From: Bacteroidota bacterium
GTDB taxonomy: Bacteria; Bacteroidota; Bacteroidia; 2-12-FULL-35-15
NCBI GenBank assembly: GCA_947476185.1
Contig: CANJPX010000001.1
Location: forward strand, 62,001-126,000
Reading direction: 5' to 3'
Length of the DNA stretch: 64,000 nt
This document shows, piece by piece, positions 1 through 64,000 of the stretch (position 1 is the first letter of the stretch; each line of letters starts with the position of its first letter). The position numbers and the translations under genes are program-made. The notes below the pieces were generated by a model that saw nothing but the letters and a program-made list of their open reading frames with translations, searched no databases and was not told the origin of the DNA.

Positions 1-217
1 CAACAATTATAAATTTAATATCGACAATTTTTTTTACGAGTATTTGTGTCTTCCCATTTTCGGATTGATCTTTATTAAAGTAGGAGGAAACCCGCTTTTT
101 TAAATTCTTTGCTTTGCCAACATAAATTATTTTGCCTTCAGAATCATAATACTGGTATACTCCCGGGTTGTCGGGAAGCGATTTAACGATTGCGCTAATA
201 TGTTCTGTTTTTTCCAA
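1..217 (-). CDS. uvrC: Excinuclease ABC subunit C, N-terminal part (GIY-YIG domain), truncated by the left window edge; probable TTG start
   Basis: Reverse complement reads (M)[71 protein letters not shown], typical UvrC N-terminus; not in the ORF track because there is no ATG. Confidence 0.88.
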
Positions 218-238
218 GGATTATACAAATATAAAAAC

Positions 239-272
239 AAAAACGCCAAGAGTTTTGTTCTTGGCGTTTCTG
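239..272 (-). terminator. Rho-independent terminator-like hairpin downstream of the T9SS protein gene
   Basis: AAACGCCAAG (241-250) pairs perfectly with CTTGGCGTTT (260-269); U-rich tail on the minus strand. Confidence 0.7.
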
Positions 273-287
273 ATGAGAAGAAAAATA

Positions 288-1586
288 TTATTTATTAATA
301 ATTATTTTTTTTGTTATGCTTTCTTTATCGTTTTTTATAGTGACAAAATAAACACCATTCGTTTGATTAGACAGATCAATATGTTGTTTAGTGTTCCCAT
401 CAATTTCTTTTGTAAAAACTATTTTGCCGATGACGTTATGGATTGTAATTGAGCTTTGGTTGTTTGTGTTGCCAAAATCTATATTAAACAAACCATTATT
501 GCTTGGGTTTGGTGCAATTAAAACTTCTGATGAAATTATCTTGTTAACTCCAGTCGCAAGAATTGTGAATGAAGTGCAGCTTGTATCAAGGCAACCTTGA
601 CTGTCATATGTGATAAGACAAGCTGTATAATTTCCAGGAATACTGTATGTATAAATATAATTAGGAGAGGTGATTGCAAATCCGCCTCCATCATCTACAT
701 CTAATAGATAAGAATATGAACCGCTTCCATTGGAACCGAACCCTGTGAAAGTAACAACATTACCTACAATTGATGATGAAATAGTTGAAACGACAGAGTC
801 GACAGAAACGGATCCATTCACAGTATCTAAATGTGAAAGATTGTCCGAAACAATTAAAGTAATCGGAAATGTTCCGCTTGTCAGGTACAAATGTGTTGGG
901 TTGGCTGTGTTATTTATTGGGCTTCCGTCTCCAAAATTCCAAGACCATGAATTTACGATTCCGGAGTCACTCACAGAAATATCAGAAAAGGCAGTTGTTG
1001 TTCCAAAACAAACTGTGGCAGCATTAAATGCGGCAGTTATCGGAGGACCAACAGCATTGCGGGTTAGTTTGAAATCATCAAAAGCACAGTTTCCAATGGA
1101 TTTTTTATATACAAATCGAACATAATGTGTAGCATTCAATAAAGCATATTTAAAACTTTGTCCTGTTAAATTTGTTGGTAATTTATATAGTTTTGCTACC
1201 GTGTCCCAAACAATATTGTCCGCAGATTCAACTAAAACTAAGTTACTTAAAGAATCAGTACCATTTCCTTTTACCCAAAAAGAAACGGTATCTGCATTGG
1301 TAAATGCAGGTGCGGAAATTGTAGCATTGTTAACTCCAAATTTATAAGAGTTAGGGCCACTTATTCCGGATGAAGCTGTTGTAGTATAGTTACCGTTGTA
1401 TGAAAATGTCCATCCAACAGGAATTGTGCCTGCTGTTCCTAAATAAGTTGTAAAATCTTCAGTCTGAAGAGTTGTTTGTGCTGTTGCAGAAAGTGCAACA
1501 AATGCAATTATAATACTAAGTATAGCGGAATATTTTTTCATGATTGTTTTAATTAATTTTATAAATCTATTTATTATTATATGCAC
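288..1586 (-). CDS. Secreted PKD-domain protein with T9SS type A sorting C-terminus
   Basis: Signal peptide; PKD-like SWNFGDGSPINNTANPTHLY; C-terminus IAPNPSNNGLFNIDF...GVYFVTIKNDKESITKKIIINK. Confidence 0.85.
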   Translation of the reverse strand: MHIIINRFIKLIKTIMKKYSAILSIIIAFVALSATAQTTLQTEDFTTYLGTAGTIPVGWTFSYNGNYTTTASSGISGPNSYKFGVNNATISAPAFTNADTVSFWVKGNGTDSLSNLVLVESADNIVWDTVAKLYKLPTNLTGQSFKYALLNATHYVRFVYKKSIGNCAFDDFKLTRNAVGPPITAAFNAATVCFGTTTAFSDISVSDSGIVNSWSWNFGDGSPINNTANPTHLYLTSGTFPITLIVSDNLSHLDTVNGSVSVDSVVSTISSSIVGNVVTFTGFGSNGSGSYSYLLDVDDGGGFAITSPNYIYTYSIPGNYTACLITYDSQGCLDTSCTSFTILATGVNKIISSEVLIAPNPSNNGLFNIDFGNTNNQSSITIHNVIGKIVFTKEIDGNTKQHIDLSNQTNGVYFVTIKNDKESITKKIIINK

Positions 1587-2133
1587 TCATTGTTCTTTGT
1601 AATCCAATTGAAGCAAAACCTTGTATCATTTCTATGGCCAGTTTTATTCTTGGTTCTAATGCCTTTTTTTCATCTTCATTCCATTTCCCAAGAACATAAT
1701 CTACCTGTTTCCCCTTCGAAAATTCGTTGCCCACCCCAAAACGTAAGCGGGCATATTCTGTTGTCATTAGTGTTTCCTGTATGCTTTTTAATCCGTTGTG
1801 ACCACCGTCGCTCCCCTTGCCTTTCATCCGAATGGAACCGAAAGGTAATGCTAGGTCATCCGTTAGTACAAGCAAATTTTCAGTATTAATTTTTTCCAGC
1901 TGCAACCAATAGTTAACTGCTTTTCCACTCAGATTCATATAGGTGGAGGGTTTTATTAAGAGCAAGGTTTTTCCCTTGAACTTGTATGTTGCAACCGAAG
2001 CAAGCTTATCCACTGTAAATTTGATATTGTTCTCTTCTGAAAGTGCATCTAAGATCGTAAATCCAATATTGTGGCGAGTGTTTTCATACTCCTCCCCAAT
2101 ATTTCCCAATCCAACAATTAAAAATTTACTCAT
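1567..2133 (-). CDS. pth: Peptidyl-tRNA hydrolase
   Basis: MSKFLIVGLGNIGEEYENTRHNIGF, KPSTYMNLSGKAV, GSDGGHNGLKSI motifs. Confidence 0.95.
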   Translation of the reverse strand: MSKFLIVGLGNIGEEYENTRHNIGFTILDALSEENNIKFTVDKLASVATYKFKGKTLLLIKPSTYMNLSGKAVNYWLQLEKINTENLLVLTDDLALPFGSIRMKGKGSDGGHNGLKSIQETLMTTEYARLRFGVGNEFSKGKQVDYVLGKWNEDEKKALEPRIKLAIEMIQGFASIGLQRTMSAYNNK

Positions 2134-2171
2134 TTATCAAAAATACGAAATCTCACCAATAGGTCAAAAAT

Positions 2172-2201
2172 AAAAAACCCCGCAAATATGCAGGGTTTTT
2201 T
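2172..2201 (-). terminator. Rho-independent terminator-like hairpin downstream of rplY
   Basis: AAAAAACCCCGC / GCAGGGTTTTTT with 6-nt loop, between rplY stop and pth start. Confidence 0.7.
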
Positions 2202-2216
2202 AATGTTAAGAAAAAA

Positions 2217-2840
2217 TTATTTTTTAGCAGCAGGTTTAGCCGCAGCCGCAGCAGGTTTAGCCGCAGCCGCAGTAGCAGCCTTAGGTTCTTCAATAGCAGC
2301 ACGTGTTGTTTGAACACTTACTACAGTTACGTTTGAAGCATTCAAAAATGTTATCCCCGGAATTTTGATATCACTTACACGTACACCTTGTCCGATTTCT
2401 AAGGTATCTATTGCAATATCAATTGTATCAGGCATTTTTTCAACCAAGCCTTTTGCTTTTAGTGTTTTTAATTTTTTATTTAGTTTACCACCATTTCTAA
2501 CACCAGGAGAAGTTCCTGTAGTTTTTATCGGGATATTCATTGTTACAGGTTTTCCTGCAATGATCTCTAAAAAGTCAACGTGTAAAAGAGAGTCTTTTAC
2601 TGTGTGGAATTGCGCTTCCTGTAAAATTGCTTTATACTTTTTACCTGCAATGTCAAGTTCAACTGTGTTTGCGTGTGGTGTGTAGATCAAGTCTTTGAAG
2701 TCTGCTGCCAATACAGCAAAGTGAACTTGTTCTTTTCCGCCATAAAGTACACATGGAACTTTTTTTGCATTTCTCAAGATGGTTGCATCTGCTTTCCCTA
2801 CGTTCGCACGTGGCGAACCGCTAATAGATACTGATTTCAT
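2217..2840 (-). CDS. rplY: 50S ribosomal protein L25/general stress protein Ctc
   Basis: MKSVSISGSPRANVGKADATILRNAKKVPCVLYGG; Ala/Lys/Pro-rich C-terminal tail. The 2882 start in the ORF track is probably too long. Confidence 0.9.
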   Translation of the reverse strand: MKSVSISGSPRANVGKADATILRNAKKVPCVLYGGKEQVHFAVLAADFKDLIYTPHANTVELDIAGKKYKAILQEAQFHTVKDSLLHVDFLEIIAGKPVTMNIPIKTTGTSPGVRNGGKLNKKLKTLKAKGLVEKMPDTIDIAIDTLEIGQGVRVSDIKIPGITFLNASNVTVVSVQTTRAAIEEPKAATAAAAKPAAAAAKPAAKK

Positions 2841-2917
2841 TTTTATTTGTTTTTTTTGTTGATTGTTGCGCTTGCCAACCAACGTTTATATAAATTATTT
2901 GCGCAATGTCTTTAATG

Positions 2918-3853
2918 CTAGGATACAATAAAATTGGAACTGATCGATTCAAAGCTATGCACGCTATGTAGTACTTTAGCGAAAAGATCGGCAACCGATA
3001 ATACTTTTATTTTACTGGATTGTTGAGTTAATGGAATGGTATCCGTTACCACTAATTCTAATATTCTTGATTTTTCAATGTTTTCATATGCTTTACCCGA
3101 TAATACAGCGTGTGTGCAAAATGCTCTAACGCTGTTGGCTCCTCTATCTAACATCATATCGGCTGCTTTCGTGAGGGTTCCTCCGGTATCAATTAAGTCG
3201 TCCACCAAAACAATGTCTTTTCCCTCCACATCACCAATAACAGTCATGCTTTCAATTACATTTGCCTTTGCACGCTGCTTATAGCAAATAACGATATCTG
3301 ATTTTAAAAATTTTGCATATGCATTTGCTCTTTTTGAGCCACCCATATCAGGCGCAGCCATCGTTAAATTTGGCAAATTTAAATTTTGTATGTACGGCAA
3401 AAAGATAGACGAAGCGTATAAATGATCAACCGGGAAATCAAAAAAACCTTGAATTTGATCAGCATGTAAGTCCATTGTAACAATGCGAGTAGCACCGGCA
3501 GCCGATAGTAAATTAGCTACCATTTTTGCTCCGATAGCAACACGTGGTTGGTCTTTACGATCCTGACGGGCATATCCAAAATAGGGAAGAACAGCAATGA
3601 TTTGGTGAGCAGAAGCACGTTTTGCAGCATCGATCATCAATAAAAGTTCAAATAAATTTTCGGTAGGCGGCATAGTAGATTGGATGATAAACACATCGCT
3701 ACCACGAACAGTTTCTTCGTAGGAAGTTTGGATCTCTCCATCGCTAAAGCGAAGAAGCGAAACCTTTCCTAACTCTTGTCCATAACCTTTACAGATCTTT
3801 TCAGACAAGCTACGTGTAGAAGAACCCGAAAATATTTTTACCTTATAGTCCAT
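2918..3853 (-). CDS. prs: Ribose-phosphate pyrophosphokinase
   Basis: SDGEIQTSYEETVRGSDVFIIQST, YFGYARQDRKDQPRVAIGAKMVANLL, VDDLIDTGGTL PRPP-binding loop. Confidence 0.95.
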   Translation of the reverse strand: MDYKVKIFSGSSTRSLSEKICKGYGQELGKVSLLRFSDGEIQTSYEETVRGSDVFIIQSTMPPTENLFELLLMIDAAKRASAHQIIAVLPYFGYARQDRKDQPRVAIGAKMVANLLSAAGATRIVTMDLHADQIQGFFDFPVDHLYASSIFLPYIQNLNLPNLTMAAPDMGGSKRANAYAKFLKSDIVICYKQRAKANVIESMTVIGDVEGKDIVLVDDLIDTGGTLTKAADMMLDRGANSVRAFCTHAVLSGKAYENIEKSRILELVVTDTIPLTQQSSKIKVLSVADLFAKVLHSVHSFESISSNFIVS

Positions 3854-3872
3854 AGCCAAATTTATAGGGCTG

Positions 3873-3903
3873 CAAATATAGTCAAAAATGCAGGTTTGAC
3901 AAA
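3873..3903 (-). promoter_or_regulatory. Bacteroidota-type promoter upstream of prs
   Basis: Minus strand TTTG-N19-TATATTTG, matching TTTG/TAnnTTTG consensus, 20 nt upstream of the prs start. Confidence 0.55.
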
Positions 3904-3931
3904 AGAAATTTGACGGTTTAAGTCATATTTT

Positions 3932-3962
3932 TTTGCGAATCCAAAACAAATGAATAGTTTTG
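3932..3962 (+). promoter_or_regulatory. Bacteroidota-type promoter upstream of tRNA-Leu
   Basis: TTTG (3932-3935)-N19-TAGTTTTG (3955-3962), matching TAnnTTTG. Confidence 0.5.
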
Positions 3963-4049
3963 CATCCCTGATTCAGCTTTTTGCTCAAGGATTTTGGTTT
4001 TTGCGGGTTTCCTCAAGATCAATATAAAATGAGACAAGTAAGGAAAATT

Positions 4050-4129
4050 GCCCAGTTGGCGGAATTGGTAGACGCGCTGGTCTCAAACACCAGTGAGAAA
4101 TCGTGCCGGTTCGACTCCGGCACTGGGTA
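4050..4129 (+). tRNA. tRNA-Leu (anticodon CAA)
   Basis: GCCCAGTTGGCGGAATTGGTAGACGCGCTGGTCTCAAACACCAG...GGTTCGACTCCGGCACTGGGTA; acceptor, D, anticodon (loop CTCAAAC), variable and T arms present. Confidence 0.93.
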
Positions 4130-4137
4130 CTTAACCG

Positions 4138-4175
4138 AAAAACCCCTGATAAAACCTTATTTATCAGGGGTTTTT
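4138..4175 (+). terminator. Rho-independent terminator-like hairpin after tRNA-Leu
   Basis: Perfect 15-bp stem AAAAACCCCTGATAA / TTATCAGGGGTTTTT, 8-nt loop. Confidence 0.85.
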
Positions 4176-4326
4176 GGTTCGATAAAGAACCGTCAAAATT
4201 CAAAATCATTTATTTTAAATTAGGTACGTGTTCGAGTTTTTTCAGGTTAAATATAAAAATTGTATTTTCGAGATAACCAATAAAATAAAAAATTGAACTG
4301 CTTAAAAAATACTTGTTCAAAATAAT

Positions 4327-5115
4327 ATGACGATAGAATTATTAAATCAAGAATTCGAAACGAATCTCGGACAACTTAAATCGTATCTTTTAAGAATTAC
4401 TGCAAGTGCTATTGATGCAGAAGACATAGCACAAGACACGTATATAAAAGCTACTGAAAAATTAGAAACATTTAGGGGAGAATCTTCTTTAAAGACTTGG
4501 TTTTTTACTATAGCTTCAAATCTAGCGAAAGATAATTTACGCGCACAAAAACGATGGGTTGAAAACGTAACCGATATAACAAAAGATGCTGCCTTATCCA
4601 ACCAAAATTTTTTTCAGGAAGCGATGGATATACGCATGACCTCTCCAAATGGACAGTATGAAGCCAAAGAACACATAGCCTTTTGTTTCACCTGTATTTC
4701 AAAATCATTACCATTAGAGCAACAACTTTGCATTTTCTTAAAAGAAGTGTATGAATTTAAAGTTTCTGAAATCGCTACTATACTGAATACTTCTGAAGCA
4801 ATGGTGAAATATTATCTTCATACAGGGAGATCAAAAATGATTACTATTTTTGGAGGAAGATGTGCGTTAATCAATAAGAATGGAGTGTGTCATCAGTGTT
4901 CTGAACTCAACGGGATCTTCAATCCAAAGCAAAACACACAAGAGGAATTAATGAAAATTAATTTAGTTAAGGAAGCTGAAAAAGGGAATAAAGAACATTT
5001 ATTCGATTTAAGAATGCAGATTTTAAGGGAAATTGACCCTTATAAATCGAAAGCATCAGAGCTGCAACTCCATCATTTAGAACACAATAGGAGAGTGATG
5101 GAAAATTATTTGTAA
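4327..5115 (+). CDS. ECF-type RNA polymerase sigma factor with a Cys-containing C-terminal extension
   Basis: DAEDIAQDTYIKATEKLETFRGESSLKTWFFTIASNLAKDNLR (region 2) and region 4-like VYEFKVSEIATILNTSEAMVKYYLHTGRSKM. Confidence 0.85.
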   Translation: MTIELLNQEFETNLGQLKSYLLRITASAIDAEDIAQDTYIKATEKLETFRGESSLKTWFFTIASNLAKDNLRAQKRWVENVTDITKDAALSNQNFFQEAMDIRMTSPNGQYEAKEHIAFCFTCISKSLPLEQQLCIFLKEVYEFKVSEIATILNTSEAMVKYYLHTGRSKMITIFGGRCALINKNGVCHQCSELNGIFNPKQNTQEELMKINLVKEAEKGNKEHLFDLRMQILREIDPYKSKASELQLHHLEHNRRVMENYL

Positions 5116-5177
5116 AAAATTGTTGATTAAACTATCGTTTTGTTTTGCTCAATCGTCAAAAGAGTATAAACCCCCAA

Positions 5178-5693
5178 ATGAAACGTTTAATAACATTCTT
5201 TACAGTATTAACCATTATGCCAACCATCGCAACATCCTCACAAACCGGAAAAGCCGCAACCGTAAAAACTGCATTTCATCGGGAAACAACCGTAAGTATT
5301 GAAATTAATGCAGAGCCACCTATTCTTTGGGCATTATTAACCAAAGCATCCGATTACCCAAGGTGGAATTCAACGATAACTTCAATAGAAGGAAACATCG
5401 CTTTGGGTGAGAAAATTAAATTAAAATCGAAACTTGATGCAAAACGAACGTTCAAATTAAAAGTAAAAGAATTTGATCCCGAAAAAAAATTAGGCTGGGG
5501 AGACGGCCAAGGAAAACGTATTTACACTATTGCCAAAAACGGAAATGGAACAGTTACATTTTCAATGACCGAAAAAATTGGAGGGCCTATGTTTCCACTA
5601 TACGCTAAAATGATTCCTTCTTTTGATCAGTCGTTTGAGCAATTTGCCAATGACCTGAAAAAAGAATCAGAAACTATAATGAATCTTAAATAA
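5178..5693 (+). CDS. SRPBCC (START/polyketide cyclase-like) family protein
   Basis: INAEPPILWALLTKASDYPRWNSTITSIEGNIALGEKIKLKSK; likely start at internal M (MKRLITFFTV). Confidence 0.75.
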   Translation: MKRLITFFTVLTIMPTIATSSQTGKAATVKTAFHRETTVSIEINAEPPILWALLTKASDYPRWNSTITSIEGNIALGEKIKLKSKLDAKRTFKLKVKEFDPEKKLGWGDGQGKRIYTIAKNGNGTVTFSMTEKIGGPMFPLYAKMIPSFDQSFEQFANDLKKESETIMNLK

Positions 5694-5718
5694 TCAAATA
5701 ACTATAAAATCAAATAAA

Positions 5719-6030
5719 ATGAAAATCGTAAAAGTAACTTACACAACTAAAGCCGAATATGTGGAACAAAATAAAGGCAACATTAAAAATGTAATGACTG
5801 ATTTACAAAAAGTAAATCATCCAGGTATCAATTACAATGCTTGTCTTTCTTCCGATAACAAAACATTTATTCATACGGCATTTTTTAACTCGGATGATGA
5901 CCAAAAGATTTTAAATGAACTTCCTTCTTTCAAAAATTTTCAAGAACAGCTCAAAGCTAGTGGACTTGAAGTTCCTCCAAAGCAAGAACTACTAACATTA
6001 ATAGGTGTTTCAAAAGAAGTTTTTAACTAA
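5719..6030 (+). CDS. Hypothetical small protein, dimeric alpha-beta barrel-like
   Basis: Intact ORF with good spacing inside the operon; MKIVKVTYTTKAEYVEQNKGNIKNVM. Confidence 0.55.
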   Translation: MKIVKVTYTTKAEYVEQNKGNIKNVMTDLQKVNHPGINYNACLSSDNKTFIHTAFFNSDDDQKILNELPSFKNFQEQLKASGLEVPPKQELLTLIGVSKEVFN

Positions 6031-6041
6031 ATACATTTCAC

Positions 6042-6449
6042 ATGAAAAACAAAATTGGGACAAAAGAAAACCCTTTGGTTTTAAAAACACCACCATTAAC
6101 AAGTGAGTATACAATGCACGTTGATGAAAAGGAAGGCAAAGAGGTTTTGGTTTGTACAGTTGGCAAAACGGTATTACTATATGACATTCGTTGTTTAAAT
6201 GACCTTTATGCCATGCTAAAGAAACATGGCGACTGGATGGATCTTGGCAGTGCTGATGAACAAAAGCCTGCAAAAGAAGGCACGGTGGAAGCATGGGGGC
6301 GTTCAGAAAAAAATCCGGTAAAAGGTTGGTATGGATTAAAGAAAGGGCTTCGAGGTCGCTTTGGAATGTATATTCCACCTTTAATGGAAAAACTAGGGCT
6401 TGCCGAAGTAACACATGATGCAAGAGGAAATAAAATGAAAGTAACGTAA
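6042..6449 (+). CDS. Conserved hypothetical protein
   Basis: 135-aa ORF 12 bp after the previous gene, same strand. Confidence 0.65.
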   Translation: MKNKIGTKENPLVLKTPPLTSEYTMHVDEKEGKEVLVCTVGKTVLLYDIRCLNDLYAMLKKHGDWMDLGSADEQKPAKEGTVEAWGRSEKNPVKGWYGLKKGLRGRFGMYIPPLMEKLGLAEVTHDARGNKMKVT

Positions 6450-6471
6450 TATTCCTTGTCTCTGAAAAGGT

Positions 6472-6624
6472 TTACTCCTTGTTCTGCAGATGTCCGTACA
6501 AGTCCCAAATTCGAGCTAAATCCCTTGTATATTCAAGGATCTCGTTCATACTTGGAATGGAAGGAGTGCAACCAAAATGATTAATACCCTTGTAAATTAA
6601 TACTTTGCGAGGGTGTTTTTGTTT
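6472..6624 (-). pseudogene. Possible orphan C-terminal gene fragment
   Basis: Open frame without a start: ...HPRKVLIYKGINHFGCTPSIPSMNEILEYTRDLARIWDLYGHLQNKE*; natural-looking composition. Confidence 0.3.
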
Positions 6625-6852
6625 TCAATGACACAGGAGCGGACACCTTTTGACACAAAAGATGTATTCGGCAGTAGCATTTTGTGATAAAAATTTCAAT
6701 TCGATAGGCAATCAGTTTAACTGATTATTACAATAAGTTCATTCATTTTGAAATGATAACAAGCTGAAAAATTAAAACGATTAAAATAAAAATAAAGGTG
6801 ACGTTTTGTGTTTGACAAGTGTGATTTTCTATTTTGAATAAATGGCGTTGGT

Positions 6853-7628
6853 TTAATTCTTAATACATCTTATACTTAAGCTGTCTTCCTTGAAATACCA
6901 CGAACGGCTTACATCTTTGCTATCGTAATAAATTCTGCGTGTCATTACATTCTTCGCATCATACTCAGTAGTTGTCCAAAAATAACCATGTGAGCCTAAG
7001 CAATGAAACAATCCCGTTGCATAACGAATGCCGGCAGGCATTACAGAAAAGGCACTTCTATTATCTGCGCCCAAATTAGGACTTTTCCAATATAAAAGCC
7101 CAGCTTCCTTCAAAAAACCTCCCTGATTTTTCCCTCGATGCTCTATCAAATTGCAATCATTATCCGTATTGGGTTCTATCGTATTTTCGAGAATACAAAA
7201 ATCTTCATCCGAAGGAACGCGCCATCCGGTTGGGCACACATTTCTACTGTCTGAAACAACCCACCAAGTATATAGCCGCCCATATGTGGTGCATTTTTTT
7301 CATCTCCATTATAGGCCCATTGATATTTTGGAGATTTAAGTTCCACAATATTTAGTGTTTCTGGCCTTAAAGTTCCAATTGAATCACCATTAGCATATCT
7401 GGTTACTCTAAGATTTTCTTTCATCCATGTTTGACGCCCGATAGTAATTGTCAAATAAACATTGCCATCAATATCTGTGACGGTGCCCGATGAAGTGGTG
7501 TTTACTGAAACACTCTTTGACTTTATTTTTGTTGAATCGATTTTATTATTAACCCCATTTTGGGAAGTGATAATATTTGAGATTATTAATAACACAGATA
7601 TAATAAGCACTCTTTTCATTTTTTTCAA
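6853..7628 (-). pseudogene. FISUMP (Fibrobacter succinogenes major paralogous) domain protein, frameshifted
   Basis: ORFs 7176..7628 and 6853..7239 are the two halves; inserting one A in the A7 tract (7294-7300) gives ...YNGDEKKCTTYGRLYTWWVVSDSRNVCPTGWRVPSDEDF... Confidence 0.8.
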
Positions 7629-10600
7629 TTAATAATTTGGGGTATAGGTTTTTGATCCTGCATTGTGTGATTTACCATGGCATACAACCACGCAAGAATT
7701 TGTTGCTACTCCTGCGGCATGATTAAAAGCAGATTGACTGGTATTGGGCCAAGGAGTTGTATAACAAGACTCATTATTATTAAAATTCATCATATGAAAT
7801 TGCTCACTACCATGGGAGTCATGACAGACATAGCACTCTGCTTGAGCTGTTCCCGTTGGACTAGTGTGGTATGCGTGTCTATAAAAGCGAGTCGGAGCTG
7901 CTGCACCAGATGCATCTGAAGGCGCTGTATGGCATTTTGAACATACTGAATTTGCATTATCCCCTGCACTGCCATGCATTGTGTTATATTGAGCGTTACC
8001 CGCAAATCCCTTGTCAAGAATATGGAGATTGTCCGATCCATGCGGTCCGCGTCCGTTTCCTGCAGTTGCAGAATTATTACTATTGTGGCAGCTACTACAA
8101 TAAATACGCGAGCCTGATGAATATCCAGCCTGGAATCCGGAAGCATTAATACCTGGATTTTTCCCGATAGCCATTACAGGGTGGTAAGAATTGTTATTCG
8201 GATTGTATTCACCAGCCATATCACGTGAATCAGCCACTTGATTATTAGCTACAGTTGTTATTTTTTTCAAACCATTAATTGCTAAAACTTGATTTAGAAT
8301 TCCTCCGGGTGTATAGGAAGGAAGTGTTGTATAACTGGAGTGGCACTTAAAACATACTTGATACTCTTGTGTAACAGAATTTTGCCAAGTAAATCCGGTT
8401 GGGGCTCCAGGGCTTGTGTTGGATACTCCATAAATTGGTTCAACTCCTTTGGCTCCAATCATAGTTGGTAATAATGTCGGAGCAGCAGCGGTTCCAGCAA
8501 CTGCACCGTGAGGATTGTGACAATCTACACATTCAATATGTCTGTTAGCTCCTGCAAAATCTGCACCGCCAGATTCCCCTGGTTTATGTTTCCGGTAAGT
8601 ATTATTCGGATCGTGCTTGAAAAAATTGGTTAGTGTATTTGTTCCGCTAAAGGCAAGGTGTACCTTAATTGTTGCCAATCCGGCAGCACCATGGCATTTC
8701 AAACAGAACCCTTCTTCCTCATTCATTACATCGGTTCCTGTGCCTGGTCCTGCATATGTAGAAGGTTCCAACATAGTACTTTTGTTTGACCCGTGTCCAT
8801 TATCATGACAACTTAAACAGGTCTCTGTATTTACGTTTCCTTTATGAGCAGAGGCTAGCCACTTAACAGAATCAACTAATGGAACATTAACACCATCACT
8901 GAAAGGTGTTAAATCACCATTGGAGCCATCTTGATCGTGACACTTAATACAGAAACGCTCGATACTTTTTTTATTAAGAGGATCATAAGTAATAATATTA
9001 AGATACCCTAAATCAGGATCCAATAATTTCACTTGCCCTAATTTATGGTCTCCCATGAAATGGCATTTGATACAATCAGCCACATTTGGGATTGCTCCGG
9101 TAACGTGGTGCGATGTTCTTTTGAAATCACCACCCGCCCCTAAACCATCTCCTGTAGCATCAACAATTTGCCTCCTACCACCAGCAGGCCCAACCAAAGG
9201 TTTGTCAGCAATTGCATTATGGCAAGCCATACAATCCGTTTGGGCAGCAAACCCTTTGTTATGAGGATGACAAGTAACACAATTTGTTACAGGACTTACA
9301 ATGTGGCGGGCATCAATAGTTCCCATGGATGCATTGGTATAATGGTCGGTGGTAGTATGGCAAACCTCACAAACGCCATTGAGTGTTCCTGTTCCGTCAG
9401 CAAAGTTGGAACCACTTACATCAGCTGTAAATACAGCGGTTTTAAGTCCACTGCTTGGTGTATTTATTATGCCATTTACTAAGTAAATATTATTGGAGCC
9501 ATTACTATGAGAATAATGACAAGTTGTACAACTCATATTCTTGTGATTAAGCGTGCCAGTAGCGCTCGCATAGGTATGGCAACCGATACAAATGGCGTCA
9601 CTTGATGAGACTCTTAAAATTGTTCCATTTGTAGAAGTGGCATAATGCGCCTTATGACAGGTGCTACAGGTTACTTTACTTGTTGGGCTCAAAGGAAGAG
9701 TTGTAGCAAAGAATCTAGGATCGCTTACATTATACGCAACTCCAACAGGATGCGTTCCTTTATTTGCTGGATTGTCTGCATACCTTTTTACATCACGGGC
9801 TGTATGGCAATTGACACACAATCCCCCTTCGGAATTTGATATGCGTAAAAATGTGCCGTAAGTATTCGGATTGTGCTGATTATGACATGTGGAACAAATG
9901 ATGGAATCGCCGGCCAATCTCGTTAACATATCAGGATCTGTGGTCAAATTTGTTTGATAGGTTGCATTAACAGAAGGTTTACTCCAAGAATGCGAATTGC
10001 CACTCACACCCGGTATTGCCTTGTCTGCATTGGACAATGGTTTGGTGCTTGCAATCCCAACAGGATTATGACAGCTGATACACAAGTTAGGGTTCCCATT
10101 AACAGCAGTTAAAGCCCCTCCGACGGAAGAGTGTAGCATATGACAATTGCTGCAGGAGTTATGTGGTAAACAGGCTGAAGGGGTAACAACCATGACAGGA
10201 GAAGACGGCCCAGCTCCGCAACCATTTACAGCGCTTACTGTAAGATTACCTGCGGTAGCAGCAGCACTGAACGTTCCTGTCATAGTTGCGGTAGGTCCCG
10301 AAAAGGTCATCCCTGTTCCTGTATAGGTCCATACATAACTTGTTGCACCGGAAATAATCGGAATGTAAAAGGAATAGGATTGCCCTTGACATGGCCAATC
10401 TGTTCCATAAATAGTACTTGCAGAACCAACACTAATATTTACTGTTACTGAAAAGGCGGGAGACACAGTTCCGTTTCCGCAACCATTGACAGCGTAAACA
10501 GTGAGGGAGCCGTTTGTAGCCAAGGCATTGAAATCTGCAGTTATAGAATTGGTTCCTGTTCCTGTTGCTATCGAAAAGCCGGAGCCTGTGTACGACCAAA

Positions 10601-12935
10601 CATAACTGGTTGCACCCGTAATTGCCGGAACTGAAAACGCCACTCCGCTTTGAAAGGTACACACCGTTGCGGAACCGCTTATGGAGCCGGCAGCCGCGGG
10701 TAAAACAGTTGTGGTAGCACAAGCAGTTGAGGTGGCAGAACCGTTTATATTATTAAATACCGCACGGTATTTATAGTTAGGGATAATTGTTGAAATTGTC
10801 AATGTTGTGGTCGTATAATTCGTATAGATGCTTCCATCCATTCCGACAGTAATATCTGCAAATGTTCCTGTATTTGGGTCGCGTTGCCATATTACAGTTG
10901 GGGCAGGCAAGGAACTGGAGGTGCTTGAAATGGCAGCCCCCGGTCCCGGACAGCCGAGTGTTCCTGGAGGGTTAGTAGAAACTATGATCGCAGCAGCTTC
11001 ACCGATCTGATATTTTCCAAAGGTTGTCATCCCAGTTGCTTTTGTCGAGGTTGCAGTTTTTGTGCTTATGGTGGTAGTTGCCCAAGCACTTGCTGCGTAT
11101 TTGCGGATCACAAAATTTGCTGTATTTGCCCCTACATCAATATCTCCTGCAACAAATGTAAATGTGCCATCATAAGAAGTATATCCTCCAACAGGTGTAG
11201 TCCCTTGGTTTATTGTCCAATTGCGGTTTACGCTTAATGTAGGATTGATTCCTGAATTTGCAACATCAGCATCATCACCTGCAGTTGTAGATGCAATTAA
11301 TGAACCAGAGCCTGATGTTGTTCCTACAAATGTTATTGTAACAGGGTTGTAGGTTGTTGCATCACCAATAATAAAAGTTTTTGATGGGGCAAGCGCGTTA
11401 GGTATCAAGATCTCTTCATTGCCATAAATGTATTTCCCGGCCCCGCTGCCTGCTGTAGTTGCTGCAGATCCTAGTGTAACTTTATTGCTCCCGGTAGTGA
11501 TTTTCCCAGACGTAAAGGTTAATAATCCATTAATGGTTGGAGAAGTGGTGATGTTTAATCCAGACGTACCAGATGTGTTATTTATAGTTACGCCATTAGA
11601 AAAAATTGTTGCACTTGAGCCTAAGATAGTTTGTGCAACAGTTCCATTAAAAGTCACGAGACCTGTACCTGAGGTAAAAGTACCACTATTGGAAAAATCA
11701 CCTCCAATATTTAACACAGGGTTAGCCGCACCATTATAAGTTGCACCGGAATTAATTGTGAAATTTTTTGCAACGGTCACAGTTCCTGCAGTGATTGTTT
11801 TTGACAAACCTGTTAGAATTAAATTTCCTGAATAAGTTATGTTGGAAACTGTCTGCACTGCTACTGCGTTATTATATTCTATTGTTGAATTGGCCCCAAG
11901 GGTTATGGTTGGTGTGTTAGTTGAATTGATAGCCGCTGTCACAAAACCTGAAAAACCCACAGTATTGGCAGTTTGGAACGATCCGTTTATTGTGATAGTA
12001 GCACCTGTTCCGGGTGATATCACAGAGGTTCCGGCATTTATAGTAGCCCCTGCAGTCACTGTGAGGGTCATAGCATTAACCATTCCGATTGCAAGATTAT
12101 TAGTACGAAACAAACCGCTTTGAACATTAATATTTCTTAAGACATTTGCAGTTGTAATGGCAGCTCCAAGTGTAACTCCAAGTGTTGGGTCTGTATTATT
12201 TAAATTGAGATTTCCATAAGCTCCTCCACTAAAATAGTTAATTGTTTGAGGAAGGTTATCGCAATAATTAAAAAAACTTGTTGTCCCTGCTGTTAAAGTA
12301 GAAGATAGAGCAGGTACCGTAAGCGCCCCTTTTAGGTTTAATGTTCCTGCACCTCCCGACATATTAATTACTTTTGTCAACGCATCGGATGCAGTAAAAG
12401 TGATCCCTCCATTTGCATTCAAAGTTCCTGTCGTTAAAACTATTGTAGCTCTTCTGGTTGTTGTAATATTTGCACCACTAAAGGTAATTAAGCCAGTAAC
12501 TGTTGCTATACCCGCATTAATATTCCAGGCATTTGTCACGCTTCCGGTGGGTTGAAACATGTTCACTGTTCCATCCACGTTAAGAGTAAAACCGGCATTA
12601 TTTAAAACAGAAGCCGTTGCTCCGTTTCCTATTGTAAGATTCACACATGTCTCATTTGCAGTAAGCGTAATAGTGTGCCCTGCTGCAATAACAACATCAT
12701 CTGTAGCTAATGGCGCTACCCCTCCTACCCAAGTTGCTCCAGTACTCCAATTTCCTGTCCCAGCAGAGGTTTTTATTGCCGCTTTTAAATTGTTTCCAGC
12801 CAATAAGGAAAGAAAAAGAAGGAATAGGGTAAGACTGTGATTCTTAAATAAGTGCAAAACCTTGAACTTGAAACCTGCAAATCCCCAGCGTATTATATCT
12901 TCCTGGGAATATTTTCTTTGAAGTAATGTGTCCAT
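7629..12935 (-). CDS. Giant adhesin-like multiheme c-type cytochrome (1768 aa)
   Basis: Signal peptide; N-terminal beta-helix/adhesin-like repeats (GTGNWSTGATWVGGVAPLATDDVVIAAGHTITL); PKD/Ig-like middle; C-terminal half with 19 CxxCH plus one CxxxCH motif. Confidence 0.88.
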   Translation of the reverse strand: MDTLLQRKYSQEDIIRWGFAGFKFKVLHLFKNHSLTLFLLFLSLLAGNNLKAAIKTSAGTGNWSTGATWVGGVAPLATDDVVIAAGHTITLTANETCVNLTIGNGATASVLNNAGFTLNVDGTVNMFQPTGSVTNAWNINAGIATVTGLITFSGANITTTRRATIVLTTGTLNANGGITFTASDALTKVINMSGGAGTLNLKGALTVPALSSTLTAGTTSFFNYCDNLPQTINYFSGGAYGNLNLNNTDPTLGVTLGAAITTANVLRNINVQSGLFRTNNLAIGMVNAMTLTVTAGATINAGTSVISPGTGATITINGSFQTANTVGFSGFVTAAINSTNTPTITLGANSTIEYNNAVAVQTVSNITYSGNLILTGLSKTITAGTVTVAKNFTINSGATYNGAANPVLNIGGDFSNSGTFTSGTGLVTFNGTVAQTILGSSATIFSNGVTINNTSGTSGLNITTSPTINGLLTFTSGKITTGSNKVTLGSAATTAGSGAGKYIYGNEEILIPNALAPSKTFIIGDATTYNPVTITFVGTTSGSGSLIASTTAGDDADVANSGINPTLSVNRNWTINQGTTPVGGYTSYDGTFTFVAGDIDVGANTANFVIRKYAASAWATTTISTKTATSTKATGMTTFGKYQIGEAAAIIVSTNPPGTLGCPGPGAAISSTSSSLPAPTVIWQRDPNTGTFADITVGMDGSIYTNYTTTTLTISTIIPNYKYRAVFNNINGSATSTACATTTVLPAAAGSISGSATVCTFQSGVAFSVPAITGATSYVWSYTGSGFSIATGTGTNSITADFNALATNGSLTVYAVNGCGNGTVSPAFSVTVNISVGSASTIYGTDWPCQGQSYSFYIPIISGATSYVWTYTGTGMTFSGPTATMTGTFSAAATAGNLTVSAVNGCGAGPSSPVMVVTPSACLPHNSCSNCHMLHSSVGGALTAVNGNPNLCISCHNPVGIASTKPLSNADKAIPGVSGNSHSWSKPSVNATYQTNLTTDPDMLTRLAGDSIICSTCHNQHNPNTYGTFLRISNSEGGLCVNCHTARDVKRYADNPANKGTHPVGVAYNVSDPRFFATTLPLSPTSKVTCSTCHKAHYATSTNGTILRVSSSDAICIGCHTYASATGTLNHKNMSCTTCHYSHSNGSNNIYLVNGIINTPSSGLKTAVFTADVSGSNFADGTGTLNGVCEVCHTTTDHYTNASMGTIDARHIVSPVTNCVTCHPHNKGFAAQTDCMACHNAIADKPLVGPAGGRRQIVDATGDGLGAGGDFKRTSHHVTGAIPNVADCIKCHFMGDHKLGQVKLLDPDLGYLNIITYDPLNKKSIERFCIKCHDQDGSNGDLTPFSDGVNVPLVDSVKWLASAHKGNVNTETCLSCHDNGHGSNKSTMLEPSTYAGPGTGTDVMNEEEGFCLKCHGAAGLATIKVHLAFSGTNTLTNFFKHDPNNTYRKHKPGESGGADFAGANRHIECVDCHNPHGAVAGTAAAPTLLPTMIGAKGVEPIYGVSNTSPGAPTGFTWQNSVTQEYQVCFKCHSSYTTLPSYTPGGILNQVLAINGLKKITTVANNQVADSRDMAGEYNPNNNSYHPVMAIGKNPGINASGFQAGYSSGSRIYCSSCHNSNNSATAGNGRGPHGSDNLHILDKGFAGNAQYNTMHGSAGDNANSVCSKCHTAPSDASGAAAPTRFYRHAYHTSPTGTAQAECYVCHDSHGSEQFHMMNFNNNESCYTTPWPNTSQSAFNHAAGVATNSCVVVCHGKSHNAGSKTYTPNY

Positions 12936-12956
12936 GTTAATTTTAGATTATTAATT

Positions 12957-15749
12957 TTATCTATTCAGAATAATTTTATCTGTTTTTACAAAATTGCTTG
13001 TCAATATTTTTATAGTATACATACCATTTGCAAAAGCACTTAAATTGACTTTTTGATTTTTGTTCTTTGAATCAAAAGTGCTTGTATAAATTTTTTGTCC
13101 CGTTACACTAAATATATCAATGGTAATTTCTGATTGAAATGCATTTCCGCATTCAATAGTAATATTTCCACTTGTAGGGTTAGGGTATATTTTGACACTA
13201 TTTTCATTAAAATTGCTACTAGTTGGTAACGCTAAAAGGTTTACTGTATCACTAAATGTAACGGTACCACAAAATGTATTTGAAGCTGAAAGATCTACAA
13301 TGTAAAGGCCTGGTGTTCCGTATGTATAAACAGGATTTGGCAATGTACTCGTGTTCCCATCACCAAAATTCCAAGAAAATGTATCTGCATTTAATGTTGA
13401 GTTGACAAACGTTACAACTAACCCTGTGGAATTAAAAGTATATTGAGGAACAGGTTCCGCAACCACAGTCAGATCAAGTGTAACTGTTGAATCGCAACCA
13501 TTTGACGATACAAATAGTTCGTTATAAACCCCTGTAGTTGTTAGGGTTTGAGTCCCGAATACATAGGATGAATTATTACATACTGAGTCGGTAGCATTAA
13601 TATTTATTGTTGGATAAATAGTGATAACTGCATTTAACGGGTTGGTTGTTCCGATGCAGCCGGCACCTGTAAGGTACGTTAATGCGTATGTTCCGGCTTG
13701 GGTCACAGGCAAAATATACGGGTTGTCGCTCACATACGTAATTGTTGCAGGGCTAGTATTATCGATAGTATAGGTAAAATTCCAAGGTGGAACACCTGTA
13801 AAATCTATAGAAATATTTGCTGTCCCCCCGGTACAAATATTTTCATTCCCGCTTGAAATAGTTGCTGTTGATAAGGAATTAACATTTAAGTTTAACAAAA
13901 CAACAGAATCACACCCTGCAGCGGAGGTAAATGTTTCAGTATATGTTCCTGCATTTGATAATGTTTGTGAGCCGAAAGTAAATGGAGAGCCTTCACAAGT
14001 TGTAGCGGTAATTTCTTCACTTATTGCCGGAGCAACAATTAAAGTAAGAGTAACCAAAGAATCACAACCGTTTGCCGCGATAAAATTTTCGGTGTAAATA
14101 CCACCTGATGATAATGTCTGCGTTCCAAATGTAATTGAAGTGGCGTTACAAATTGTGGCTTCCTGAACTTCTGAAATTTGGGGTTTTATATTCAAAGTAA
14201 GTGTTACAACAGAATCGCAGCCATTTGAAGAGGTGAAATTTTCGGTATAGATTCCGGAAGTAGTCAGAGTTTGGGTTCCAAGTGTATATGAAGTAGCATC
14301 ACAAATTGAAGCAGCATAAGCATAAGTGGTACTCGGATTTAAATTGATTGTCGCACTTCCTGTAATAATAGATCCCCTGCAACCTACTCCTGAGATATCT
14401 GTTACTTGATATGTTCCGGCTTGCGTCACTGTTAACTGGTAGGGTGTGACTGTAATGTTATCAACTCTTGTCGGATTCAGTCCTCCGATTGTATATGTCA
14501 GAGACCAGGGAGCTGTTCCGGTCAAAGAAATTGGGATATTCGTTGAATCCCCTGAACAGATTGTATTCACACCACTTGTCATATTTGAAGAAGGGATAAT
14601 GCTGTCAACAGTAATGGTAGGAGTTCCGGAAAAACAGGTTCCTGTTTTGCTCGAATCTGACAAAGCCGTAATTTGATAAGTTCCGCCTTGGTTTGCAGAT
14701 ATTATATATGGATTAGAAGTTACATTATTAATAGTTGACGAGCTTAACCCATTAATGGTATAGGTGAATGACCATGGTGGTGTGCCGGTAAAATGAATAG
14801 GAATTTCTGTTGAATCACCATTACAAATTTTAACACTACTACTGGTAATATTCGATGTAGGCAAGGAAAAATGGATCTTATAAATTTCAAGAGCGCCATT
14901 ATTCATGGAAGTCATCCAAATACTATCTTTTGAATTTATTGCTATGTCGAGCGGAATATTCAGCTTACCCAATTCCCCTCCCCAAACACCAAACTTTGAA
15001 ATAAAAACGCCATTTTCAGAGAATACGCTTACATTTCCTTGAAATGGATCAGGAACATAAATATTTCCGCATCTGTCAACAGACAACCCTTGGATTCTGT
15101 AAAACTTTCCATTCGTACTTCCATTAAGTCCAAAACTGCCAATCAAATTACCCGCTAAGCCATACATCCATACTTTTTCAACAACAATACCATAATCGTT
15201 TTCTAAGCCCCCATGTTCAGTAATAAGAACCCTGTTGTTTTTCGGGTTATAAGCAATACCCACAGGATAAAACAAATTAGTGCTTCCTATAGTTCGTATT
15301 AAATTCCCGGATTCATCAATTACAATTACCTGTTTTAGTTTACTGTCAACAATGTATAGGTTTCCATCAGGACAGCACGTCATATCAGATGGAAATTGTG
15401 TCCCTGTATAAATAACAACGGAGCTCCCATCGGGATTGATTTTCAAAATATTTCCTGTTTCGCCATCACCAATAAATATCTTATCTTCAGCATTGATAGC
15501 AATTGAAATAGGAGATGCTGAAGGTGAAATTGCATCCATGTAATTTCCATAAACATCATATTTGGTGATAAGTTTCCGCTTGGCATCAGTAACATATACC
15601 TTGTCTAATTTGTCAAAAGCGATGCGGACAGGTGTTTTCAAATTTTGAGTTACGCTAGATAAATATGTTGGGTTTTGAGCAAAGCCATTGCCAACATTAA
15701 CAAGCGTTATCAGAAAAAAGAAACTAAAGAGTTTATTTAATAGTTTCAT
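12957..15749 (-). CDS. NHL-repeat and PKD domain secreted protein with T9SS type A sorting signal
   Basis: VRIAFDKLDKVYVTDAKRKLITKYDVYGNYM (NHL), FSWNFGDGNTSTLPNPVYTYG (PKD), C-term VKIYPNPTSGNITIECG...NGMYTIKILTSNFVKTDKIILNR. Confidence 0.85.
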   Translation of the reverse strand: MKLLNKLFSFFFLITLVNVGNGFAQNPTYLSSVTQNLKTPVRIAFDKLDKVYVTDAKRKLITKYDVYGNYMDAISPSASPISIAINAEDKIFIGDGETGNILKINPDGSSVVIYTGTQFPSDMTCCPDGNLYIVDSKLKQVIVIDESGNLIRTIGSTNLFYPVGIAYNPKNNRVLITEHGGLENDYGIVVEKVWMYGLAGNLIGSFGLNGSTNGKFYRIQGLSVDRCGNIYVPDPFQGNVSVFSENGVFISKFGVWGGELGKLNIPLDIAINSKDSIWMTSMNNGALEIYKIHFSLPTSNITSSSVKICNGDSTEIPIHFTGTPPWSFTYTINGLSSSTINNVTSNPYIISANQGGTYQITALSDSSKTGTCFSGTPTITVDSIIPSSNMTSGVNTICSGDSTNIPISLTGTAPWSLTYTIGGLNPTRVDNITVTPYQLTVTQAGTYQVTDISGVGCRGSIITGSATINLNPSTTYAYAASICDATSYTLGTQTLTTSGIYTENFTSSNGCDSVVTLTLNIKPQISEVQEATICNATSITFGTQTLSSGGIYTENFIAANGCDSLVTLTLIVAPAISEEITATTCEGSPFTFGSQTLSNAGTYTETFTSAAGCDSVVLLNLNVNSLSTATISSGNENICTGGTANISIDFTGVPPWNFTYTIDNTSPATITYVSDNPYILPVTQAGTYALTYLTGAGCIGTTNPLNAVITIYPTININATDSVCNNSSYVFGTQTLTTTGVYNELFVSSNGCDSTVTLDLTVVAEPVPQYTFNSTGLVVTFVNSTLNADTFSWNFGDGNTSTLPNPVYTYGTPGLYIVDLSASNTFCGTVTFSDTVNLLALPTSSNFNENSVKIYPNPTSGNITIECGNAFQSEITIDIFSVTGQKIYTSTFDSKNKNQKVNLSAFANGMYTIKILTSNFVKTDKIILNR

Positions 15750-16071
15750 CGTGGATATAAATTATGTGAATATTTAGAGAAAAAACACAGTCAAATTTCG
15801 AGAAATAGCTTTAATTTTAAAATGATAGAAATCATTTAAAAATATGCCGTTAGGCAGATAAAAAAAAGGCTTGTTTTCCACAGTAGCTATTGTTTTTATC
15901 TTTATTTGCAATTGGAATTCATAATATAATAAATACTTTATGGCCAGGTAAAAAGGTTAAAAATCTAATCGAATAAAATAAATACAAAAGCCTCTGAAAT
16001 TCAGGTGCTTTTCTAATTTGATTCCTGTAAGTTTGTATTACTTTTATACCAACTTAATTGTGAAATAGTAA

Positions 16072-17262
16072 ATGAAATATATCACAAAAACCGTTTGGAC
16101 CTTATCGCTTGTAAGTTTATTTATGGATACAGCCGGTGAAATGCTGTATCCCATTATGCCTATTTATTTAAAAACAATCGGATTTTCTGTTTTATTCATC
16201 GGGGTTTTAGAAGGGATGGCTGAGGCAACGGCCGGATTAAGCAAAGGGTATTTTGGAAAACTGTCTGATAATACAGGAAAAAGAGTTCCGTTTGTACAAT
16301 TTGGGTATGCCCTTAGTGCGATCTCTAAACCTTTGATGGTAATGTTTGCATTTCCATTATGGATTTTCTTTTCAAGATCATTGGACAGGTTAGGAAAGGG
16401 CATCCGAACGGGTGCCAGAGATGCTATTTTATCTGATGAAGCCACAGCTGAAACAAAAGGTAAAATATTCGGCTTTCACCGTTCAATGGATACTTTAGGT
16501 GCTGTTTTAGGGCCTACACTAGCTATTTGTTACCTTTATTTTTATCCTCAGAATTACAGGGCATTATTTTTTATCGCTTTCTTACCAGGTGTTTTGGCGA
16601 TTATTGCTTCTCTTTTCATAAAGGAAAAGGCGGAGAAAATAATCAAGGTGAAAAAAACTACCTCCTTTCTTTCATTCCTTAGTTATTGGAAAGAGAGCTC
16701 ACCTGACTACCGGAAATTAGTTATTGGATTATTGTCATTTACACTTTTTAACAGTTCGGATGTCTTCCTTTTGTTAAAAGCAAAACAAGCTGGATTGACA
16801 GATACCATGGTGATTGGAGTATATATATTTTACAACTTGATTTATGCCTTGTTTGCTTTTCCGCTTGGTGGAATTGCCGATAAGATAGGGTTAAAAAAAA
16901 TGTATTTACTTGGCATCTCCATTTTTGCTATCGTTTATTTTGGGATGGGGATATCAAATAATGAGTATGTTATTGTAGGCTTGTTTTTTCTCTACGGAAT
17001 ATATGCAGCCGCAACAGAAGGCGTTTCCAAAGCATGGATCAGTAACATCAGTGATAAAAAAGATACAGCAACGGCAATTGGTACATATACTGCCTTTCAA
17101 AGTGTTTTCACTTTAATAGCGAGTTCCCTTGCCGGATTGATCTGGTTTCAGTTTGGAGCAAATGCAACTTTTCTTATTACCGGTGCAGCGACATTAATTG
17201 TGGTCTTTTATTTTATGTTTTCTTTCGAAGACACTTCCGATAAGAATGTCGTTTTAATGTAG
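16072..17262 (+). CDS. MFS transporter
   Basis: 12-TM-like hydrophobic pattern; SLDRLGKGIRTGARDAILSD, GFHRSMDTLGAVLGP. Confidence 0.85.
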   Translation: MKYITKTVWTLSLVSLFMDTAGEMLYPIMPIYLKTIGFSVLFIGVLEGMAEATAGLSKGYFGKLSDNTGKRVPFVQFGYALSAISKPLMVMFAFPLWIFFSRSLDRLGKGIRTGARDAILSDEATAETKGKIFGFHRSMDTLGAVLGPTLAICYLYFYPQNYRALFFIAFLPGVLAIIASLFIKEKAEKIIKVKKTTSFLSFLSYWKESSPDYRKLVIGLLSFTLFNSSDVFLLLKAKQAGLTDTMVIGVYIFYNLIYALFAFPLGGIADKIGLKKMYLLGISIFAIVYFGMGISNNEYVIVGLFFLYGIYAAATEGVSKAWISNISDKKDTATAIGTYTAFQSVFTLIASSLAGLIWFQFGANATFLITGAATLIVVFYFMFSFEDTSDKNVVLM

Positions 17263-17751
17263 CACCAGTAAATATTTCTTTCATTTTTATCTGACGATAA
17301 GTTTTGGTTTTATTGATTTCAAAATACTTTAAATGATACTGATGTCAATGCTTCTAGGGTAAATAGTAGTAGATTGACAATTTTTTATTTCGTCGTTTGA
17401 TAACCCTTTGTTGGGAACTGTAACACCTTTTTACGGAGTTGTGTCTTCTGTTTTTTGACGACTTAAAAAGGTTTTTGTTTATTAAATAAAAAATCACAGA
17501 AATACAATTTAATTGATAATTATATTTTTAGGTTATTATATATTATATATGACCGCAATGAAAATTTCAGTTTAATTTTGAACAAACAAGAAGTGTGCTT
17601 TTTCGCACCCGTAATACTAGTCTTTACAACGCAAAGTCAAATGTTTTCAATGATGCGTATTACGGACTGTTTTATTGTATAAAAAATGACTCTTATCATT
17701 TTTTGATAGTGTTATTATATTGAATTTTGAGAACAAATTTTAATTGCCCTA

Positions 17752-20700
17752 ATGAAAAAAAATAGTATGAAACGCATTTTAGACACTCTTTTCTCATCAA
17801 AACTTTCGATTGTTTTGCTTGTTATACTTGCAGTAGCAATGGCTACCGGTACATTTGTCGAGGATAAATATGACACAGAAACAGCCAGAGCCATTATTTA
17901 TAATACAAAATGGTTTGAGTTTTTGTTTTTGTTGCTGGCCTTTAATTTCATAGGGCATATTAAGATGTACAATATGCTTCGCAGGGAAAAAATAAGCGGC
18001 TTAATTTTTCACCTTGCTTTTGTGGTAATGATATTTGGAGCCGGAATCACGCGCTATTTTGGTTTTGAAGGAAGTATGAGTATCCGGGAAGGCGAGTCCT
18101 CAAATATTCTGTATAGCTCTGAACCATATTTGAAAATTTCAGCAATAGATAAGGGCAGCAATTTCAGTAAAGATTTTAAGTTAAATTTTGGAGAATATGC
18201 AGATAATTCATTTCATACAGAGATCCCTTCTTCTGAGAACGGAAACATTGAAATCAACTGTAAAGATTTTATAAAAAATGCAGCTGAATCGACCGAAGAA
18301 AACGTTGCCGGCGGAGTAGATTTGTTGGAGCTAATTGTGGCTACAAATATAGGGAGAGAAAGGTTTTTTGTTGAAAAGGGCGAAATTAAAAGTTTTGGAA
18401 ATATTACTATTGCTTATGATAACGACAAAGCAGAAGGAGCCCTTCAGGTTTCTGATAAAAGCGGTCAGTTACAATTGATTTCTCCGTATGAAATTATTCG
18501 TACTACAATGGCCGAAACTGTCAGCGACACAATACTGAAAGATTCTTTAACAGAGTTTAAAAGTAGATGTGTTTATTCTACGCAAGGTGTCGTGTTTGTG
18601 TTTAAGGATTTTCATAAAAGTGCCATTAAAAAAATTGTTTCTTCAACAAAAGAAGAATCAGGGTTTGATGCATTGATGTTTGATGTTACCATCAAAGGTA
18701 AAAAACACGAAGTTCCACTGATGTTTTCTCCGGGCCAAGTTGCCGATTTCCGTGAATTTGAATTTGATGGATTAAAAATTAAAATGGCGTATGGGAAAAA
18801 TCCTATTGAGTTGCCCTTTTCTATTCACCTGAATGATTTTATTTTGGAACGATATGCCGGATCACAAAGCCCTTCCTCTTATGCCAGTGAAGTAACAGTT
18901 GTTGATAGTCGCAATGGCACAACTTTAAACCATAGAATTTATATGAATAATATTTTGGATTATGATAATTATAGATTTTTTCAATCATCCTATGACCCTG
19001 ACGAAAAAGGGACTGTCTTGTCTGTGAATCACGATTTCTGGGGCACATGGGTTTCCTATTTGGGGTATTTTCTTCTTGCAGCAGGATTTATTTTGACATT
19101 GTTCAACAAACATTCACGCTTCCTGATGTTACGGAGAGGCATCGTTGACATCAGAAAAGAAAGAAAGGCCGGAATATTGACAATCGCTTTGCTAATGGGA
19201 TTCAGTTCTTTTGTGAATTCACAAAATCAGAGTCTTCCTATTGTTGATGCAACACATGCCGACAAGTTTGGTCACTTGATCACGCAAACAGTTGATGGAC
19301 GATTTGAGCCTTTGAATTCTTTGGCGTACGATGTTCTTCACAAAGTTACCCGTAAGGATAATTTTAAAATTGAAGGGAAAGGGGAGGCAGATGCGATGCA
19401 GACTTTTCTTGATATGATGGTTGATCCCGAGTTCTGGAAACAACAAAAAATTATTTACATCAAAGAACAATCTGTCAGAGATGTTCTTGGACTCAATACA
19501 AAAGAGGCATCATTTCTTGATTTTTTTGACCAGGATGGAAAGTATAAATTACAAAATTATGCTGATGAAGCATTCAGGAAAAAGCCTGTTGAGCAAAATA
19601 ATTTTGACAAGGAAGTAATTAAACTTGATGAACGTGCAAATGTTTTAATGATGACATTTCAGGGAAGTATTCTGAAAATATTTCCAGAACAAGGCATGCC
19701 TACTAGTAAATGGATAAGTTGGGATGAACCTGCTGCTGTTGTGCCATTGGGTGGAGTATTAAATGTAATTAATCAGGATCTACAGTTGCAAACATTGAAT
19801 TGTGCCGGCATCATGCAAATCTATATGAAAGATGTTTTTGAAGCGAAAACATCTGGCGAATATTCAAAAGCAGACAAGGTGCTAAGATATATTTCAAGTA
19901 TTCAAAAGCAAAGTGCCTCAGCAAACATTTTACCATCAGAAACAAAAATTAATGCAGAAATATTTTATAATAAAGCTCAAATATTTATTATGCTGAAAAA
20001 TGTATATGCGGTGTTAAGCATATTTCTTCTTTTGCTTGCTTTTATTGATAATGTGAGAATGAAAAAAAGTAAGATCGTAAGCATGCTGCTTAACATTTGT
20101 ATTGTGCTTTTGGGAGCGGCATTTCTATATCAAACTTTTGGTATGGCACTTAGAAGCTATTTGCTTGGTTACGCGCCTTGGAGTAATGGCTATGAAGCAC
20201 TAATATTGGTGTCCTGGGGAACATTATTAGCAGGATTTAGTTTTGTACGGTATTCAAAAATAACCCTGGCAGCTACTGCTTTGCTTGCATTTTTTATTTT
20301 AATGACAGCAGGTCACAGCAGTTATGACCCACAGTTGACAAATTTAACGCCGGTTTTAAAATCATATTGGCTCATTATTCACGTTGCCGTTCTCACTATC
20401 AGTTACGGATTTTTAGGATTAGGTTTTATTCTCGGCATCATGAATTTGTTTATCTACTTATTCAAAACAAAGAAAAATCATGAACGACTCGATCTGCTGA
20501 TCTTTGAACTGACCTATATTAACGAAATGAATTTAACAATTGGACTTGTTTTGGCAACTGTAGGAACGTTTCTTGGTGGTGTTTGGGCAAACGAGTCTTG
20601 GGGAAGATATTGGGGATGGGATGCGAAGGAAACATGGGCACTCGTAATTGTTATTACGTACACTATTTTACTTCACCTGAGGTTTATTCCTAAGCTAAAT

Positions 20701-20931
20701 AGAAAGTATTTTTTCAATGTAGCATCCGTATTTAGTTTTGGTAGTGTGTTGATGACATTTTTTGGTGTGAATTATTTTTTATCAAAAGGAATGCATAGTT
20801 ATGGTGCAGGCGACCACGCGATATTTCCGCTATGGGCATGGATTCTAATAGGTTCGATTATACTGCTTATGATAGGAGCGAAAATTAAAGAAACAATGAT
20901 CGATAAATACATCGATTCACAAGAAAAATAA
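17752..20931 (+). CDS. ccsBA: Fused cytochrome c maturation protein CcsB(ResB)-CcsA (system II)
   Basis: N-term ResB-like (SSKLSIVLLVILAVAMATGTFVEDKYDTETARAIIYNTKWFE); C-term CcsA heme-handling motif WANESWGRYWGWDAKETWAL. Confidence 0.9.
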   Translation: MKKNSMKRILDTLFSSKLSIVLLVILAVAMATGTFVEDKYDTETARAIIYNTKWFEFLFLLLAFNFIGHIKMYNMLRREKISGLIFHLAFVVMIFGAGITRYFGFEGSMSIREGESSNILYSSEPYLKISAIDKGSNFSKDFKLNFGEYADNSFHTEIPSSENGNIEINCKDFIKNAAESTEENVAGGVDLLELIVATNIGRERFFVEKGEIKSFGNITIAYDNDKAEGALQVSDKSGQLQLISPYEIIRTTMAETVSDTILKDSLTEFKSRCVYSTQGVVFVFKDFHKSAIKKIVSSTKEESGFDALMFDVTIKGKKHEVPLMFSPGQVADFREFEFDGLKIKMAYGKNPIELPFSIHLNDFILERYAGSQSPSSYASEVTVVDSRNGTTLNHRIYMNNILDYDNYRFFQSSYDPDEKGTVLSVNHDFWGTWVSYLGYFLLAAGFILTLFNKHSRFLMLRRGIVDIRKERKAGILTIALLMGFSSFVNSQNQSLPIVDATHADKFGHLITQTVDGRFEPLNSLAYDVLHKVTRKDNFKIEGKGEADAMQTFLDMMVDPEFWKQQKIIYIKEQSVRDVLGLNTKEASFLDFFDQDGKYKLQNYADEAFRKKPVEQNNFDKEVIKLDERANVLMMTFQGSILKIFPEQGMPTSKWISWDEPAAVVPLGGVLNVINQDLQLQTLNCAGIMQIYMKDVFEAKTSGEYSKADKVLRYISSIQKQSASANILPSETKINAEIFYNKAQIFIMLKNVYAVLSIFLLLLAFIDNVRMKKSKIVSMLLNICIVLLGAAFLYQTFGMALRSYLLGYAPWSNGYEALILVSWGTLLAGFSFVRYSKITLAATALLAFFILMTAGHSSYDPQLTNLTPVLKSYWLIIHVAVLTISYGFLGLGFILGIMNLFIYLFKTKKNHERLDLLIFELTYINEMNLTIGLVLATVGTFLGGVWANESWGRYWGWDAKETWALVIVITYTILLHLRFIPKLNRKYFFNVASVFSFGSVLMTFFGVNYFLSKGMHSYGAGDHAIFPLWAWILIGSIILLMIGAKIKETMIDKYIDSQEK

Positions 20932-20975
20932 AAAAGTTCATTTTAAGAATTATTAATATCTAACAAAAAAATAAT

Positions 20976-22007
20976 ATGAAAAAGTTAATGTTTATTGTAG
21001 TAACAGTTGGATTGTTTTCAGCATGTGGATCGAATTCAGATCAAACAGTCCCTGTAGGAGTTCACACAGTTGTGGTTACAGAAGTACTACAAACAACCCA
21101 ATATACTTATTTGCATGTAAAAGAAGGTAATTTGGAACCTTGGTTGGCTGTAGCTAAAATGCAAGCGAATGTAGGTGATACTTATTATTATGGAAATAGC
21201 TTATCAATGCCTGATTTTCAGAGCAAAGAACTAAACAGAACGTTTAAGGAAGTTTTATTCTTAGACAATTTAAGTACTAGTCCAAATATTCCGGTAGCGA
21301 ACAATGCAGCAACTGAAAATGGAGCTCAGCTGGCAAATGGTGCTCCAAATATGAATGCTGAAATGGGAACAAATTTAGCTCCTCCAAGTGTGGAGCGATC
21401 TATTGTTGCTAAAGAAGTATTGCAAACACCTCAATATACATATATCCTAGGAACGGAAGGCAAAACAGAATTTTGGGTTGCTGCAAAAAAATTAGAGGCA
21501 AAAGTTGGTGACACCTATTATTTCACGGGAGGTTTACCGATGACAAAATTTGAGAGTAAAGAATTAAAAAGAACTTTTGATGAAGTTTTATTTCTTGATA
21601 ATATTTTGACTACGCCTTCTGCGAATGCCGCTGTAAGCGACCCAAACTCACAAACGCAATCAACAGGTTCAGCCATCCCGGTTGAGAAAAAGGACGTTAC
21701 AATTAAACATGATAAAGGGGAATTGACGATTGCTTCTTTATTTCAAAATAAAAAATTACATGTCGGGAAAACAGTCAAAATAAAAGGCCAGGTTGCAAAA
21801 TTTACACCTGGAATTATGAAAAAGAATTGGATTCACCTTCAGGATGGAACAGACTTTTCTGGCAAATTTGATTTAACCATTACAACTGATCAGGAAGTAA
21901 AAGTAGGTGACAACATCACCCTTGAAGGTGTAATTTCTTTGGATAAAGATTTTGGCTATGGCTACTTCTATGATGTTATTATGGAAGATGCAAAACTTAT
22001 AAAATAA
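20976..22007 (+). CDS. Lipoprotein with two copies of a ~85-aa GYTYLxV-type domain and a C-terminal OB-fold-like domain
   Basis: Lipobox LFSACGS; repeats VLQTTQYTYLHVKEGNLEPWLAV... and VLQTPQYTYILGTEGKTEFWVAA...; C-term LHVGKTVKIKGQVAKFTPGIMKKNWIHLQDGT. Confidence 0.7.
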   Translation: MKKLMFIVVTVGLFSACGSNSDQTVPVGVHTVVVTEVLQTTQYTYLHVKEGNLEPWLAVAKMQANVGDTYYYGNSLSMPDFQSKELNRTFKEVLFLDNLSTSPNIPVANNAATENGAQLANGAPNMNAEMGTNLAPPSVERSIVAKEVLQTPQYTYILGTEGKTEFWVAAKKLEAKVGDTYYFTGGLPMTKFESKELKRTFDEVLFLDNILTTPSANAAVSDPNSQTQSTGSAIPVEKKDVTIKHDKGELTIASLFQNKKLHVGKTVKIKGQVAKFTPGIMKKNWIHLQDGTDFSGKFDLTITTDQEVKVGDNITLEGVISLDKDFGYGYFYDVIMEDAKLIK

Positions 22008-22025
22008 CATAAAAAATATAACAAC

Positions 22026-22628
22026 ATGTTACATAAAATTTTATTTGGTGTTTTTTGTATAATTGGGCTGACCTTTTTTTCATGCAATGGAGATGAAGGA
22101 AAGAAAAACGATGTTTCATCCACTCCAACGAATTCTTCCATTCCGTCTGTTCAAATGACTCCCTCAAATGATCTTGCATTAATTGAAAAAAAGTTTGAAC
22201 AAGATTCATTAAATTATGAACTAAGGTCTGTGTTAGCCGCTAATTATTATTCCTCTGGCATTTTAGAAAAAGCAGCCTATCATTTTTTAAGGGTCTATGA
22301 ACATGATAATAAGAACCTAATTGCTTTAAGCGACTTAGGAAATATTTATTATGATAGCCAGCAATTCGATAAGGCTATTAAATTTTATGAAAAGGCGCTT
22401 GAACTCGATCCTAAAAACATTAATATGAAATGTGATTTGGCGACTTGTTACATGAATATTAACAAACTTAACAAGGCCATTGAGATATTGAATGAAAATA
22501 TTAAAGTCGATTATAATCATGCTCAATCACATTATAATCTATCTGTAATTCTGAAGAAAAGTGGTAAAATGTCCGAAGCTGAGGAAGAAATGAAAGTGTA
22601 TGAAAAATTAAAATTGGGGGTCAATTAG
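22026..22628 (+). CDS. TPR-repeat lipoprotein
   Basis: Lipobox GLTFFSCNG; TPR ALSDLGNIYYDSQQFDKAIKFYEKALELDPKN. Confidence 0.8.
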   Translation: MLHKILFGVFCIIGLTFFSCNGDEGKKNDVSSTPTNSSIPSVQMTPSNDLALIEKKFEQDSLNYELRSVLAANYYSSGILEKAAYHFLRVYEHDNKNLIALSDLGNIYYDSQQFDKAIKFYEKALELDPKNINMKCDLATCYMNINKLNKAIEILNENIKVDYNHAQSHYNLSVILKKSGKMSEAEEEMKVYEKLKLGVN

Positions 22629-22699
22629 TTTTGCTGCGGATCCATTAATTTATAGCAACGAAATATTTCTTGCTAAAATTATAGTTAACAAAAAGTTTA

Positions 22700-23494
22700 A
22701 TGTTAAATTTTACTTCTCATAAAAAAAGCCTACGGTTAAAGATTTTAGAATTATACTATACTTCTAATGCCGGTCATATAGGGTGTTCTCTAAGCTGTAT
22801 TGATATTCTTATAGCAATTTTCCTTAAACTGAAAAACAAGAATGATGTTTTCATTCTTTCTAAAGGGCATGCAGCAGCAGCCTTGTATTCTTGTTTAAAT
22901 GAAATAGGAGAAATTTCAACAAAGGAATTAGATACGTATTACAAAGACGGAACGAAACTTCCTGCTCATCCTGCACCAAATACGTTTAAAGAAATACCTT
23001 TTGCAACAGGTTCATTAGGACACGGCTTCCCGCTAGCTGCAGGAATTGCAAAAGCAAAAAAAATAAAAAGAGAAAATGATTTTGTTTTTGTATTAATGTC
23101 TGATGGCGATACAAATGAAGGAACAACTTGGGAGACCGCCCATTTTTCATCAAAAAATGAATTGAATAATTTAATAGTAATCATTGATAAAAATAAAATA
23201 CAGGGATTTAATAAAAGTGTTGATGTTATTGGGGATACCGCTCAAAAAGAAAAATGGGAGTTAATGGGTTTTGAAGTTGTTGAGATTATTGACGGGCACG
23301 ATATTTCTGAAATTGTTAATTCGGTAGAATTGCTTAAATCAAATGATACTATTAAACCTAAGCTTTTAATTGCAAATACCGTTAAAGGTAAAGGAGTTTC
23401 TTATATGGAAAACACCATTGATTGGCACTATTGGCCGATGAACAAAGAGCAATATACTCAAGCAGTAAAAGAAATAAACGAAAAATATGCGTAA
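22700..23494 (+). CDS. Transketolase N-terminal subunit (thiamine diphosphate-binding)
   Basis: NAGHIGCSLSCIDILIAIFL, LSKGHAAAALYS, LGHGFPLAAGIA, SDGDTNEGTTWE. Confidence 0.87.
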   Translation: MLNFTSHKKSLRLKILELYYTSNAGHIGCSLSCIDILIAIFLKLKNKNDVFILSKGHAAAALYSCLNEIGEISTKELDTYYKDGTKLPAHPAPNTFKEIPFATGSLGHGFPLAAGIAKAKKIKRENDFVFVLMSDGDTNEGTTWETAHFSSKNELNNLIVIIDKNKIQGFNKSVDVIGDTAQKEKWELMGFEVVEIIDGHDISEIVNSVELLKSNDTIKPKLLIANTVKGKGVSYMENTIDWHYWPMNKEQYTQAVKEINEKYA

Positions 23495-24401
23495 ACTATT
23501 TTCTCCATTGGTTAAATCTTTAGTTAATAAGGAGCCTAAGACCGTATTTCTTACTGGAGATCTAGGGTTTAATGCTCTTGAAGAAGTGCGGGAGTTGATG
23601 GGAGAACGATTTATTAATGTTGGGGTGGCAGAACAAAGTATGGTGTCTATTGCTGCCGGTATCGCTAAAGAAGGATTTCAGGTGTTTTGTTACAGCATTG
23701 CTCCATTTGTTACTTTCAGGTGTTTAGAACAAATCAGGAATGATGTCTGTTTTCATAACCTTCCGGTTTATTTAATTGGTAATGGTGGTGGATATGGATA
23801 TGGCGTAATGGGTTCTTCACATCATGCTATTGAAGATGTTGCTGTTTTATCGGGTTTGCCGAATATGCATTGCTATATTCCTTCCTTTAGTGAAGATGTA
23901 GCAACTTGTTTCAATGATATGACTTCTATGAAAAGACCCGCTTATTTGCGGCTCGGTTTAGCAAAACCTAATGTTTTCCCAAGTAATTTAAATGAGTTTT
24001 TTTACAATCTTACAAGTTGCAAAAATCCTAAAATTACAGTAGCTGCTTCCGGACCTGTAATAAGTAATGTATATGAAGCAATCAAAAATTCCGGATTAAC
24101 CCAACACGTTGAGGTGTTTAACATTTCAAAAATTCCTTATTCAAAACTAACACAGGATTTCATTAATAGCATTCTATCAACAAAAAAATTAGTAATTGCT
24201 GAAGAGCATATCAGTATTGGAGGCTTAGGTCAACAAATTGCACACGATATTTTAAAAGCCGGAATCCAACTAGATTATTTCGAAACACTTTTTGCAAAAG
24301 GTTATCCTGATGGGCTATACGGCAGCCAACAATTTCATTTGAAACAATCGGGTCTTGATATTGATAATATTTCAACACTACTTAAACAACAACTAGTATA
24401 G
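23487..24401 (+). CDS. Transketolase C-terminal subunit
   Basis: RFINVGVAEQSMVSIAAGIAKEGFQVFCYSIAPFVTFRCLEQIRNDV; overlaps previous CDS by 8 nt. Confidence 0.87.
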   Translation: MRKLFSPLVKSLVNKEPKTVFLTGDLGFNALEEVRELMGERFINVGVAEQSMVSIAAGIAKEGFQVFCYSIAPFVTFRCLEQIRNDVCFHNLPVYLIGNGGGYGYGVMGSSHHAIEDVAVLSGLPNMHCYIPSFSEDVATCFNDMTSMKRPAYLRLGLAKPNVFPSNLNEFFYNLTSCKNPKITVAASGPVISNVYEAIKNSGLTQHVEVFNISKIPYSKLTQDFINSILSTKKLVIAEEHISIGGLGQQIAHDILKAGIQLDYFETLFAKGYPDGLYGSQQFHLKQSGLDIDNISTLLKQQLV

Positions 24402-26399
24402 ATGGCAGAAGAATCGACATACGCGAAGCTTACTTTACATGAAAAGATTCAAGATCTGGAAGGGCCAATATTTATTTTTGGAGCAAGTGGGTTTATAGGT
24501 GCGAATATGATTGAGGCTTTGATTGAGCATCGTAAAGACTATTATGCAGTAACACATGATTCGAATGTTGCCTGGCGTTTGCGCTTATTAAATGTTCCAT
24601 TTGATAATATTGTACACTGCGATATTACTTCTAAATATTCTGTAGACTCGGTTTTTGAAAAATACAAACCAAAAACTATATTTAATTTTGCTGCGTATGG
24701 AGCCTACTCAAAGCAGAATGATGCTAACCTGATTCATGAAACAAATTACATCGGCACACTCAATATACTTCAGGCATCAACTAATATTAAATGCTATATT
24801 CATGCCGGATCAAGCTCTGAATACGGCACCAATTGCACGGCTCCGGATGAAGATGATAGATTGAGCCCGAATAGTCACTATGCTGTTTCAAAAGCATCTA
24901 CTAATTTTTTAATTGAATACTTTGCAAAGTATAATAACGTTCCTGCCATTAATTTACGCTTATATGCTATTTATGGGAAATGGGAAGAGCCGGATAGGCT
25001 TATTTCAAGGCTTATAGAGAGCATCCGAAAAAAAGAATTACCTCCATTGGTTTCACCGGATATTAGCAGAGATTTCATTCATGTTACCGATTGTGTTGAA
25101 GCATTTGCGGATGCGGCACTTAATATGAAGCCTGAAATATATGGTCATTCATTTAACATTGCATCCGGCAAAAAAGTAACCATTGGCGAACTGGTAGATT
25201 TAAGTGTGAAAGAGTTTAATATTCCTATTGTACCGAAATGGAACACGATGGGAAACCGAAATTGGGATTTGAAGGAATGGTACGGAAATCCAAGTAAAAC
25301 AAATGCGCAACTAAAATGGACTAATAAAATTAGTTTGCTGGAAGGATTGCAGCAAACGATTGATTGGCAAAATAGTATGAATTACGAAGCTACTATTCTA
25401 CCATCTTTCGAGAACAAACAGGCGAACAGAAAAATTACGTGTGTAATCGCCTGTTATCTGGATGCTCAAGCCATTCCCTTCATGTACGAGCGGTTGGTGA
25501 AAATGTTTAGCGAAATAAAAGTTCGTTACGAAATTATTTTTGTGAATGATTGCTCACCTGATAATACCGAAGATGTAATTGAAAAAATTTGTAACCTCGA
25601 TTCAAATGTAATTGGGATAACTCATTCTCGGAATTTTGGTTCGCAATCAGCCTTTCTTAGTGGTATGCAAATTGCAACCGGCGATGGAATTGTTTTGATG
25701 GATGGTGATTTGCAAGATCCACCGGAAGTAATTCCTAGTTTGTATGAAAAATGGATGGAGGGAAATGATGTAGTTTATGGTGTGAGGATAAAAAGAGAAA
25801 TGTCATTTTTTAGGGGATTAATCTACAAAGCTTTTTACAGAATTTTCAGTTCCTTATCATACGTAAAAATCCCTGTTGATGCAGGCGATTTTTCTATCAT
25901 TGATAGAAAGGTAGTGAAGGAGCTAATCAAGTTACCTGAAACAGAGCAGTTTTTGAGGGGTCTCAGAGCATGGGTAGGATTTAAGCAAGTGGGAGTTCCT
26001 TATTTGCGACCGGAAAGAATGTTTGGTGTTTCCACAAATAATTGGAGAAAAAATGTAGCATGGGCTAAGAAAGCTATTTTTTCATTTAGCTTTTTGCCAT
26101 TAGAGCTCCTAAGTTTTATTGGCGTTATACTAACCGGAGTATCATTTCTTGCCTTGATTATACAGGTTATCTTGAGGTTTGTTTTGCCAAATGCTCCTCA
26201 AGGATTTACCACTGTAATTGTTTTGGTTTTGTTTTTTGGAGGGGTACAATTGCTGGCAATATCGATCATTGGAGAATATATTAGTAAAATATTTGAAGAG
26301 ACGAAGAAGCGGCCCAAATTTATAAGAACTGCGATAAGAAAAGGAAGAAAGCTATATAACACAGCTGATAAAATTGAAGAATTTATAAGTGAAAATTAA
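24402..26399 (+). CDS. Bifunctional fusion: NAD-dependent epimerase/dehydratase + GT2 polyprenyl-phosphate glycosyltransferase
   Basis: N-term IFIFGASGFIGANMIEALIE ... SSSEYG ... YAVSKAS; C-term CVIACYLDAQAIPFMYERL...IIFVNDCSPDNTEDVIEKI...DGDLQDPPEVIPSLYEKW and two C-terminal TM segments. Confidence 0.85.
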   Translation: MAEESTYAKLTLHEKIQDLEGPIFIFGASGFIGANMIEALIEHRKDYYAVTHDSNVAWRLRLLNVPFDNIVHCDITSKYSVDSVFEKYKPKTIFNFAAYGAYSKQNDANLIHETNYIGTLNILQASTNIKCYIHAGSSSEYGTNCTAPDEDDRLSPNSHYAVSKASTNFLIEYFAKYNNVPAINLRLYAIYGKWEEPDRLISRLIESIRKKELPPLVSPDISRDFIHVTDCVEAFADAALNMKPEIYGHSFNIASGKKVTIGELVDLSVKEFNIPIVPKWNTMGNRNWDLKEWYGNPSKTNAQLKWTNKISLLEGLQQTIDWQNSMNYEATILPSFENKQANRKITCVIACYLDAQAIPFMYERLVKMFSEIKVRYEIIFVNDCSPDNTEDVIEKICNLDSNVIGITHSRNFGSQSAFLSGMQIATGDGIVLMDGDLQDPPEVIPSLYEKWMEGNDVVYGVRIKREMSFFRGLIYKAFYRIFSSLSYVKIPVDAGDFSIIDRKVVKELIKLPETEQFLRGLRAWVGFKQVGVPYLRPERMFGVSTNNWRKNVAWAKKAIFSFSFLPLELLSFIGVILTGVSFLALIIQVILRFVLPNAPQGFTTVIVLVLFFGGVQLLAISIIGEYISKIFEETKKRPKFIRTAIRKGRKLYNTADKIEEFISEN

Positions 26400-26418
26400 G
26401 AAATAATTATTCAATAAG

Positions 26419-27135
26419 ATGGCATTGATTAAACAAAATGTAACTCAATTCGACTCAGATGTTGAAGAAAATGAAGGATACAAATACACTACAAATGCAA
26501 AGTATTCTTCGGTAGTCGCCAATAAAAGAATTATGGAGGAAATGTATAAAACGATTCCTTCAACAACAAAATCATTAATAGATATTGGTTGTGGCGATGG
26601 AACGTATACCAATGAAATTAAGCAAAAATATCCCCATATTGAAGTAACCGGAATTGATCCAAGTATTAAGGGAATAGCAATTGCGAAAAAGAAATATTCG
26701 AATATTACTTTTTCAGATATCAATATTTATGATGCAGAAAAAATTGCTGAAAAAAAATATGATTTATCAATTTTTAGTGGTGTTTTGCATCATATGAGCG
26801 ATCAGTTTCTGGCAATAAAAAATGCTAAATTGTTTTCGGATGAAATGTTAATCATTGAACCAAATGGTAATAATTTTATTTTGAAATGGATTGAAAAAAA
26901 CTCACAGTATCACATTGAACACGAAGAGCAGTCATTCAGCACAAAATTATTATCACAATGGTGTGTTGATAACGGGTGGGAAATAAAATCAGTCAATTAC
27001 ATTGGATTTGTTCCTTTCTTTTTCCCTACGTTACTCTCAAAGATTATTTATTTTTTTCAACCAATTTTAGAGAAATTACCAATAATTAGAAAATATTTAA
27101 GTGCACAAATAGTAATTTATTGTAAGAAGAAATAA
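26419..27135 (+). CDS. Class I SAM-dependent methyltransferase
   Basis: SLIDIGCGDGTYTNEIKQKYPHIEVTGIDPS. Confidence 0.82.
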   Translation: MALIKQNVTQFDSDVEENEGYKYTTNAKYSSVVANKRIMEEMYKTIPSTTKSLIDIGCGDGTYTNEIKQKYPHIEVTGIDPSIKGIAIAKKKYSNITFSDINIYDAEKIAEKKYDLSIFSGVLHHMSDQFLAIKNAKLFSDEMLIIEPNGNNFILKWIEKNSQYHIEHEEQSFSTKLLSQWCVDNGWEIKSVNYIGFVPFFFPTLLSKIIYFFQPILEKLPIIRKYLSAQIVIYCKKK

Positions 27136-27274
27136 CTATTTGAATTCAAAAGGAATAACTGATTAAAAAAGACATGTTGTATATTGGTAAATAAACATAT
27201 TTTGCTGTTGGCTAATACAAACGAAATTGTCTGTTCAAAATGGCTACGCAGATTAAAAATAATTTTTTAATAAA

Positions 27275-28915
27275 ATGCAAGAGGAGATGAATGTTGATCA
27301 GAGTGTTACTGTAAGACGCACCGTCCTTGTTTTTAAGCAAAAATTACCCCAGTTAATAATTGTTTTATTTTCTGTACTATTAGCACTAGGCATGTATTAC
27401 CACGAAATGTGGAGAGACGAACTTGATATTTATGGGAGGATTGGTTTAAATGGATATGTTAAATACAGCGAACATGATTATTCTTATTTAGTTTACAATC
27501 TTTTAATGAAAGCTTTTCTTTGGGTCAATGGATCTCAAATGATGTACCAGTTTTACCACTATGTCATAATTGTAGCCGCTATATTTCTTTTAAATAAATA
27601 TTCTCCGTTTAGTTTATTTGAAAAGTTTTTTCTCACGTTTTCATATTTTCTTTTTTTTGAATATGGAATCCTTTCAAGATATTATGGTTTCTTAATTTTG
27701 ATGTTGTTTCTTATCATGTATCTTTTATCTCGTAAAAGAGTTAATTATTATTTAATTATAATTCCCTTAATTGTCTTGGCAAACCATTCAATAAATTCGT
27801 TCATTATTATTTTGCCGCTGTTTGTTTTTATTGTAAATAAGTTGATCGAAAAATTTAAGAAAAACACACTTACCAAGTCCTTGTTAATTTCATATGTTGG
27901 TGTATTTCTGTTTTTCATTTTTATGGGAGTTATATATGTCGTTTTCACATATGGTCAAAAATCCCGCTGGGATGGTGTAGCGAACGCTCCTTTTTTTATG
28001 ACTATTCGGACTATCTGGAACAGTTTTATTCCCCTTCCGGAGTTTACTAGTGGCGCTAGTTTTTGGAATACAAATTATTTTAGTTTCCCCGATATTTATC
28101 CAATGAACTATGACGTTTCAAATTATCTAACAACTCAAAATATTGTTTTGTCGATTTCGTCCATATTTATTTTCATAATAATCTTAATTAAATTTTCAAA
28201 TAAACCTGTTGTTTTTTGGATTTTTTTTGGTAACTGTATTTTGTTGCTGCTTTTCCTTCATACAGCAAAATTTTATTATATTAGGCATCAGGGTTTACTT
28301 TTTATTGTTTTTATATACTGCTATTGGCTTTATCATATTGCAGATGAAGGCATTCATATACCCATACTTAATAAAATAAAATTAGACAGATTGCAGAAAC
28401 TTAAGATTGGAATAATTTTTAAACCAATGATCAGTCTCTTTTTAATTATGCAATTTGTATCCTCCTGCTATGCTTTTTATAAGGATGTAAAATACAAATT
28501 CACCTTGTCGCACGAGACGGCAAAATTTATAAAAACAAACAAGCTTGAAACCGATCATGAATTTGTTGGTTTTATAGATTTTGCGGCACAAACAATCGCT
28601 ATAAATTTGAAAAAGAAGACCTACTTTCCTCAAAGTAATTCTATTGATTATGTCTGGAATCCTTTTGATAAGAACTACAAACAAAATATTTCAATTAGTG
28701 AGGTTTTGGATGCTTGTATTAATTACTCAGAGATCCAAAAGACAAAAGTGATTTTAATATTGAATTTTCCATTAATGGATAATCATCAAACAGAATTGAG
28801 TAATGCAATGTTAACGGAAAATTCGAGTATTGCACTCTTGAAATCTTTCACCGGAGATATTATTCAAACTGATGAGCAGTTCTGGTTGTATGAAGTAAGA
28901 AAAATTGAAAATTGA
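27275..28915 (+). CDS. Polytopic membrane protein, GT-C-like glycosyltransferase
   Basis: Many TM segments; early acidic loop motif MWRDELDIY after TM1. Confidence 0.55.
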   Translation: MQEEMNVDQSVTVRRTVLVFKQKLPQLIIVLFSVLLALGMYYHEMWRDELDIYGRIGLNGYVKYSEHDYSYLVYNLLMKAFLWVNGSQMMYQFYHYVIIVAAIFLLNKYSPFSLFEKFFLTFSYFLFFEYGILSRYYGFLILMLFLIMYLLSRKRVNYYLIIIPLIVLANHSINSFIIILPLFVFIVNKLIEKFKKNTLTKSLLISYVGVFLFFIFMGVIYVVFTYGQKSRWDGVANAPFFMTIRTIWNSFIPLPEFTSGASFWNTNYFSFPDIYPMNYDVSNYLTTQNIVLSISSIFIFIIILIKFSNKPVVFWIFFGNCILLLLFLHTAKFYYIRHQGLLFIVFIYCYWLYHIADEGIHIPILNKIKLDRLQKLKIGIIFKPMISLFLIMQFVSSCYAFYKDVKYKFTLSHETAKFIKTNKLETDHEFVGFIDFAAQTIAINLKKKTYFPQSNSIDYVWNPFDKNYKQNISISEVLDACINYSEIQKTKVILILNFPLMDNHQTELSNAMLTENSSIALLKSFTGDIIQTDEQFWLYEVRKIEN

Positions 28916-28987
28916 TTTGGTTAAAATAAAAATAATAGTGATGGTCAATATTTGACCTAAATAAAATCTGTTTTACATAGTATTAGG

Positions 28988-30673
28988 ATGAAATTTAATT
29001 TTCAAGTATTTAAAATTAAAAGCACCAATAAACTGTTGGTCTTGTCCATATTTTTATTTTGTCTTTTAGCTGTGAGTGTTTTAAAAAATATTTCATACCC
29101 GCTTTTTTGGGCTGACGAAAGCATGACAGCAATTGGAGCTGAAAGAGTTCTTGAATATGGGTATCCGAAGGTACATGATGGAAAGAATGTGTTTTATGAT
29201 TTAAGAAATAGCAATCCAACATTAGGAATTAATGCAAAAGATGACTCATACATTGGAGGAGCTGGATGGGGGCAGTATTACTATGGTGTAATAGGATATA
29301 TGCTTGCTGATAAAATTGATAATATTTACTTTAAAACAGGCGTTTTTAGAGCAACTTTTGCTTTGGTCGGTTTAATCGGATTGTTATTATTCGCATTTTT
29401 TTTATCTAAGTTTTTCCCAGATAAATTTAATAGATATCTTTTTATTTCTCTCTTTTTTCTTTTAGAATTAATGTCTATTTCCTTGGCTTTACTGTTAAGA
29501 GAGGTAAGGTATTATTCCTTAGTGATTTTTCTTTCGAGTATAATAATTGGTTTGTATTTGAATTTTAGATTTTATAAACCGTTCAATAAATTTTTATTTG
29601 TGAGTATAGAAATTCTTTCGTTGTGTTTGCTTTTTGTAACATTTGCTCCTGTTTTTTTTATTTCGATCCTGACTATAGGTTTATCGGAACTAATTATTGG
29701 GGTTTTTCAGTATTCCAAATCAGACTTACGATCATCAATAAAAAAAGTGTTGCCTGTTATGCTTTCCCTAATTATTTCACTTATCATTATTAGTCCACTG
29801 GTTTTTTATTTTAAGACTTTTGAGATATCAAATGCAATGAGCGCATTTAATGGTTTTAATAGTAAAATGTATTGGAATAATATGTTCACGTCAATTAGTT
29901 ATTTTGCAAAACACGAACTTTTATGGCTTGCTTTAATTATGAAATTATTGTTAATTTTAAACAGCAAAAATTTTCTAATGCAAGGGTTTTCTCTTTTCAA
30001 AATATCTTGTTTTTTGACTTTATTTTTCATTGTCTCCCTTTTTACAATAGCAAAAATTCCTAACTTTATATTTACTCGATACATAATTTATCTTCAACCA
30101 ATTCTCTCTATAATAGTTATTCTTGATTTTTTAATTCTACTTGATCTAAATTCTGAAAATGGGGTAAAATGTTTCGGCATTAGAAACGTTTTGCCTCTAA
30201 TTATTTTTTGCGCTTTTTTTATTTATTTAGGTTTTTCTAATTTTAAAAATATTAAGAGTCACATCTTTGAACTTACTCACATATATAAAGGCCCTCTTGA
30301 TTATACAATACCATTCATTAAAGAATCTTTTAAAAAAACGGATACGCTTGTTATTGCAGCAAATTATGAGGAAACTTCATATATGTATTATTTAAAAAGT
30401 AAAGTTGTCGTTGGTCTAGTTGGGAATAATATTTTGGAGGATGCAAAGTTAAATCCTCATATTATTGCTTTCAGGAGTACCTGGACGGAATTTGCCTATG
30501 TTTTTGATGAATATGGAAAGCGTGCAGTTTTTAATCGTTTCAATTTCTCTGTTTTTGATTTCCCGTTTAATAATATTCCGGAACTAAACAGTGAGCTGTC
30601 AATGCCTCACCAATTTGAAACGAAGGTGTGGTATGAGCAAGATGGAATAACCAATTTGTATTTAAGGAAATGA
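28988..30673 (+). CDS. Polytopic membrane protein, GT39-like glycosyltransferase
   Basis: ISYPLFWADESMTAIGAERVLEYGYPKVHDGKNVF loop followed by multiple TM segments. Confidence 0.6.
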   Translation: MKFNFQVFKIKSTNKLLVLSIFLFCLLAVSVLKNISYPLFWADESMTAIGAERVLEYGYPKVHDGKNVFYDLRNSNPTLGINAKDDSYIGGAGWGQYYYGVIGYMLADKIDNIYFKTGVFRATFALVGLIGLLLFAFFLSKFFPDKFNRYLFISLFFLLELMSISLALLLREVRYYSLVIFLSSIIIGLYLNFRFYKPFNKFLFVSIEILSLCLLFVTFAPVFFISILTIGLSELIIGVFQYSKSDLRSSIKKVLPVMLSLIISLIIISPLVFYFKTFEISNAMSAFNGFNSKMYWNNMFTSISYFAKHELLWLALIMKLLLILNSKNFLMQGFSLFKISCFLTLFFIVSLFTIAKIPNFIFTRYIIYLQPILSIIVILDFLILLDLNSENGVKCFGIRNVLPLIIFCAFFIYLGFSNFKNIKSHIFELTHIYKGPLDYTIPFIKESFKKTDTLVIAANYEETSYMYYLKSKVVVGLVGNNILEDAKLNPHIIAFRSTWTEFAYVFDEYGKRAVFNRFNFSVFDFPFNNIPELNSELSMPHQFETKVWYEQDGITNLYLRK

Positions 30674-32451
30674 TTCAAGTTCAAGTTGAAAGGGAGTTTA
30701 CAGACAATATTTCTAAAATAAGGGAATATAAGTTTAATTTGGTCGCTTTGATTGGGTTGTTGGTTTCCTTATTGTTAATTGTTTTTTGCTATCAACATTT
30801 TGGATCTTATTTTGAAGAGAATGATGATCCCAGATTTGTTATGGCAATGAAAGGATTTGCTACTCACCTTCCTTTTGATAATTTCATGGGTTTCTTTTAT
30901 ATTTTAACAGATGACTTGTACATATCACTTTACAAACATTTTCCCAATATAGGATGGTATGGACTCTCAATGTTTTTGCTGCTTTGGGGCGCATTATTTA
31001 ATATTTACATTTCACTTTATCTATCGGCCAAGCATATAATTGTTTTTCCTTTATTTTTATTAATTTTTATTGCATTTTATTTTTTAATATTTTTTCAGAA
31101 TGTTTACTGGATCAATTTCGCTCGTCCTACTATTTTGGTTACAAGTAGTTTTATTATCTTATTGTCTGTATTATATTTAAATATTGAGATTTTTAAAAAT
31201 AATAAGTGGGTACTAATATTTCCTGTCATTACTTATAGCTTAGGTCATCTAACCAGATTAGAAGCAGGATACCTTGGATTTGTTTTTGGTTTGGTGTTTT
31301 CTATTCTTCTTATTTATAGACAAAAAAGTTTATTGCCTTTTTTGTTAAAATTTATTTTGCCGGTAGTATTCTTTATCTTAATTGTTAAGGTTGTAGGCGT
31401 ATTTTCTGAAAAGCGGAATGGGAGAAATATTGAATATTTGGAGAGGACGAAAATCATGCGTCAGCTTATTGATTATAAGAATGTTACAGAGTTTGTTCCA
31501 AAGGATATAAATGAGAGGATAGTATATGATGCTGTTATGGTCGAGTATTATTTTGGGGATGACAAAGCAATTACAATTGATTTTTTAAGGAAGCTAATAA
31601 AAGAGACTTCACTATGGAAGAGCGGGAACAATAAAAAATTTAAAATGGAATTCGACGTCTTTGTAAGTAGTTTAGGAAATGAAAATTTTATTGCAGCAAT
31701 AATTAATTTGAGTTTATTTGGATTTACTCTTCTATGGCTCTTAGTTTCGCTAAAAAATAATTATAAGAATTTTTTTAGATTTTTATTGTTTCATTTGTTT
31801 TATTTAGCAATTATTTTTGGAATGTGTTATTTTCTAAAACTCCCTGCTCGTATTTTTAATCCATTGCTTGTTATGTGGACTATTGGTAATTTGATTTTAG
31901 CAATGTCTTTCATTCGTTTTAATAAAAAGAAATTTTACTTCTTTTTATCTGTACCATTTTTTTTAATTTTATTTGGGATTCCTAAATTTGCTAAAGCCAA
32001 CAATGAATTCATTGCATATTATAAAAAATATGGAGAGGTTAATCGCCTAATGGTTGATGATATCAACGAGAAATTTCATAAAACTATTTTTATACCTACG
32101 TCCCCACGAAGTTGGGAAATGCATAATGCCACTGATCCTATTAATGAAATTAATTTTAAAAATGGTAATTCATACGTGTACCTCTCAATTGATATTTCAC
32201 AAGCACCTGAAACAAAAGACCAGCTTTTTAATATGTTCGGAACAAGCGACCATTCTGAGCTTTTTAAAAATATCAGTAAAATGAATAATGTTGTTTTTAT
32301 TTCTGATGATAATTATGTTAATTTTTTAGGGGCATACTATCATTACCTCTATAAACAAGATTATTATTTTGAAACAGTATTTGATTATCAACCTTTTTTT
32401 TATCAATACACAGGATTAAATTATTATAGATTGAAAAAAGCTTCTCAATGA
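30670..32451 (+). CDS. Polytopic membrane protein, paralog A of a tandem pair
   Basis: FGSYFEENDDPRFVMAMKGFATHLPFDNF; aligns end to end with 32448..34202; 4-nt overlaps on both sides. Confidence 0.65.
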   Translation: MIQVQVEREFTDNISKIREYKFNLVALIGLLVSLLLIVFCYQHFGSYFEENDDPRFVMAMKGFATHLPFDNFMGFFYILTDDLYISLYKHFPNIGWYGLSMFLLLWGALFNIYISLYLSAKHIIVFPLFLLIFIAFYFLIFFQNVYWINFARPTILVTSSFIILLSVLYLNIEIFKNNKWVLIFPVITYSLGHLTRLEAGYLGFVFGLVFSILLIYRQKSLLPFLLKFILPVVFFILIVKVVGVFSEKRNGRNIEYLERTKIMRQLIDYKNVTEFVPKDINERIVYDAVMVEYYFGDDKAITIDFLRKLIKETSLWKSGNNKKFKMEFDVFVSSLGNENFIAAIINLSLFGFTLLWLLVSLKNNYKNFFRFLLFHLFYLAIIFGMCYFLKLPARIFNPLLVMWTIGNLILAMSFIRFNKKKFYFFLSVPFFLILFGIPKFAKANNEFIAYYKKYGEVNRLMVDDINEKFHKTIFIPTSPRSWEMHNATDPINEINFKNGNSYVYLSIDISQAPETKDQLFNMFGTSDHSELFKNISKMNNVVFISDDNYVNFLGAYYHYLYKQDYYFETVFDYQPFFYQYTGLNYYRLKKASQ

Positions 32452-34202
32452 TATGTAATACCGAAATAGAAACTTCGAGAAAAAGGGAGTATGATTTTAA
32501 AATAGTCGCATCCATTGGCTTATTAATTTCTGTTTTTTTACTTGTGTTTAGTTATTATATTTTCGGCTCTTTTTTCGAATCTAATGATGATCCTAGATAT
32601 GTTTTGGCTATGAAAGGGCTTGTTTCACCTCTTCCCTTTGAGCATTTTTTTGGAGCATATAAGTTTACGGCTATTTTGTACGGCTATCTTTACAAACATT
32701 TTCCAGAATTTGGTTGGTATGGGTTTTCTATGTTTTTTTTGCTTTGGGCGGCTTTGTTTAATATTTATATAACCTTTTATCTTGTCTCCAAAAGTCGAAT
32801 TAATTTCCTTCTTTTCATTATGTTATTCATTACTTTTTACTTTTCTGTGTTTTTTCAGAATTCTTATTGCATTAATTTTGCTCGACCTGTAATTTTGGTT
32901 TCTTCGAGTTTTGTAATCTTATTGGGAGTTTTATATCTTCATGCGGAAGTATTAAGAAAAAATAAATGGATATTATTTTTCCCGATAATAACTTTCATTT
33001 TTGCGCACTTCACTCGTTTAGATACAGGATATTTAGGTTTTGTTTTTGGGTTGGTTTTTTCTGTTCTTCTTATTTTTAAAGAAAAGGCACTTGTTCCATT
33101 TCTTTTGAAATTTATTGTTCCATTTCTTTTATTTTTTGCTCTTCTTGAGACAGAGAAAGTATATTCCGCTACTTATGGAAATGTGAATAATTTGTGCTGG
33201 GAGAAGTCTGAGTTAATAAGGAAACTTATTGATTATAAGAATGGATCTGAATATGTACCAAAAGATGTGAAAGATCAAATTGCCTACGAATCAATTATGG
33301 TTACCTATTATTTTGGTGATGATAATATATTCACCTTGGATTATTTAAAAAGACTAACTTTTGAATGTTCACTCTTAAAAAGCGGTCGTGAAAAGAAATT
33401 TAGAGAAGAGTATGGAACTTTTTCAAAAAGTTTGGATAATGAAAATTCTGCTGCCAATATGCTCAATTACGGCTTGCTTGCTATTTTTATTATTTCATTT
33501 TTCCTTTCCATGAAGGGGACTGTGTTTTATGTTATAAGGGTTGTATTGTTTCAGTTGTTTTTTTATTCTATTATTTTAGGCCTTTGTTATTACTTAAAAC
33601 TCCCTGCTAGAATTTTTAATCCTCTTGTTGTAATGTTAACTTTCGGGAATTTGGTTTTTGCGTTTTCTTTTTTGCATTTCACTAATAAACTAGTTTATTG
33701 GATTCTCGTAATTCCTCTCGTATTGTTTTTTTATTCTATACCAACCTATATAAATAAAACGAAGGAAAGAATATCTTATTATAAGGAATATGGCAGAGTA
33801 AATCAAATGATGATAGATGATTTAAATAAGACTTTTCAAAATACCATTTTTATTCCAACTAATGGAAGAGCCTGGGAAATGCATGCAGCAACAGATCCAA
33901 TAAAAGAAATTAATTTTAAAAATAATAACAGCTATGTTTATTTATCGATTGAATTGTCTTTAACTCCAGAAATAAAAGACCAGCTTAGTGCTAAATTTGG
34001 AACGAGTGATCATTCAAAACTCTTTAGAAATATAAAAGAAATGGATAATGTGATTTTCATTTCAGATGAATCCTATAATTATTTTTTATCAGCCTATTAT
34101 CATTACTTTTATAGTCAGGATTATACTTTTGAAAAAGTATTTATTCACCCGCCTCTTTTTTATCAATATACAGGATTGAACTATTACAGAATAAAAAGGT
34201 AA
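32448..34202 (+). CDS. Polytopic membrane protein, paralog B of a tandem pair
   Basis: FGSFFESNDDPRYVLAMKGLVSPLPFEHF; strong similarity to 30670..32451 throughout. Confidence 0.65.
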   Translation: MICNTEIETSRKREYDFKIVASIGLLISVFLLVFSYYIFGSFFESNDDPRYVLAMKGLVSPLPFEHFFGAYKFTAILYGYLYKHFPEFGWYGFSMFFLLWAALFNIYITFYLVSKSRINFLLFIMLFITFYFSVFFQNSYCINFARPVILVSSSFVILLGVLYLHAEVLRKNKWILFFPIITFIFAHFTRLDTGYLGFVFGLVFSVLLIFKEKALVPFLLKFIVPFLLFFALLETEKVYSATYGNVNNLCWEKSELIRKLIDYKNGSEYVPKDVKDQIAYESIMVTYYFGDDNIFTLDYLKRLTFECSLLKSGREKKFREEYGTFSKSLDNENSAANMLNYGLLAIFIISFFLSMKGTVFYVIRVVLFQLFFYSIILGLCYYLKLPARIFNPLVVMLTFGNLVFAFSFLHFTNKLVYWILVIPLVLFFYSIPTYINKTKERISYYKEYGRVNQMMIDDLNKTFQNTIFIPTNGRAWEMHAATDPIKEINFKNNNSYVYLSIELSLTPEIKDQLSAKFGTSDHSKLFRNIKEMDNVIFISDESYNYFLSAYYHYFYSQDYTFEKVFIHPPLFYQYTGLNYYRIKR

Positions 34203-34222
34203 CCAACAATAACTTATTTTAA

Positions 34223-35065
34223 GTGAAAACTATTAATCACACTTCGCCTCAACTAAATGAATTAATACTTGATATTAATGGGATATGGGTTTCTGAAAAG
34301 GAAGAACGTGTATCCTATCCTGATTGTGGAAACGATGCACTATTTTTAGTTGAAGACAATAGTTTTTGGTTTAAACATCGTAACAATATTATTAATAGTG
34401 TTTTAGATCGTTATCCTTTCAAGAATAACTTTGCTGATATTGGAGGAGGAAATGGTTTTCAGGCTATGGCAATATCTGAAAAATATAATACGGCCAAATT
34501 GTTTTTGTTAGAGCCAGGTTATCAGGGTTGTTTGAATGCAAAAAAAAGGGGATTAGTGAATGTCTTTAATATTCCTTTTCAAAAATTTGATTTTTGTAGT
34601 AATAATGTTGATGGTGTTGGTTTATTTGATGTTTTGGAACATATCGAGGATGATGTTGCTTTTATTTCTGAAATTAAATCCCGATTACCTCCTAATTCGA
34701 TTATATATATCACCGTTCCTGCGCATAATTATTTATGGTCAGATGTTGATTTCTTTGCCGGTCATTTCAGGCGATATAATTTTGAAATGATTAAGTCTCT
34801 TGCGACTAATGCTGATGTTGAATTAGTTTTTTCTTCTTTCTTTTTCTCTTATGTTCCTTTTATCACATATTTTGTTAAGCATATTCCTTATATATTAAGG
34901 GGTAGGCGTAGCAGTGAGTCTATTTTGAATTCAGAAGTAGAAAATCTTGCTCCTTCTGGATTTGTTTTAAAAATCTTCGATTTGTTTCATAAAAGAGAAC
35001 TAAACTTGATTGAGAGAAGTTTAATTAAAAGGGGAGGGAGTTGTATTGCCGTATTCAAGACATAA
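34223..35065 (+). CDS. Class I SAM-dependent methyltransferase (GTG start)
   Basis: FADIGGGNGFQAMAISEKY, GLFDVLEHIEDDVAFISEIKSRLPPNSIIYITVPAH. Confidence 0.78.
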   Translation: MKTINHTSPQLNELILDINGIWVSEKEERVSYPDCGNDALFLVEDNSFWFKHRNNIINSVLDRYPFKNNFADIGGGNGFQAMAISEKYNTAKLFLLEPGYQGCLNAKKRGLVNVFNIPFQKFDFCSNNVDGVGLFDVLEHIEDDVAFISEIKSRLPPNSIIYITVPAHNYLWSDVDFFAGHFRRYNFEMIKSLATNADVELVFSSFFFSYVPFITYFVKHIPYILRGRRSSESILNSEVENLAPSGFVLKIFDLFHKRELNLIERSLIKRGGSCIAVFKT

Positions 35066-35108
35066 TTATTTTATATAGAAGTTTTTTGGCAGCGACTTGC
35101 TACCAACT

Positions 35109-36770
35109 TTATAACCTTTCATATATGTATATTATGTCTTCTGATTTTGGCTGATAGTTATTAAGTTGGTCGTATATTTTTAGAGAAGAATATTCGTATG
35201 GCATTATATCATAAAGTCCTACCAGTCTATAATTTTTTGAGGCATAGTCTTGAGCCCATTTGTAAATAAATCTTTCTGATAGAGGCTGGTTTAACCATGA
35301 TCGCCATATATCGACAAGTAGCAAATATTTTGGTTTGTTTGATTCAATTTCTTGAGCCATTTCTTTTTGCATTGATAATGCATATGGGTGTATCTCAACT
35401 AAGTTGTATGTATATATATATCCTGAAGCAGAATATCTGTCTGCATAAAAACAAATTTGCGGCTCCGAACCCATTATTGCAATTTTATCATCCTTGTTAG
35501 TGTTTTTTTGAATGAAATCCGCTATTTCAATCGATTCTACAAATGGATTCACACGGTATATTTTTTTGGAAGATATTTTTGTATTTTGTAAAAACAAATA
35601 ATCGATGTTGGCGTTTATTCCTAAACCAACCAAAGATATAAATACAAAAAAAGTAGTGAATACCATGATCGGCATTTTAAATTTATGGATAAAAAGATCA
35701 TTAAAGAATTCGAAGAATATGGCTGTCAAAAGTCCAACAATAGGCAATAGTGTTATAAAATAATGTTGCCGAAAATAAAATCCTGGAATTATTGTTAAAA
35801 CAGAAAAGAAGAAAAACAAAGCGATCAGAATTTTATTTCTTTTTGAAGTTTTATGAAAAAATATAAGTGGTATGCCAGCTAACGAAATTAACCATAAAGC
35901 GAAATAGCCAACAAATGAATATTGGCCGGTTATTGCATTTATTCCTAGTTTAAAATAATAGCCAATTTCATCAGATGGTACCTGACTGCCGTATTCTGCG
36001 AGATAGGTCACTGTCCAAAACCAAAATCTTTTAAAATCACCAAAGAAATAAAAAAACAGTAACATGCATATTACTGGGGCGGCAAATCCAAAAGAGAATA
36101 CTAGAAGTCTTTTTAATAGATTTTTAAGTGGGGTAAAATTAAATTCGTTGACGATAATAATTGCAATTCCAAAAAATAAAAAGAATAAGCCCGATTGTTT
36201 ACAAAGAAAAGCAAAAGAAAAGAAAATTCCGGAAATAAAATATTGAATTAATTTATGTTTTTCATTTCTGTAAAGTTGAAGTAAAAGGTAGATCCCTAAA
36301 AGTGCAAAAAAAGTAACAAAATGTGTTGCGTGAGCGGCTTGTGCTAATAAGCTCCACGATGTTCCCATAATCCCGAATGTAGCACTGGAGAAAATGGCTC
36401 CAATCTTTGAAACAAAATGTTTGGAGATCAAGAACACCAATATAATTGATGTTATTGAAATAATTGTTAACCCAATATGTATTCCCACGATAGTTTTTCC
36501 GAACATTAGCATACTTAATGCATACATATAATATGTTCCGGGTAGTTTCATATTATAGGCCAAGGTGTATGGAATATGGCCATCAAGTATTAGTTTTCCC
36601 ATATAAGCATATTCACCTTCGTCTCGTTCAAGTGGGAACGAAAGCAGATGAATACGTGCAGTAAGCACAACTAGAATTATTAATCCAAGTAGGGTATAAA
36701 TAAATATATCGTTATTGAATGGATCAGTATAACGAATTGAAATTTTGGAGAAAAACGATTTTTTTAGCAT
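35109..36770 (-). CDS. Glycosyltransferase family 39/ArnT-like membrane protein
   Basis: LSFPLERDEGEYAYMGKLILDGHIPYTLAYNMKLPGTYYMYAL is a typical GT39 first loop. Confidence 0.8.
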   Translation of the reverse strand: MLKKSFFSKISIRYTDPFNNDIFIYTLLGLIILVVLTARIHLLSFPLERDEGEYAYMGKLILDGHIPYTLAYNMKLPGTYYMYALSMLMFGKTIVGIHIGLTIISITSIILVFLISKHFVSKIGAIFSSATFGIMGTSWSLLAQAAHATHFVTFFALLGIYLLLQLYRNEKHKLIQYFISGIFFSFAFLCKQSGLFFLFFGIAIIIVNEFNFTPLKNLLKRLLVFSFGFAAPVICMLLFFYFFGDFKRFWFWTVTYLAEYGSQVPSDEIGYYFKLGINAITGQYSFVGYFALWLISLAGIPLIFFHKTSKRNKILIALFFFFSVLTIIPGFYFRQHYFITLLPIVGLLTAIFFEFFNDLFIHKFKMPIMVFTTFFVFISLVGLGINANIDYLFLQNTKISSKKIYRVNPFVESIEIADFIQKNTNKDDKIAIMGSEPQICFYADRYSASGYIYTYNLVEIHPYALSMQKEMAQEIESNKPKYLLLVDIWRSWLNQPLSERFIYKWAQDYASKNYRLVGLYDIMPYEYSSLKIYDQLNNYQPKSEDIIYIYERL

Positions 36771-36787
36771 TAATATAATATCGAGGA

Positions 36788-37765
36788 TTATTTCTCCAGT
36801 ATTTTAGCATCTCCCATCATTACCTCAAAAAAATAGCCAGAACCAAAATCTTTGTCTAGCGTAATTTTCCCTTCTACAGTTACCTTTTCTCCCACCTTTA
36901 CTTCTTTTTCTATTACAACAGTTAAATCGGATTTTCGAGAAAAACCTGTGCCATCTTCAATATGAATCCAATTTTTTCCCATAATATTTGCACTGTATTT
37001 TGTTACTTCACCGCTAATTATGACTGTTTGGCCGGAATAGGATTTTTTATTTTCATATAGTTTAGCGATTGTAATTTTGTTAGAAATTTTGTCTTTTTTG
37101 GATTTTGGTGTTTTTTCTTTTGACTTGACATTAACTTCTGTTGGTACAAAAGTAAGTTTTCCTAGAAAATAAATTTCACTAAAGGTCCTTTTTAACTCTT
37201 TGCTAGTGAAATCTTTCATTGGGGCAGCGTCATCATAGGTGAAGGTTTGACCAGGCGAAGCTGAAATTTTTACTACAGCGAGCCATTTCTCTAAATCGCC
37301 CTCATTTACACGCAAATAGGTATAGCCTCCTACTTGAATAACTTCTTTCACTAAAACAGTATGAACCACTGGAGGTGGTACATTTTGTTGAATAGTGTCA
37401 AAGACGGGAACTGGCACTATGTTTTTTTCAGAAATTTCTGGTGTTGTCCCTAAATTAGCGAGGAATAATATTTGCTTAAAAGCTCTCTTAAGTTCCTTGC
37501 TTTGAAATTCACCCATTTGTAATCCACTATCAAAATAATAAATATCACCAACTTTTGCAGGAAAATTAGGCAATGCCAACCATTGTAATGAGTCTTTCCC
37601 TTTAATAATTTCCTTTACTTTCAAATATGTATAGGCCTTTGTTTGAAATACAGAATCAACAGTGACTTTATGTAAATATGACCTCGGGGCTGCTTGATTT
37701 TGTGAATAAAGATTTTTGGAAAATATTGAGGTTAAAAGTATTGTTATTAGAAAAATATTTTTCAT
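36788..37765 (-). CDS. Secreted protein, paralog of 20976..22007 (two GYTYLxV-type domains + OB-fold-like domain)
   Basis: VFQTKAYTYLKVKEIIKGKDSLQWLALPNFPAKVGDIYYFDSGLQMGEFQSKELKRAFKQILFL; C-term YSGQTVIISGEVTKYSANIMGKNWIHIEDGTGF. Confidence 0.7.
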   Translation of the reverse strand: MKNIFLITILLTSIFSKNLYSQNQAAPRSYLHKVTVDSVFQTKAYTYLKVKEIIKGKDSLQWLALPNFPAKVGDIYYFDSGLQMGEFQSKELKRAFKQILFLANLGTTPEISEKNIVPVPVFDTIQQNVPPPVVHTVLVKEVIQVGGYTYLRVNEGDLEKWLAVVKISASPGQTFTYDDAAPMKDFTSKELKRTFSEIYFLGKLTFVPTEVNVKSKEKTPKSKKDKISNKITIAKLYENKKSYSGQTVIISGEVTKYSANIMGKNWIHIEDGTGFSRKSDLTVVIEKEVKVGEKVTVEGKITLDKDFGSGYFFEVMMGDAKILEK

Positions 37766-38142
37766 AATATGCTTGAATTAAATTAATAATAAATTTTGTT
37801 TTTATATGAATTAAATGGAAGTAGTTTTTTGAATTTTTTATTGTTTTGATTTATTCAAATCTAAAAACTAGGGTGTTAACAAGTAGTTTTCTTACTAATA
37901 CAAAGAACCGTATTATTAGCCGCTAAAACAATGATTGCCCTCATTTTTTGCTAGAATTAACAATAAATTGTTAGAAAAAGCAATGTTTAACTTTTAAGCT
38001 TTAATATTAGAAAATCTTCCATAAATAGTATTCGTCTAATGACATTCATACGCTATTATCTAACTCGTATAAGTGTGAATGTGAAAACCAAAAGCTTGCC
38101 CACAAAACCATTAGAATAATTGCAAAACGGTTGCAGCTAATA

Positions 38143-39222
38143 TTAACGTGTATACGTTTTTTCGCTATGACAACCAGGTGCGCATGTGCCCCCTTTTGGT
38201 AATTTAGTGAAATTCATTGGAAGCATCGATTGTCCAAATTTTGTTTTATCAGAAATTAGGTATAAACTGTTGGATGCATGAACATTATGGCAATTGATAC
38301 AGGTTCTGCCTTTTTCTTTATTTACATGAACGAAATGTAAATTCCTTTCTCCATCTCTAAAACCAGTCGCTTCTGTTGTTTTCGCCTCTTCGAATAATGA
38401 ACTCTCATGACACTCTAGGCATAAAGCATAATTTTTCTTATCTGCAGTTGAGTAATTTTCAGAAGAAGGGAAAGTTTTTTTCAATAGCAAACTGTTTGAA
38501 GAGCCATGCGGATTGTGGCACGCTGTGCAACCTCCCATATCCATAGCCCCATGCACATATTTACTTTGAGTCATTAGACTCTTCATATTTGGAAGAACGA
38601 CATCTCCAACCTTAATTTGTTTGTCATGGCATGTGAAGCATAGGTCAGGTTGAGGAAGAAGTAGGTTGTTTTTTTCAGACGAAGAGTGTGGTGAGTGACA
38701 ATTAATACATGACTTTGCCTCCGTTAAGGCGCCATGTTTAACAGTCACAGAATCAATATTTTTCTTTAAATCACTATGGCAGGAATAGCAAAGTCCGGGA
38801 GGTGGAATAGAAAGTAAATGCTCTCCTTTCGAACTGTGCACATCATGGCAAGAAAAACAATCTCCATCTTTCAGAGGAGTATGTATTTGTTCTTTAATAA
38901 TAGTTTTTACATCATGACAAGCATAACAAAGTTCAGGTACTTTATTTACTAATTTAAATCCTTCACCATCTTCTTCGTGGTTTCCCAGACCGGTGCTTTG
39001 ATGACATTTAGAACAGTCATTTATGGCGGGTTTGTGAATCACTTTTTTGCCAACCACATTTGAATGGCACTTTATACAGGAATTTACTCGTATGGAATCT
39101 CCTTTGGGAGGTACGGTATCTGTAATAACAAAACTCTTTTTTGTATCACTCACAGTGTTGTTACTAAACCAGATGCCTAGAAACAAAGGAGCCGAGATCA
39201 AATAAAATAATACTTTTTCCAT
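38143..39222 (-). CDS. Multiheme c-type cytochrome, 11 heme motifs
   Basis: 10 CxxCH (CIKCH, CSKCH, CYACH, CFSCH, CYSCH, CINCH, CFTCH, CTACH, CLECH, CINCH) plus terminal CAPGCH. Confidence 0.9.
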   Translation of the reverse strand: MEKVLFYLISAPLFLGIWFSNNTVSDTKKSFVITDTVPPKGDSIRVNSCIKCHSNVVGKKVIHKPAINDCSKCHQSTGLGNHEEDGEGFKLVNKVPELCYACHDVKTIIKEQIHTPLKDGDCFSCHDVHSSKGEHLLSIPPPGLCYSCHSDLKKNIDSVTVKHGALTEAKSCINCHSPHSSSEKNNLLLPQPDLCFTCHDKQIKVGDVVLPNMKSLMTQSKYVHGAMDMGGCTACHNPHGSSNSLLLKKTFPSSENYSTADKKNYALCLECHESSLFEEAKTTEATGFRDGERNLHFVHVNKEKGRTCINCHNVHASNSLYLISDKTKFGQSMLPMNFTKLPKGGTCAPGCHSEKTYTR

Positions 39223-39224
39223 GA

Positions 39225-41486
39225 TTAAAAATTTCGAATTAATTGAATATAAGCTCCTTTATAAGATATTTTAGTAGAAAAGTAGCTGGATAAATAAAAA
39301 TCGGTTCCCAATGAAAGGTGAAGCTTTCTTACATTTGCTGAAACAACGAGTTTAGCGGTTTGTAGGTCAAGATTGATACCACGTCCTGTCATTTTTCTAT
39401 AGGAGTAATCTGTATTGACAACTATATTTTCGTTCACTGCGTAAGCTAATTTGCATGAAAATTCAATGTCTTGGCGTCTTTGCGCTTCATCTAACATTAA
39501 CCTATCCAGCATGTCAGCATTTGCAGTTACGCTGATTCTTCTATAGAATATTTGTTGATATTTAATAAAGTATCTCATGCCATAATAAGGGCTTATGGAA
39601 CTTTTACTGTAATCGTATTCGACCCCGGCTTTTATAAAAACAAAATCTACTTGAGCTAAAGCTTGGTGGCGGAGATAGTAATTGAGTATTTGAACTTCAG
39701 ATGCAGAGCTTACATCATAGAAATTTTGTTTCGAAAATGTATAGGATAAATTTAATCTGTTTTTAAAGAGTAATACATTAGCGAAAAACACATGAGTGTT
39801 TGAGGTGTATTTTAAGTTTCCGGGTTTTACGGCCGAATAGTCAATATAAACATCGGTATTATTTGGAATCGCACCACCCGGAATTCTCACAATTTCAATA
39901 ACCGGATCATTGTTTATCAAAAGGTAGTCAGTATTGAGTATGTATACAATTGTTCCAGTAACATCCGTTACTACGATTGATGCCATATCTACGTGTTGAT
40001 TTGATAATAGAGTAGTAGTCCCATCGGACAATAGATACCTTTCATGAGCGATATATAGCGTAGTCGGAGGGGTGGTTATTGATGTAAAAATTTTATTATA
40101 ACTATAGTTTAATTGAAGATGTCCATAAGGGATTATTTTGGAATAAGTCACATTTCCTCCAAATGAGTTATTTTGTTGTCTGAACACACCATTCGATTTC
40201 CCTTCATTGTACCCATACATTACTTGGGTTGATAAACTGCTGTATAGTTGGTGACTTAGGGCACTTTGAAAAGATTGGTTGTAGCTTATGTTAGATCCTT
40301 GACTATATAGATCTTGTTTAACAATGCCATAAGTATAGTTATTCGTCCAAAAAAATCTTTTCGGAAGTTTCATTGATAGGTTTTCGGAAAGCATAAGATT
40401 GCTGATTTTTAAATTTCCGAATGAATTTGTGCTGCTGATATTTGATCTGAAATTGTAATTTTTCTTCTTATCAAGAAAAAAGGAAATATTATTATTAATA
40501 TTTAGCATATCAAAATAAATACGGTTTCTGTAAGAATAATTGTTGCTGACGTCATTCTGATAACTGCTGAAGTTGGAGTGATCGTATGAAATGGATGTAT
40601 TATCAAAATCGGTGAATGATTTTTCAGCAGTAGCCCTGAACAAGTTTTCTGTTGTACCGAATAAACGATTTGATTCAATTATTTTTTGTTCCAATTTACT
40701 GTAATTATAGGATAGGGTGAAAGGAACTATTTTATTGGGTAAGGAAAAAAATGTTCTGGAGTAGCTGTTTTTATATTTTATCCTGGAGATGTAATCAAAA
40801 TTTGAATTTCCATTACTGAACCCTCCATTTGTTATCAAAACAAATTTTTGCTTTTTAAAAAATTGGATTGAATAATCCAATGCAGCTAAGTCAGATTTTT
40901 CTGTATAATTCGGCATTCCAACTGCATAATTACTGTTTATTGAAGGATTATAGGATCCGCTTAGGCTAATATCCGTGAAATTTGGATGTACAAAATAGCT
41001 TCGGGTGTTTAATGAGATTCCGGATGTAAGGCTTGCCCCGGAGGCTTTCCCAGCTATGACGTTATCTTGTTTTGTTTGGTTTTGTCCGTAAGTTCCTCTC
41101 AGGAAAATGGATGCATTGCAGCCTGTAAGTTTCCATATTCTGTATGGTTGAGGACGGCTTTGTGAATAACCCGATTTTTTGGGTTCGTCCGGTTTGCCGA
41201 TTCCGAATTTATTTTTTATATCAAGTTTAAGCACTTTGTTCAAATTGATATCCATAAAATTTGAATGCACAAAATAACTGCGACTTTTAAAAATATCACT
41301 TCCTGACAGAAATTTTCCAGACCCTTGGTACGCCAAAGCGTCATCTGAGTTTTTTTGTCCGTGCTTTCCTCCGACTAAAAGCTTTGCATAGAAGTCGGTA
41401 TGGTTTGTTATTTTTGATAGTCCTCGGCTTAATGAAAAACCGGAAAGGCACAAAAATAAAAAATAATATAATATGAATTGTTTCAT
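39225..41486 (-). CDS. Putative outer-membrane beta-barrel protein with duplicated N-terminal segment
   Basis: Signal peptide; long alternating amphipathic strands; SYFVHSNFMDINL / SYFVHPNFTDISL duplication; directly upstream of the 11-heme cytochrome. Confidence 0.65.
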   Translation of the reverse strand: MKQFILYYFLFLCLSGFSLSRGLSKITNHTDFYAKLLVGGKHGQKNSDDALAYQGSGKFLSGSDIFKSRSYFVHSNFMDINLNKVLKLDIKNKFGIGKPDEPKKSGYSQSRPQPYRIWKLTGCNASIFLRGTYGQNQTKQDNVIAGKASGASLTSGISLNTRSYFVHPNFTDISLSGSYNPSINSNYAVGMPNYTEKSDLAALDYSIQFFKKQKFVLITNGGFSNGNSNFDYISRIKYKNSYSRTFFSLPNKIVPFTLSYNYSKLEQKIIESNRLFGTTENLFRATAEKSFTDFDNTSISYDHSNFSSYQNDVSNNYSYRNRIYFDMLNINNNISFFLDKKKNYNFRSNISSTNSFGNLKISNLMLSENLSMKLPKRFFWTNNYTYGIVKQDLYSQGSNISYNQSFQSALSHQLYSSLSTQVMYGYNEGKSNGVFRQQNNSFGGNVTYSKIIPYGHLQLNYSYNKIFTSITTPPTTLYIAHERYLLSDGTTTLLSNQHVDMASIVVTDVTGTIVYILNTDYLLINNDPVIEIVRIPGGAIPNNTDVYIDYSAVKPGNLKYTSNTHVFFANVLLFKNRLNLSYTFSKQNFYDVSSASEVQILNYYLRHQALAQVDFVFIKAGVEYDYSKSSISPYYGMRYFIKYQQIFYRRISVTANADMLDRLMLDEAQRRQDIEFSCKLAYAVNENIVVNTDYSYRKMTGRGINLDLQTAKLVVSANVRKLHLSLGTDFYLSSYFSTKISYKGAYIQLIRNF

Positions 41487-41653
41487 TTTTTTAATGCTTT
41501 AACTAGTTTCTAAAATGCCCAACTGGCATTTTTTTCTGTCGAGCAAAAATCTAATATTGATAGCGTTTTAAATTAGCTTTTTTGTAATTAACTTCCTCTT
41601 TACTAATACACATGTTTTATTTTATTTTTCACCAAAAAAGTAATTCACCTATT

Positions 41654-44473
41654 TTAATATGCAGTTATACTAATATATTGATATTTTTCATAAACAGATT
41701 TATTACTCAAATAATCAGAATTGTAAACCGGACCAGCAACAATTGATCTTGTTTTTATAAACTTCACTTTTGAAACATCAAGACCTTTTTCTTTTAACGC
41801 ATCAAGTATTTGCTCTTTTCCTTTTTCTGCACGTGAAATTGCCAATGCTTTGTTTGAATCAAATGTCTTCGTTGGCACCTGAGATGCGCTTGAAAGAATT
41901 GTTAAATTTATGCTTCCGTTTTTATTAAATAAAGTAACCAGATTATCAATATACTGTTCAAATATTTTATCGTTTATTTCAATCGCGGTTTTGTTGTATT
42001 CGTGATTCATACGAAAGTTAAGTTTGTCAGTAATTGTAAATCCATCACTACTTGACTGCTTAGATTTATTTCCTCCGTTGTCGCGGATACCTTCTCTTTT
42101 TTCACCTTCACTTTTTTCAGAATTTGTGATTTTGTTTTCAGTCGCAGCAATTGTTTTTTTGTTATTATCTGTAATAACGTTAATTGTTTTACCATTTGCA
42201 TCCACAGTTGGTGTTTTGTTTTCGGCTCCAGCAATTTTTTTATTGTTATTATCTGTAATACCGTTAATTGTTTTACCATCTGCACCAACAATTGTTGTTT
42301 TGTTTTCAGTGGTAGCAACAGTGGTTTTATTATTATCTGTAACAGCGTTTATTGTCTTACCATTTGCACCAACAGTCGTTGTTTTGTTTTCAGTGGTAGT
42401 CGTTGATGTTTTGCTGTTGTCGATAGTGCCGTTTATTGCTTTACCATCTGCACCAACAGTCGTTGTTTTGTTTGCATTAGCAGCAATAGTTGTTTTATTA
42501 TTATCTGTAACTGCGTTTATTGTCTTACCATCTGCACCAACAGTCGTTGTTTTGTTTTCAGTGGTAGTCGTTGATGTTTTGCTGTTGTCGATAATACCGT
42601 TAATTGTTTTACCATTTGCATCCACAGTTGGTGTTTTGTTTTCGGCTGCAGCATTTTTTTTATTGTTATTATCTGTAACAGCGTTTATTGCTTTACCATC
42701 TGCACCAACAATCGTTGTTTTATTCTCATTAGCAGCAACAGTGGTTTTATTATTATCTGTAATGGAATTTATTGTCTTACCATCTGCATCAACAATCGTT
42801 GTTTTATTCTCATTAGCAGCAATAGTTGTTTTATTATTATCTGTAACAGCGTTTATTGCTTTACTATCTGCACCAACTGTCGTTGTTTTGTTTTCAGTAG
42901 CAGCAACAGTGGTTTTATTATTATCTGTAACAGTGTTTATTGTCTTGCCATCTGCATCAACAATCGTTGTTTTGTTTTCAGTGGTAGAACTATTGTTAAC
43001 AGGCGAGATGTTCGTTAAGCTGCTGTCTTTCCCACTTATCAATGGCTTGATGATAGCTAAGGAATCCTTTTGTAATTTCTTTTGTTCAATTTTGTCTGAA
43101 TTAAGAGGAATGTTATTTTCTTGCTCTTTATCAGAGTCTTTATTTTGATTGTTTTGATTTGAAATAAGATCCGCTCCATCAACTATTTTTTCTGTTTTTT
43201 TCTCAATGTTTTTAGAATTTTCAATCGTTGGAATTGTATCTTTTTGAGACTTTTTCGGTTCAATTTTGTCAGGGTTAAGAATAATTTTTTTATCTGATTC
43301 GTTGTTTGGATCCTTATTTTGATTATCGGAATCCCCTGTTTTGGTAACGGTATTTTTTTTATTTTCAGTTATTTCAGAACTTTTTAATTGGACATTTTCT
43401 CCAACAGCATTTACCGTTTTATCAGAAACTGTTTTTTCGGTATTGTTTTGAGATATACTATCGGATATTTTGCCATCCTTAGAAAGCGTTTGAATATTTA
43501 TTATGCTATCCTTAGCAATTGTCAAAGGCTTAATTCTGTCCAATGAATCTTTTAATTGTGCAGCAATAATTTTAGCTTTCGATTCCTCGACTAATCTTTC
43601 TGCTTCTTTTATTTTTTCGGCTGCTGAAATTGCAGCTTTTAACATTAAACGGTCTTCACCACCATGTGGATTATGACATTGTGTGCAATCTGTTTTTTTA
43701 ATAGTTTTATGTGCCGCATTTTTTAGAATATCACCTTTATTGTGACAAGAAAGACACAATTCTTGCGATTCTCTTAACAAGAGTTTTGGAGATTTTGACT
43801 GATGTGAATCGTGGCAAGCGCTACAATTTCCTGAAGCTACAGGACCATGAAGGGTGGTAAACTTTTTATTAAAGTTGTCATGGCAATTGTAACACATATC
43901 TTTATTTAAAAGGCCGCTATTTTCTCCACCATGTGGGTTATGACATTCTGTGCAGTTTTTATCTCCGATTGTTTTATGTTTCGTATTTGAAAAAATTTGT
44001 TTTGCCTGGTGACAAAATAAACAGAGGTCTTGCCCTTTTCGAAGTAGCAACTTATTATATTTTGATTCATGCTTATCATGGCACATTAAACAATTGCCTG
44101 AAGCTACCGGCCCATGAAGACTGGCGTATTTTTTATTAAAATTCTCGTGACAGGTGTAGCAAAGAGTTGGCAATGGGAGTAATAATTTGTTTGAGAAGCC
44201 TGAGGCGTGGCAACTGGTACATTTTTCTTCAGCAAAGGGTTTGTGCTCTGAACCCTCTGGTTTAATAGCTGGGGTGGTAGCAATCGCGACAAGTGAAGAG
44301 TCGGCCACTGCAGAAACTACAAGGTCTGTTTTTGTTGTTGGGTCAGGGACTCCATCAAAAAAAAAGGAAAGAGAGCGGAACTTCTTTTCAGGTGTACAAC
44401 GGATAATCAGCGCAGCAATGCCTAGCGTCAGAAAAATAAAAAAAATAAAAGATCTAAATTTATCAGATTTCAT
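41654..44473 (-). CDS. Lipoprotein-like 9-heme cytochrome with Thr/Asn/Lys tandem-repeat linker and OmpA-like C-terminal domain
   Basis: IIRCTPEKKF lipobox-like N-term; nine CxxCH; 10 x 28-aa repeats; C-term FDSNKALAISRAEKGKEQILDALKEKGLDVSKVKF resembles OmpA-family. Confidence 0.85.
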   Translation of the reverse strand: MKSDKFRSFIFFIFLTLGIAALIIRCTPEKKFRSLSFFFDGVPDPTTKTDLVVSAVADSSLVAIATTPAIKPEGSEHKPFAEEKCTSCHASGFSNKLLLPLPTLCYTCHENFNKKYASLHGPVASGNCLMCHDKHESKYNKLLLRKGQDLCLFCHQAKQIFSNTKHKTIGDKNCTECHNPHGGENSGLLNKDMCYNCHDNFNKKFTTLHGPVASGNCSACHDSHQSKSPKLLLRESQELCLSCHNKGDILKNAAHKTIKKTDCTQCHNPHGGEDRLMLKAAISAAEKIKEAERLVEESKAKIIAAQLKDSLDRIKPLTIAKDSIINIQTLSKDGKISDSISQNNTEKTVSDKTVNAVGENVQLKSSEITENKKNTVTKTGDSDNQNKDPNNESDKKIILNPDKIEPKKSQKDTIPTIENSKNIEKKTEKIVDGADLISNQNNQNKDSDKEQENNIPLNSDKIEQKKLQKDSLAIIKPLISGKDSSLTNISPVNNSSTTENKTTIVDADGKTINTVTDNNKTTVAATENKTTTVGADSKAINAVTDNNKTTIAANENKTTIVDADGKTINSITDNNKTTVAANENKTTIVGADGKAINAVTDNNNKKNAAAENKTPTVDANGKTINGIIDNSKTSTTTTENKTTTVGADGKTINAVTDNNKTTIAANANKTTTVGADGKAINGTIDNSKTSTTTTENKTTTVGANGKTINAVTDNNKTTVATTENKTTIVGADGKTINGITDNNNKKIAGAENKTPTVDANGKTINVITDNNKKTIAATENKITNSEKSEGEKREGIRDNGGNKSKQSSSDGFTITDKLNFRMNHEYNKTAIEINDKIFEQYIDNLVTLFNKNGSINLTILSSASQVPTKTFDSNKALAISRAEKGKEQILDALKEKGLDVSKVKFIKTRSIVAGPVYNSDYLSNKSVYEKYQYISITAY
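42140..42979 (-). repeat. Ten tandem copies of an 84-bp (28-aa) coding repeat
   Basis: Consensus ENKTTTVGADGKTINAVTDNNKTTVAAT; 10 consecutive 28-aa units = 840 bp. Confidence 0.93.
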
Positions 44474-44868
44474 AAACTATAAACAAAAGAAGTAGGCAGT
44501 AAAATTGGTTTCATTACTCATCAAAAATACAGAATGGTTTCATGCTAACATATGACTTTTCGCAGGTATAAGCAGTATATATTGGGATGGACAAGATTTT
44601 TTATTGGATTAGAATTAAGGGTACGAACATCCAATTGGTATCAAATAATTTTTGGATGCTAAAATTTAGGAAATTGGAGTACAGGGTTATTAAGAGAAGC
44701 ATTAGTTTATTGCGCTAAATTTTTAGTACGGGATTTTCAGTATCGAAATAAAATAATTGCCTCTGCTATTCAGGATCTAAAATAATGCAGGGCTTGCATG
44801 ACTGAGCAGATGAAGTTCCCCAAAATAGAGACATTTTAACCCACTGCAAAAATTCGTTTCGGAGAGAT

Positions 44869-46131
44869 TTATTTTATAGGAGGTATGACCTTGGGCTCCA
44901 CTCGGCCATAAATGTTAATCAAGTTTGGTCCATATTGACTGGTAACTATTACCAAATATTTTAAATCAAAACTCGGGTCAACATATTGCTGAAAATATTT
45001 TAAGTTATCGTAATCAATAATAATTTTCGCAGGTAGATATAGTCCGCCATTTCCTTGAAAATGGCCACCAAAATCCATCAAAAATTGTTTCTCTTTATTA
45101 AATATTTGAACATTTTCAAATGCGGCATCAACACAAAAAATATTTCCTTCCTTGTCAACAGCTATTCCCTTTAATTTTGCAAAGTCACCAGGTTGGTCAC
45201 CAGGACGGCCTATTGTATCGAGAAATGTACCATCAGTTGAATAGATTTTAACTTTTGAACATCCAAAATCTGCTGCATATACTTTCCCGTCACTTACTGC
45301 AATATTTGTAGGCATACACAAGGGGTAGGCGTTCGGGTCATCAGCTCTTGGAATAGTGTAAAGAAGTTTGCTGATTGAATCATTATTGTAAACATAAATT
45401 TTGCTATTTGCACTATTGGCTACAAATATTTTATTTTCATATACATTTACATCGCTGGGTTTAAACTTTTCTTTTTCACCAAAACTCTTCACAAAACGTC
45501 CATTTTCATCATAAACAAGCACCATTGATTGTCCCGGATCAGCAACATATAAATAACCTTTGTCATCTACAAAGCAATTGATAGGGGTTCTAAACTGTCC
45601 TTTTCCTAAAGGAGCAAAATAATCAAAACTCTTTTTTTCCAGATCCAGTACTTCGAGTCCTCCGGTATAGTTGTCGCAAACAAATAGTTTTCCTTTTTTT
45701 AGAAAAATTCCATAAGGCTTTACCATTCCTTTTGGCCTCTCTTCACCTGTAACCATTTTTGAAAAAAGGCCTTGAGGTTTCTCGATATCTGTTGAAGATG
45801 AAATTTTAGTTAAAAATTGAAAACGAGCCTGTTCAGGAGGGCTAGGGAAGACAATTAACTCCGATTTAACCTCTTTGTGTTTAAAAAATTTATTGCAGGA
45901 AGTAAGACCGGGGAAAAGCAGTAAGGAAAATATAAATAATACAGAAGTTTGTTGAACTCTTTTTTTTATAAAAGAAAATTTATGCTCTTTTAAAAAAGGA
46001 AGAGCAAGATGGCTAATACTATCGTTCGGCATTTTTTGTATCTGCTGATCCGTAAAACTTTTGGCAGATTTCCATGGTTTGGAAATTAAATTACGTAACT
46101 CAACAATTTTAGAAATCAGACATTTTTTCAT
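44869..46131 (-). CDS. NHL-repeat/6-bladed beta-propeller lipoprotein
   Basis: LTSCNKFF lipobox; GQFRTPINCFVDDKGYLYVADPGQSMVLVYDENGRFVKSFG; LKGIAVDKEGNIFCVDAAFENVQIFN. Confidence 0.82.
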   Translation of the reverse strand: MKKCLISKIVELRNLISKPWKSAKSFTDQQIQKMPNDSISHLALPFLKEHKFSFIKKRVQQTSVLFIFSLLLFPGLTSCNKFFKHKEVKSELIVFPSPPEQARFQFLTKISSSTDIEKPQGLFSKMVTGEERPKGMVKPYGIFLKKGKLFVCDNYTGGLEVLDLEKKSFDYFAPLGKGQFRTPINCFVDDKGYLYVADPGQSMVLVYDENGRFVKSFGEKEKFKPSDVNVYENKIFVANSANSKIYVYNNDSISKLLYTIPRADDPNAYPLCMPTNIAVSDGKVYAADFGCSKVKIYSTDGTFLDTIGRPGDQPGDFAKLKGIAVDKEGNIFCVDAAFENVQIFNKEKQFLMDFGGHFQGNGGLYLPAKIIIDYDNLKYFQQYVDPSFDLKYLVIVTSQYGPNLINIYGRVEPKVIPPIK

Positions 46132-46280
46132 AAACCAACTATTTTATTTCGTAACCATTTATTTTGATATCTTTTGTAAAAAGCTACTCACTATTGCCTT
46201 CTATATTTTAATATGTTAATAAGATAAGACCTTATATCTATATAATATACAAAAGTATGATAAACACAGAATATTGGGTA

Positions 46281-46314
46281 AAAAAAAGGGCGAAAATTTT
46301 TCGCCCTTTTAAAA
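46281..46314 (-). terminator. Rho-independent terminator-like hairpin downstream of the tetraheme cytochrome
   Basis: AAAAGGGCGAAAA/TTTTCGCCCTTTT inverted repeat, 14 bp past the stop. Confidence 0.75.
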
Positions 46315-46327
46315 TTACTGTTTTGTA

Positions 46328-47086
46328 TTATTTTGCGTGGCAAGTGATACAAATTGCAGATCCTTGGTTACTTTGTTTCAATTGGTAACCAACTTTGTTA
46401 CTGTGAGGACCATGGCAAGAAGTACATTGTACTAATCCTTGTCCCGGTATTGTTGCGTTATCTAACCAAGTAGAAAGCGCTTTGCCTGTGCTAGTGTATA
46501 CACCAGGTGAAGTGTAAGAAGATGCAAAACCAGATAATGGTCTTGATGTACTAGTTGCATTCATAGAGATAGAGATTGGGTGATCGTTTCTCAAATCTTT
46601 ACTTAATAGCGCTCCTGCGTTTGCAGCAGTTCCAGAAGAATACCAAGTATAACCTGCACCAATGAAAGTAGCTCCGGTTAACCCTCCAAATGATCCAAGA
46701 GCAACAGAGCCATCATGACAAGATAAACACATTAATGATAAACCATTAGGTGCTAATACGCCTTGTAATTCAGAAGCAGCACCAAATTTTGTGTACATGT
46801 TGTAACCAAGTCCAGTAGTTGCAGTGTGGTTCCAAAGTGGAATAAGTAATGCTGCACCTGTTTTTGCATTGTGTGGAGTATGGCAAGGTTGACAGATTTG
46901 ACCCCCTTGTTGTACATAAACACCACCAACAGAAATGGCTGGGTTCCAAGATTGGTCAGCGAAATTGTGAGGAGAACCTGATTGTGTTAAAGAGGTTGTG
47001 ATTGTACCCGGACCAAAGGTACTTTGTCCAACACTCATTAGGGGGGCTAGCAACCCTAATGCTCCTAAAATGATTAGTTTTTTCAT
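46328..47086 (-). CDS. Tetraheme c-type cytochrome (cytochrome c3-like)
   Basis: Signal peptide; CQPCHTPHN, CLSCHDGS, CTSCHGPHSN, CITCHAK. Confidence 0.88.
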   Translation of the reverse strand: MKKLIILGALGLLAPLMSVGQSTFGPGTITTSLTQSGSPHNFADQSWNPAISVGGVYVQQGGQICQPCHTPHNAKTGAALLIPLWNHTATTGLGYNMYTKFGAASELQGVLAPNGLSLMCLSCHDGSVALGSFGGLTGATFIGAGYTWYSSGTAANAGALLSKDLRNDHPISISMNATSTSRPLSGFASSYTSPGVYTSTGKALSTWLDNATIPGQGLVQCTSCHGPHSNKVGYQLKQSNQGSAICITCHAK

Positions 47087-47482
47087 AATGTTATTGTTTT
47101 TAAAATTATTGTTTTTTTATGTTTTATTGCCACCGTGACAATTTCATGACACAAATATCTAAACTCTTTTTAGATTAAAAAACTACTTAGGTCAGTATTC
47201 CACGTGTATTTTTGTTTAAAGAAAAATGCGAAAAAGCAGGCATTGGTTATGTATTGTTTTTTTGCTGTTGCTAGTTGCTTTAAAATCAGGAATTTAGATA
47301 AAATGAAAAAATAACGAGATTTGGTTTTGCGGGTGAATTTTGGAAGAAAAAAAAATAAAAAACTGAGAAAAATCATATGTTTTTTTTGCTTTCTAAAGCT
47401 ATTAGCGGGCTAGTTAGAAGAAGTTAATAGGAATTGCAAAAGAGTATTATTAATACTAAAGTTTTGTAACTACTATATTGCT

Positions 47483-48979
47483 TTAAAGGTGAAACAGGTT
47501 GAATTGACTGGAGAATGCAGGTAAATTGACTGTGATTTCGGATATTGATATTAAAATAAAGAGAAGGAAAAGGATACTTAAGCGAATTTTTTCAATTTTG
47601 ATCCAGGATAAAGCAAGATTTAATCCTTGCACAAAGAGGAATGTAAATGGAACGAGTGCAGAACTGATAAGCCGGCCGGAGTAAAAGAATGGTACATCCT
47701 TAGAAGGATAAAAGCAGGCTCCAAAATCGAAACTTAACGATAGTGTAACCATAAAAAGAATCAGAGAAGCAAAACACCAAAAAGAAAACCAGTTTACCTT
47801 TCGTTGTATTTCAAGCTTAAGTTTATTCATATTGAGCAAAGCAAATAGTGGAAATACCAAGGACGAAAAACAATAGAAAACATCAGCTACCCTCATTCCA
47901 ATACTAGTTGCCCACCAAGTAAATTCGCCTCTCCAGAAAGTGATCATCAATCCTTCCCAGAAGGTCCAGGCACCTTGCAGTGTAAAAATGGGGTGGCTGA
48001 ACCATTCGGAAACAGGCTTGTGTGACCAGCCTAGTCTATGAATCTTTTCTGCGGAAGCTGTAATGTCACCATAGTTGTATTGATTCCAGGCGAACCAGGT
48101 AAATACCGGAATAGCGGCAAAAAAAACAAACAAAAGGATGGGTTGCCGTGTTTGTTCCAGCTTTTTCATTCTCCATGATTTTAAGAGTAAATAAAGCAAT
48201 GTAAGAAGCACAACAAAAAACAAGGGCAAGTTACTGATCTTCACAAAAACTGTTGCAGCAGTTGCCAAGCCTGCAGCAATTGCTTTTAGTGGATGAGGAG
48301 ATTCGTTTTTCATAAAACGGACCATACCAATAAACGCGAATCCAAAGCAGATTGGAGACATTACATCGCTTTGAATTGAATAAAAGGTATCCTGTGGTAA
48401 TAGAGCAATCATCAAGGGAACTCCTAAAATAATAAATTGATCATCAGAAAATAACATTGAAGCAGCGCGGTAGGCAATCCAAACAAGTACTATTATAAGT
48501 AAAATATTCAGATCCCTAATCCAATAAAGCAACCAGCCTCCCTTTATCCCAAGCAAAATGCCCAGTTTTGTCCAGATCCCAGCTACAATATAGTATAATG
48601 GAGCTTGTAAAGAATTTTCGTTATAATGACTAGTCCAAAGGGCTATGCCTCCATTAATATAGGTTTGTGTATTCTCCTTGGGTAGTTTCCAAATTGGTGA
48701 AGGAAACTTCTGCCCGGGATAATTGTCAGGGTTTTCATTAAATTCTTTCGATTCGTAACGAACAATGTAATCAGCAGAAACTGGTGAAATTGTTTCTAAT
48801 GATTTTGGTATATGACCTTCACTGTATTTTATTACCAGATCAAAATGAACCTGTTCGTCAGTATTATTGAAGAATGGGAAGGCTGAAGAATAAATAAAAA
48901 CACGAATTGCAGCAATTATGCATATGATTATGGCAAGACGGTGATTTTTTTTGGTTATTAAATCTGGTTGCGCCATCAT
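47483..48979 (-). CDS. Polytopic membrane protein, DUF2142/GT-C-like
   Basis: PFFNNTDEQVHFDLVIKYSEGHIPKS loop, multiple TM segments. Confidence 0.6.
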   Translation of the reverse strand: MMAQPDLITKKNHRLAIIICIIAAIRVFIYSSAFPFFNNTDEQVHFDLVIKYSEGHIPKSLETISPVSADYIVRYESKEFNENPDNYPGQKFPSPIWKLPKENTQTYINGGIALWTSHYNENSLQAPLYYIVAGIWTKLGILLGIKGGWLLYWIRDLNILLIIVLVWIAYRAASMLFSDDQFIILGVPLMIALLPQDTFYSIQSDVMSPICFGFAFIGMVRFMKNESPHPLKAIAAGLATAATVFVKISNLPLFFVVLLTLLYLLLKSWRMKKLEQTRQPILLFVFFAAIPVFTWFAWNQYNYGDITASAEKIHRLGWSHKPVSEWFSHPIFTLQGAWTFWEGLMITFWRGEFTWWATSIGMRVADVFYCFSSLVFPLFALLNMNKLKLEIQRKVNWFSFWCFASLILFMVTLSLSFDFGACFYPSKDVPFFYSGRLISSALVPFTFLFVQGLNLALSWIKIEKIRLSILFLLFILISISEITVNLPAFSSQFNLFHL

Positions 48980-49028
48980 TCTTTCGTTGAATATTGTAAT
49001 TGTATTTATTAAGGGATCTTTATTTTAC

Positions 49029-50789
49029 TCAATTTGTGGTTTGTTTTACAATAATTTGCCAGGTGTCATTAGCATATTTAGCATTTATTGTATCATTGAT
49101 TAGGAGATAATTCTTTGAAAGATTGTGCCATGCATCCACATTTTTTTCATTAAGTTCTATTGCCTTTTTATAGCAGATGATGGCCGAATCAGTATTTCCT
49201 TGGCGATAGTGCCCGTTGCCTTCATTATACAGCAGGTCGCTTACAAATGTTATTCTTTTTAATGCTTCAGGATTAGCAGGATCAGCCCGATATGCGTATA
49301 AGAAATTATCGCCCGCTTTAAAATAATTGGTCAATCCTTGATAAGCATAACCTAAGTCAATGTATACTAATTGGTCGTGTCGAAACATGCTAAGAACTTT
49401 TTCATCGTAATAAACGGCCTTTTTATAGTAGTCTGTTCTTTGTGTCTGATTTTTTTCTGCCGCAGCCAGAATGAGGTATTCATTGGCAGTATTAAAATTT
49501 ATTCTGACACTATTTGGAGCTTTAGCGATATCAGCAAAGTTTAATGTCCGATCATTTTTCCATTCAGAATTCCGCTGGATTGTCCGAAAAGCAAAAACAG
49601 TAAATATTGATGTTAGTACTATACTTGAAATTAGGAGGTATTTCCGGCTGGCTCTAATGTAAAGGATGGCCATTATAATACAAAAGGCCAAGGATGGTTG
49701 GAACAATAAACGTTCAGCCATGAAGGCTCCGATATCAATTACAAAGTTCGCAAAAAAGAAAATGGTGATCATAAAAAAGAAAATACAAAAGGAAAGCACT
49801 GTTTTGCTTTTAAGGGAATAGAAGGCGAAGCTTATTAAAGTCAATAATATAATGAAGGAAAAAATAAAAGACACCGAAGAAAGTTGATTGAACGGGATTT
49901 CATTATAACCATATTCATAAATTAGGGGGTGTGGAAAAAACAAAAGGCTTACATATTTGAATAGCAATACTACTTTAGTGGCAAAGGATTCGCTTGCTGT
50001 CGCATATAAAAAAGGATAATTCATAACATTTTTATCTGATAAGTTATGAAACCCTAATACAGAGAATCGAATAGCCAGATAAACAATAAAAACACCAATT
50101 AATGGAATTGACAATTGCATGGATCTTTTAATAGTTTGACCAAAAAAATAATAGGCAACCAATGGGATCACTGCAATAAACGGAACAGCGCTTTCTCTGG
50201 TAAGAAGCGCTAGAAAGAAACTTGTCAAGCCTATAATAACAATCCAGGCAGAAGGTTTTTGGAAATATTTTATGTAAGAAAAAGATGTAATAAGCAGCAG
50301 AATAAACGTAATTAATTCATCACGACTTTTAACATTTGCTATTACTTCAGTATGTATCGGGTGTGCAACAAAAAGAAGACATGTAACAAATGCTAAATAA
50401 GGGTGATGTTCTTTAAAAATATATTTTTGTAATAACTGAAATAACAGCGCGATAAGAAGTGCAAACAATAAGACATTAATTAAATGGCTAACAAAAGGTG
50501 TTAATCCAAAAATCTGGTACTCCAATGCAAATACTATCAATGCAAATGGCCGGTAGCGGCCACCTGAAATGTTAACGTCTTTCTTGCAAATGCCATATAA
50601 CAAATCCGATGTAAGTAATTCCGGTATTCCCCTAATTCCTTTTGCAACGATAGTGTTTCCAGTTAGCACCACCGTATCATCCGCGGCATACTCATTAGAA
50701 AGGGTATTCATGTTTAAACACGTCGCCAAAAGTATCAAAAGGTATAATTGGTTTTTTGTTTTGGATAAAAAGGTTTTAACTGTTGCCAT
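49029..50789 (-). CDS. TMTC-like GT-C membrane protein with C-terminal TPRs (array member 1)
   Basis: YAADDTVVLTGNTIV, HPIHTEVIANVKSRDELITFILLL, TPR GNTDSAIICYKKAIELNEKNVDAWHNL. Confidence 0.75.
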   Translation of the reverse strand: MATVKTFLSKTKNQLYLLILLATCLNMNTLSNEYAADDTVVLTGNTIVAKGIRGIPELLTSDLLYGICKKDVNISGGRYRPFALIVFALEYQIFGLTPFVSHLINVLLFALLIALLFQLLQKYIFKEHHPYLAFVTCLLFVAHPIHTEVIANVKSRDELITFILLLITSFSYIKYFQKPSAWIVIIGLTSFFLALLTRESAVPFIAVIPLVAYYFFGQTIKRSMQLSIPLIGVFIVYLAIRFSVLGFHNLSDKNVMNYPFLYATASESFATKVVLLFKYVSLLFFPHPLIYEYGYNEIPFNQLSSVSFIFSFIILLTLISFAFYSLKSKTVLSFCIFFFMITIFFFANFVIDIGAFMAERLLFQPSLAFCIIMAILYIRASRKYLLISSIVLTSIFTVFAFRTIQRNSEWKNDRTLNFADIAKAPNSVRINFNTANEYLILAAAEKNQTQRTDYYKKAVYYDEKVLSMFRHDQLVYIDLGYAYQGLTNYFKAGDNFLYAYRADPANPEALKRITFVSDLLYNEGNGHYRQGNTDSAIICYKKAIELNEKNVDAWHNLSKNYLLINDTINAKYANDTWQIIVKQTTN

Positions 50790-50804
50790 AAAATATTTTT
50801 AGAA

Positions 50805-52577
50805 TTATTTTGAAAGACCCTCATTATTAAATTTGTAATTGGGGGATATCCGTTTAACAATTTGCCATGCTTCTATTGCGCTTTTAGTATCGTTGATTTT
50901 AAAATAAACTTCTCCCAAATTATACCAAGCATCAACATTGCTGTTGTTTAATTCAATAGATTTTTTGTAATGAATAAGCGCATCATTGGTATTGCCCGAC
51001 CTGAAATATTTATTGCCTTCATTAAAAAAAATTTCGCTTAATAGGGCTATCCTTTTTTTAATTTCCGGATTTTCCGGATCAGTGTTTAGTGCTTTTATGC
51101 AAAATTCGGCAGCTTTAAAATAATCCTTCAACTCTAAATAGGTCAATCCTAGGTCTTCATATACTCCAGGATAACCTGGCTCTATTTTAAGAATTTTTTC
51201 ATCGTAATAAAGATTTTTTTTAAAATATTCATTTTTTAATCTTGGATCAGTTTCATCTCGGGCTTTTGAAACATACATAGTGCTGGCTATTAAATTAAGT
51301 TTTAAGCTGTTGGGTGCTGAGTTTATGTCTGAGAAACATAGCGTTTCGTCATTTTTCCATTCGAGATTCCGATGTATTGTTTTTAAAGAAAACAGTAGTA
51401 GCAAAAGTGCCAGAAAAAAAGTTGAGACGGTGAAATAGTGTTTGTAGGTTTTATTATAAACGGAAGCCACAACGATACAAAAGGCTAACGAAGGTTGAAA
51501 TAGAAGACGTTCAGCTAATGGGGCTCCAATATTAATTATAAAATTTGAAAACAGGAAAATAGTAACTATAAAATAAAATATGCAAAATGAAAAAATGGAT
51601 CTTCTTTTGAAAGTATAAACTGCATATATAATCAGTCCTGTGAAAAGCAGAAGGGAAGAGATGAATTTTACCGAACTAAGTTCAATATATGGAATTTGGT
51701 TATAGGAATAATCGAAGGATAATGGGTGTGGAAATAGCAGTAATCCTAAATAGTTTAATAAAATAAACAATTTTGTAGCAAATGCTTCAGATTGCGTTGC
51801 ATAAAAAAAGGGCGAGTTAAGAATGTTATTATCAGGAGCGCTGCTCATTCCAACAATTGAAATCCTTACTAGTATATAAATTGCAAATACGACAAAAAAG
51901 GGAATGGAAATAAGGATTGCTTTTTTTATAGTTTGATTGAAAAAGAAATAGGCGACAATTGGAATCAAACCTAGAAATGGAATTGCAGATTCTCTCGTGA
52001 GCAAGGCAAGAAAAAAGCATAGTAATGAATTAAAAAGATGCAATAGAGATCTCTTTTCTGTGTGCTTTAAAAATGATAAAGAAGAAAGAAGCAATAAAAT
52101 AAAAGTAATAATTTCATCACGGCTTTTTACGTTTGCTATTATCTCTGTGTGAATAGGATGAACGACAAAAATAATGCAGGTAATAAATGCAAGGTTTATA
52201 TTAAATTCTCGGAAGAGGTGCCTCTTTAATACTTTGTATAATAAAGCAATAAGAAGAGCAAATAATAGAATATTGATCATATGGCTAATAAAAGGGTTGT
52301 TGCCAAAAATCTGATGTTCAATAGCGAATGTTATTAATGCAATTGGACGGTAACGACCTGCCGGTAAGTCAACATCCTTAAGGCCAACACCTGAAAAGAA
52401 ATTTGTTGTAAGTAGTTCAGGAATGCCATTGAACCCTTTTTCAACCAGTGTGTTTTTTGTTAACACTACGGGATCATCTACAGCGTAATCATTGTTTAGG
52501 GTGTTAAAATTTAATCCGATCGCAAGAAAAATTAAAATAGCTAACTGAAAATTTGTATTGAAAGAAACTCCTTTCAT
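50805..52577 (-). CDS. TMTC-like GT-C membrane protein with C-terminal TPRs (array member 2); likely start at MKGVSFNTNF
   Basis: YAVDDPVVLTKNTLV, HPIHTEIIANVKSRDEIITF; ORF track extends to 52772, overlapping member 3. Confidence 0.72.
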   Translation of the reverse strand: MKGVSFNTNFQLAILIFLAIGLNFNTLNNDYAVDDPVVLTKNTLVEKGFNGIPELLTTNFFSGVGLKDVDLPAGRYRPIALITFAIEHQIFGNNPFISHMINILLFALLIALLYKVLKRHLFREFNINLAFITCIIFVVHPIHTEIIANVKSRDEIITFILLLLSSLSFLKHTEKRSLLHLFNSLLCFFLALLTRESAIPFLGLIPIVAYFFFNQTIKKAILISIPFFVVFAIYILVRISIVGMSSAPDNNILNSPFFYATQSEAFATKLFILLNYLGLLLFPHPLSFDYSYNQIPYIELSSVKFISSLLLFTGLIIYAVYTFKRRSIFSFCIFYFIVTIFLFSNFIINIGAPLAERLLFQPSLAFCIVVASVYNKTYKHYFTVSTFFLALLLLLFSLKTIHRNLEWKNDETLCFSDINSAPNSLKLNLIASTMYVSKARDETDPRLKNEYFKKNLYYDEKILKIEPGYPGVYEDLGLTYLELKDYFKAAEFCIKALNTDPENPEIKKRIALLSEIFFNEGNKYFRSGNTNDALIHYKKSIELNNSNVDAWYNLGEVYFKINDTKSAIEAWQIVKRISPNYKFNNEGLSK

Positions 52578-52735
52578 TATATAAATAAAAAGTTTTTTAG
52601 GATTTGTTATAACGGCCCTCTTTATATCAGTAAAATCTCTCATTTGTGATCTGTGCTTCTCGTTATTATTAACATTTTCTTCCTGAAAATTCCCAAGTCT
52701 TAAAATTGTTGTCTGTTTGAAATCAGTTTTCCAAA

Positions 52736-54382
52736 CTATAAATTGTTTTCCGATTTTAACTTCATTTGCCATGCCTTCGTAGCATTTGAGGTGTCGTTTA
52801 TTTTTAAATAACTTTTTGTCAAATTGTACCAGGCATCGACATTGTTTTTATTAAAAGTTAAGGATTTTTTATAATTTAAAATTGCGGCTTCAACATTACC
52901 TGTCTTAAATGATTTATTGCCTTCGTTGTAATAAAAATTTGTTAACTGGTTTGTACCTTGTTTTGAAACGGAACCTGTGGGATCTAATTTGCATGAAAAC
53001 GAATAAAATGCTTCTGCATTATTCAAGAATTCATTTTTTAGTTTACCGTTAGTTTCTGTTCCGGCCTTTACAGCGTATGCGTCTGATGCATAAAGATTAG
53101 CCCTTATGCTATTTGGCGCAGAAATAACGTCAGTAAGGAATAGCGACTCACTATTTTTCCACTCAAAATTTCGCGAAATAGTTTTTGTAGAAAACAAAAA
53201 TAAAACAGCAACCATTAAACTAGATGCAAGAACCTTAAACTTCGTAAATCCCTTTAAAAATAGAGTGGCTAAAACAATGCAAAGAGCTAGTGAAGGTTGA
53301 AACAACAGTCGCTCAGCAATTGGTGCTCCTATGTCGATTAAAAAATTGGAGAATAAAAAGATAGTAATAAAAAAGTAAAAAATGCAGAATGAAAAAACAG
53401 ATCTTTTTGTGAACGTAAAAATAGCGTAACCAAAGAGTCCGATTAATAACAGTGAGGATAAAAAAAAGGGAACTGAAAGGACATTAATATAAGGAATCTG
53501 GTTGTAACCATAATCATAGGATAATGGGTAGGGGGATACTAGGAGCGACAAATACTTTGTTAGGATAAAAACTTTCGTAGCAAATGCCTGAGTCGTAGTT
53601 GCCAACAAAAAAGGAGCATTCTGTATATCAGAATTTACGGAGTTGCTGAATCCTACAACAGCTATTCGTATTACCATATATATTGCAAATACAGCAAATA
53701 GGGGAAGCGAAAACAGTATTGATTTTTTAATCGTCTGTTTATAGAAGAAATACAAGATCAGTGGCACAATTACTATAAACGGAACTGCACTTTCACGCGT
53801 AAGAAGTGCTAGAAGAAAGCAAAATAAGCCTACCGCAAGTGAAAAATACTTTTTCTTTTCGAAGTATTTGATAAATGAGAGTCCTGAAACCAGCAGAAAA
53901 AGAAATGTTATAAGTTCGTCACGACTTTTGACATTTGCTACTACTTCCGTATGTATAGGATGAACAATAAAAAAGAGGCAAGTGATAAAGGCTAAATAAT
54001 AATGTTGTTCCCGGAAGATGTGAGTTTTAAGTAATTTAAACAATAAAGTGATCAGAAACATGAATAAAACTAAATTTATTAAATGGCTTACTATTGGATT
54101 TGTACCAAAAAACTGATGTTCCAAAGCAAATATTACTAATACTACTGGTCGATAACGGCCTCCTTGAAAATCACTTTCGATGGTCCCGTGGAAAAAGCCT
54201 GTTGTAAGGATTTGCGGAATTCCACTGATCCCTTTTTGAACGATTGAGTTTCCTGTCAAAACCGTTATATCGTCAAGGGCATAATCATTAAATAGGGTAT
54301 TCGCATACAAACAAAAAGCCAATATTAGCAGGATAAATAGCTGATGCCTACTGCTAAGTTTAAAGTTTTTTGTGATCATCAT
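52736..54382 (-). CDS. TMTC-like GT-C membrane protein with shortened TPR region (array member 3)
   Basis: YALDDITVLTGNSIV, HPIHTEVVANVKSRDELITF. Confidence 0.75.
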   Translation of the reverse strand: MMITKNFKLSSRHQLFILLILAFCLYANTLFNDYALDDITVLTGNSIVQKGISGIPQILTTGFFHGTIESDFQGGRYRPVVLVIFALEHQFFGTNPIVSHLINLVLFMFLITLLFKLLKTHIFREQHYYLAFITCLFFIVHPIHTEVVANVKSRDELITFLFLLVSGLSFIKYFEKKKYFSLAVGLFCFLLALLTRESAVPFIVIVPLILYFFYKQTIKKSILFSLPLFAVFAIYMVIRIAVVGFSNSVNSDIQNAPFLLATTTQAFATKVFILTKYLSLLVSPYPLSYDYGYNQIPYINVLSVPFFLSSLLLIGLFGYAIFTFTKRSVFSFCIFYFFITIFLFSNFLIDIGAPIAERLLFQPSLALCIVLATLFLKGFTKFKVLASSLMVAVLFLFSTKTISRNFEWKNSESLFLTDVISAPNSIRANLYASDAYAVKAGTETNGKLKNEFLNNAEAFYSFSCKLDPTGSVSKQGTNQLTNFYYNEGNKSFKTGNVEAAILNYKKSLTFNKNNVDAWYNLTKSYLKINDTSNATKAWQMKLKSENNL

Positions 54383-54409
54383 CGGTTAATAATAATTCGT
54401 TTTGCTAAA

Positions 54410-56170
54410 TTAATATTTCGGTTCCAGTTTTAATGCATTAAGCTTTGCTATTTCTGCATTTTTGGTATCGTTAATAAAAGAATAACATTTTGATAAGTTA
54501 TACCAGGCATCAATGTTTGATTTATTAAACTCTATTGACATTAAATAATTTCTTATCGCTTCCTTCGGTTCTCCCCCCCCCCTATACAATCTATTACCTT
54601 CGTTGAAATAAATATTACTTAAAGCGCTAATTGCCACTTTTGAACAGGGTGCAGTAGGTTCTAATTGGTAGGCCTTTGTTAAGAAATTCGTCGCTTTGTT
54701 ATAATCTGATAATAGGTAATACACTGTTCCCAGCGTTACATATGGTTCGGGTATAGTAGGACAAATTTTTATTGTTTTTTCGCAATACGAAATTGTTTTT
54801 TTAAAATACTCGTTTTTCAATTCTATACTGTTTTCAGTTTGGGCTTTAGAAAGATAGATACTTGCAACAGTATTGTTGGTTCTTATACTATTCGGTGATG
54901 AAATTACATCCGTCAGAAACAAGGTTTCATTATTTTTCCAATCAGCATTTCGTATGACTGTTTTTAAGCAGAACAATAATAGAATAACGAGCAAAAATGT
55001 ATTTGCAACTAATTTAAATTTCATTGATAGTTGAATGTATAAACTCGCTATAACGATGCAAAATGCAAGAGATGGCTGAAATAAAAGTCTTTCGGAGAGA
55101 GGGGTTCCAATATCAACAGAAATGTTACTACACAACGATATGGTTATAAAAAAATAAAGAATACAAAATGAAAATATTGATTTCCTATTGAATGTGAGGA
55201 TTGCAAAAATCATTAAGTAAGTCAAAAGTGTAAACGACAAGATAAATCGAAAGGAATTAATACCAATATAGGGTATTTGGTTATAGCCATAATCCCAAGA
55301 CAATGGATGAGGGAAGAATAATAATCCCAAATATTTCAACAGAATAAAAAATTTTGTCGCCAATGCTTCTGAGCTGTTGGCAAATAGAAATGGCGAATCG
55401 AACACATTTAATATACCGGCTGAATGACTATTCTTTAGTATATAAAATCGTAATCCTAAATAGAAAATGGTTACAACAAAAAGTGAAGTAGCGGTTAAAA
55501 GGGATTGTTTTATGGATCGATTAAAAAAGAAATACAAAACAAGAGGCGCTATAGCGATATATGTAATTGCACTTTCTCTGGTCAATAGGGCGAGAAAAAA
55601 ACATAGTAGTGAAATTATTAATTTAGCCGTTGCAGGCTTCTGTATATGTTTTAGTAAAAACAGAAGCGACACAACCAGTAAAATGTAGGTAATGAGTTCA
55701 TCACGACTTTTTACACTGGCAATTACTTCAGTATGTATTGGATGAACGACAAATAAGATGCAGGTGAAAAATGCTAAATAGTGATGTTGCTCCCGAAAAA
55801 TAAATGCTTGCAATAACCGAAATAATAAGGTTATAAGCAAAGCAAAGAGTAAAACATTAATTAAATGGCTAACAAACGGATTTTCACCAAAAAACTGGTG
55901 TTCGATAGCAAATACTGCTAGTGAAAAAGGTCGGTAGCGAGCTTCGGATAATGCAGATGTTGAATCACTTGTGCCATAATATAGATCGGTAGTAAGAATT
56001 TCAGGAATGCCCTTAACCCCCTTCTCAACAAGTCTGTTTTCTGTCATTACAACAGAATCATCCAATGTATATTTATTAAACAAAGTATTTATATTCAAAC
56101 TAAAAGCCAATAGAAGCAGAATGATTAGTTGGTGGTTAGTATTGAGTGAAAAAGTTTTTTTCATTGGCAT
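54410..56170 (-). CDS. TMTC-like GT-C membrane protein with C-terminal TPRs (array member 4, poly-G tract)
   Basis: YTLDDSVVMTENRLV, HPIHTEVIASVKSRDELITY; contains G10 run. Confidence 0.75.
   Translation of the reverse strand: MPMKKTFSLNTNHQLIILLLLAFSLNINTLFNKYTLDDSVVMTENRLVEKGVKGIPEILTTDLYYGTSDSTSALSEARYRPFSLAVFAIEHQFFGENPFVSHLINVLLFALLITLLFRLLQAFIFREQHHYLAFFTCILFVVHPIHTEVIASVKSRDELITYILLVVSLLFLLKHIQKPATAKLIISLLCFFLALLTRESAITYIAIAPLVLYFFFNRSIKQSLLTATSLFVVTIFYLGLRFYILKNSHSAGILNVFDSPFLFANSSEALATKFFILLKYLGLLFFPHPLSWDYGYNQIPYIGINSFRFILSFTLLTYLMIFAILTFNRKSIFSFCILYFFITISLCSNISVDIGTPLSERLLFQPSLAFCIVIASLYIQLSMKFKLVANTFLLVILLLFCLKTVIRNADWKNNETLFLTDVISSPNSIRTNNTVASIYLSKAQTENSIELKNEYFKKTISYCEKTIKICPTIPEPYVTLGTVYYLLSDYNKATNFLTKAYQLEPTAPCSKVAISALSNIYFNEGNRLYRGGGEPKEAIRNYLMSIEFNKSNIDAWYNLSKCYSFINDTKNAEIAKLNALKLEPKY
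54573..54582 (-). repeat. Homopolymeric G10 tract (coding strand) inside array member 4
   Basis: C10 on + strand at 54573-54582; encodes R-G-G-G in YRGGGEPKEA. Confidence 0.9.
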
Positions 56171-56184
56171 TTTAATTCTAAGAA

Positions 56185-57966
56185 CTATTGTATGGAAAAC
56201 GCAGTTTTGTTAAACTGATGATTTGGGTCTAACTTTAAAACATATTGCCAAGCCTGTATTCCATTTTTAGTGTCATTTAAATTAAAATAAACTCCACCTA
56301 AAAAGTACCAGGCTTCCACATTGTTGGTGTTTAATTCTATTGCTTTTTTGTAATAGCTTATCGCACTTTTTGTATTCCCATTTTGAAATATTTTGGTGCC
56401 TTCATTCAATAGAAAATTACTGAGTTCGTTTAGTCTGTTTTTTTCATCCTCATGGGAAGGGTCCATTTGGTAAGATTGTAACCACATGTCAGCTGCTTTC
56501 AAGTAATTGTTCAATCCAAAATATGCTGCACCCAGTCCTAAATAAATATATCGATTATTTGCGTCTATTTTTAATGCTCTCTCATCATAAAATACAGCCT
56601 TTCTGAAATACTCATTCTTTAGTTCAGCATTGCTTTCTGATTTTGCTTTTAAAATATAAAATTTTGCGGCATGAATATTTGTTTTTAAACTATTGGGAGC
56701 ATTATTTACATCTGTAAAAAAAAGGGTTTCGTCATTTTTCCAAACCCTATTTCGTATAATTGTCTTTGCTGAAAATGAAATGACAAGGATGACCAAAAAT
56801 GTGGTTGATGTTTTTTTATAATTCTTATTTAGGTAAAGGAAGCCTGTTGCAAATAAAATACAAATTGCAAGAGAAGGTTGAAACAATAGCCGTTCAGCTA
56901 ATGGGGCCCCAATATCCATTACGAAATTAGAAAACAAAAAAATTGTCATTAGAAAATATAGAATGCAAAAGGAAAAAATGGATCTTTTTTTTAGTTTAAA
57001 GAATGCAAAAAGAGTCAACCCGAAAATTACAAGAAAGGGAAAAACAAACTGTATAGATGCTAATCGGATATACGGGATTTGATTGTATGAATAATCGCTT
57101 GATAGAGGATGCGGGAATATTAGTAAGCAAATATATTTCAAAAGAATAAACATTTTTGTTGCAAAAGCTTCTGTAGCTGAAGCATATAAAAACGGAACAT
57201 CAAGTATATCTCCTTTATTACTATAACTAAATCCAACAATTGAAATTCGAAGGATCATATAAATTGCAAATACAATAATTAAGGGGATTGATATTAGAAT
57301 TGATTTTTTGATAGATTGATTGAAAAAGAAATACGCAACCAACGGGAAAATTAATATAAAAGGAACGGCACTTTCTCTCGTTAATAGTGCTAAAAAGAAA
57401 CAAGATAATCCAGCTATCAGATGACCTATTTTGCTTTCCTCATTGTGTTTTATAAGTGCAAATGAGCTCGTGAGTAATAATAAGAATACAATTAATTCAT
57501 CGCGGCTTTTTACGTTGGCAATAACTTCTGTATGTATAGGGTGGACAACAAAAAGGAGGCAGGTGATAAATGCTAAATAGGGCTGATATTCTTTGAAAAT
57601 ATGTTTCTGGAGTAATTTGTATAATAGAATAATTACTAATAAAAATAATAAAATATTAATTGAATGACTTATAAAAGTGTTGTCGCCAAAGAATTGATGT
57701 TCTATTGCAAAAATAATTAATGCAACTGGGCGATATCGCCCACCGGATAGACCGCTTCCCTCACCTGTAAATCCATAAAAAAAATCAGTCGTACATAGCT
57801 GCGGTATTCCCCTTAATCCTTTTTGAACCAATTGATTTCCAGTCAGCACTACTTGATCGTCTAATGCATATTCATTAAAAAGGGTATTAAAGTTTATGCC
57901 GACCGCTAAGAGCAGTAGCAAAAGTAATTGATTTTTCGTTTTAGAAAAAAAGTGATTATTTTGCAT
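56185..57966 (-). CDS. TMTC-like GT-C membrane protein with C-terminal TPRs (array member 5)
   Basis: YALDDQVVLTGNQLV, HPIHTEVIANVKSRDELIVF, TPR region. Confidence 0.75.
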   Translation of the reverse strand: MQNNHFFSKTKNQLLLLLLLAVGINFNTLFNEYALDDQVVLTGNQLVQKGLRGIPQLCTTDFFYGFTGEGSGLSGGRYRPVALIIFAIEHQFFGDNTFISHSINILLFLLVIILLYKLLQKHIFKEYQPYLAFITCLLFVVHPIHTEVIANVKSRDELIVFLLLLTSSFALIKHNEESKIGHLIAGLSCFFLALLTRESAVPFILIFPLVAYFFFNQSIKKSILISIPLIIVFAIYMILRISIVGFSYSNKGDILDVPFLYASATEAFATKMFILLKYICLLIFPHPLSSDYSYNQIPYIRLASIQFVFPFLVIFGLTLFAFFKLKKRSIFSFCILYFLMTIFLFSNFVMDIGAPLAERLLFQPSLAICILFATGFLYLNKNYKKTSTTFLVILVISFSAKTIIRNRVWKNDETLFFTDVNNAPNSLKTNIHAAKFYILKAKSESNAELKNEYFRKAVFYDERALKIDANNRYIYLGLGAAYFGLNNYLKAADMWLQSYQMDPSHEDEKNRLNELSNFLLNEGTKIFQNGNTKSAISYYKKAIELNTNNVEAWYFLGGVYFNLNDTKNGIQAWQYVLKLDPNHQFNKTAFSIQ

Positions 57967-57970
57967 TATA

Positions 57971-59770
57971 TTAATTACTTTTTAAAAAAGTTTCTTTTTT
58001 AAAAGCGTGTTTAGGACTCATTTTTTTAACTAGTTCCCATGCTTTTGAAAATTCTATTGTATCTTTTTTAATTAAATAAGTTCCGCCTAAATTATACAAA
58101 GCTTCAATATTATTACTGTTTAATTCAACGGAACTTTTAAAACATTTAGTTGCTTCCTCCGCATTTCCTGTTTCCAAAAACCCGTTACCTAGTTTATATA
58201 ACACGTCACTTAAAAATTCAAACCAATAAATTTCTTTTGGGTTGTTTGGAATGAATTTTTTATTCTTGTTCCAAAGATCGGCAGTTTTAAAATATTGACC
58301 CAAACTATAATAAGCTATACCAAGCTCCATTATGACATTTGGGTTATCTGGATATATTGATAATGTTCGTTCACCATGGTTAATGGACTTTTGAATGTAT
58401 TCATTACGAATTTTCAGATCTGAAGCTGCGTTAGCTTTCAGAATATACAACTCCATTGCATAATGGTTTGTTCTTTCGCTATTGGTGGAGGATTTAACAT
58501 CAGTAAGAGCCAGCGTTTCGTTGTTTTTCCAAACGGCATTTCGTGTAATAGTTTTGGTGGAAAATAAAATTAGAATGATCACTAGTGCGCCATTGAAAAC
58601 GAGTTTTGATTTAGCTTGGAAGTGGTTAAACAGCGCAGCTACAATAATACAAAATGCTAAAGATGGTTGAAATAAGAATCTTTCTGATAGTGGTGTTCCA
58701 ACATCGACAACAAAATTACTAACTATAGAAATTGTGATAAAGAAATAAAGTATAGAAAAAGAATAGATTGATTTCTTCTTTATAAGTAAGAGTGCTAAAC
58801 TAATAAGAGAAACAATAACGAAGGCTGAAATTACGAATTTGAAGGAGGTAGTGGTGATATACGGTATTTGATTGTAACCGTAATCAAAAGACAATGGATG
58901 CGGGAAAAATAGCAAGCCAAGATATTTCAATAGGATGAAAATTTTCGTAGCAAAACCTTCCATGTTCGTTGCTAATAAAAATGGAGCATTCATGACATTG
59001 GTGCTACTGATTGTAGCAGTAGCTTGTGCGTTGGCGATAATTAAATTCCGTAAATACAAATAAAAAATTAAGAGAATAATAAGAGGAACGGACTGCAGTA
59101 CACCTTGAGGAATTGATTTGTTCGAAAAGAAAAATAAACAAAGTGGCACAACGGCAATAAAAGTGATGGAGCTTTCTCTTGTGAGAAGTGCGAGAAAGAA
59201 AAATATACTGCCCAACACGAGATAGATTTTTTTTGGATTATCAGCATATTTAAAGAACATTAATAATAATGAAATAAGAAAAACAAATGCAATAATTTCG
59301 TCTCTGCTTTTTACATTAGCAATAACTTCTGTATGTATTGGATGAACAGCAAATAGCAGACAAGTAACAAAACTTAGGATATAGGTTTGGTTTCTAAAAA
59401 TGTAATCATGTAATAATTTATGTAATAATATAATAAGCAGTGAAAATAGTAGTACATTGACAAAATGGCTAATCATTGGGTTTTCACCAAAAAATTGATG
59501 TTCAATAGCGAAAATAATCAAAGAAAATGGCCGATATCTAGCTTCTGATAAATCTCCGGATGTTTTATCAAAACCGTAAAAAAGATCTTTTGTTAAAATT
59601 TCAGGAATGCCATAAATACCTTTTTCAACTACAGTATTTTCTGTCATTACAACACCATCGTCTAAAGCATAAGCATTAAAAAGTGTATTAAAGTTTAGAC
59701 CAATGGTAATAAGAACCAAAAGGAGGAGTTGATTGTTTTTGGTAAAAAATATAGTACTAAATCTTCCCAT
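57971..59770 (-). CDS. TMTC-like GT-C membrane protein with C-terminal TPRs (array member 6)
   Basis: YALDDGVVMTENTVV, HPIHTEVIANVKSRDEIIAF. Confidence 0.75.
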   Translation of the reverse strand: MGRFSTIFFTKNNQLLLLVLITIGLNFNTLFNAYALDDGVVMTENTVVEKGIYGIPEILTKDLFYGFDKTSGDLSEARYRPFSLIIFAIEHQFFGENPMISHFVNVLLFSLLIILLHKLLHDYIFRNQTYILSFVTCLLFAVHPIHTEVIANVKSRDEIIAFVFLISLLLMFFKYADNPKKIYLVLGSIFFFLALLTRESSITFIAVVPLCLFFFSNKSIPQGVLQSVPLIILLIFYLYLRNLIIANAQATATISSTNVMNAPFLLATNMEGFATKIFILLKYLGLLFFPHPLSFDYGYNQIPYITTTSFKFVISAFVIVSLISLALLLIKKKSIYSFSILYFFITISIVSNFVVDVGTPLSERFLFQPSLAFCIIVAALFNHFQAKSKLVFNGALVIILILFSTKTITRNAVWKNNETLALTDVKSSTNSERTNHYAMELYILKANAASDLKIRNEYIQKSINHGERTLSIYPDNPNVIMELGIAYYSLGQYFKTADLWNKNKKFIPNNPKEIYWFEFLSDVLYKLGNGFLETGNAEEATKCFKSSVELNSNNIEALYNLGGTYLIKKDTIEFSKAWELVKKMSPKHAFKKETFLKSN

Positions 59771-59792
59771 TTATAATAAACTTAAAATAGCT

Positions 59793-61583
59793 TCAATTAG
59801 TTTTAACGGAGAATTCATTTTTATCAATTATATATGTTGAGTCTAATTTTTTTAAAGTGTTCCAGGTTTTATTTGCATTAACAGTATCTCCCTTGAAATA
59901 ATATCCTCCACCCAGATAATACCATGCAGCTAAATTCGAATTGTTTAGTTCCACTGACAATTTAAAACACTTTAATGCACCGGCACTAAAATTTTGATCA
60001 AATAATTCATTCCCTTTTCTATAAAATAAATTACTCAGGTAATTTAATTTTTTTTCATTTTCCTTATTGGTAGAAGATAAATTGAAATCTTTCAAAAACA
60101 GCGATGTCGATTCATAATTATCTAGTAATGCAATATAAGCTGATTCCAAATTTAAACTTGCAAGTTGGTTGTCAGGACAAATTTTTAATGATTGCTCACC
60201 AAAAGATACGGCTTTTTTAAAATATTGTTTTTTAAGTTGTAAATCTGTTTCTGAAATTCCCTTTGAAATAAACACTTGCAGAGCATTTTGATTTGTGCGA
60301 ATACTATTGGGAGAGGTTGCAACGTCTGTAAGAAAAAGTGTCTCATTGTTTTTCCAGACGCTATTACGAGCAAATGTTTTTACAGAAAACAATAAAACAA
60401 TAGTAAAAAATAAAAACCCAGAAAGGACCATGTTTTTTTCAAATATTCTTATTAAAAGAACCGCTAGGGCAATGCAAAAAGCCAATGAAGGTTGAAAGAG
60501 CATCCGTTCAGCAAGAGGGGTTCCTAGGTCGATAAAAAGATTTGTTCCAATGGAAATGGTAACAAAAAAATATAGAATACTAAATGAAACGATAGATTTA
60601 CGTTTAAAATAAATAAAGGAATAAATAATTAAACTGGTAAGAAGTAATAGAGAAATTATAAATGGGGTACTGATTAGATTTACATAAGGTATTTGGTTAT
60701 AACTATAATCATAGGAAAGAGGAGTTGGTATACATAGTAGCACGATATATTTAAACAAAATGTATATTTTAGTCGCGAACGCCTGGCCCGTAGCAGCAAA
60801 TATGTAGGGAGTATTTCCAATGTCGGCAACCTCATATTGTTTCGCTCCTACTACACAATATCTAAGAAACATGTATGTAAAAAACGTGAATATATATGGA
60901 AGACAAACAAAAAAAGATTCTTTTAATGTTTTTTTTAAAAAGAAATATGCAAGTAAAGGGACTATTGCGATACTTGTTACTGCTGATTCTTTTGTTAGTA
61001 AGGCTAGAAAAAAAGTTAAGAGAGACATTGCAAGTAGGCCACGATATTTTTTCTCCAAGTATTTTGCGAAAAATAGGAAGCATGACAGTAGAAAGATAAA
61101 TGTTAGTAGTTCATCACGACCTTTTACATTCGCAACAATTTCGGTATGTATTGGATGTACAATAAAAATCATGCAGGAAACAAAGGCTAAATATTTGTGC
61201 TGGTCCCGGAAAATGATTGTGGTTAGAAATTTATATAGTAAAATGGCAAGTAATGTATAGAGCAATATATTTATTAAATGACTTATTATTGCGTTTTCCC
61301 CAAAAAGTTGGTGTTCCAATGCAAATATTATTAAAGATAGTGGGCGATATCGCGCACCAGCGAGTGCGCTGTCATTTATCGAAACGCCTGCAAAGTATTG
61401 TGTTGTCAGTAATTCAGGGATTCCATTAATGCCTTTTTCAACAATTTTATTTTCAGTTATAACTACATAATCATCGTAGGCGTATTCGTTAAATAGTGTA
61501 TTAGCATTTAGGCAAAACGCTATAATGGCCAGTATGATTAACTGGTATTTTGTGTTGAATTTTAAAATTTCAGTTATTTTCAT
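59793..61583 (-). CDS. TMTC-like GT-C membrane protein with C-terminal TPRs (array member 7); likely start MKITEILKF
   Basis: YAYDDYVVITENKIV, HPIHTEIVANVKGRDELLTF. Confidence 0.74.
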   Translation of the reverse strand: MKITEILKFNTKYQLIILAIIAFCLNANTLFNEYAYDDYVVITENKIVEKGINGIPELLTTQYFAGVSINDSALAGARYRPLSLIIFALEHQLFGENAIISHLINILLYTLLAILLYKFLTTIIFRDQHKYLAFVSCMIFIVHPIHTEIVANVKGRDELLTFIFLLSCFLFFAKYLEKKYRGLLAMSLLTFFLALLTKESAVTSIAIVPLLAYFFLKKTLKESFFVCLPYIFTFFTYMFLRYCVVGAKQYEVADIGNTPYIFAATGQAFATKIYILFKYIVLLCIPTPLSYDYSYNQIPYVNLISTPFIISLLLLTSLIIYSFIYFKRKSIVSFSILYFFVTISIGTNLFIDLGTPLAERMLFQPSLAFCIALAVLLIRIFEKNMVLSGFLFFTIVLLFSVKTFARNSVWKNNETLFLTDVATSPNSIRTNQNALQVFISKGISETDLQLKKQYFKKAVSFGEQSLKICPDNQLASLNLESAYIALLDNYESTSLFLKDFNLSSTNKENEKKLNYLSNLFYRKGNELFDQNFSAGALKCFKLSVELNNSNLAAWYYLGGGYYFKGDTVNANKTWNTLKKLDSTYIIDKNEFSVKTN

Positions 61584-61593
61584 AAAAAGCAGT

Positions 61594-63507
61594 TTAAAAT
61601 TCACTCATATTTAATTTATGACTCGGATCTAAAAGTTTTACTTCTTGCCAGGCTGCAATTGCATTTTGTGTTTCGTTTAGTAAAAAATAACTTCCACCCA
61701 ACTTATACCAAGCTTCCACATTTTTATTATTTAACTCTATTGATTTTTTGTAACATTTAATAGATTGGAGGGTATTTCCTTTGAGGCTAAGCAGAAACCC
61801 TTGCTTATATAGGACCATGCTTAAAATATTAAGCCATTTTTCTGCTATAGGGTCGTTAGGCATTAATTTGTAACCTTGAACAAGTAAGTCAGCCGCTTTA
61901 AAATAGTCCGAAAGTCCATAATATGCTGAACCCAAGTCCATGTATGCGACTGAATTATTAGGGTTTATTTTAAGATTTCGCTCACCATAATATATGGCTT
62001 TTTTGAAGTATTCATTTTTTAATTGATCATTTTTTTCAGCATCAGCTATAGTTAAGTACAGTGTTACCATACTCTGGCAGGCACCTGAATTATTCGGATA
62101 TATTTTAAGACTACGCTCACCGTAATAAATTGCTTTTTTGAAGTATTCCTTTTTTAATTGAGCATTAGTATCTGCGATGGCTTTTGATAAATAAAGTATT
62201 GTTACATACTGATTTGTTCTAACGCTGTTTGGAGCAGTTATTATATCCGCTAAATAAATGGTTTCATTATTCTTCCATTCAGCATTCCTTGAATATGTTT
62301 TTATTGAAAACAATATTAATATAATAAATAAAATAGTGTTTGCCAGCACTCTTCTTTTTTTTTGTGCTTTTAAAAAAAATAATGCCAAAACTATACAGAA
62401 CGCAAAGGATGGCTGAAATAAAAGTCGCTCGGATAAAGGAGTGCCAATATCGACTACAAAATTTGAGACAAGTGAAATTGTGATCATAAAATATAAGATG
62501 CAGAAAGAGATAAGATTTTTTCTTTTAAGCGTCCAAATTGCGTAAACCAATAAACTTATCAAAACGATAAATGAAATAAAAGATGTTAATGAGAATAATT
62601 TTATATATGGTATTTGGTTATATCCATAATCCAAAGATAATGGATGTGGGAATATTAATAATCCTAAATATTTTAAAAGAATAAATATTTTAGTAGCAAA
62701 AGCTTCTGTTGCTGTGGCATATAAAAAGGGGAAATTTAAAATATCCTCAGTTGCCATTGAATTTTTAATGCCTATTATCGAAATACGTAATGACATATAT
62801 GCGAGAAAGACAGCAACTAACGGTATAGAAAACTGAAGTGATTTATTGAATTTTTGATTGTAGAAGAAGTATAAAATCAAGGGCGCTATTCCAATAAAAG
62901 TAACAGCGCTTTCTCTAGTCAGAAGGGCAAGAAAAAAAGAAGTGGAGGCAATTCCAAGCCTAATAAGTGATTTGGTTTCTGTGTATTTGATAAAAGAAAT
63001 TAAGGAGAGGGTAATTAGTAAAAAGGTAATGAGTTCATCTCGACTTTTTACGTTCGCAATTACTTCTGTATGTATTGGGTGCGCTACAAATAACAAGCAA
63101 GAAAAAAATGCTAAATATTGGTTCTGTTTTTGAAAGAGTTGTGTTTGTAATAATTTATAAAGGGCAGCGATTAAAAATATAAAAAATAAAATATTAGTCA
63201 AGTGGCTAATAATTGGATTTGCTCCAAAAAACTGATGTTCTAAAGCAAAAACAACTAAGGAAAAAGGTCGGTATCGAGCCTCCGATAAATTGTTTACATT
63301 TTGCTTGAAGCCATAAAATAGTTCAGTTGATAGTATTTCAGGAATTCCTTTAACCCCTTTTGCAACTAAAGAATTTTCCGCCATCATGGGATTATCATCA
63401 ACAGCATATTCATTAGAGAGTGTATTTACATTTAAGCAAAATGCTAAAATGATCAATATTATTAACTGATATTTTGTGTTTAAATAAAAATTTTGAAATA
63501 TCTTCAT
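61594..63507 (-). CDS. TMTC-like GT-C membrane protein with expanded C-terminal TPRs (array member 8)
   Basis: YAVDDNPMMAENSLV, HPIHTEVIANVKSRDELITF; duplicated EYFKKAIYYGERxLKI module. Confidence 0.75.
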   Translation of the reverse strand: MKIFQNFYLNTKYQLIILIILAFCLNVNTLSNEYAVDDNPMMAENSLVAKGVKGIPEILSTELFYGFKQNVNNLSEARYRPFSLVVFALEHQFFGANPIISHLTNILFFIFLIAALYKLLQTQLFQKQNQYLAFFSCLLFVAHPIHTEVIANVKSRDELITFLLITLSLISFIKYTETKSLIRLGIASTSFFLALLTRESAVTFIGIAPLILYFFYNQKFNKSLQFSIPLVAVFLAYMSLRISIIGIKNSMATEDILNFPFLYATATEAFATKIFILLKYLGLLIFPHPLSLDYGYNQIPYIKLFSLTSFISFIVLISLLVYAIWTLKRKNLISFCILYFMITISLVSNFVVDIGTPLSERLLFQPSFAFCIVLALFFLKAQKKRRVLANTILFIILILFSIKTYSRNAEWKNNETIYLADIITAPNSVRTNQYVTILYLSKAIADTNAQLKKEYFKKAIYYGERSLKIYPNNSGACQSMVTLYLTIADAEKNDQLKNEYFKKAIYYGERNLKINPNNSVAYMDLGSAYYGLSDYFKAADLLVQGYKLMPNDPIAEKWLNILSMVLYKQGFLLSLKGNTLQSIKCYKKSIELNNKNVEAWYKLGGSYFLLNETQNAIAAWQEVKLLDPSHKLNMSEF

Positions 63508-63513
63508 AAAAAT

Positions 63514-64000
63514 TTATTTAGAAAATTCTGTCATATCAAATTTATGATTCGGTTCTAAAATTCTTACCTTTTGCCAAGCCTTCATTCCATTTGTTGTATC
63601 ATTTATCAGAAGATAGCATCCACCTATATTGTACCATGCTTCGGAATTATTTGCATTCAAATTCACTGCTTCCGTATAAAGGTTAATGGCTGTAGATATT
63701 TTCTGCTGATCAAGAAATTTGTTTCCTTCCTTATAAAAAAAATCACTTAAAAGAGTTGCCCAATTTTTTACATCCTGATCATTTGGTTCAATTGTTTGTG
63801 CGGTTTCAGTGAGTTTAGCTGACTTCTGAAATTCTCCTTTATGGTAGTATGCAATGCTTAGTCTCAAGTAGGAATAGGCGAATTCCGAATGTATTTGTAA
63901 TGACATCTTTCCATATTGAATGGCCTGGTCGAGAAGCATGTTTCTTTTTTCTGCATCACTCTCATTGTTGGCTTTTATTATCAATTGTTCACAGGCATAT
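63514..64000 (-). CDS. TPR C-terminus of a further array member (member 9), truncated by right window edge
   Basis: Frame stays open to 64000; SEFAYSYLRLSIAYYHKGEFQKSAKL, AVNLNANNSEAWYNIGGCYLLINDTTNGMKAWQKVRILEPNHKF matches C-termini of members 1-8. Confidence 0.75.
   Translation of the reverse strand, partial: YACEQLIIKANNESDAEKRNMLLDQAIQYGKMSLQIHSEFAYSYLRLSIAYYHKGEFQKSAKLTETAQTIEPNDQDVKNWATLLSDFFYKEGNKFLDQQKISTAINLYTEAVNLNANNSEAWYNIGGCYLLINDTTNGMKAWQKVRILEPNHKFDMTEFSK

Follow-up and report, generated by a model that had tools for sequence, protein, structure and literature searches.

A tandem array of nine TMTC-like glycosyltransferase genes within a multihaem cytochrome locus of a Bacteroidota bacterium

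TMTC1-4 are the protein O-mannosyltransferases of the animal ER (CAZy GT105; PF08409), and full-length prokaryotic homologues of these enzymes have already been noted (PMC7801869). Bacterial relatives are widespread in Bacteroidota, with no function assigned to them in the literature found. Streptococci glycosylate proteins through the Pgf system (PgfS/PgfM/PgfE), the acceptors of which are Thr-rich adhesins. Bacteroidota also possess a general O-glycosylation of D-S/T-X motifs, a periplasmic process acting on exported proteins; its transferase has yet to be named, and it has been compared with the O-mannosylation of eukaryotes (PMC12871550). Unclassified porin-cytochrome complexes have been reported from humic-lake Bacteroidetes (PMC6344600).

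Here we analyse a window of 64,000 nucleotides (C1:62001-126000) of a 235,565 bp contig, the host of which is a lake bacterium. As counted in the initial annotation, positions 49029-64000 contain eight complete genes encoding a GT-C domain followed by TPRs (ORFs at 49029-63507) plus the end of a ninth, all on the minus strand:

49029..50789, minus strand: array copy 1, GT-C + TPR, 586 aa; DUF1736-loop motif with E in place of D; AlphaFold model made
50805..52772, minus strand: array copy 2, longest ORF (655 aa), probable start near 52577; TMTC_DUF1736 27.4 bits, cut-off 27
52736..54382, minus strand: array copy 3, 548 aa, shortest TPR part
54410..56170, minus strand: array copy 4, 586 aa
56185..57966, minus strand: array copy 5, 593 aa, GT-C part modelled (pLDDT 95.6)
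57971..59770, minus strand: array copy 6, 599 aa, ortholog in G031
59793..61604, minus strand: array copy 7, 603 aa, GTG start, no partner seen in G031
61594..63507, minus strand: array copy 8, 637 aa, additional TPR unit
63514..64000, minus strand: array copy 9, in the window only the C-terminal TPR part (161-aa open end); whole gene 592 aa, L021:1515-3293

The close spacing described earlier was confirmed, with gaps of 4-27 bp and two apparent overlaps of 37 and 11 bp. Both overlaps may be over-extended starts, copy 2 carrying an extra 65-aa N-terminus and copy 7 having an ATG a few codons after its GTG. No unrelated gene was found among the ORFs of 49029-64000. The array had been seen to run off the window; past this edge the ninth copy is complete and is directly followed by a Crp/FNR regulator, implying that the array consists of nine genes and ends there. 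A scan for promoters and terminators gave counts not above those of shuffles and is uninformative on internal promoters.

The GT-C domain of copy 5 was modelled with AlphaFold (pTM 0.94) and searched alone against the PDB with Foldseek, considering that the full-length search was swamped by TPR matches and uninformative for GT-C. The top 29 matches were GT-C enzymes, alone or within a complex, or a subunit of GT-C fold, including STT3/AglB/PglB, AftB, ALG3/ALG9, ArnT, Pmt4 and DPY19, and at high probability essentially no other fold was retrieved, in agreement with the fold first proposed. A family profile, built including the array copies themselves, scores 656-688 bits per copy and found no meaningful match in a PDB sequence search. 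All nine copies retain the DD, YRP, HPxHTE, RDE, (K/R)E and ER motifs, and most motif residues are at least 90% conserved among 99 homologues. In the acidic motif of the first periplasmic loop the DD is invariant in the nine copies; across the homologues its first D is invariant and its second at least 90% conserved. The shared motifs quoted in the initial annotation thus hold for DD, YRP, HPIHTE, RDE and ER, which are identical throughout, whereas the longer strings vary. Relative to motifs M1-M7 of PMC7801869, the array copies keep M1, the YRP of M2, the (K/R)E of M4 and the ER of M7, while M3 reads RDE and M5 reads DY.

By Pfam the TMTC relationship is weak: copy 2 passes the TMTC_DUF1736 cut-off by hmmscan and three array copies pass it by genome search (3-4 copies in all), the others falling below it. 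Every copy is matched by TPR models, with copy 7 slightly short of the cut-off, and C-terminal TPR helices are present in the AlphaFold model. The proposed TMTC-like GT-C + TPR family is upheld by fold, DD/HPxHTE motifs and TPRs, and is weak in its Pfam loop match. Motifs and model together indicate that the array proteins are probably active glycosyltransferases, all nine of them. Pairwise identity among the copies is 47-61% (mean 54%) in the GT-C part and 27-50% (mean 37%) in the TPR part. Since the TPR halves differ more than the GT-C halves, the divergent acceptors proposed for these predicted enzymes are plausible.

Selection on the copies is purifying as estimated from whole-gene dN/dS between species (0.08-0.16 where estimable, many dS values being saturated), with values of 0.09-0.38 for the TPR parts; positive selection was not seen in these comparisons. 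The low dN/dS implies that the copies are maintained. Orthologous positions keep their order in G031, a separately assembled relative. This order, the divergence of the copies (about 55-63% nucleotide identity for the listed pairs) and a longest exact aligned match of 23 nt between any two of them make it unlikely that the array is an assembly artefact.

The most informative part, not connected with the array in the initial annotation, is its context: the array is embedded in a conserved multihaem-cytochrome/porin-like locus containing multihaem c-type cytochromes, NHL propellers, an outer-membrane-barrel-like protein, the Crp/FNR regulator and haem-synthesis genes. The main features of the window outside the array are:

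47483..48979, minus strand: multi-membrane protein with DUF2142, putatively of GT-C type, next gene downstream of the array; same place in G031
46328..47086, minus strand: 4-haem c-type cytochrome (four CxxCH); relatives in G013, G027, G011, G031, G022 and G034
44869..46131, minus strand: NHL/6-bladed propeller protein
41654..44473, minus strand: lipoprotein-like cytochrome with nine haems and a long Thr-rich tail; candidate acceptor for glycosylation
42130..42982, minus strand: tandem repeat (84 bp x 10.2) encoding the Thr/Asn-rich tail of the 9-haem cytochrome
39225..41486, minus strand: 753-aa protein, outer-membrane beta-barrel-like by sequence, without Pfam or NCBIfam match
38143..39222, minus strand: 10-haem c-type cytochrome with MtrC/MtrF- and DmsE-like domains
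24402..26399, plus strand: epimerase fused to a PgfS/ArnC-like GT2 (sub-threshold), possible polyprenyl-phosphate-sugar (donor) synthase
17752..20931, plus strand: CcsB/CcsA-type protein for cytochrome c maturation (155 bits against an equivalog cut-off of 187.6)
12957..15749, minus strand: NHL + PKD protein with type IX secretion C-terminal signal
7629..12935, minus strand: 19-haem cytochrome with PKD-like domains

The gene order, with the barrel between the 10-haem and 9-haem cytochromes, fits a porin-cytochrome complex, in which genes for a barrel, a periplasmic and an outer-surface multihaem cytochrome lie side by side, with the barrel here assigned by the look of its sequence only, and the locus as predicted resembles an electron conduit of this kind. 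Other GT-C-type genes (DUF2142 or PMT-like) recur by the low edge of the array. Over the locus, D-S/T-X motifs are modestly more frequent than expected (37 observed, 26 expected); the enrichment is strong only for the 9-haem proteins of two relatives, G027 and G011, and the corresponding protein of the window genome does not show it.

Of 36 genomes of the genus, 8 have array clade, cytochromes and barrel together (G022 being counted by its 4-haem relative and barrel), and the remaining 28 have none of the three. In a LysRS tree the eight do not form one clade; there are four independent contrasts and about four gains or losses. The order NHL - 11-haem cytochrome - Crp/FNR - TMTC(n) recurs in G031, G004, G013, G027 and G034, both flanks of the array lying on one contig in G027, and copy number at the locus varies between species, up to nine. 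Solo family members also occur in Bacteroidota generally; genus genomes without the cytochrome locus have as their best match a solo protein (C3 type) of the same family, about 37-40% identical to array members; unlike the array it is a single, slowly evolving gene beside PorP/SprF-type surface genes. In G314 and G058 array-clade or sister genes are present but the cytochrome is not, and a further five copies of G004 lie in a cytochrome-free contig region, indicating that the link is not obligatory. Moreover, physically linked genes co-occur anyway, so that the association shows a unit and not a biochemical link. The nearest outgroup homologue lies near a GT2 gene that is 66% identical to a GT2 in the window genome. 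In related species the array is gained or lost with this block of genes for electron-conducting haem proteins, a pattern suggesting that its enzymes may glycosylate those surface proteins.

Our preferred reading, held with moderate confidence, is that the array encodes periplasmic TMTC-like glycosyltransferases using polyprenyl-phosphate sugars, which probably modify exported proteins, perhaps those of the conduit. The operon-like row would supply nine diverged enzymes, in each of which the N-terminal membrane GT-C domain would accept, at the periplasmic face, a sugar carried on polyprenyl phosphate and the C-terminal periplasmic TPR domain would hold the acceptor. The acceptors would most plausibly be cytochromes, propellers or other surface proteins made under the same conditions, foremost among the cytochromes the Thr-rich 9-haem lipoprotein, and different paralogs may serve different acceptors via their TPRs. 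The donor could be made by a GT2 such as C15:4563 or the fusion at 24402-26399.

Rather unlikely, we consider, is a role of the array in making or decorating LPS, a glycolipid or a surface polysaccharide instead of proteins, nine enzymes adding different sugars or branches while the TPRs assemble the complex. Many GT-C enzymes do use lipids or glycans, ALG3/ALG9, AftB and ArnT are among the structure matches, and the window contains a glycan cluster at 22700-36770 (GT2, methyltransferases and further multi-membrane proteins). However, this cluster is absent from the matching place in G027, where array and cytochromes are kept, no polymerase or ligase was recognised beside the array, and TMTC1-4, the TPR-fused GT-C proteins that have been studied, are linked to protein O-mannosylation. 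Also rather unlikely is a more specific form of protein glycosylation: that the array is an integral part of an extracellular electron-transfer conduit, a dedicated, modular set in which each paralog modifies a particular exported cytochrome or propeller and array size tracks the surface-protein set of each species.

Neutral or dosage expansion, with redundant tandem copies of one function and a cytochrome link due to hitchhiking on a mobile or often-lost island, seems improbable. It would be compatible with the variable copy number and with family arrays that arose repeatedly in Bacteroidota without cytochromes, such as those of L114, L219 and L220 (four to five genes), L098 (ten) and L090 and L129 (three); these likewise consist of adjacent family members, belonging to different subclades, with no multihaem cytochromes seen nearby. 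Against it, purifying selection and intact motifs persist despite the deep divergence of the copies, and positions keep orthology between species both here and in the four-gene arrays, which suggests distinct roles of the copies. Very improbable is a scaffold whose TPRs serve cytochrome assembly or maturation beside a vestigial GT-C part: the array does sit among cytochrome, CcsBA and haem-synthesis genes and its TPRs are weakly and generically similar to the CcmH/CycH TPR model, but all nine copies share invariant catalytic motifs that distant homologues conserve too, and of the two halves the GT-C part has diverged less. The recombination reservoir suggested at first, making variant enzymes by gene conversion, can practically be set aside, for although the paralogs share one orientation and the interior copies have a between-species dS above most flanking genes (gene content turned over), no exact aligned match between copies exceeds 23 nt, the best 150-nt window seen reaches 77%, the nine aligned copies revealed no conversion tracts or sign of recent conversion, every copy is full length with no partial or silent cassettes, and dN/dS is low with positions kept in order.

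Being kept or lost with defined haem proteins, the array points to specific candidate acceptors, and close relatives with and without it provide a natural comparison. It would further be a lead on possible glycosylation of electron-conducting surface proteins in lake bacteria, and on acceptor choice by paralogous TPR domains.

Among known systems, the Pgf pathway likewise combines an epimerase, a PgfS-like GT2 and membrane GT-C proteins with a Thr-rich secreted protein, which in the window is encoded nearby, although the PgfS match reaches 232 bits against a cut-off of 500 and the GT-C families are others. As for the general O-glycosylation of Bacteroidota, a survey of 296 Bacteroidia species, which scored no more than the few top candidates of each genome, detected TMTC-like genes in 143, and with about half of the species lacking a detectable gene the family is disfavoured as the phylum-wide enzyme. 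The open-access literature yielded no description of a glycosyltransferase array in porin-cytochrome loci, of glycosylated multihaem cytochromes or of bacterial DUF1736 arrays. The locus is like MtrABC and OmbB-OmaB-OmcB in placing its putative barrel between the 10-haem and the 9-haem lipoprotein-like cytochromes, and unlike them in a barrel without Pfam/NCBIfam match and in the NHL proteins and glycosyltransferase array alongside. The array differs from TMTC1-4 in being bacterial, in a DUF1736 match at or below cut-off, in nine tandem paralogs in one genome and in reading RDE for RxD and DY for DW; in common with them it has a GT-C domain with C-terminal TPRs, the DD, YRP, (K/R)E and ER motifs and a DUF1736-type loop.

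As the initial annotation described, the window contains eight complete genes of one family, all on the minus strand, together with a ninth of which only the 3' end is included. Extension into the host genome (a 4.25 Mb draft in 220 contigs, with the window at C1:62001-126000) revealed the ninth gene to be complete, with a Crp/FNR regulator directly after it, which sets the array at exactly nine genes spanning about 16.3 kb. Intergenic gaps are 4-27 bp, and two apparent overlaps may be over-long start calls. The copies share 47-61% pairwise identity in their GT-C parts and 27-50% in their TPR parts, and four further, more distant homologues are encoded on other contigs (C3, C16, C67 and C42). 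The closest array pairs listed have about 63% nucleotide identity, and the longest exact aligned match between copies is 23 nt, which makes collapse of short reads or a false duplication unlikely. The separately assembled relative G031 has five copies beside the same regulator and, on a second contig, two beside the same DUF2142 gene, all in an order that matches, and on these grounds an assembly artefact was rejected. The array is a real, well-defined set from an already known bacterial family; the suggestion that it is a recombination reservoir was not borne out.

The assignment of these proteins to a TMTC-like GT-C plus TPR family held for fold, motifs and TPRs, the last detected by Pfam in all copies, with the TMTC_DUF1736 loop scoring only around the cut-off. 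A structure model of the GT-C domain, built from 99 sequences (pLDDT 95.6, pTM 0.94), gave confident PDB matches to the oligosaccharyltransferases AglB, STT3 and PglB, and to AftA/AftB, Emb, ALG3/ALG9, ArnT, DPY19, Pmt4 and PimE, together with a GPI-transamidase chain. Most of the motifs to which catalysis and donor binding in TMTC enzymes have been ascribed (PMC7801869, Table 4) are present: DD, YRP, (K/R)E and ER are retained in 9/9 copies, whereas RxD reads RDE and DW reads DY (EY in copy 1). The modelled fold and retained motifs suggest that all nine are probably active polyprenyl-phosphate-sugar-dependent glycosyltransferases, which by analogy might mannosylate a protein acceptor. A role of the family as a phylum-wide O-glycosylation enzyme was judged unlikely.

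The array clade is monophyletic with respect to the solo copies (support 96/99). Between the source genome and G031, dS is 0.5-0.8 for most flanking and solo genes and likewise for array copy 9, whereas interior copies reach at least 1.5, several of them having no clear partner; the 11-haem cytochrome and DUF2142 genes are also near 1.5. The higher interior values imply lineages probably older than the species split, presumably sorted through gene birth and death or through exchange. The array genes have a low dN/dS in this comparison. Between paralogues, divergence is greater in the TPR halves than in the GT-C halves, whereas between clear orthologues (copies 1, 5 and 6) it is similar in both, a pattern that would fit acceptor specialisation.

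Independent tandem arrays occur in other Bacteroidota. One type, of four to five genes, shows strict positional orthology and conserved flanking genes in another family (loci L114, L219 and L220); a second array, in a MAG of another lake Bacteroidetes (L098, JAPLDH010000034.1, 1-19733), has ten adjoining genes from a mixture of subfamilies, one of them in inverted orientation. Among solo genes, that of the source genome adjoins PorP/SprF-like and gliding-type surface-protein genes (L023, G000:C3, 1236-11609), a neighbourhood shared with G031 and G035 and hinting at another exported acceptor; that of G022 (L149, G022:C699, 9361-11437) contains several stops and falls into two frames.

Beyond the high end of the array come the Crp/FNR regulator, genes for an 11-haem cytochrome and an NHL protein, and hemN/L/E/C/A (gene names by sequence appearance). 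The order NHL, 11-haem, Crp/FNR and one or more TMTC genes recurs in G031, G004, G027, G034 and G013, the last with one copy after Crp/FNR and four at the other flank; in G027 both flanks are on one contig. The 11-haem cytochrome of G031 (L135, G031:C44, 1646-3061) lacks the stretch equivalent to residues 382-465 and has two fewer CxxCH. The low side carries, in order, the DUF2142 membrane protein, a 4-haem cytochrome, an NHL protein, a 9-haem lipoprotein-like cytochrome, a 753-aa outer-membrane-barrel-like protein and a 10-haem cytochrome; more distant on this side are a CcsB/A-type maturation gene and a 19-haem cytochrome. A glycan-type cluster (22700-36770) separates the CcsB/A gene from the cytochromes. 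It encodes two transketolase halves, an epimerase-GT2 fusion, a PMT_2 protein, two methyltransferases and four multi-membrane proteins with no Pfam match, and it is missing from the matching place in G027 (L216). Elsewhere in the window, two overlapping minus-strand frames (6853-7628) look like a single FISUMP-type protein broken by a frameshift.

Array-clade genes, cytochromes and barrel are found in the same 8/36 genomes of the genus. They are absent from the remaining 28, where the best matches, as far as checked, are solo copies of the C3 type; G022 (78% complete) was counted among the eight by its barrel and 4-haem protein. In a LysRS tree the eight do not form one clade (AU p 1.5e-10) and four changes are needed to explain the distribution; array and cytochromes agree in 4/4 independent contrasts, too few for significance alone. 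This co-occurrence implies that the array, cytochromes and barrel travel as a unit; the linkage shows a unit only, and enzyme action on the cytochromes does not follow from it. Outside the genus, G314 carries a pair of array-clade genes but not the cytochrome, and in G058 a sister gene is located close to a GT2. A 6,989-bp contig of G152, from another family (L218, G152:C9), carries NHL, 11-haem cytochrome, Crp/FNR and two TMTC genes, reflecting horizontal transfer or mis-binning.

Beyond fold and motifs, we infer each step of a mechanism in which a GT2 would load sugar onto polyprenyl phosphate, the loaded lipid would flip, and on the periplasmic side the array enzymes would pass the sugar to acceptors gripped by the TPRs. 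Two candidates for the donor enzyme are the GT2 at C15:4563, which shares 66% identity with the GT2 found close to the nearest outgroup homologue, and the PgfS/ArnC-like fusion at 24402-26399. Within the locus, the strongest candidate for an acceptor would be the 9-haem lipoprotein, with its 10-unit Thr-rich repeat:

42130-42982, within the 9-haem lipoprotein gene: tandem repeat, 84 bp x 10.2, 78% matches, encoding a Thr/Asn-rich tail

In relatives the tails of this protein are S/T/K-rich and differ in sequence and length, the sequence not being conserved. The genomic context of the array makes the function of its enzymes testable. The low-side gene order resembles a porin-cytochrome electron conduit, and unclassified porin-cytochrome conduits have been described in humic-lake Bacteroidetes (PMC6344600).
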